Source: a virus
IMG/VR virus record: IMGVR_UViG_3300017743_000109
Coordinates: 1-25,396 of that record
Reading direction: 5' to 3' (one strand)
Length of the DNA stretch: 25,396 nucleotides
Positions 1 through 25,396 of the stretch are shown here, piece by piece. The notes beneath the pieces are model-generated. The model did not search any database. It worked only from the letters and a program-made list of their open reading frames with translations, and was not told the DNA's origin. The first letter of the stretch is position 1; the number at the start of each line of letters is the position of its first letter. Made by a program: the position numbers and the translations under genes.

Positions 1-203
1 CAACAGCGGTAGGGTTTAAGTGGTCTGCAAGTTCTGGCAGTAGTAACCAAGGTTCTTTAGGTTATCTTCGTTCTACAGGTGTTTCAATACAATTAAAAGT
101 TGTGAATGGAAATGTTGGAAGTAATCCTACTATCTATACAACAAACCCAACGAGTCAATTGATTCAATTGTCGATGTCTAAGGGTGGTGGAGATTTACAA
201 TAA
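1..203 (+). CDS. C-terminal end of an upstream gene, probably virion structural
   Basis: An open frame enters from the left edge (codons in phase with position 3) and stops at the TAA at 201-203. The visible 66 residues are rich in Ser, Gly, Asn and Thr and include a short beta-like segment (VSIQLKVVNGNVGSNPTIY), ending in SKGGGDLQ. No motif identifies a family. The composition and the position next to fibre-type genes suggest a tail fibre or other virion protein. Its stop overlaps the ATG of the next gene (TAATG), so the two are probably translationally coupled. Without the N-terminal part nothing more can be said. Confidence 0.6.
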   Translation, partial: TAVGFKWSASSGSSNQGSLGYLRSTGVSIQLKVVNGNVGSNPTIYTTNPTSQLIQLSMSKGGGDLQ

Positions 204-1375
204 TGGCCATTGCTCAACAACCATATAGTTTACAACAACCTACTATAGTTTCATATAGGATGCCTTCTATAGCAAATAGACAAAACGCCTATCCCTATAT
301 TGCAAATGCACAAGAACCAAATATTAGAAATGCAAGACAGCCTGCAACTTATGACACACAGGGTCAGACACCTACTACATATAGAAATCCTGTAAATGCA
401 AGACAGCCTAATATTAGAGAAGCAAGACAACCTAGTACATACCAACATAGAAGTCCTTTAACATATAGTCACAGGTCACCATTTACCTATGCACATAGAA
501 GTCCGTTCACTTATAGAAGTCCAGTGAATGCACAGGAACCAAACATAAGAGAGGCAAGACAACCTAATACATACCAACATAGAAGTCCTTTAACATATAG
601 TCACAGGTCACCGTCTACGTATCAACATCAAAGTCCACTTACATATAGAAGTCCTGTAGAGGGAAGAGAACCTAACATACGTGATGCAAGACAACCTGCG
701 ACATATGCTCATAGGTCACCGTTTACCTACGAGACAAGAAGTCCGTTTACATATAATAGACAAGCAATAAGACAAGTTTCATACAACCATAGGTCTCCAT
801 TTACATATAGAAACCCTAGTAATGCACAAACAAATGTTGTAAAAGAAAGTCAAACACCATTTACGTATCAAAGAACTGGTCAATTACCAAGTATCTATCA
901 ACATAGAAGTCCATTTACGTATGCAACAACAGGTCAACAACCAGCTATTGGTAATCGCGATGTACCTTATCCTTACATTGCAACTGCAACTGAACCTAAT
1001 ATTAGAAACAAGCAAGTATCTTATCCATATATTGCAGATGGAAGAAGTCCATTTACCTATGCACATAGAAGTCCGTTCACATATCAAAATTCAGTACAAG
1101 GACAACAACCTAATATTAGAAATACACAAACACCTTTCTTCTATAATGCTGGAGCTCAGATATCATATCAACACCAAAGTCCATTTACCTATCAAGTTAC
1201 TTACTCACATCAAAGAGTCATACCTAGAAATGCAAAAGTTAAAGGTGTATTCATTAATGACAATGGAACTCTAAGAAAGGTAGAAGAAGCTTATGTAAAT
1301 GATAGTGGAACTGCAAGGAAAACACACCAATCTGTACCAACTGCTCAGTTCCCAATGGGTGAGTTTGGTGCTTAA
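203..1375 (+). CDS. Octad-repeat virion protein 1 (proline-anchored repeats)
   Basis: A 390-residue protein. Residues about 25-335 are imperfect repeats of eight residues beginning with Pro, of the types P-F-T-Y-x-H-R-S and P-N-I-R-x-x-Q-x, with shorter six-residue steps (PVNAQE, PFTYRN) between them. I count six exact HRSPFTY heptads, plus HRSPLTY and other variants. There is no Cys. The C-terminal 60 residues leave the repeat and read KVKGVFINDNGTLRKV and EEAYVNDSGTARK, two copies of a short beta motif often seen in phage fibre proteins. Two further repeat proteins of the same kind lie at 8912 and 10444; there the non-repeat cap is N-terminal or almost absent. The start overlaps the upstream stop. 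The product is probably a virion fibre or surface filament; I do not recognise a characterised family. Long antisense frames across it are by-products of the repeats. Confidence 0.8.
   Translation: MAIAQQPYSLQQPTIVSYRMPSIANRQNAYPYIANAQEPNIRNARQPATYDTQGQTPTTYRNPVNARQPNIREARQPSTYQHRSPLTYSHRSPFTYAHRSPFTYRSPVNAQEPNIREARQPNTYQHRSPLTYSHRSPSTYQHQSPLTYRSPVEGREPNIRDARQPATYAHRSPFTYETRSPFTYNRQAIRQVSYNHRSPFTYRNPSNAQTNVVKESQTPFTYQRTGQLPSIYQHRSPFTYATTGQQPAIGNRDVPYPYIATATEPNIRNKQVSYPYIADGRSPFTYAHRSPFTYQNSVQGQQPNIRNTQTPFFYNAGAQISYQHQSPFTYQVTYSHQRVIPRNAKVKGVFINDNGTLRKVEEAYVNDSGTARKTHQSVPTAQFPMGEFGA
440..1200 (+). repeat. Imperfect 24-base coding repeats (array 1)
   Basis: Degenerate 24-base units, one per eight-residue octad, for example units coding x-H-R-S-P-F-T-Y. 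The same peptide is written with several codon sets (AGA-AGT-CCA, AGG-TCA-CCG, AGG-TCT-CCA for Arg-Ser-Pro). Confidence 0.8.
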
Positions 1376-1398
1376 TTCATAAGTAAAACTTAAAAAGG

Positions 1399-1406
1399 TA
1401 TAAATA
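1399..1406 (+). promoter_or_regulatory. T4-type late promoter box, start codon at predicted +1
   Basis: Perfect TATAAATA in the 36-base gap after the first octad-repeat gene, ending six positions before the A of the ATG at 1412. It starts a transcript of fibre genes that would have no leader. Confidence 0.8.
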
Positions 1407-1411
1407 GTTAT

Positions 1412-1741
1412 ATGGCTATTCTTGCAAACATATTTATCGACCAACATACAGACTTCAGCATTACTGTAGATGTCACCGATGCAACTGGAAATGTTCTTAA
1501 CTTAACAGGTTATACTGCAGCTGCACAAATGAGAAAGACATATACTTCAACAAATGCAAGTGCAACATTCAGTACTGTAGTATCAGCGTCTGATGGTAAG
1601 GTAACTTTATCATTAACCGATACTGTTACTGGTGCATTGGAGCCAGGCAGGTATGTTTACGATATGACTGTAACTAGTGGTTCAACAACGACTAGAGTAA
1701 TAGAAGGACAAGCCATCGTAACCCCAAGTGTGACGAGGTAA
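1412..1741 (+). CDS. Small beta-sandwich baseplate/fibre protein (BppU-N-like)
   Basis: A 109-residue, all-beta-looking protein: an N-terminal strand pair (FSITVDVTDATGNVLNLTGY), a central AAAQMRKTY segment, then TLSLTDTVTGALEPGRYVYD and a final strand pair. The order 'disordered drive, D-x-x-G-x-x-x-x-LTGY, ... LEPGRYVYDM' resembles the N-terminal domain of BppU-type receptor-binding baseplate proteins and small Ig-like phage structural proteins. That similarity is judged by eye. No good Shine-Dalgarno sequence is at normal distance (an AAGG at 1395-1398 lies 13 bases from the ATG). A perfect T4 late-promoter box at 1399-1406 puts the predicted +1 on the A of the ATG. The next gene follows 4 bases after the stop. 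Confidence 0.75.
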   Translation: MAILANIFIDQHTDFSITVDVTDATGNVLNLTGYTAAAQMRKTYTSTNASATFSTVVSASDGKVTLSLTDTVTGALEPGRYVYDMTVTSGSTTTRVIEGQAIVTPSVTR

Positions 1742-1745
1742 TAAT

Positions 1746-1991
1746 ATGGCAATTAGAGGAACATTAAGTAGAGTTGTAACCGTCGGTGGTAAAGTCACTG
1801 GTGGTGGAAACATCAAAGCAACACAGGTTGCTATGGGTGGAACTTCTGCAGCCCAAACAGACATCACTGCAAAATCAATCAATGAACTTGCAGACGTAAA
1901 TGCTTCGGAAACAGATGATGGATTACTATCATATGACCAAGCATCAGACAAATGGACTACAACTACCGTTTTAGACGGTGGGACATTCTAA
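1746..1991 (+). CDS. Small fibre-associated protein with DGGTF terminus
   Basis: An 81-residue protein with a Gly/Thr-rich N-terminal half (VVTVGGKVTGGGNIKATQVA) and a C-terminal motif ELADVNASETDDGLLSYDQA followed by KWTTTTVLDGGTF. The pattern 'LxDVn...dGxLxYdxxxxkW' is frequent in tail-fibre proteins of marine phages and usually marks a short beta module. The last five residues, DGGTF, are identical to the end of the 530-residue protein at 2137 and nearly the same as the end of the 72-residue protein at 6027 (DGGTI). Four bases separate it from the previous gene, so both are probably on one transcript. Function unknown; a small virion decoration or fibre-junction protein is likely. Confidence 0.65.
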   Translation: MAIRGTLSRVVTVGGKVTGGGNIKATQVAMGGTSAAQTDITAKSINELADVNASETDDGLLSYDQASDKWTTTTVLDGGTF

Positions 1992-1994
1992 AAC

Positions 1995-2002
1995 ACTAAA
2001 TA
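1995..2002 (+). promoter_or_regulatory. Weak late promoter-like box
   Basis: ACTAAATA, two changes from TATAAATA, 142 bases before the ATG at 2137. If used it would give an unusually long leader holding the three hairpins at 2018-2100. Weak evidence. Confidence 0.3.
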
Positions 2003-2017
2003 AGTGTACAAATCAAG

Positions 2018-2100
2018 GTTGTCGACAGTGAGACAACGACCCACATTGTGAGTGGACAGACTATATAATGAACTCAACTTCTCGGGATAGTGAACGAGAA
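2018..2100 (+). promoter_or_regulatory. Cluster of three small hairpins in the leader of the 530-aa fibre gene
   Basis: GTTGTC/GACAAC (2018-2023/2032-2037), CCAC/GTGG (2041-2044/2052-2055) and TTCTCG/CGAGAA (2079-2084/2095-2100). The loops are GACAGTGA, ATTGTGA and GGATAGTGAA, all ending in a GTGA(A) run. They lie in the 145-base gap between 1991 and 2137, which holds no gene. Role unknown: a protein-binding leader or RNA-processing region is possible. Confidence 0.45.
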
Positions 2101-2136
2101 ACAACAACTAATAATTTTATTTAAAAGGAAATAAAA

Positions 2137-3729
2137 ATGGCAACAGTAATTCAGATTAAAAGAAGTACAGGTGTATCTGCACCAGCTATCTCCGACTTAG
2201 CGGAAGGTGAATTAGCGTACGTACAGGATAGGTCGAATTCGGGTGCTGGAGCGAAACTATACATTGAATCAGTAGACTCTGATAATAGTACTGCATTAAT
2301 CCAAGCAATTGGTGGTAAGTACTATACAGATATGCTAGCTGGTTCTACTGCAACTCCTGCTGACTTAAAAGTCGGTAATAGTGCAAGTACAGGTGGTAGT
2401 ATTAAGTTAATGGAAGACACAGACAACGGAACAAACTTCGTTGCTCTTAAATCTCCAAACACTTTAGGCTCTTCAGTAACGTGGACTCTTCCTTCAACGG
2501 ACGGTAGTGCTAACCAAGTTCTTGGAACAGACGGTTCAGGCGCATTATCATTCTTATCAACAACATCAACCCTAGCAGGTGCTTCGGATTCAGATATTTC
2601 ATCTCCAACAGGCGGACAAATGCTTGTTCATGATGGAAGTAATTCATTCGATAACGTATCAATGAGTGGTGATGCAACTATGGCATCAAGTGGTGCTGTA
2701 ACAATCGCTGCAAACGCAGTGCAAGTTGGAAACATTGACTTCTTTGTCGATGAAGACAACATGGCATCCGACTCAGCAGTTAAAGTTCCTTCACAACAAT
2801 CAGTTAAAGCTTATGTTGATGCAGTAACTACAGAACTACAATCTCAAGACCTTGACGGTGCAGCGGATAGTGGTACTTTAGCAGTTGATTTAGATACACA
2901 ATCATTAACTTTCACAGGTGGAACAGGTGTAACAACTTCTGCAAGTGGTCAAGCGGTAGAGTTTGCAATCGGTCAGGCAGTTGGAACTTCAGACAACGTA
3001 GAATTCGGTAACGTAACAGTTGGCGGAACACTAAACTCAGACGACATCACTGCAACAACATTGACTGCAAGTGGTAACGTTGTTGTAACAGGTAACTTAA
3101 GTGTTAACGGAACTACAACTACAGTTAATTCAACTACTGTATCAATCGCAGACCCAGTTTTCGAACTTGGTGCTGATAGTTCAGACGATAACTTAGACCG
3201 TGGTATTAAGTTTAAATACAACGATGGTTCTGCTAGAGTTGGTTTCTTTGGTTACGATGAAAATACAACTAAGTTCGTAGCTCTTAAACAAGCTACAGAT
3301 TCTTCCTCAGTATTCAGTGGAACTGCTATGGACGCAGTATTCGGTGGTGTGGAAGCAACGAACTTAACACTAAGTGGGTCAATCAAAGAGATTGATGGAG
3401 CTGCACCAACTAATGGTCAGATTCTTATGGGTCACACAGCCAATGGAGACATGGCTTTGGGAACTATTACTGCTGGTGATGGTATCGATGTAACTAACGG
3501 TGCTGGTTCTATATCAATCAGTGCTGAACAATCAAGTGCATCTAATTTAGGTGTCGTGATTGTTGATGCTGGTGAAGGTATGGACGTATCATACTCAAGT
3601 GGTACAGCAACTGTAAGTGGAGAAGATGCAACTACAACTAATAAAGGTATTGCAAGTTTTGCCACAGCAAACTTTACAGTATCAAGTGGTGCAGTTTCAA
3701 TCACTGGTATTGACGGCGGAACATTTTAA
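2137..3729 (+). CDS. Tail fibre-like protein, modular (530 aa)
   Basis: The N-terminus (TVIQIKRSTGVSAPAISDL, then AEGELAYVQD) is a fibre N-terminal module common in T4-like marine phages and is shared with the gene at 3768. Further modules are visible: a beta-rich stretch with LPSTDGSANQVLGTDGSGAL (residues about 118-137), a DEDNMASDSAVKVPSQQSVK module near residues 205-225 that is also in the 871-residue protein, and GNVVVTGNLSVNGTTTTVNS near residue 312, which recurs in the genes at 5087 and 6245. The end is GIDGGTF. The low-complexity Gly/Ser/Thr/Ala/Asp composition suits a beta-structured trimeric fibre. A good Shine-Dalgarno (AAAAGGA) stands before the ATG. It is preceded by a 145-base gap with three small hairpins. 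No enzymatic motif is seen. Confidence 0.8.
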   Translation: MATVIQIKRSTGVSAPAISDLAEGELAYVQDRSNSGAGAKLYIESVDSDNSTALIQAIGGKYYTDMLAGSTATPADLKVGNSASTGGSIKLMEDTDNGTNFVALKSPNTLGSSVTWTLPSTDGSANQVLGTDGSGALSFLSTTSTLAGASDSDISSPTGGQMLVHDGSNSFDNVSMSGDATMASSGAVTIAANAVQVGNIDFFVDEDNMASDSAVKVPSQQSVKAYVDAVTTELQSQDLDGAADSGTLAVDLDTQSLTFTGGTGVTTSASGQAVEFAIGQAVGTSDNVEFGNVTVGGTLNSDDITATTLTASGNVVVTGNLSVNGTTTTVNSTTVSIADPVFELGADSSDDNLDRGIKFKYNDGSARVGFFGYDENTTKFVALKQATDSSSVFSGTAMDAVFGGVEATNLTLSGSIKEIDGAAPTNGQILMGHTANGDMALGTITAGDGIDVTNGAGSISISAEQSSASNLGVVIVDAGEGMDVSYSSGTATVSGEDATTTNKGIASFATANFTVSSGAVSITGIDGGTF

Positions 3730-3767
3730 TTAATATTTCATCAATCAATCAATACTAGGAGAGTAAC

Positions 3768-4595
3768 ATGGCAACAGTTATTAATTTTAAAAGAAGTTCG
3801 ACTCAGAATGCAGTTCCGACTACTAGTGATTTATCACTAGGTGAAGTCGCGATTAATACCTATCATGGTAGAATGTATACTGAAAAGAACGATGGGTCAG
3901 CAGCGATTACAGAAATCGGTTCTAATCCTAAAACTCTTTCTGTTAATGACGCCTACTCTTTCCCAACTAGTGACGGAACGTCGAATCAAGTATTGTCAAC
4001 AAATGGTTCAGGCACACTTTCATTTAGTAATCAACCATCAAGTGGAGTTGTAACATTTACCTACACTATAGGCTCAACGACAACAGTCATCACTGGAAAC
4101 GATGATGATAGTAACTCGTTAGTTTATCAAGCAGGTAGTGAACAAGTTTACTTAAATGGTGTAAAACTAATTGGTGGTGGCATAGACTATGCAACGACAA
4201 ACAGTACGACAATAACACTACAAGCAAATGCTTTAAGTGGTGACGTGTTAGAAATAGTTGCAATTACAGCTGCAGCGAACCTTGTACAAGGGTTCTTCAC
4301 TGCAAGTGTTTTAACAGCGACAACAGCAGACCAAGTATTATCTTCTAATAGTGTGGCAATTAAGGGCATCAAGTATGTAATTAATGCAACTCATGCTTCG
4401 GCAGGGACACATGCATGTGAAGTTTTACTTATTAATAACGGCTCGAATGCATACTTCGTACAATACGGTGATGTGTATTCAACAGCAAGTTTGTTTACAT
4501 TGAGTGCAGACGTTGACTCGGGGGCAATGAGATTACTCGTTACTCCAGCCAACACAAACACTACAATTGATACATTCCAAATTAGACATTCTTAA
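3768..4595 (+). CDS. Tail fibre-like protein with shared C-terminal domain (275 aa)
   Basis: The N-terminus (TVINFKRSSTQNAVPTTSDL, then SLGEVAIN) is homologous by eye to that of the gene at 2137. A FPTSDGTSNQVLSTNGSGTL module follows near residues 66-85 (also in the genes at 2137 and 5087), then a VTFTYTIGSTTT region and a KLIGGGIDYATT segment typical of fibre beta-hairpins. The last ~95 residues (IKYVINATHAS...EVLLINNGSNAYFVQYGD...LLVTPANTNTTIDTFQ) form a domain that recurs in the two following genes. Strong Shine-Dalgarno AGGAGAG before the ATG. Only 14 bases separate its stop from the next ATG. Likely a virion fibre or tip subunit. Confidence 0.75.
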   Translation: MATVINFKRSSTQNAVPTTSDLSLGEVAINTYHGRMYTEKNDGSAAITEIGSNPKTLSVNDAYSFPTSDGTSNQVLSTNGSGTLSFSNQPSSGVVTFTYTIGSTTTVITGNDDDSNSLVYQAGSEQVYLNGVKLIGGGIDYATTNSTTITLQANALSGDVLEIVAITAAANLVQGFFTASVLTATTADQVLSSNSVAIKGIKYVINATHASAGTHACEVLLINNGSNAYFVQYGDVYSTASLFTLSADVDSGAMRLLVTPANTNTTIDTFQIRHS

Positions 4596-4609
4596 GGGGG
4601 GATTAACTA

Positions 4610-5023
4610 ATGGCAAAATCAAATAGTTTTAAATTAGCAGAATTAATCCGTGTCTTCCAGTACGATACATCAACAGATAAAATCAGTACAAGTAAGTCCC
4701 TTTTAGATGCAAACAGAAGTAAAGGCGATTTAACTACTACTGCAACTACCCAAGTTAACTTGGATACGTTTGCAAAAGCAAGTTATAGAGCTGCACGATA
4801 TGTTATTGCAATGACTGAAGGGAGTGACTTTCATAGTACCGAACTAATATTAGTTCATGATGGTACCAATGTAACACTAACAGCTTACGGCACGTTAAAA
4901 AGTGGTTCTGCTCTAGCAACATTTGATGCAGATATAAGTGGAAGTGACCTCAGATTGAGAATCACACCTGCTTCAACTTCATCAACCGTTACTAAGTTTG
5001 ATAGAACAACAGTAGACGCATAA
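4610..5023 (+). CDS. Stand-alone copy of the shared fibre C-terminal domain (137 aa)
   Basis: A short N-terminal part (residues 1-40, SFKLAELIRVFQYDTSTDKI) is followed by a ~95-residue domain (NLDTFAKASYRAARYVIAMT ... STELILVHDGTNVTLTAYGT ... LRLRITPASTSSTVTKFDRT, VDA). This domain aligns by eye along its whole length with the C-terminus of the 277-residue protein at 5087 and more weakly with that of the gene at 3768. The gene therefore looks like the domain on its own, perhaps an exchangeable fibre tip or host-contact module. A G-rich Shine-Dalgarno (AAGGGGGGA) precedes the ATG. The gene ends just before a strong terminator. No catalytic motif is visible. Confidence 0.75.
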   Translation: MAKSNSFKLAELIRVFQYDTSTDKISTSKSLLDANRSKGDLTTTATTQVNLDTFAKASYRAARYVIAMTEGSDFHSTELILVHDGTNVTLTAYGTLKSGSALATFDADISGSDLRLRITPASTSSTVTKFDRTTVDA

Positions 5024-5043
5024 ACAAAAGACCAAAATCTTTT

Positions 5044-5070
5044 AAGGGGAACTTCGGTTCCCCTTTTTTT
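5044..5070 (+). terminator. Rho-independent terminator with UUCG tetraloop
   Basis: Inverted repeat AAGGGGAAC (5044-5052) / GTTCCCCTT (5057-5065) around a TTCG loop, then a T run to 5070. It stands 20 bases after the stop at 5023. C(UUCG)G is the typical stable loop of T4-family terminators. A late-promoter box begins 4 bases after the T run. Confidence 0.93.
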
Positions 5071-5073
5071 AGC

Positions 5074-5081
5074 TATAAATA
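5074..5081 (+). promoter_or_regulatory. T4-type late promoter box, start codon at predicted +1
   Basis: Perfect TATAAATA octamer. In T4 this box occupies -13 to -6, which would place +1 at 5087, the A of the ATG of the next gene. There is no Shine-Dalgarno between box and ATG (GAACT only), so the late mRNA would be leaderless. Confidence 0.8.
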
Positions 5082-5086
5082 GAACT

Positions 5087-5920
5087 ATGGCAACTCAATC
5101 TAAATTTTTAGCAGATGTAGGGATACAAACGGCAGGAGATACATCCATAGGTGGGAATCTTGTTGTTACTGGTGACCTAACTGTTAACGGAACCAATACA
5201 ATTATTGATTCTACAACCCAATCGGTTACAGATTCATTGATAGAACTTGCAAGTGGTAACACAACTGCAGACACTATTGACATAGGAATATATGGTAACT
5301 ATAATGACGGTTTAAGTGGAGAGGGTGGTGCAAGTGAATATACAGGTCTATTTAGAGACGCGTCAGACTCCACATGGAAGTTGTTTGATGGTCTAGAAGT
5401 AGAACCTTCTACCACAGTTAATTTAAGTGGTAGTGGATATGCTTTAGCAGACTTACATGTTGGTGACTTAGTTGCAACAACATTGACTGCTACAAATAGT
5501 TTAACAGGTGCAAGTATTACTTATCCAACTTCAGACGGAAGTAGTGGTCAAGTATTAACCACAAATGGTAGTGGAACACTATCTTTTGCAACACCTACAG
5601 GATTAGAAGGTGGAACGGTAACAACTACATCAACCTCTGAAGCAACCATGGATACTTTTTCAACGAGCTCTTATAGAAGTGCAAAGTACGAAGTGTCTAT
5701 TTCAGATTCAACAAGTGGAACGTATCAGTTCACAGAACTTTCAATAGTTCATAATGGTACTACTGCAAGTGTTTCACAATACGGTACAGTTTTGACAGGA
5801 ACTACCGAACTTGCAACGTTTGGTGTAGATATAAACATCGGAACGTTACGTATCAGAACTACTCCTGCTACCAGTAATTCAACGGTCTTTAAATTTAAGA
5901 AGATTTTAGTTGACGCTTAA
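5087..5920 (+). CDS. Tail fibre-like protein with shared middle and C-terminal modules (277 aa)
   Basis: Domain order: a short N-terminus (KFLADVGIQTAGD); the GNLVVTGDLTVNGTNTIIDS module with SLIELASGN and a following FRDASDSTWKLF segment (residues about 24-105), also found in the genes at 2137 and 6245; a YPTSDGSSGQVLTTNGSGTL segment near residue 145; and the ~95-residue C-terminal domain (MDTFSTSSYRSAKYEVSISD ... FTELSIVHNGTTASVSQYGT ... LRIRTTPATSNSTVFKFKKI, VDA), closely matching the stand-alone protein at 4610. It is the first gene after the terminator and has its own late promoter. It appears leaderless. Likely a trimeric fibre or tip protein; no enzymatic motif is seen. Confidence 0.78.
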   Translation: MATQSKFLADVGIQTAGDTSIGGNLVVTGDLTVNGTNTIIDSTTQSVTDSLIELASGNTTADTIDIGIYGNYNDGLSGEGGASEYTGLFRDASDSTWKLFDGLEVEPSTTVNLSGSGYALADLHVGDLVATTLTATNSLTGASITYPTSDGSSGQVLTTNGSGTLSFATPTGLEGGTVTTTSTSEATMDTFSTSSYRSAKYEVSISDSTSGTYQFTELSIVHNGTTASVSQYGTVLTGTTELATFGVDINIGTLRIRTTPATSNSTVFKFKKILVDA

Positions 5921-5964
5921 AAAGATAAAGTAATTTTAAAAAGACAGATTATAGGACATTCTTA

Positions 5965-6012
5965 AGAGGAGTGAATCGATAAATAAATGTAACACCCCTC
6001 AAGGTAAACCTT
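5965..6012 (+). promoter_or_regulatory. Late promoter-like box within an inverted repeat, before the 72-aa gene
   Basis: GATAAATA at 5978-5985 (one change from consensus) lies between GAGGAGTG (5965-5972) and CACCCCTC (5993-6000), an inverted repeat with one mismatch. A second short hairpin AAGGT/ACCTT is at 6001-6012, just before the ribosome site. The box is the probable late promoter for 6027 onward; the function of the inverted repeat is unknown. Confidence 0.45.
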
Positions 6013-6026
6013 AAAAGGACACATAA

Positions 6027-6245
6027 ATGGCAACACAAAATACATTCGTAATTGAGTACGGACTTACAGTTGGTTCAACAGAAGTTATTTCCTCAGCAGG
6101 AAAACTAGCTGTATCAGCAATATCTTTACTTACTTCAGATAACTTAACGGAAGGTTCCACGAACCAATACTTTACTTCAAGTAGATTTAACACTTCATTC
6201 GATACTAGATTATCAAATGCAGTTATTGATGGGGGTACAATCTAA
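6027..6245 (+). CDS. Small fibre-module protein with DGGTI terminus (72 aa)
   Basis: A 72-residue protein: an N-terminal FVIEYGLTVGSTEVISSAGK resembling the start of the next gene (FILKNGLSVGTNDVLDSSGD), then SDNLTEGSTNQYFTSSRF, the 'EGSxNxYFT' motif repeated in the 871-residue fibre, and an AVIDGGTI end. It looks like a miniature fibre made of the N-terminal anchoring segment plus one motif. Its stop overlaps the ATG of the large fibre gene (TAATG at 6243-6247), implying translational coupling and perhaps assembly with it. Shine-Dalgarno AAAAGGA at 6012-6018. Confidence 0.72.
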   Translation: MATQNTFVIEYGLTVGSTEVISSAGKLAVSAISLLTSDNLTEGSTNQYFTSSRFNTSFDTRLSNAVIDGGTI

Positions 6246-8860
6246 TGGCAGGGGAAAAGAATTTTATACTAAAGAACGGTCTATCCGTAGGAACAAATGA
6301 TGTTCTAGATAGTTCGGGTGACTTAGTAGCAGGTGCATTTGGTACTGCAGCTATAGAGGTCATCGATGACCACGTTGCAAATACCTTACTAACAGCAGGT
6401 GCTGGTATTGGATTATCATATGATGATTCAGCTGGGACACTTACAATTACAGGTAATGTTGGTGATATCACAGGAGTTAACGCAGGACTTGGTTTAACTG
6501 GTACTGCAACTAGTGGAGATGCAACATTAAACATTGGTGCTGGTACAGGTATTACTGTAAATGCAGACGATATTGCAATCAACTTTAAAGACGAAGACAA
6601 TATGGCATCAGATAGTGCCGTACATGCAGCTACTCAACAATCAATTAAAGCATATGTTGATACTCAAGTTGCAACAGTTCCAGTTGGAGACATAACAAGT
6701 GTTGTTGCTGGAGCAGGTCTAACAGGTGGCGGAACAAGTGGTGATGTAACAGTAAATGCTATTGCTGGAACAGGTATCACAGTTAATGCAGATGACATTG
6801 CAATCGACCTTAAAGACGAAGACGATATGTCTTCGAACAGTGCATCTCACGCTGCATCACAACAATCAATTAAAGCTTATGTTGATGCAAGTATTCTAAC
6901 AAAAGACAATTCAGACGAAATTACAGAAGGTTCAAGTAACCTTTACTTTACAGATGCAAGAGCAAGAGCTGCTCTATCAGCAACTGGTGATATATCATAC
7001 AACAGCACAACTGGTGTATTCAGTTTCACAAACGATGCTGGTGACATCGAATCAGTAGTTGCTGGTTCGGGTTTAACTGGTGGTGCAACAAGTGGAGCTG
7101 CAACATTAAACATTGGTGCTGGAACTGGTATTACAGTTAATGCAAATGATATTGCAGTCAATATGGGTGCATTTGATTCAGATGACTTAAACGAAGGCTC
7201 AACTAATTTATATCACACTACAGAAAGAGTTCAAGATATTGCTGGAGCAATGTTCAGTTCAAATACTGAAACAGGTATTACTTCAACATATCAAGATGCA
7301 GATGGAACTATTGACCTTGCAGTAGACGCAGAATTTATTTCAGATACAGTTGGTAATATGGTCACTTCTAATACAGAAAGTGGTCTTACAGTTACGTATC
7401 AAGATGCAGATAACACTTTAGACTTTGCAGTCGGAACACTTAACCAAGATACAACAGGATTAGCAGGAACTGCTACTGCACTTGCAAGTGCAAGAACTAT
7501 CTCGGGTGTTTCATTTGACGGTACAGCAAACATCACACTAAACACTGGTGGAATCACAGAGAGTGGTAACCTTTACTTTACAAATGAAAGAGTGGATGAC
7601 AGAGTCGGTTCATTGATTGTTGGTGGAACAAACATAACTGCAACATATGATGATGCAGCTGGAACACTTACAATTGACGGAAACGCAGCGGACATCACAG
7701 GTGTTACAGCTGGAGACGGTCTATCGGGTGGTGGTTCAAGTGGTGCAGTTACTTTAAACCTAGATGCTTCAGTAGCAGGTGACGGTCTTGCACATTCAAG
7801 TGGTGTTCTATCAGTCGGAGTAGACGATAGTTCAATCGAAACAAATTCAGATGCATTAAGAGTTAAAGCACTTGGTGTTACTAATGCCATGTTAGCAGGT
7901 TCAATTGCAAACAGTAAACTTGCAAATGACAGTGTAACAATTAACTCACAGTCAGTAGACTTAGGTGCTTCAGTTACTTTAAACACATCTCACATTGGTG
8001 AGAGTGGTAACTTATACTATACAGATGAAAGAGTTGACGATAGAGTTAACGCTTTAATTACTGCTGGTGTAAACGTTGCAACAACATATGATGATGCAGC
8101 TGGAACACTAGAAATTAGAGTACCTTACGAAAACATTCAAGACACAGTTGGAACTCAATTAGCAACTAACGGTTCACACACAAACATCACTGCAACATAT
8201 GATGATGCTGGTGACGGTGCAGTCGACCTTGCAATTACAGATGCAACTATCAGAGGAAAAGTTTCAGTAACAGACGCAGGTGGAGATGGTTCACTTGCAT
8301 ATAACAATTCAACTGGTGTTATTACATATACAGGGCCAAGTGCAGCTGAGACAAGAGCACATTTCTCTAATGGTACTGGTGTTGCTATCAGTTCGGGTCA
8401 AGTTAGTATCGGTCAGGCAGTTGCAACAACTAGTGATGTTCAATTTGCAGACGTATCTGCAAGTGGTAACCTTGTAGTTACAGGTAACTTAACAGTAAAT
8501 GGTTCAACAGTAACAAATAGTTCAACTAACACAACTATCGAAGATTCGTTGATTGAATTAGGAACAGGGACAACTGGTTCTCCATCGGGAGACGCAGGTA
8601 TTGTCATTGAGAGAGGTGATGAAAGTAACGTGTTTATGGGTTGGGACGATAGTGCATCAAGTTTTGCATTCGGAACAACTACTGCAACAGGTGCTTCAAC
8701 TGGTGCATTATCAGTAACACCAGCAGCGGTATCCACAGGTGCATTAACAATAACGAATGCATCTAACAGTGGTGGAACTGCAAGAAATGTTTACCAATCA
8801 ACTTCTGCACCTGGCGGTTCAGATGGAGCGGTTGGTGATATGTGGATTCTTTACTCCTAA
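6245..8860 (+). CDS. Large tail fibre-like protein (871 aa)
   Basis: This is the largest protein of the window and is built of beta-type repeats. Repeated elements are GxGLTGxxTSGxxTLNIGAG followed by TGITVNADDIAI (at least three copies in the first 320 residues), DEDNMASDSAVHAATQQSIK (near 115 and again near 190), 'NLYFTDxR / NLYHTTER / NLYYTDERVDDRV', and TYDDAAGTLxI / TYQDADxTLDxAV. The C-terminal part has the GNLVVTGNLTVNGSTVTNSS module (about residue 740), a GWDDSASSFAFGTT segment and a final STSAPGGSDGAVGDMWILYS, an ending common in marine phage fibres. This composition is typical of long trimeric tail fibres that carry receptor binding. It is coupled to the 72-residue gene upstream. 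Which segment contacts the host cannot be read from the sequence. Confidence 0.85.
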   Translation: MAGEKNFILKNGLSVGTNDVLDSSGDLVAGAFGTAAIEVIDDHVANTLLTAGAGIGLSYDDSAGTLTITGNVGDITGVNAGLGLTGTATSGDATLNIGAGTGITVNADDIAINFKDEDNMASDSAVHAATQQSIKAYVDTQVATVPVGDITSVVAGAGLTGGGTSGDVTVNAIAGTGITVNADDIAIDLKDEDDMSSNSASHAASQQSIKAYVDASILTKDNSDEITEGSSNLYFTDARARAALSATGDISYNSTTGVFSFTNDAGDIESVVAGSGLTGGATSGAATLNIGAGTGITVNANDIAVNMGAFDSDDLNEGSTNLYHTTERVQDIAGAMFSSNTETGITSTYQDADGTIDLAVDAEFISDTVGNMVTSNTESGLTVTYQDADNTLDFAVGTLNQDTTGLAGTATALASARTISGVSFDGTANITLNTGGITESGNLYFTNERVDDRVGSLIVGGTNITATYDDAAGTLTIDGNAADITGVTAGDGLSGGGSSGAVTLNLDASVAGDGLAHSSGVLSVGVDDSSIETNSDALRVKALGVTNAMLAGSIANSKLANDSVTINSQSVDLGASVTLNTSHIGESGNLYYTDERVDDRVNALITAGVNVATTYDDAAGTLEIRVPYENIQDTVGTQLATNGSHTNITATYDDAGDGAVDLAITDATIRGKVSVTDAGGDGSLAYNNSTGVITYTGPSAAETRAHFSNGTGVAISSGQVSIGQAVATTSDVQFADVSASGNLVVTGNLTVNGSTVTNSSTNTTIEDSLIELGTGTTGSPSGDAGIVIERGDESNVFMGWDDSASSFAFGTTTATGASTGALSVTPAAVSTGALTITNASNSGGTARNVYQSTSAPGGSDGAVGDMWILYS

Positions 8861-8879
8861 TCTAGGAGTTTAGGATTCT

Positions 8880-8887
8880 AATAAATA
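8880..8887 (+). promoter_or_regulatory. Late promoter-like box before octad-repeat gene 2
   Basis: AATAAATA, one change from TATAAATA, in the 51-base gap after the large fibre gene; predicted +1 near 8893, giving a ~20-base leader to the ATG at 8912. Confidence 0.45.
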
Positions 8888-8911
8888 ACAGTATTATTAA
8901 TGGATAACTAA

Positions 8912-10405
8912 ATGGCAACAGGTTCACAAAAGGTCAAAACACCAGCAGGTTGGAATTCAACTCAAGGTGCATGGGTAAAAACAGCTAGTTCCACATGGAA
9001 AGCAGTTGACCAAATCTACATTAAAACCCCTACAGGATGGAATAACGCATCGGGGCAGACTGCGACTCAAGTTCCTTATCCATACATTGCAAATGGACAA
9101 GAACCCAATATAAGAAACAAACAGAATCCGTATCCTTATATTGCAAATGCACAAGAGCCTAACATAAGGAACCAACAGAATCCGTATCCTTATATTGCAA
9201 ATGCACAAGAACCTAATATAAGAGACCAACAACAGCCGTATCCTTATATAGCACAAGCAAGACAACCTAGTACATACCAACATAGAAGTCCATTTACATA
9301 TGCTAGACAAGGTCAAACACCAACGACTTATCAACATAGGTCACCGTTTACATATCAAAACCCTGTAAATGCACAAGAACCAAACATAAGGAATGCACAG
9401 ACACCGTTCACTTACAGAAATCCAGTGAATGGACAAGAACCTAATATTAGAGATGCAAGACAGCCTGCAACTTATCAACATAGAAGTCCTTTAACGTATA
9501 GTCATAGGTCTCCATTTACGTATCAACATAGGTCACCGTTTACATATAGGAATCCAGTGAATGGACAAGCACCTTTTATTAGAGATGCAAGACAACCTTC
9601 TACGTATCAACATAGGTCACCGTTAACATATTCACATAGGTCGCCTTTGGAATATTCTCATAGGTCTCCATTTACATATAGAAGTCCTGTATCTGCACAA
9701 GAGCCTAACATAAGAGAAGCAAGACAACCTAGTACATACCAACATAGAAGTCCTTTGACATATAATCATAGGTCTCCATTTACGTATCAACATAGGTCAC
9801 CGTTCACATATAGGAACCCTGTGTCTGCTCAAGAACCAAATATTCGTTCTGCACAACAACCGTATCCTTATATTGCAAATGCACAAGAACCTAATATTAG
9901 GTCACAACAAGAACCAAATATTAGGTCACAACAAGAACCTAATATTAGAAATAATCAGGCAGCGTTTACTTATAACCATAGGTCTCCGTTTACATATAGG
10001 AATCCTGTATCTGCACAAGAACCTAATATTCGTTCTGCACAACAACCTAACATTAGAGATGCAAGGAGTCCATTCACGTATGATGCAAGGTATCCAGCGA
10101 ATGCACAGCAACCTTTTACATTCCAAGCACCATTTACGTACAGGAACCCTACTAATGCAAGGCAACCTAACGATGCAAGGAACCCATTCACATATAGACA
10201 ACCTTATATAGCGAATGCAAGACAACCAAATAGTGCAAGAAACCCATTTACATATAGAGTGCCTTACATTGCAAACGCAAGAACTGGTGCAAACTCTAGG
10301 GCCCCAAGTATTGCACAACAACCCATAACGTACCAACACAGAAGTCCGTTTACATACTACTTCACTTTTGGTGGTGGTAATCCACCTAATGTCATGGAGC
10401 CGTAA
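8912..10405 (+). CDS. Octad-repeat virion protein 2
   Basis: A 497-residue protein. The N-terminal ~50 residues form a cap of W/K motifs (TPAGWNSTQGAWVKTASSTW, IYIKTPTGWN) like those that attach or terminate phage fibres. From about residue 54 to 480 the chain is proline-anchored octads (PFTYxHRS, PNIRxxQE) with PYPYIANAQE ten-residue and PVNAQE six-residue variants. I count nine exact HRSPFTY. There is no Cys. It ends in a short Gly-rich tail (FGGGNPPNVMEP). Its last repeats (ARYPANAQQPFTFQAPFTYR onward) are almost the same as the first repeats of the next gene. A weak Shine-Dalgarno precedes the ATG; a small ATG-GAT-AAC-TAA reading frame at 8899-8910 is probably not relevant. Probable virion filament. 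Confidence 0.8.
   Translation: MATGSQKVKTPAGWNSTQGAWVKTASSTWKAVDQIYIKTPTGWNNASGQTATQVPYPYIANGQEPNIRNKQNPYPYIANAQEPNIRNQQNPYPYIANAQEPNIRDQQQPYPYIAQARQPSTYQHRSPFTYARQGQTPTTYQHRSPFTYQNPVNAQEPNIRNAQTPFTYRNPVNGQEPNIRDARQPATYQHRSPLTYSHRSPFTYQHRSPFTYRNPVNGQAPFIRDARQPSTYQHRSPLTYSHRSPLEYSHRSPFTYRSPVSAQEPNIREARQPSTYQHRSPLTYNHRSPFTYQHRSPFTYRNPVSAQEPNIRSAQQPYPYIANAQEPNIRSQQEPNIRSQQEPNIRNNQAAFTYNHRSPFTYRNPVSAQEPNIRSAQQPNIRDARSPFTYDARYPANAQQPFTFQAPFTYRNPTNARQPNDARNPFTYRQPYIANARQPNSARNPFTYRVPYIANARTGANSRAPSIAQQPITYQHRSPFTYYFTFGGGNPPNVMEP
9240..10360 (+). repeat. Imperfect 24-base coding repeats (array 2)
   Basis: The same 24-base octad units as array 1. Bases 9097-9145, just before the main block, are identical to 11727-11775 in array 3 (49 bases), which points to recent exchange or duplication between arrays. 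Confidence 0.8.
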
Positions 10406-10443
10406 GCAAATGAGAAATATTAATATAACAGGAACAATCTAAA

Positions 10444-12066
10444 ATGCCAATAGGTCAAAGACAACAACCGACTATCAAAAACGGACAAGTGTCCGTTGAT
10501 GTACAGACGCCTTCGATTGTTCAACAACCATTTACGTATAGTGCAAGGTATCCAGCGAATGCACAGCAACCGTTCACATTCCAAGCACCATTTACGTATA
10601 ATGCTAGTTATCCAGCGAATGGTCAACAACCGTTCACATTCCAAGCACCATTTACATATAGGAACCCTACTAACGCAAGACAACCTAATAATGCAAGGAA
10701 TCCGTTTACATACAGAGTACCTTACATTGCTAATGCAAGACAACCGTTTACTTATAACCATAGGTCTCCGTTTACATATAATCATAGGTCACCATTTACA
10801 TATAGAAGTCCTGTATCTGCACAACAACCTAACATAAGAGAAGCAAGACAACCGAGTTCATATCAACATAGGTCACCTTTAACGTATTCACATAGGTCAC
10901 CGTTAACGTATTCTCATAGGTCACCATTTACATATGCAAGACAGGGTCAAACACCGTTTACTTATAACCACAGGTCTCCATTTACATATAGAAGTCCTGT
11001 AAATGGACAAGAACCTAATATACGTTCGGCACAAGAACCTAATATTAGAAGTCAACAAGAACCTAATATTAGAAATGCACAAGCAGCGTTTACTTATAAC
11101 CATAGGTCTCCGTTTACATACAGAAATCCTGTAAATGGACAAGAGCCTAATATTAGAAACCAACAAGAACCGAACATTAGGTCACAACAAGAACCAAACA
11201 TAAGAAACAATCAGACACCGTTTACGTATAGTCATAGGTCACCGTTTACTTATCAGAATCCTAGTAATGGACAAGAACCTAATATTAGAAACATACAACA
11301 ACCGAACATTAGGTCACAACAAGAACCTAATATTAGAAACAATCAGGCAGCGTTTACCTATAGTCATAGGTCACCGTTTACTTATCAGAATCCTAGTAAT
11401 GCACAAGAGCCTAATATTAGAAACCAACAAGAACCGAACATTAGGTCACAACAAGAACCTAATATTAGAAATGCACAAACACCGTTTACGTATAGTCATA
11501 GGTCACCATTTACATATAGAAGTCCTGTATCTGCACAGGAACCTAATATTAGAGATGCACAACAACCTAATATTAGAAGTCAACAAGAACCTAATATTAG
11601 AAACAATCAGACACCGTTTACGTATAGTCATAGGTCACCGTTTACTTATCAGAATCCTAGTAATGCACGTCAACCTTCTACGTATCAACATAGGTCACCG
11701 TTCACTTATAGGAATCCTGTAAATGCACAAGAACCCAATATAAGAAACAAACAGAATCCGTATCCTTATATTGCAGCTGCTCAAGAACCAAACATAAGGA
11801 ATGCACAGACACCGTTTACGTATCAAAGAACTGGTCAAACAACTGTAACATATTCTCACAGGTCACCGTTTACGTATGCTAGACAAGGTCAGACACCAAC
11901 GACTTATAACCATAGAAGTCCGTTTACATATCAAAGAACAGGTCAGACACCAACGACTTATCAGCATAGAAGTCCATTTACCTATTCAAGACAAGGGAGA
12001 ACACCCGAAGCAAGATGGGATGGAGTGGTATCACAACAATGGCCTGCAACACCAATCACATCATAG
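10444..12066 (+). CDS. Octad-repeat virion protein 3
   Basis: A 540-residue protein, almost entirely repeat: only ~20 residues at the start (MPIGQRQQPTIKNGQVSVDV) and ~25 at the end (GRTPEARWDGVVSQQWPATP) are unique. I count 13 exact HRSPFTY and 18 PNIR units. In the middle third a higher-order pattern recurs: one HRSPFTY step, a six-residue NPxNGQE step, then three PNIRxxQx octads, then PFTY again. There is no Cys and no Lys-rich region; charge comes from Arg, His and Glu. Shine-Dalgarno AGGAAC lies before the ATG. It is followed by a strong terminator that closes the fibre module. Likely an elongated virion fibre or coat filament; no characterised family is recognised. Confidence 0.8.
   Translation: MPIGQRQQPTIKNGQVSVDVQTPSIVQQPFTYSARYPANAQQPFTFQAPFTYNASYPANGQQPFTFQAPFTYRNPTNARQPNNARNPFTYRVPYIANARQPFTYNHRSPFTYNHRSPFTYRSPVSAQQPNIREARQPSSYQHRSPLTYSHRSPLTYSHRSPFTYARQGQTPFTYNHRSPFTYRSPVNGQEPNIRSAQEPNIRSQQEPNIRNAQAAFTYNHRSPFTYRNPVNGQEPNIRNQQEPNIRSQQEPNIRNNQTPFTYSHRSPFTYQNPSNGQEPNIRNIQQPNIRSQQEPNIRNNQAAFTYSHRSPFTYQNPSNAQEPNIRNQQEPNIRSQQEPNIRNAQTPFTYSHRSPFTYRSPVSAQEPNIRDAQQPNIRSQQEPNIRNNQTPFTYSHRSPFTYQNPSNARQPSTYQHRSPFTYRNPVNAQEPNIRNKQNPYPYIAAAQEPNIRNAQTPFTYQRTGQTTVTYSHRSPFTYARQGQTPTTYNHRSPFTYQRTGQTPTTYQHRSPFTYSRQGRTPEARWDGVVSQQWPATPITS
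10520..11990 (+). repeat. Imperfect 24-base coding repeats (array 3)
   Basis: The densest array. It includes a larger unit of roughly 130-150 bases (PFTY, NPxN, then three PNIR octads) repeated four to five times between about 10960 and 11660. It is a likely site of copy-number change by homologous recombination. Confidence 0.8.
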
Positions 12067-12090
12067 GAACCTACCCGACAGTGAACAAAG

Positions 12091-12115
12091 ACCCCTCGAA
12101 AGAGGGGTTTTTTTT
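12091..12115 (+). terminator. Rho-independent terminator with GAAA tetraloop
   Basis: Stem ACCCCTC (12091-12097) / GAGGGGT (12102-12108) with a GAAA loop, followed by a run of T to 12115. It stands 25 bases after the stop of the third octad-repeat gene and separates the fibre module from the accessory block. Confidence 0.93.
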
Positions 12116-12120
12116 ATCTT

Positions 12121-12128
12121 ACTAAATA
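12121..12128 (+). promoter_or_regulatory. Weak late promoter-like box after the terminator
   Basis: ACTAAATA, two changes from TATAAATA, right after the T run of the 12091-12115 terminator and 25 bases before the glycosyltransferase ATG. Similar terminator-then-box placement is seen at 5044-5081. Confidence 0.4.
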
Positions 12129-12152
12129 TAGGACAGATATTATGGAGATACC

Positions 12153-13730
12153 ATGCAGAAAATTGAAACCCTAGAACAAGCAAAAGAATTAATAAAACCT
12201 TATGACCCTAAGATAACCTCACAAGAAAGACAGGCCATTGGTAATTTTCATCTTGGTGCATTTAATATAGAACCAGGCTATTCAAAAACTTCAGAAACCT
12301 ATAAAATACTTGAGTGGATGTTTAAAGAAATTCTACCACCAGTAAAGATTGCAAAGTGGAAAGACTTTGAATATCTAAGAAAAGAAAACAGATTTGGTGG
12401 GTTCAATGGATTAAGAAATGAGTCAGTAACTTATCACAAGTTTTTACCAGTTGGTTATGCAGAGAAACCTAGAAAGGTAATTCCAGGCGTAGCAGGTATG
12501 GACATGAAAGATTCTAATGGATATGTAGATATAGATACATTAATCGATTGGGACACAGTTGAAAACAGAGACCAACATGCAGAGGGTTCATTGTTGTCTA
12601 TGTATTATCACGGTGCAAAAGCACACTGGCTAATTCAAAGTATCCAAGAGGAAGGTTTAAGAGCTCCTATTCAAGGATATGTTGTAGATAATGGTGTCAC
12701 TGGTATGAATACTGAATCTACTTACACATTTAGAATACACCCAGGCTCTATTCGTTCGGGTGTCTTTGAAGAGATGCAAGACAACGATATGGAAATTATG
12801 GTAATAGATAATTTTGATGTTGTGAAAGTTGAACCGACAAGCCTTGACAGCGTATTAGAGATGTGGTATACTAAGTTAAAGAGATTAGACAAGCAATACC
12901 ATTGTTCATTCACATATGTGGATGGTTGTATTGAATATAATACTGCATTAATGGACTTAGATTTCAGAGATGAAGTACATGCATTTAACAAACAGGTCTA
13001 TGAACTTGCAAAAGGTAAACCCCTAACAATCTATATTGGACATGATAGTAGACATGGAGATTTGTCTAAGTGTTCTAAGTTTGCAATCCTAGAAAGTATT
13101 AAAAACGGATTTGGTAGAGGTTGGATGCATGACCAAGTTAAATGGGAACCCGAAGTTAAAATACTTGACATTTCTAAGATTCCCGAGTATACTAGAGAGT
13201 ATGCAAATCAAAGTACTGAATTTACATACAGTAGATTCCTAATACCTTACTTAGAGAACTACGAAGGATTTAGTATCTTTATTGATGATGACTTCATCTT
13301 TAATAAAAGTATACTACCAATGTTTTACTACTTAAACCCTAATGATGCTGTTGCATGTATACAATATCCACAATACAAACATGATGAAACAAAGTTTGAT
13401 GGTGAAGTTAATATAGATTACCCTAAGAAGCTTTGGTCTAGTATGATGGTATTCAATAATGGACATGAAGACTGTAAGAAGCTAACACCCGAAGTTGTTA
13501 ACACTTGGACAGGAAAACAGCTACATCAATTTGAGTGGACAGATAAAATCTCTAAAATACCCGAACATTATATCTTTGTAGAAGGATATGATAACCATGA
13601 AGAAAAGTACAACTACAGTGGTATACATTATACACGTGGTGGCCCATGGGTAAAAGGGATGGATTATTCAACCATAAATAATCTTGAAGACTTTTTAAAA
13701 GTGAAAAGAAGATTGCCAATTGGCGATTAG
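12153..13730 (+). CDS. ParB-like / GT8-like glycosyltransferase fusion protein
   Basis: A 525-residue protein with two recognisable parts. Residues about 155-218 (HWLIQSIQEEGLRAPIQGYV ... FRIHPGSIRSGVFEEM ... MEIMVID) have the 'hxxSIxxxGhxxPI ... y.i..GxxR ... hxVxVxd' layout of the ParB/sulfiredoxin-like fold. Residues about 291-505 resemble small GT8-type (GT-A fold) glycosyltransferases: IYIGHDSR at the start, STEFTYSRFLIPYL at 354-367, the metal/nucleotide-sugar motif IDDDF with Asp378-380, LWSSMMVFNNGHED at 427-440, and IHYTRGGPW at 491-499 near the end. The expected activity is sugar transfer from a nucleotide sugar to a protein, glycan or DNA; the acceptor is unknown. The first 150 residues are unassigned. 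Shine-Dalgarno TGGAGA precedes the ATG. Neighbours are fibre genes upstream and two dioxygenases downstream, which makes virion-protein glycosylation a reasonable guess. Confidence 0.7.
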   Translation: MQKIETLEQAKELIKPYDPKITSQERQAIGNFHLGAFNIEPGYSKTSETYKILEWMFKEILPPVKIAKWKDFEYLRKENRFGGFNGLRNESVTYHKFLPVGYAEKPRKVIPGVAGMDMKDSNGYVDIDTLIDWDTVENRDQHAEGSLLSMYYHGAKAHWLIQSIQEEGLRAPIQGYVVDNGVTGMNTESTYTFRIHPGSIRSGVFEEMQDNDMEIMVIDNFDVVKVEPTSLDSVLEMWYTKLKRLDKQYHCSFTYVDGCIEYNTALMDLDFRDEVHAFNKQVYELAKGKPLTIYIGHDSRHGDLSKCSKFAILESIKNGFGRGWMHDQVKWEPEVKILDISKIPEYTREYANQSTEFTYSRFLIPYLENYEGFSIFIDDDFIFNKSILPMFYYLNPNDAVACIQYPQYKHDETKFDGEVNIDYPKKLWSSMMVFNNGHEDCKKLTPEVVNTWTGKQLHQFEWTDKISKIPEHYIFVEGYDNHEEKYNYSGIHYTRGGPWVKGMDYSTINNLEDFLKVKRRLPIGD

Positions 13731-13741
13731 TATGTTATAAT
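13713..13741 (+). promoter_or_regulatory. Sigma70-type promoter
   Basis: TTGCCA (13713-13718), 17-base spacer, TATAAT (13736-13741): five of six and six of six matches to the housekeeping consensus at optimal spacing. The predicted start is near 13748, just before the GAGGAA ribosome site and the ATG at 13761. It suggests host-polymerase (early) transcription of the accessory genes from 13761 onward. Confidence 0.65.
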
Positions 13742-13760
13742 ATTACCGAGGAACTAAATT

Positions 13761-14318
13761 ATGAACGCATTTATATATGACAGTGAAGGAACTTTATTCA
13801 TCCGTAAACCTAACGGACTTGAATACAATTACGATTCTGTAGACAAACCAGCTTTTGATTTTGAGTTTGATGTTATCATCTATGATGATATAGAAGTTAA
13901 AATATTAAACTGGGAAGAAGGTCTAGCTTTTGACCGACAACAAAAAACTGCACTCTCAAAAGAAGAGTGTGAAATGATTGAACAATACATTGAGAATAGT
14001 GAACCACCTATAGGTCACAGTCTCAATATGCAATTTATCAATACTCTTTATAGTACAACTAAAGATTACATCGACCAAGAATGTAAACAGTATAACTTTG
14101 ATAATCTATCTGAAGTTACTTATGCTGGTAGAGAAGGTTCGAATCATCCACATAGAAATAACGCTAGAAGAGCAATGGAATTTGCAGATGCAGTTAACTC
14201 TGTTTTAGACCAACTAGTTCAAGAAATCCAATCTACTAGAGAAGACTTCTTAAAAGACTATGACGCTTATCAGAGTGAATTACCTAGTCCATATACGCCA
14301 GAAGATACTAGGCCGTAG
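13761..14318 (+). CDS. Uncharacterised protein, possibly fibre-assembly/chaperone-like
   Basis: A 185-residue acidic protein. The N-terminal half is beta-like (MNAFIYDSEGTLFIRKPNGL, DVIIYDDIEVKILNWEEG). The C-terminal half is helical, ending with ARRAMEFADAVNSVLDQLVQ, EIQSTREDFLKDYDAY and QSELPSPYTPED. The layout 'short beta head, then helical region with a conserved Arg/Ala helix and a final Y-x-x-x-L-P' recalls tail-fibre assembly proteins (DUF4376-like), but similarity is weak and judged by eye. Shine-Dalgarno GAGGAA lies 7 bases before the ATG, and a sigma70-type promoter is directly upstream. The next gene starts 3 bases after its stop. Position after the fibre genes fits a fibre chaperone; it could also serve the modification enzymes beside it. 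Confidence 0.6.
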   Translation: MNAFIYDSEGTLFIRKPNGLEYNYDSVDKPAFDFEFDVIIYDDIEVKILNWEEGLAFDRQQKTALSKEECEMIEQYIENSEPPIGHSLNMQFINTLYSTTKDYIDQECKQYNFDNLSEVTYAGREGSNHPHRNNARRAMEFADAVNSVLDQLVQEIQSTREDFLKDYDAYQSELPSPYTPEDTRP

Positions 14319-14321
14319 TCA

Positions 14322-15026
14322 ATGGGGTTTAACGTTGAGTTAGAGTTCATTAAAGAACCTTTCCATATCAAAGATATGCCTTTGCAAAAGGTATACGTTT
14401 TAGATGATTACTTATCTACAACGATGCATCATTGTATTGATGATAGGATAACTAGAAATTCTTATTGGGCAAAAACTAATCAAGTAAACTCAGACAGTCC
14501 TACAGGACTACCACACCATAGTTTTTGGGGTGTTGGATTCTTTAGAGGTGAGAACCAAGAAATAGAACGTGGTATGGAACCTAAAGATACATATCTTATG
14601 AATTGGTTCAATAGAAAGTTACAAACAGACTTCGGATTTATGTGGGAGAGATTTCAATACTTTGGTTTGAATTCTCAGACTCAAGGACTAGAGGGAACAA
14701 CACATGCAGATTGTGAGCCTCAAGATGATTGGAATCTTTCATTTTTATATTATCCAAATAAGTTTTGGAATGATTCTTGGGGTGGTTCTTTAAGAATGTA
14801 TGATAAAATGCAACAAGGAATACATGGAAGAGAAGACCATATTAAAAATCATCAAGTTGCAGAAGTGTATTTTAAACCCAATAGATTATTAATATTTGAT
14901 GGAAGAATACCACATGGTGCAGATGCACCAAAACCAGCTGCAAGGTATATGGATAGACGTTCTTTGGTTATAAGAGGAGATGAAATTAGTCTAAAGACTT
15001 TATGGGGTGAAGATGCCTACGATTGA
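14322..15026 (+). CDS. 2OG-Fe(II) oxygenase, prolyl 4-hydroxylase-like
   Basis: A 234-residue enzyme of the 2-oxoglutarate/Fe(II) dioxygenase superfamily. The iron triad is visible as H128-A-D130 (TTHADCEPQDDW) and H198 (GRIPHGADAP), and the 2-oxoglutarate-binding Arg as R212 or R213 (DRRSLVIR). Between them are the expected jelly-roll strands (NLSFLYYPNKFW, WGGSLRMY, EVYFKPNRLLIFDG). Length and motif spacing suit the prolyl-4-hydroxylase-like branch, which hydroxylates protein side chains using O2 and 2-oxoglutarate. The substrate is unknown; the Pro-rich octad-repeat proteins encoded upstream are candidates by proximity. Such oxygenases are established accessory genes of marine T4-like phages. 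Its end overlaps the start of the next gene. Confidence 0.88.
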   Translation: MGFNVELEFIKEPFHIKDMPLQKVYVLDDYLSTTMHHCIDDRITRNSYWAKTNQVNSDSPTGLPHHSFWGVGFFRGENQEIERGMEPKDTYLMNWFNRKLQTDFGFMWERFQYFGLNSQTQGLEGTTHADCEPQDDWNLSFLYYPNKFWNDSWGGSLRMYDKMQQGIHGREDHIKNHQVAEVYFKPNRLLIFDGRIPHGADAPKPAARYMDRRSLVIRGDEISLKTLWGEDAYD

Positions 15027-15912
15027 ATTTACATGTTATGATAAACAAACCACGGAGAATTGGAGACCAGTTCTAGCAAAGAAAGTAGTTCCCGATTGGT
15101 GGAAGACTATGAAGGTTCAAGAGAATGTTCGTGGTCACAAAACTCAGACTATAAGGTCATGTCCTGCTATGGATGACTGGTTAAAGACTGGATGGTTAAT
15201 TTGTGCAAAGAAAGACATGCAAGTATTTGTAAGTGAACATTCTAGTAATTCAAGAACAGACCCACAGGACAGACTTTCATCACCAACACATCCAGCTGGA
15301 CAAGCAGGTCATCAATTTACTTACTTATCTAAAGAAGATGCACCAACAAAAGATGCATTCAAAATGAAAGCACCATGGAATATTATTACTCCGCCAGGCT
15401 ATTCTTGTCTATACTTAGACCCATTTCTATTTCAAAATAAGTATTTTGCAACATGGCAAGGTATGATTGATACAGATGCATTTAATGTTAATATGGATAA
15501 CTCTCAAATTATCTTCTATCCTAAAACAAATAAAGATTTTATAATCAAAGCTGGAACACCATTAGTTCAAATCATCCCTTACAGAAGAGAGACTTGGAAT
15601 GCATCCTATATAACATACGACAATCAATCGTGGCAAGAGAACAGGTCAGTTAGAACTACCCATAGAGTGGGTGAAGATGGTGGTAAACTAAAAACAATGG
15701 ATGAATGGAATAGGTCACCCGAACTTAGAGAAGAGAAAAGACATATTGAAGGAATGGCTGGTGCCTATAGAAGAATTAAGTATTGGAATGAGAAGGGAAG
15801 AATGTTTAAAGAAGATAATCCACCACCCGAGTGTCCTATGCATAATCCCGATTTAGTAGAAAAAAATGCAGAAGTACAATTAGATTTATTCGGAGATACA
15901 GATGACAATTAG
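15013..15912 (+). CDS. Uncharacterised protein between two dioxygenases
   Basis: 299 residues from the ATG at 15013. A GTG at 15007 in the same frame would add two residues, but the ATG has the G-rich stretch GGGG (15004-15007) at suitable distance and gives the natural start MPTIEFTCYD. Features are an N-terminal PVLAKKVVPDWWK motif, a middle WNIITPPGYSCLYLDPFLFQ, then GMIDTDAF and IKAGTPLVQIIPYRRETW, and a charged C-terminus with WNEKGRMFK and CPMHNPD. The middle block reads like a beta-barrel core, faintly like dUTPase/cupin folds ('IDTD ... GTPLxQIIP'), but no catalytic set is evident. It overlaps both neighbouring oxygenase genes, so it is probably made with them and may act on the same substrate. 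I recall similar uncharacterised proteins beside such oxygenases in marine phages; this is not verified. Confidence 0.75.
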   Translation: MPTIEFTCYDKQTTENWRPVLAKKVVPDWWKTMKVQENVRGHKTQTIRSCPAMDDWLKTGWLICAKKDMQVFVSEHSSNSRTDPQDRLSSPTHPAGQAGHQFTYLSKEDAPTKDAFKMKAPWNIITPPGYSCLYLDPFLFQNKYFATWQGMIDTDAFNVNMDNSQIIFYPKTNKDFIIKAGTPLVQIIPYRRETWNASYITYDNQSWQENRSVRTTHRVGEDGGKLKTMDEWNRSPELREEKRHIEGMAGAYRRIKYWNEKGRMFKEDNPPPECPMHNPDLVEKNAEVQLDLFGDTDDN

Positions 15913-16612
15913 ATTAGCATTCCCAACATTCATATTTGAAAGAAATTTATTAGACCAAGAGAAGTATGGTAAAGATGCTGTCTCCAAAGAATATATAATG
16001 ACTCTTAAAAAAGAAATGGATGCATGGAGAAAAAGAGACCCCAAGGGTAGACAAATATCAAACAGGTACACTGGTTGGCAGTCTCAAGATGGGGTAGAAC
16101 AACATCCAGCCTTTGCAAAGATTGTTAGATGTATTGAAACTGCATTGAGAGATGAAGTACAACAATTCTTCAGAGTTCATCCCGACGATGCACAAGTTAA
16201 AATAGACAATACATGGGCAAATATAAATGATAAAGGTGCATGGAATACACCACATTTACATAATGGTTGTTGGTATAGTGGAGTTTTTTATATACATGGA
16301 GACGGTGATGAAGGTGACCTACAACTAATCAATACAGACCCAAAGGTAGTCGCAGACCATCCTACCAATGCTAGAATGCACGAGAGTATAGGATATCATC
16401 CTGTCACTGGAAGACTTATAATGTTTCCTAGTGGTGCAATGCATATGGTAGAACCCAATCCTACAGACAAAGAAAGATACTCAATTTCGTTCAATTGTAG
16501 AGTACATCAAATTTCAGCTTCCCCAAGTAGAAGAGACCCTCAAGGGACACCACCCAATGAGAATGAATTTACTTTTGAATTAGATGAAATAGGTAACCCC
16601 ATACTGAACTGA
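15902..16612 (+). CDS. Putative 2OG-Fe(II) oxygenase (2OG-FeII_Oxy_5 type)
   Basis: A 236-residue protein with the layout of the Pfam 2OG-FeII_Oxy_5 family. It opens with LAFPTFIFERNLLD and has a central NTPHLHNGCWYSGVFYI segment (His118/His120 as candidate iron ligands). GDLQLINTDP, then TGRLIMFPSGAMHMVEPNPT with the distal His181, then ERYSISFNC with Arg192 as candidate 2-oxoglutarate ligand, complete the core. Oxygenases of this family are common in marine T4-like phages, and their substrates are mostly unknown. It overlaps the upstream gene by 11 bases and so belongs to the same unit as the prolyl-hydroxylase-like enzyme. Two different dioxygenases in one block suggests two hydroxylation steps or two targets. 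Confidence 0.85.
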   Translation: MTIRLAFPTFIFERNLLDQEKYGKDAVSKEYIMTLKKEMDAWRKRDPKGRQISNRYTGWQSQDGVEQHPAFAKIVRCIETALRDEVQQFFRVHPDDAQVKIDNTWANINDKGAWNTPHLHNGCWYSGVFYIHGDGDEGDLQLINTDPKVVADHPTNARMHESIGYHPVTGRLIMFPSGAMHMVEPNPTDKERYSISFNCRVHQISASPSRRDPQGTPPNENEFTFELDEIGNPILN

Positions 16613-16616
16613 TTAT

Positions 16617-16624
16617 TCTAAATA
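16617..16624 (+). promoter_or_regulatory. Late promoter-like box (variant), start codon at predicted +1
   Basis: TCTAAATA, one change from TATAAATA, ending exactly six positions before the A of the ATG at 16630, as at 1412, 5087 and 24541. There is no Shine-Dalgarno between box and start. Confidence 0.5.
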
Positions 16625-16629
16625 GTAGT

Positions 16630-16890
16630 ATGGAAATTACTATCACACCTTATATCCTATGGAATATAATTACAGTCTTTGTTATTGTACCTATAGGTTT
16701 CTTACTTAGGAATACACTACAAGAGGTATCACGCCAAGGGATTCTTCTCAATAAGACACGTGAAGAGATAGCCAAAGATTATGTCACACGTGAAGAAATT
16801 GAGAAAGATATGTCTAAACTATTAGACCAAATGAACCGTATCTCTGATAAAATCGATAAACTTACTACTAAGACTTATTTCCAAGAATAA
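16630..16890 (+). CDS. Small membrane protein with coiled coil
   Basis: 86 residues: one hydrophobic segment at about residues 7-26 (PYILWNIITVFVIVPIGFLL), then a long charged helix rich in heptad-like Leu/Ile (EIEKDMSKLLDQMNRISDKI, DKLTTKTYFQE). The N-terminal anchor with a cytoplasmic or periplasmic coiled coil resembles many small phage membrane proteins, including some lysis accessory proteins, but nothing specific is recognised. It has a late-promoter-like box but no Shine-Dalgarno, so it may be translated from a leaderless message. It stands between the dioxygenase block and the neck genes. Confidence 0.7.
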   Translation: MEITITPYILWNIITVFVIVPIGFLLRNTLQEVSRQGILLNKTREEIAKDYVTREEIEKDMSKLLDQMNRISDKIDKLTTKTYFQE

Positions 16891-16896
16891 AAAACG

Positions 16897-16904
16897 CATA
16901 AATA
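16897..16904 (+). promoter_or_regulatory. Late promoter-like box for the neck operon
   Basis: CATAAATA followed by G, one change from TATAAATA; predicted +1 near 16910. An AGGAAT ribosome site follows before the ATG at 16926, a conventional short leader. Confidence 0.6.
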
Positions 16905-16925
16905 GTATTAAACAGGAATACTATT

Positions 16926-17741
16926 ATGGCACAACCAAATTCAAAAGCAACCCTCAAGGAGTACGTTAAGAGAAAACTAGGCGCACCTGTGTTGGAAATC
17001 AACGTAGATGATGACCAGTTTGATGATAGACTTGATGAAGGTCTACAATACTTTAGAGAATACTGCTATGATGGTAGTATTAAGTGTTATTTAAAACACC
17101 AACTTACACAAAGTCAGTTAGATTCATTCAAGACAGATGAATCACATTCAGCTGCAACAGCAGGTGGTCATGCAGTAAGTAATCAAACATATAAAGAACA
17201 ACAAAACTATCTTACTCTACCCGAACATGTGTTATCTGTTTTAAACATTTTACCATTCAATGACAAACATAATCTAAACATGTTTGATTTAAGATATCAA
17301 TTAAGACTAAATGACTTATATGATTTAACTTCAACTAACGTTCTGTATTATGAAATGGTACAGCAGAATATAACAATGATGGATAACATCCTAGTTGGAA
17401 GAACACCTATTAGATACAACATGCATTCTAATAGATTGTATCTAGATTTAGATGCAGATAGTTTAACAGCTGGTGAATATCTAATCATTGAATGTTACAG
17501 AAAGATTGACCCAACCGATATGACAGATGTCTATGACGATATATGGTTAAAGAAATATTGTACTGCATTAGTTAAGTATCAGTGGGGTGAAAACCTATCT
17601 AAGTTTTCGGGAATTGCATTGCCTGGCGGAGTCACATTAGACGCTGCACAGATGAAGTCCGAAGCACAAGAGGAAATTACAAGATTAGAAGAAGAGTCTA
17701 GACTGAATTTTGAAATGCCAGTCATGGACTTAATGGGATAA
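16926..17741 (+). CDS. gp13: Neck protein gp13
   Basis: 271 residues, recognisable as the T4-family neck/head-completion protein gp13 by its start (STLKEY-like: KATLKEYVKRKLGAPVLEIN), the V-DDDQFDDRLDEGLQYFREYC helix, the LPEHVLSVLNILPF segment, and the C-terminal DIWLKKYCTALVKYQWGENL, then SKFSGIALPGGVTLD. Gp13 attaches to the portal after DNA packaging and, with gp14, seals the head and prepares it for tail joining. T4 gp13 is about 309 residues, so this is slightly short, as in other marine members. Gene order gp13-gp14-(ACP)-gp15 supports the call. Confidence 0.93.
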   Translation: MAQPNSKATLKEYVKRKLGAPVLEINVDDDQFDDRLDEGLQYFREYCYDGSIKCYLKHQLTQSQLDSFKTDESHSAATAGGHAVSNQTYKEQQNYLTLPEHVLSVLNILPFNDKHNLNMFDLRYQLRLNDLYDLTSTNVLYYEMVQQNITMMDNILVGRTPIRYNMHSNRLYLDLDADSLTAGEYLIIECYRKIDPTDMTDVYDDIWLKKYCTALVKYQWGENLSKFSGIALPGGVTLDAAQMKSEAQEEITRLEEESRLNFEMPVMDLMG

Positions 17742-17745
17742 AAAC

Positions 17746-18609
17746 ATGCCAACAAACGTATTTTTTAACCATGCAGTTAATACTGAACAGATGCTATATG
17801 AAGACATCGTTGTTGAGTCACTTAGAATGTATGGACACGAAACATTTTACCTACCTAGAGAAATTGTAGAAGAGGATACTATCCTTGGTGAAGATGTACA
17901 ATCCAAATTTGGAGATGCATACTCAGTAGAAATGTATCTAGAAAATACAGATGGGTTTGAAGGTGATGGAGATTTAATGTCTAAGTTTGGTGTCTCAGTT
18001 AGGGATACTGCAACCTTTGTAATATCATTAAGAACATGGGAAAGATTCATTTCTTTAGATTCAAATCTCACCACATCATTAAGACCTAACGAGGGAGATT
18101 TAATTTACTTCCCTATGAGTGGTTCAATGTTTGAAATCAAATTTGTAGAACATGAGAACCCATTCTATCAAGTCGGAAAACTATTTGTATTCAAATTACA
18201 ATGTGAGTTGTTCGAATACAGTGGAGAGGATTTCGATACTGGAACAGTAGTAGACTTAGTAGAAAACGAACAGGCATACACAATCGAAATGGTTGTTTCA
18301 AATACAAGTGGAGAATTTACAATTCAAGAAGTTATAAATTACAGTGGAGCTGCAACTGGTGAAGTTATTGGTTGGACGCCAGGCGCATCAGACGAGATAC
18401 GTAAACTTACTATCAAGGATGTTACAAGAACCCTTGCAGTTGGTGATACCTTGGTTGGTGCATCAAGTGGTAAGACAGTGGTCATAGAATCCATTACAGA
18501 CGTTCTAACGTTTGCAAATGATGGTGATGCACAGAATAAAGACTTCGAAGATAAAGCAGATGGATACCTAGACTTCTCAGAAACAAACCCATTTGGTGAG
18601 GTTACATAA
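17746..18609 (+). CDS. gp14: Neck protein gp14
   Basis: 287 residues. The N-terminal two thirds is T4-type gp14: FFNHAVNTEQMLYEDIVVES, YGHETFYLPREIV, then LRTWERF, RPNEGDLIYFPMSGSMFEIK and FKLQCELFEYSGE. Gp14 forms the head closure/gate ring between gp13 and the tail. The last ~100 residues (GEFTIQEVINYSGAATGEVI, TLAVGDTLVGASSGKTVVIE) form an added small beta module of a type found in marine phage tail proteins. It starts 4 bases after gp13, and its stop overlaps the ATG of the acyl carrier protein gene (TAATG at 18607-18611). Confidence 0.92.
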   Translation: MPTNVFFNHAVNTEQMLYEDIVVESLRMYGHETFYLPREIVEEDTILGEDVQSKFGDAYSVEMYLENTDGFEGDGDLMSKFGVSVRDTATFVISLRTWERFISLDSNLTTSLRPNEGDLIYFPMSGSMFEIKFVEHENPFYQVGKLFVFKLQCELFEYSGEDFDTGTVVDLVENEQAYTIEMVVSNTSGEFTIQEVINYSGAATGEVIGWTPGASDEIRKLTIKDVTRTLAVGDTLVGASSGKTVVIESITDVLTFANDGDAQNKDFEDKADGYLDFSETNPFGEVT

Positions 18610-18824
18610 TGATAGAAAAAATATTAGCAGATAGATTAAATGTAGATATATCTACAATCACAGATGAGTCACATATTGTTGATGACTTAAATGCAGATTC
18701 GTTATCAGTAGTTGAAGTAATTATGGACATTGAGTCCAGTTATGATATTAAAATAGCAGATGAAGATGCAGAAAACCTATTTACAGTTGCAGAAATAAAA
18801 CAGTATATAGAGGACTATTCATAA
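18609..18824 (+). CDS. acpP: Acyl carrier protein
   Basis: A 71-residue acidic helical protein with the whole acyl carrier protein pattern: an N-terminal helix, a variable loop, DDLNADSLSVVEVIMDIESS, and a C-terminal ENLFTVAEIKQYIED helix. Ser31 in the D-S-L motif is the expected 4'-phosphopantetheine site, so the protein could be activated by the host holo-ACP synthase; none is encoded here. ACPs carry acyl groups in fatty-acid, lipid A or polyketide synthesis. No acyl transferase or ketosynthase gene is in the window. The gene overlaps gp14 upstream and gp15 downstream by its start and stop codons, so it is co-translated with structural genes in the late phase. A role in virion assembly or in redirecting host lipid synthesis is possible but unproven. 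Confidence 0.9.
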   Translation: MIEKILADRLNVDISTITDESHIVDDLNADSLSVVEVIMDIESSYDIKIADEDAENLFTVAEIKQYIEDYS

Positions 18825-19900
18825 TGTTTGGTACCTATTTTTATAATGAAACAATGAAGAGAGCTGTATCAATTTTTGGTACTCTTTTTAATAACATTAC
18901 AATCAAGAAAGTAAAATCAGACGGTACGGTACTCACGGAACAAAAAGTACCCATAAGTTATGGGCCAAAACAAAAGTTCTTACAAAGATTAGCAGAAGAT
19001 GCCAACCTTGGTGATGGTATGAGAACTGCAATCAGTATGCCTAGACTTGCATTCGAACTTACAGGGTTCGAATATGATGCAACTAGACAACAAAACAAAC
19101 TAATTAGGAGTTCTAAATCACAGTTAGAGACTGCAGACACAGGTAAAAGAGGATTCCAATATCAACCAGCACCATACAATTTAACATTTAGTCTATCGAT
19201 TCTTGCAAAGAACATGAACGATGCACTACAAATAGTAGAACAAATCCTACCATATTTCCAACCCGAATACACAGTTACAATGAAGATGATTGACTCTATG
19301 GTCGATTACAGAGACGTACCTATCATTCTAGGTTCTGTAACAATGGAAGACCAATACGAAGGTTCATTCGAAGAAAGACGTGTGATTGAGTACACATTAG
19401 AGTTTACTATGAAGTTATATTTCTTCGGCCCAGTATATACTGGTGAAGTTATTAAGAATGTTATTGAAAGAACATACATATCAGACGGAGTGCAAGGTCA
19501 AGTTAAGACTGCAAGTGGTTTATTCACTACCAGTGAGATAGACGGTAGTGGATTGGTTAAAGAAGTTAAACATTACGAACCAGCATTTGCAGAAACAACC
19601 TCAACTGCAGTAAATAACTCCACCACAGTATCATTTGCAACGGCTATAAATACTAAGATAAGTGCAAACGATGAAGTATTCGGTACCAATTTAGGAACGA
19701 ATCCAACAATCTCAAGTATTGCAAACGATAAATTAAGTATAGTTGTATCAAGTGCAGTGACATTAGATGCAAAAACTAAACTTAAGTTTGTTGGTTCAGT
19801 TGACCCAACTGATACATTCGTTGTTGCAGAAACGGTAACATTTTATGATGATGGTTCTACAAGAAGCTTTGCAGATGATAGGACTACAGATGCGAGTTAA
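18824..19900 (+). CDS. gp15: Tail terminator / sheath stabiliser gp15 with C-terminal extension
   Basis: 358 residues. The N-terminal ~210 residues match T4 gp15: MFGTYFYNETMKRAVSIFGT, LFNNITIKK, then VPISYGPKQKFLQRL, NLTFSLSILAKNMNDALQIV, EQILPYFQPEYTVTMK, DVPIILGSV and EGSFEERRVIEYTLEFTMKL. Gp15 forms the hexameric ring that ends the tail and docks the head. T4 gp15 is about 272 residues; here residues about 250-358 are extra, containing a Ser/Thr/Asn-rich beta module (TTVSFATAINTKISANDEVF, SIVVSSAVTLDAKTKLKF). The ATG overlaps the ACP stop. The extension may decorate the neck or bind whiskers; that is inference. Confidence 0.9.
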   Translation: MFGTYFYNETMKRAVSIFGTLFNNITIKKVKSDGTVLTEQKVPISYGPKQKFLQRLAEDANLGDGMRTAISMPRLAFELTGFEYDATRQQNKLIRSSKSQLETADTGKRGFQYQPAPYNLTFSLSILAKNMNDALQIVEQILPYFQPEYTVTMKMIDSMVDYRDVPIILGSVTMEDQYEGSFEERRVIEYTLEFTMKLYFFGPVYTGEVIKNVIERTYISDGVQGQVKTASGLFTTSEIDGSGLVKEVKHYEPAFAETTSTAVNNSTTVSFATAINTKISANDEVFGTNLGTNPTISSIANDKLSIVVSSAVTLDAKTKLKFVGSVDPTDTFVVAETVTFYDDGSTRSFADDRTTDAS

Positions 19901-19902
19901 TA

Positions 19903-20319
19903 ATGACAAAAGACACGATAGATAAACAGTTAGATGATGTCTTAGACATTCACACTGAAATCAAAGCAGAAGTAGAAATACTTCCCAAAAAATTACCTAC
20001 TGTTAAAGACAGAGGTGAATCAATAGTAAACGACTACAAATATGCAAGAGAAAATCTCTATGGTCTTGTAGAGCGTGGGCAAGATGCAATCGAAGGTATC
20101 TTAGATGTTGCAAAGGAAACAGAACATCCTCGTGCATATGAAGTTGCTGGACAATTGCTTAAAACGGTTGGTGATACTGCAGAAAAATTATTAGACGTGC
20201 AGAAGAAATTAAAGGAATTAGAAAAGGACGACGAAGAGAAACGGATTGGAACACAACACAATCATCTATATGTCGGTTCAACATCCGAGTTACAGAAATT
20301 TCTAAAGAAGAATAAGTAA
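19903..20319 (+). CDS. gp16: Terminase small subunit gp16
   Basis: 138 residues, mainly alpha-helical and strongly charged: KQLDDVLDIHTEIKAEVEIL, VNDYKYARENLYGLVERGQD, AIEGILDVAKETEHPRAYEV, LLDVQKKLKELEKDDEEKR, then HNHLYVGSTSELQKFLKKNK. The central coiled coil (RENLYGLVERGQDAIEGIL) and the short C-terminal 'HNHxYVGSTxELQ' are features of T4-family gp16. The protein is slightly shorter than T4 gp16 (164). It recognises DNA and regulates gp17 during packaging. Its stop overlaps the ATG of gp17 (TAATG), and it starts 2 bases after gp15. Confidence 0.9.
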   Translation: MTKDTIDKQLDDVLDIHTEIKAEVEILPKKLPTVKDRGESIVNDYKYARENLYGLVERGQDAIEGILDVAKETEHPRAYEVAGQLLKTVGDTAEKLLDVQKKLKELEKDDEEKRIGTQHNHLYVGSTSELQKFLKKNK

Positions 20320-21908
20320 TGGTACAACCTACAAACGAGGGATACTTAGGTAACAACCTCATCAAACGTTCGGGTATAGAACATCAATATACCGAAAAAG
20401 AGCTTGCAGAATACATGAAGTGTTCTGAAGACCCATGTCATTTCATTGAAAATTACACACAAATTATATCACTAGATGAAGGTATGGTACCTTTTAAGCT
20501 TCGTGGATATCAAGATAAACTTATAAAACATTACGATAGTAATCGTTTTAATGTAGTACTTGCATCAAGACAGAGTGGTAAATCCATCACTTCTTGTGCA
20601 TACTTATTGTGGTTCTTAGTGTTTCATCCCGAAGTAACTGTAGCCGTTCTTGCAAACAAAGGTGCAATTGCAAGGGAGATGATTGCACGTATTGTTACTA
20701 TGTTAGAATCTGTTCCGTTCTTTTTACAGCCCGGCGTTAAGATTCTAAACAAAGGTTCTATCGAATTTGCAAATGATTCGAAGGTAGTTGCAGCTGCAAC
20801 GTCATCATCATCAATTCGTGGTATGTCTATCAATCTACTATACTTGGATGAGTTTGCATTCGTAGAAGACGCTGCAACGTTCTATACTGCAACATATCCA
20901 GTTGTTACCTCGGGTAAAGATTCGAAGGTTATAATCACCTCTACTGCAAACGGTGTAGGTAATATGTTTCATAAGATATATGAAAGTGCAGTACATGGAC
21001 AATCAGAGTATAAAGACTTTCTTATTAACTGGTTTGACGTGCCTGGCAGAGATGAAGAATGGAAACAACAGACTATTGCAAACACATCTGAAGCACAGTT
21101 CGAACAGGAATATGGTAACAGTTTCTTAGGAACTGGTAATACTCTTATCAATAGTAACACACTATTAGAAATGAAAGCAGTAGAAGGAGAGTATGAGAAA
21201 GATGGTTTCGTTATGTATGATAGACCAGTAGAAGGTCACGAATACATATGTACAGTTGATGTTGCAAAGGGTAGAGGAATGGACTGGTCGACGTTTAGTA
21301 TCTTCGATGTGTCGGTTCAACCCTTTAAACAAGTGGCTGTGTACAGAGATAACATGATAAGTCCCCTTCTCTTCCCCGATATTATAAATAAGTTTGTAAC
21401 ACCTTACAATAAACCAATTGTAATAATTGAGAATAATAACGAAGGTGCTATGGTGGCCAATCAATTGCACTATGATATAGAGTACGAAAACGTCTTTACT
21501 CAAGGGTTTGCAAAAGCAGAAGACATTGGAGTTACAATGTCGAGAAAGATTAAACGTATCGGATGTTCTACAATGAAAGAATTGTTGGAAGAACACAGAT
21601 TAGAGTTAGTAGATAGACCTACAATCACGGAGCTCATGACCTTCATAAATAAAGGTACTAGTTTCGAGGCTGATAGAGGATATCATGACGACATGGTAAT
21701 GAATGTTGTCATGTTTAGTTGGTTTATCACCACGGAATACTTTTATCACTTGACAGATACACAGGTCAAAGACTTGTTGTATGCTGAACAACAGAAGATA
21801 ATTCAAGACGACTTGCTACCAGCAGGAGTCTTTGGAGATGTTTCACAACAGGAAACATCATTTGTTGATAATCAAGGTGACAGATGGTATCACAAAAACA
21901 TGGAATAG
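20319..21908 (+). CDS. gp17: Terminase large subunit gp17
   Basis: 529 residues; the DNA-packaging motor ATPase and headful nuclease. Walker A is S83-RQSGKS-89, Walker B LLYLDE at 173-178 with Asp177 and catalytic Glu178, and the coupling motif is TSTANG at 207-212. Nuclease acidic residues are Asp314 (TVDVAKGRGMDW), Glu371 (IVIIENNN) and Asp457/458 (GYHDDMVMN). T4 gp17 is about 610 residues; the shorter length with a reduced N- and C-terminus is usual in marine T4-like phages. A TATAAATA at 21383-21390 lies inside the coding region (reading DIINKF) and is probably accidental. Confidence 0.97.
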   Translation: MVQPTNEGYLGNNLIKRSGIEHQYTEKELAEYMKCSEDPCHFIENYTQIISLDEGMVPFKLRGYQDKLIKHYDSNRFNVVLASRQSGKSITSCAYLLWFLVFHPEVTVAVLANKGAIAREMIARIVTMLESVPFFLQPGVKILNKGSIEFANDSKVVAAATSSSSIRGMSINLLYLDEFAFVEDAATFYTATYPVVTSGKDSKVIITSTANGVGNMFHKIYESAVHGQSEYKDFLINWFDVPGRDEEWKQQTIANTSEAQFEQEYGNSFLGTGNTLINSNTLLEMKAVEGEYEKDGFVMYDRPVEGHEYICTVDVAKGRGMDWSTFSIFDVSVQPFKQVAVYRDNMISPLLFPDIINKFVTPYNKPIVIIENNNEGAMVANQLHYDIEYENVFTQGFAKAEDIGVTMSRKIKRIGCSTMKELLEEHRLELVDRPTITELMTFINKGTSFEADRGYHDDMVMNVVMFSWFITTEYFYHLTDTQVKDLLYAEQQKIIQDDLLPAGVFGDVSQQETSFVDNQGDRWYHKNME

Positions 21909-21940
21909 TAATAAAGCTATTAAGTTAGGAAATTAAAAGT

Positions 21941-21948
21941 TATAAATA
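21941..21948 (+). promoter_or_regulatory. T4-type late promoter box for the sheath gene
   Basis: Perfect TATAAATA in the 79-base gap between gp17 and gp18; predicted +1 near 21954. The leader is about 34 bases and carries the strong AGGAGA ribosome site at 21976-21981, as expected for the most abundant tail protein. Confidence 0.85.
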
Positions 21949-21987
21949 AAACAGTAAACAACTTTTTACATTAACAGGAGAAAAAGT

Positions 21988-23988
21988 ATGGCATTTCAAG
22001 TATCACCAGGCGTACAGGTCAAAGAGGTAGACCTTACAAATGTTGTACCAGCAGTATCAAGCACAACTGGTGCTTTCGCTGGTTCATTCCAATGGGGCCC
22101 TGTTGATGAAGTTAAGACAGTTTCAGATACAAAGGGTTTAGTCGATGAGTTTTATGAACCAGCTAATACTAATGCTGGAGCAGAAGACTTTTATTCAGCA
22201 GAAGCATTTTTAAGATATGGTTCATCTCTTAGAGTGGTTAGAATTAACACTACAGGTTTGTTTAGTGCAAACGGTGGTGGTTCTTCTTCTTCACTTCTAA
22301 AAAATCATGAAGAATATGTTCAATCATACGAGAGTGGAGCTCTCGGTGGAACAGTAGGTAAATGGATTGCAAGATGCCCTGGCGTCTTAGGTAATTCATT
22401 GAAAGTTTCTGTATGTGCATCCTCAGATGCATATTACAATGATGCAGCGACAACAACAGGTGCCGAAGAGGCAGCTGGTCAAACCGTTATAACACTTGCG
22501 AGTGGTGGCGGTGCATTAGTACAAGTCAGAGACATCATCACATTTGGTTCAACAACTCAACAATACAGAGTTCTAGCAATCAACACAAACGATATCACAA
22601 TCGAAGCATTAGGACAACCAACAGGAACAGGTCTAGTAGCAACCGTTGCAAACGGAACTGCAGTTAATAGATACTGGGAATTCTATGCATCATTCGATAA
22701 AGCTCCAGGCAAGTCTGCATCAGCAACAACAGCTAATGGAACAACAGACGAAATTCACGTAGTCGTAGTAGACGAAGACGGTGCAATCACAGGAGTTCCA
22801 CACTCAATGTTAGAGACTTATGGATTTGTTTCTCTTGCGTCAGACGCAAAAGATTCAAGTGGTGAGTCTAACTACTACAGAAATGTAATAGGAAACAGTT
22901 CAGAGTGGGTATATTGGGGACAACATTCAACTGCAATGGTTAACACTGCAAATGAACACAGAACACACGCAGTATCAGCTACTTCGGGTAAAGCATTCTT
23001 AAGACCAACATTGGCAGAAGTTACATCCCTAGCAAACGGTGCAAATGGAAGAACTCCAACTGCAGCGCAGAAGTACGGTACATGGGATATGCATTTTAAA
23101 GATGGTGAAACATCTGATATATCTTTCTTAATCGTAGGTTCTTCAAGAACTGATAACGGAAGTGGTACAGACCAAGATATTCTTGCAGACTGGACTACTC
23201 TTTCTAATCAAGCAGTTTTAATTGCAGAAGGTAGAAAAGATTGTATCGCAATCATGTCTCCAAGACGTGCAGACGTTGTTGGTGTTACTTCAGAGTCATC
23301 ACAAGCAGCGAACGTTATCACAACTGCAAACACTATGTCATCAAGTTCATATGCCGTAATTGACAGCGGTTGGACATATCAATATGACAGATACAACGAT
23401 AAGTACTGTTACGTACCTGCTAACGGACATACAGCAGGCGTTATGGCAAGGTCAGACCTTCTTAGAGATGCATGGTTCTCACCAGCAGGATTCTCTAGAG
23501 GACAATACCTAGGAATTACTAAACTTGCATTTAACCCTTCACAAGCATCTAGAGATGACTTATACCGTGCAAGAGTTAATCCAGTAGTAACATTCCCAGG
23601 CCAAGGTACAATTCTTTACGGTGATAAGACTGCATTAACAAGTCCTTCTGCATTCGACAGAATCAACGTAAGAAGACTATTCATCGTACTAGAAAAGGCA
23701 ATATCAACTGCAGCTAAATCACAACTCTTTGAATTCAACGATGCATTCACAAGAGCTCAGTTTAGAGCTGCAATAGAACCTTTCCTAAGAGACGTAAAAA
23801 ACAGAAGAGGACTAGTAGATTTCTCAGTAGTTTGTGACGAAACAAACAACACTGATTCAGTCATCGATAGAAACGAATTTGTATGTTCTATCTTTGTGAA
23901 ACCTTCTAGAAGTATTAACTTTATCACTCTTAACTTCGTGGCTGCAAGGTCGGGTGTTGAGTTTAGTGAAATTTATGGTGCAGTTTAA
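21988..23988 (+). CDS. gp18: Tail sheath protein gp18
   Basis: 666 residues, close to T4 gp18 (659). The start AFQVSPGVQVKEVDLTNVVP with TTGAFAGSFQWGPVDEVKTV is the family signature. The protruding domain (residues about 90-380) is Thr/Ala/Ser-rich. The C-terminal contraction domain includes YDRYNDKYCYVPANGHTAGV, AWFSPAGFSRGQYLGITKLA, RINVRRLFIVLEKAISTAAK, FEFNDAFTRAQFRAAIEPFL and FITLNFVAARSGVEFSEIYG. It forms the contractile tube around gp19. It has its own late promoter and strong ribosome site and is followed 12 bases on by gp19. Confidence 0.97.
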   Translation: MAFQVSPGVQVKEVDLTNVVPAVSSTTGAFAGSFQWGPVDEVKTVSDTKGLVDEFYEPANTNAGAEDFYSAEAFLRYGSSLRVVRINTTGLFSANGGGSSSSLLKNHEEYVQSYESGALGGTVGKWIARCPGVLGNSLKVSVCASSDAYYNDAATTTGAEEAAGQTVITLASGGGALVQVRDIITFGSTTQQYRVLAINTNDITIEALGQPTGTGLVATVANGTAVNRYWEFYASFDKAPGKSASATTANGTTDEIHVVVVDEDGAITGVPHSMLETYGFVSLASDAKDSSGESNYYRNVIGNSSEWVYWGQHSTAMVNTANEHRTHAVSATSGKAFLRPTLAEVTSLANGANGRTPTAAQKYGTWDMHFKDGETSDISFLIVGSSRTDNGSGTDQDILADWTTLSNQAVLIAEGRKDCIAIMSPRRADVVGVTSESSQAANVITTANTMSSSSYAVIDSGWTYQYDRYNDKYCYVPANGHTAGVMARSDLLRDAWFSPAGFSRGQYLGITKLAFNPSQASRDDLYRARVNPVVTFPGQGTILYGDKTALTSPSAFDRINVRRLFIVLEKAISTAAKSQLFEFNDAFTRAQFRAAIEPFLRDVKNRRGLVDFSVVCDETNNTDSVIDRNEFVCSIFVKPSRSINFITLNFVAARSGVEFSEIYGAV

Positions 23989-24000
23989 GGAGTATAAAAC

Positions 24001-24498
24001 ATGGCAACAATAGACCAATTTAAAGCACAACTAATCGGTGGTGGCCCAAGAGCAAACCGTTTTAGAGTATTCTTACCAAGAGCTGGAAACAATATCGAGT
24101 TCATGTGTAAAGGTGCAAACATCCCAGCTGCAACGTTAAGTGAAGTTGTAATACCTTTTAGAGGAGCAAACTTAAAGTTAGCAGGGGAACGTTCTTTTGC
24201 AGACTGGTCAGTTACTATCATCAATGATATGGAATTTTCAGCAAGAACTGCTTTAGAAGCATGGCAGATGGAAATCCAAGCAATGGATAGTGGTGAAGGG
24301 TCTACTACACTTGATTACTTATTATCAAGAGGATTTGTAGAACAGTTAAACAAAGACGACTCTGTACTAGCGAGATATGAGTTCTTCAACATGTTCCCTA
24401 AAAACATCGGTGAAATAGCATTAAGCTACGAAACAGTCGATGCATTAGAAGAATTTACAGTTGATTTAACTTTCTCTCACTGGGAAAGAGTTCTTTAA
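24001..24498 (+). CDS. gp19: Tail tube protein gp19
   Basis: 165 residues (T4 gp19: 163). It starts ATIDQFKAQLIGGGPRANRF, then FRVFLPRAG, then FMCKGANIPAATLSEVVIPF, RGANLKLAGERSFADWSVTI and a final FTVDLTFSHWERV, the usual tube-protein order. It polymerises into the inner tail tube through which DNA is delivered. Ribosome site AAGGAG at 23987-23992 overlaps the gp18 stop. Confidence 0.97.
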   Translation: MATIDQFKAQLIGGGPRANRFRVFLPRAGNNIEFMCKGANIPAATLSEVVIPFRGANLKLAGERSFADWSVTIINDMEFSARTALEAWQMEIQAMDSGEGSTTLDYLLSRGFVEQLNKDDSVLARYEFFNMFPKNIGEIALSYETVDALEEFTVDLTFSHWERVL

Positions 24499-24527
24499 GA
24501 ACAGTGAAACAGACCACCTTAGCGTGG

Positions 24528-24535
24528 TATAAATA
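24528..24535 (+). promoter_or_regulatory. T4-type late promoter box, portal start codon at predicted +1
   Basis: Perfect TATAAATA ending six positions before the A of the gp20 ATG (24541). No Shine-Dalgarno is present between or just upstream (GTGG only). A weak hairpin (ACCAC 24513-24517 / GTGGT 24524-24528) overlaps it. Confidence 0.75.
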
Positions 24536-24540
24536 TTAGT

Positions 24541-25396
24541 ATGGAAATTTTAGGATTTGAAATATCCCGTAAGAAGGATGACTTAAGAGCAAAGGAGTTG
24601 CCGAAGGCACCTTCTTTTGTTCCACCAGTTGATGATGACGGTACACCAGTCATACAACAACAAAGTGGATTCATAGGTGGCGGAGCATATGGTGCTTACG
24701 TCGATATGGAAGGTGGTATCAAGAATGAGGCAGAACTCATTCGTAGATATCGTGAGGTATCTTTGGTGCCAGAATGTGATTCTGCAATTGAAGATATAGT
24801 TAATGAGTGTATCACATCGGATAGTTCTGATAGGATAGTCACACTCGACCTCAGAGATGTTAAGCTCTCTGATAGTATCAAAGGTAAGATACAAGACGAG
24901 TTTTACAACATCCTATCAATGATGAAGTTCAATCAGAACTCTCATGAATTATTCAGAAAATGGTACGTAGATGGAAGAGTATACTTCCATAAAGTCGTCG
25001 ACGCTAAAAATGTTAAAAGAGGCATAGTAGACTTAAGAAACATTGACCCAATTAAGATTAAGAAGGTCAGAAACATTGAAAAGGAAAGAGACCCTAAGAC
25101 TAAAATCGAAAGGATTTCAAAGATAGAAGAGTTCTATGTTTTCAATGATAAAGGGTTTGATAAATCCAGTGCAGCTGAAGGAAGCACTGTACGAATTGCA
25201 CCCGAGGCAGTAACATATACGACTTCGGGATTACTTGACTACACTAAGAACGTAGTCATCGGGTATCTGCACAAGGCATTGAAGACTGCAAATCAGTTAT
25301 CAATGATGGAAGATGCACTTGTTATCTATAGGATTTCAAGAGCTCCCGAGAGAAGAATATTCTACATCGACGTAGGTAACCTTCCAAAAGCAAAAG
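24541..25396 (+). CDS. gp20: Portal vertex protein gp20 (N-terminal 285 residues, cut by window edge)
   Basis: Open to the right edge with no stop. The start MEILGFEISRKKDD with SFVPPVDDDGTPVI and GGAYGAYVDMEG is typical of marine T4-like portal proteins. The conserved wing/clip region follows: ELIRRYREVSLVPECDSAIE, DIVNECI, FRKWYVDGRVYFHKV, LRNIDPIKIKKVRN, YTTSGLLDY, GYLHKALKTANQLSMMEDAL and YRISRAPERRIFYIDVGNLP. T4 gp20 is 524 residues, so about half is present. It forms the dodecameric head entrance to which gp17 and later gp13 bind. Its transcript is predicted to be leaderless. Confidence 0.96.
   Translation, partial: MEILGFEISRKKDDLRAKELPKAPSFVPPVDDDGTPVIQQQSGFIGGGAYGAYVDMEGGIKNEAELIRRYREVSLVPECDSAIEDIVNECITSDSSDRIVTLDLRDVKLSDSIKGKIQDEFYNILSMMKFNQNSHELFRKWYVDGRVYFHKVVDAKNVKRGIVDLRNIDPIKIKKVRNIEKERDPKTKIERISKIEEFYVFNDKGFDKSSAAEGSTVRIAPEAVTYTTSGLLDYTKNVVIGYLHKALKTANQLSMMEDALVIYRISRAPERRIFYIDVGNLPKAK

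What the first reader, a model, noticed from the sequence alone, without database searches (positions are those of the whole stretch)
203..12066. Family of three proteins built from proline-anchored octapeptide repeats
Three genes encode long arrays of P-x7 units (PFTYxHRS and PNIRxxQE types) interrupted by six-residue steps, with almost no other sequence in the third protein. The repeats contain no Cys or enzymatic motif, and Tyr/Pro/Arg recur with a period of eight. I know no characterised fold for this repeat. A regular period suggests a solenoid or extended filament, perhaps a virion surface fibre. Two large arrays side by side plus one 8 kb away suggests an important, expandable structure.
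Basis: partly seen in the sequence, partly recalled or inferred. Interest (0 to 1): 0.75.

Follow-up and report, generated by a model that had tools for sequence, protein, structure and literature searches.

The report
Phage fibre proteins that zip antiparallel
A marine phage encodes pairs of very long repeat proteins whose sequences match each other when one is read forwards and its partner backwards, unit by unit and residue by residue, which strongly suggests that the two chains lie side by side in opposite directions to build a long tail fibre, a two-gene pairing code I have not seen described.

Summary
The repeats are real. The window, a Kyanoviridae-like marine myovirus fragment, carries four array proteins, not three: A0 (only its C-terminus is inside, nt 3-203), A, B and C. 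The constraint is not a period of eight but parity: nearly every Pro-Pro step is even (2, 6, 8, 10...), as in one continuous extended strand.

Reading B forwards against C backwards, 93% of prolines coincide in 38 non-redundant phages (parallel 56%; foreign partners 55%; B or C against itself 54%). Array spans match (r=0.98 over 162-620 residues). Opposed units obey a code: PNIRxxQE:PxTYxHRS, PVNAQE:PFTYRN, PNNARQ:PFTFQN, PYIANARQ:PFTYxAR; residues P:P, T:Q, I:R, Y:A/G, F:Q/E, H:R. A code learned on B/C predicts antiparallel pairing of A0 with A in 28 of 28 cases. Seven fused A0-A proteins score as hairpins. Several close relatives carry equal indels at mirror positions of both genes.

Best explanation: A0:A and B:C are obligate antiparallel beta-ribbon partners forming long tail fibres. 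Sequence evidence for pairing is strong; beta structure, stoichiometry and virion location are inferred. AlphaFold2 of C alone gave no fold. No solved structure or cultured phage carries the family.

The parts
3..203 (+). C-terminal 66 residues of A0, the partner of A (rest lies outside the window); end of its beta-sandwich-like tip domain
   Evidence: Frame 3 of nt 1-203 matches the C-terminus of the 580-aa A0 of L171, whose next gene encodes a protein identical to window A
203..1375 (+). A (390 aa): array aa 7-379, inferred to run antiparallel to A0; C-terminal base module aa 331-390 (AKVKGVFINDNG...)
   Evidence: Gap-free antiparallel match of L171 A0 24-339 with A 16-331, score 317 against 18 parallel; C-terminal module conserved
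8912..9070 (+). N-terminal cap of B (aa 1-53, KVKTPAGWNSTQGAWVKT...)
   Evidence: 87% mean column identity in 12 diverse relatives
8912..10405 (+). B (497 aa): array aa 55-491; blocks aa 55-272 and 275-481 are complementary to C; short GGG tail, replaced in relatives by a Hint domain or other C-terminal domains
10444..12066 (+). C (540 aa): array aa 9-521; aa 304-521 opposite B 55-272, aa 7-213 opposite B 275-481; aa 214-303 lack a partner in this assembly; conserved C-terminal RWDGVVSQQWPATPITS
   Evidence: near-twin L002 is gap-free, B 55-569 with C 7-521
1412..1741 (+). Small fibre-assembly-like protein downstream of A
   Evidence: PHROG 1084 (9e-25) and PHROG 3304 'L-shaped tail fiber protein assembly' (2.5e-21)
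2137..8860 (+). Fibre/structural genes between the two array pairs (2137, 3768, 4610, 5087, 6245)
   Evidence: PHROG 697 'structural protein' (1.8e-26, 1.4e-36) and PHROG 17885 'tail fiber protein' (7e-8)
12153..16612 (+). Conserved cassette after C: GT8-like glycosyltransferase (12153-13730), unknown (13761-14318), 2OG-Fe(II) oxygenase (14322-15026), unknown (15007-15912), 2OG-Fe(II) oxygenase (15902-16612); possible modifiers of the arrays, not shown
   Evidence: Pfam/NCBIfam hits; all five genes in 79 of 79 distinct array loci with at least 5.5 kb downstream

Best explanation
The array proteins are obligate pairs. B and C, and likewise A0 and A, lie side by side antiparallel, each as one continuous extended strand, held in a fixed register by a unit-to-unit and residue-to-residue code. 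The result is a very long beta-ribbon that forms the shaft of a tail fibre: about 53-205 nm if 162-620 residues extend at about 3.3 A each. B's N-terminal cap and C's conserved C-terminus would meet at one end; B's variable C-terminus (Gly tail, Hint domain or another domain) and C's N-terminus at the other. In A0:A the tip is A0's C-terminal beta-sandwich-like domain. Prolines face each other at positions of one parity, probably non-hydrogen-bonded sites, leaving the outer edges without NH donors, which would prevent aggregation. Shown by sequence: parity, length matching, mirror register, pairing code, its transfer from B/C to A0/A, hairpins in fused proteins, mirrored indels in some relatives. 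Inferred: direct contact, beta conformation, stoichiometry (a two-stranded ribbon, or three ribbons as in the T4 gp37 needle), virion location, adhesin role.
For: (1) Parity: 4755 even against 45 odd Pro steps in 146 homologues; residue type depends on phase, 0.32-0.42 bits against shuffle maxima of 0.06-0.10. (2) Array spans of B and C agree in 61 phages: r = 0.98, median difference 8 aa, 50/61 within 20 aa; permutation mean 8.9, maximum 19. (3) B forwards against C backwards: 93.4% of prolines coincide in 38 non-redundant pairs, mostly at offset 0; parallel 56.4%, foreign same-length partners 55.5%; B against B or C against C reversed 54%. In 20 stricter pairs 95.1%; second-best register 66%; 4000 step-order shuffles mean 46.8%, maximum 74%. 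(4) PYPY count in B tracks 10-residue unit count in C, Spearman 0.97, 1 to 16 copies. (5) Code: PxTYxHRS:PNIR 177+148, PFTYRN:PVNAQE 149+113, PYIA:PxTYxHRS 98+33, PYIA:PFTYxAR 61+48; PNIR:PNIR not seen among the listed classes; H:R enriched 13-20 fold. (6) Out-of-sample: the code trained on B/C scores A0 against reversed A above all 20 unit shuffles in 28/28 pairs, also without any Pro term; 7/7 fused A0-A proteins score as hairpins. (7) Close relatives show equal indels at mirror positions (L239/L256: B -18,-10,-8; C -8,-10,-18); of 14 asymmetric multi-indel comparisons 6 are mirrored, 0 parallel. (8) Location in the tail-fibre module. (9) C alone has no AlphaFold2 fold, as expected if it needs a partner.
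Against: No structure of a pair was predicted or solved, so contact and beta conformation are inferred. A low-confidence monomer model is also what a disordered protein gives. In close relatives 9 of 17 disjoint comparisons have indels that do not match in the other gene, the window among them (88 residues fewer in B than L002); collapse of tandem repeats during assembly is plausible but untested. Three fused A0-A proteins (L272, L052, L053) do not exceed shuffles by Pro mirroring alone, although they do under the full code. All phages compared belong to one lineage, so counts are not fully independent. Virion location rests on neighbourhood only. A0's tip fold had no significant PDB match.
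Confidence: 0.8

Rival explanations
1. Each protein forms its own homotrimeric or solenoid fibre from octads, like the T4 gp5 C-terminal beta-helix, and the mirror likeness of B and C is a by-product of shared ancestry.
For: Octapeptide repeats of trimeric phage beta-helices are known (gp5, PMC3004832); B and C share unit types.
Against: Steps are mixed 2/6/8/10, not a constant 8, and the gp5 signature of dominant Gly and Val at fixed positions is absent. Ancestry predicts parallel likeness, but the register match is antiparallel (93% against 56%) and opposed units differ in kind. No PDB match by sequence or profile.
Confidence: 0.07
2. The arrays are disordered, sticky coats (extensin- or mussel-foot-like) made adhesive by hydroxylation and glycosylation through the neighbouring 2OG oxygenases and glycosyltransferase.
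For: Low AlphaFold2 confidence; P/Q/N/R/Y-rich composition; GT8-like and two 2OG-oxygenase genes always next door.
Against: Disorder gives no reason for strict parity, mirror register, matched lengths or a residue code. HTVC008M has four 2OG oxygenases before Ad2 at the equivalent place without arrays, so the link is not specific. Modification could still occur on paired fibres.
Confidence: 0.06
3. Mirror order arises because B and C both bind one third component, such as a tape-measure-like protein, in opposite directions, without touching each other.
For: Not excluded by the register data alone.
Against: Residue-level pairs (H:R, I:R, T:Q, Y:A) between the two chains and natural fused hairpins favour direct contact; no third protein of matching length was seen in the window.
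Confidence: 0.05

Closest known systems
T4 long tail fibre tip gp37 (needle inserted in a collar domain)
   Same: Extended phage fibre in which, from my own knowledge of the published structure, strands run down and back as an antiparallel six-stranded needle; the needle lies between collar residues 811-881 and 1010-1026 and binds seven iron ions (PMC6957217).
   Different: No sequence likeness found; no HxH motifs or collar domain seen in A, B or C; here the two strands are separate genes, far longer, with a repeat code.
Synechococcus phage S-SCSM1 'short tail fiber protein' (QFG06509.1)
   Same: A Pro/Arg/Asn array with 27 of 29 even Pro steps and phase-dependent residues, in a protein whose flanks match PDB 9qgo_A 'Tail fiber protein' on both sides of the array.
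   Different: Weak likeness (E = 0.07); one protein; no hairpin signal by Pro mirroring or under the code.
T4 gp5 C-terminal triple beta-helix (octapeptide repeat)
   Same: Repeat of eight residues in a phage tail fibre-like shaft.
   Different: Gly/Val signature, constant period and homotrimer (PMC3004832).
Pfam PF10511 Cementoin (trappin transglutaminase-binding repeat)
   Same: Passes the curated cut-off in B.
   Different: 17 residues only; not found in A or C at the cut-off; animal secreted-protein repeat; likely compositional.
Hint/intein autoprocessing domains
   Same: Intein_splicing and Hint profiles match C-terminal domains of B in L026, L029 and L063, and intein profiles match L058, with scores below the curated cut-offs.
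   Different: Window B has none; the residue after the terminal HN is F or M, so, by general knowledge of inteins, cleavage rather than splicing is expected.

Membership tests
Phage tail fibre proteins | Encoded in the tail-fibre module | tested here: met
   Between PHROG 'L-shaped tail fiber assembly' / 'structural protein' / 'tail fiber protein' genes and Ad2/Hc2
Phage tail fibre proteins | Present in virions | not testable with these tools
   No cultured relative found
T4 gp37-type needle | Antiparallel strands of one fibre | tested here: inconclusive
   Mirror register and code between B and C, A0 and A imply it; contact and fibre structure not shown
T4 gp37-type needle | Collar domain flanking the needle and HxH metal sites | tested here: not met
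   No PDB or Pfam collar match in A, B or C; no HxH seen in the printed sequences
gp5-type octapeptide beta-helix | Constant eight-residue period with dominant Gly and Val | tested here: not met
   Steps 2/6/8/10; Gly and Val each about 2-4% of residues
Monomeric beta-solenoid | Folds on its own | tested here: inconclusive
   AlphaFold2 of C with 43 sequences: pLDDT 36, pTM 0.15
Cementoin (PF10511) | Full-length match of the repeat in the family | tested here: not met
   B only above cut-off, 17 of 30 positions; 13 of 43 C homologues at E 0.01

The most novel reading that the evidence does not exclude
A natural protein-pairing code: two separately encoded chains, hundreds of residues long, recognise each other antiparallel through a small set of complementary 6-, 8- and 10-residue units, much as nucleic acid strands pair, and change length together by compensating mirror-image insertions. 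The units could be recombined to specify strand partners and lengths.
Probability: 0.75. Interest if true: 0.95.

Novelty: categorically new. Interest (0 to 1): 0.9.

Why it matters
If direct pairing is confirmed, this is a protein assembly principle with base-pair-like complementarity. It makes partner choice and fibre length readable from sequence, gives a new class of beta-fibre for structural biology and materials design, and explains how uncultured marine phages build very long fibres. It is directly testable with two genes in E. coli.

Tried and rejected
tblastn of A, B and C against INPHARED: nothing credible in cultured phages except the weak S-SCSM1 lead; Vibrio phage F23s1 is an unrelated perfect octamer tandem. 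PDB by sequence and profile: none. AlphaFold2 of C: no fold. A0 tip: beta-sandwich-like, pLDDT 56, no significant PDB match; two uncharacterised phage proteins in BFVD at E < 0.001 with low TM-score. Prolyl hydroxylation by the two 2OG oxygenases: the cassette occurs in 79/79 loci, but all are one lineage, and HTVC008M has such genes at the same place without arrays; kept only as a possibility. Homology of B's N-terminal cap with A's C-terminal module: hhalign probability 16%, undecided. S-SCSM1 as a hairpin: not supported. Cyanobacterial host: psbA absent from 10 relatives' records, though most records are fragments. Mirror likeness as DNA-level inversion: rejected by reasoning, since reverse-complementing CCN codons does not give Pro.

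Full report
What is there. The window is a 25,396-base virus record of a T4-like marine myovirus; its terminase is closest to Phage C48C1, a Kyanoviridae member, at 56% identity. Repeat genes A (203-1375), B (8912-10405) and C (10444-12066) are confirmed. A fourth, A0, ends at nt 203; it is complete in L171, where the next gene encodes a protein identical to window A. Relatives are common in IMG/VR (266 candidates; 210 from a divergent query). One appeared in the GTDB contigs, inside a MAG contig labelled Sphingobacteriales that carries phage-type genes and is probably misbinned. None was found in cultured phages.

The real rule of the repeat. Pro-Pro steps are even: 4755 even, 45 odd in 146 homologues. 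In the window 41, 62 and 67 consecutive prolines of A, B and C share one parity. Residues depend on phase: P, Q, R, T, I, N with proline; Y, F, A, H, G, V on the other side. From general knowledge of protein structure, a two-residue alternation is the mark of an extended beta-strand; polyproline II would give a period of three. The same peptides are spelled with different codons, so selection acts on protein.

Length matching. In 61 distinct B/C pairs array spans run from 162 to 620 residues, yet B and C agree with r = 0.98 and a median difference of 8 residues; 50 of 61 agree within 20, against 8.9 on average and at most 19 in permutations.

Mirror register. B forwards against C backwards gives 93.4% coinciding prolines in 38 non-redundant pairs, usually at offset 0. 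Parallel gives 56.4%, foreign partners of similar length 55.5%, B or C against its own reverse 54%. With stricter redundancy removal (20 pairs) the value is 95.1%, the second-best register 66%, and 4000 step-order shuffles average 46.8% with a maximum of 74%. The number of PYPY dipeptides in B follows the number of ten-residue units in C (Spearman 0.97).

A pairing code. Among 1068 opposed unit pairs, PxTYxHRS faces PNIR (177 and 148 in the two directions), PFTYRN faces PVNAQE (149 and 113), PVNAQE-class units face PFTFQN (48 and 24), PYIA faces PxTYxHRS (98 and 33) or PFTYxAR (61 and 48). Residue pairs are P:P, T:Q, I:R in one phase and Y:A, Y:G, F:Q/E, S:N, H:R in the other, H:R 13-20 fold over expectation. 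In the stricter set 162 of 199 positions with His face Arg.

Independent test. A residue code learned only from B/C was applied to A0/A. All 28 pairs scored above each of 20 unit shuffles (means: own 149, foreign 56, shuffled 45, parallel 16), and still did when every proline term was removed (121 against 34). Seven proteins in which A0 and A are fused score as hairpins, four of them also by proline mirroring alone. Within 13 phages with all four arrays, B:C (1.13 per residue) and A0:A (0.52) score highest, though C:C also reaches 0.52, so specificity of A0:A over all other pairings is not absolute. Window A matches L171 A0 without gaps over 316 residues.

Mirrored indels. Close relatives show equal indels in opposite order in the two genes, for example L239 against L256: B -18, -10, -8 and C -8, -10, -18, each listed from the N-terminus. 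Among 45 close comparisons with indels 18 are exact mirrors; of 14 asymmetric multi-indel lists 6 are mirrored and none parallel. Against this, 9 of 17 disjoint comparisons are unmatched. The window is one: its B lacks 88 residues present in L002, whose flanks are about 99.5% identical. Its B therefore pairs in two blocks, 55-272 with C 304-521 and 275-481 with C 7-213, leaving C 214-303 without partner, while L002 pairs gap-free over 515 residues, score 791 against 12 parallel. Collapse of near-identical tandem repeats during assembly would explain this; it could also be real.

Function. The pairs flank fibre genes: PHROG 'L-shaped tail fiber assembly', 'structural protein' and 'tail fiber protein' lie between them, and baseplate-type genes lie upstream in L171 (assignment of the first ORF by eye). 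A0 ends in a variable beta-rich domain, B in a Gly tail, a Hint-like domain or other domains. Together with the extended-strand signature this makes long tail fibres with variable tips the most likely role. AlphaFold2 found no fold for C alone, which fits a partner requirement but would also fit disorder. For orientation, published phage needles show that down and up strands can form a fibre: the gp37 needle lies between two parts of its collar domain (PMC6957217). Its six-stranded antiparallel character is from my own knowledge. S-SCSM1 has a parity array within a fibre protein that matches PDB 9qgo_A on both sides, an analogue only; it shows no hairpin signal.

Neighbouring enzymes. A GT8-like glycosyltransferase and two 2OG-Fe(II) oxygenases follow C in 79 of 79 testable loci, but all are one lineage, and HTVC008M has 2OG oxygenases at the equivalent place without arrays. 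Modification of the fibre is possible, not shown.

Novelty. No profile, structure or paper found here describes such a pair; the paper library is limited to open-licence texts. The fibre role is a known kind; a two-gene antiparallel complementarity code is, as far as I could find, new.

Noticed in passing
L026:10001-11962, L027:8121-9812, L029:10001-11767, L058:10001-11776, L063:10001-11512, L174:10579-11793: B homologues ending in Hint/intein-like domains that start GCF and end HN followed by F or M, suggesting autocleavage (perhaps transfer to a nucleophile) rather than splicing.
   Followed up: partly
window 14322-15026: PHROG 274 names this family 'DNA endonuclease V', but Pfam and NCBIfam find a 2OG-Fe(II) oxygenase domain; the PHROG label looks wrong here.
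   Followed up: partly
L174 (JAAXIF010000105.1): A 121-kb contig binned in a Sphingobacteriales MAG carries C and B in reversed gene order with the neighbouring cassette; probably a phage contig in the wrong bin.
   Followed up: partly
L179:5581-6846 (S-SCSM1) and L182-L195: Cyanophage short tail fibre with a Pro/Arg/Asn even-step array inserted where the related PDB chain 9qgo_A has about 33 residues; many 2OG oxygenase genes around it.
   Followed up: partly
window 9001-12000 and 1-1000: GC skew turns negative (-0.13 to -0.22) in the array genes, against mostly positive values elsewhere, from Pro and Gln codons.
   Followed up: no
L199:7562-9557 (HTVC008M): Pelagibacter phage genes annotated as curli CsgF, CsgG and CsgB.
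   Followed up: no
window 8912-10405 compared with L002:10001-11758: B is 88 residues shorter than in a near-identical strain while C is unchanged: assembly collapse of tandem repeats or a real unmatched variant.
   Followed up: partly
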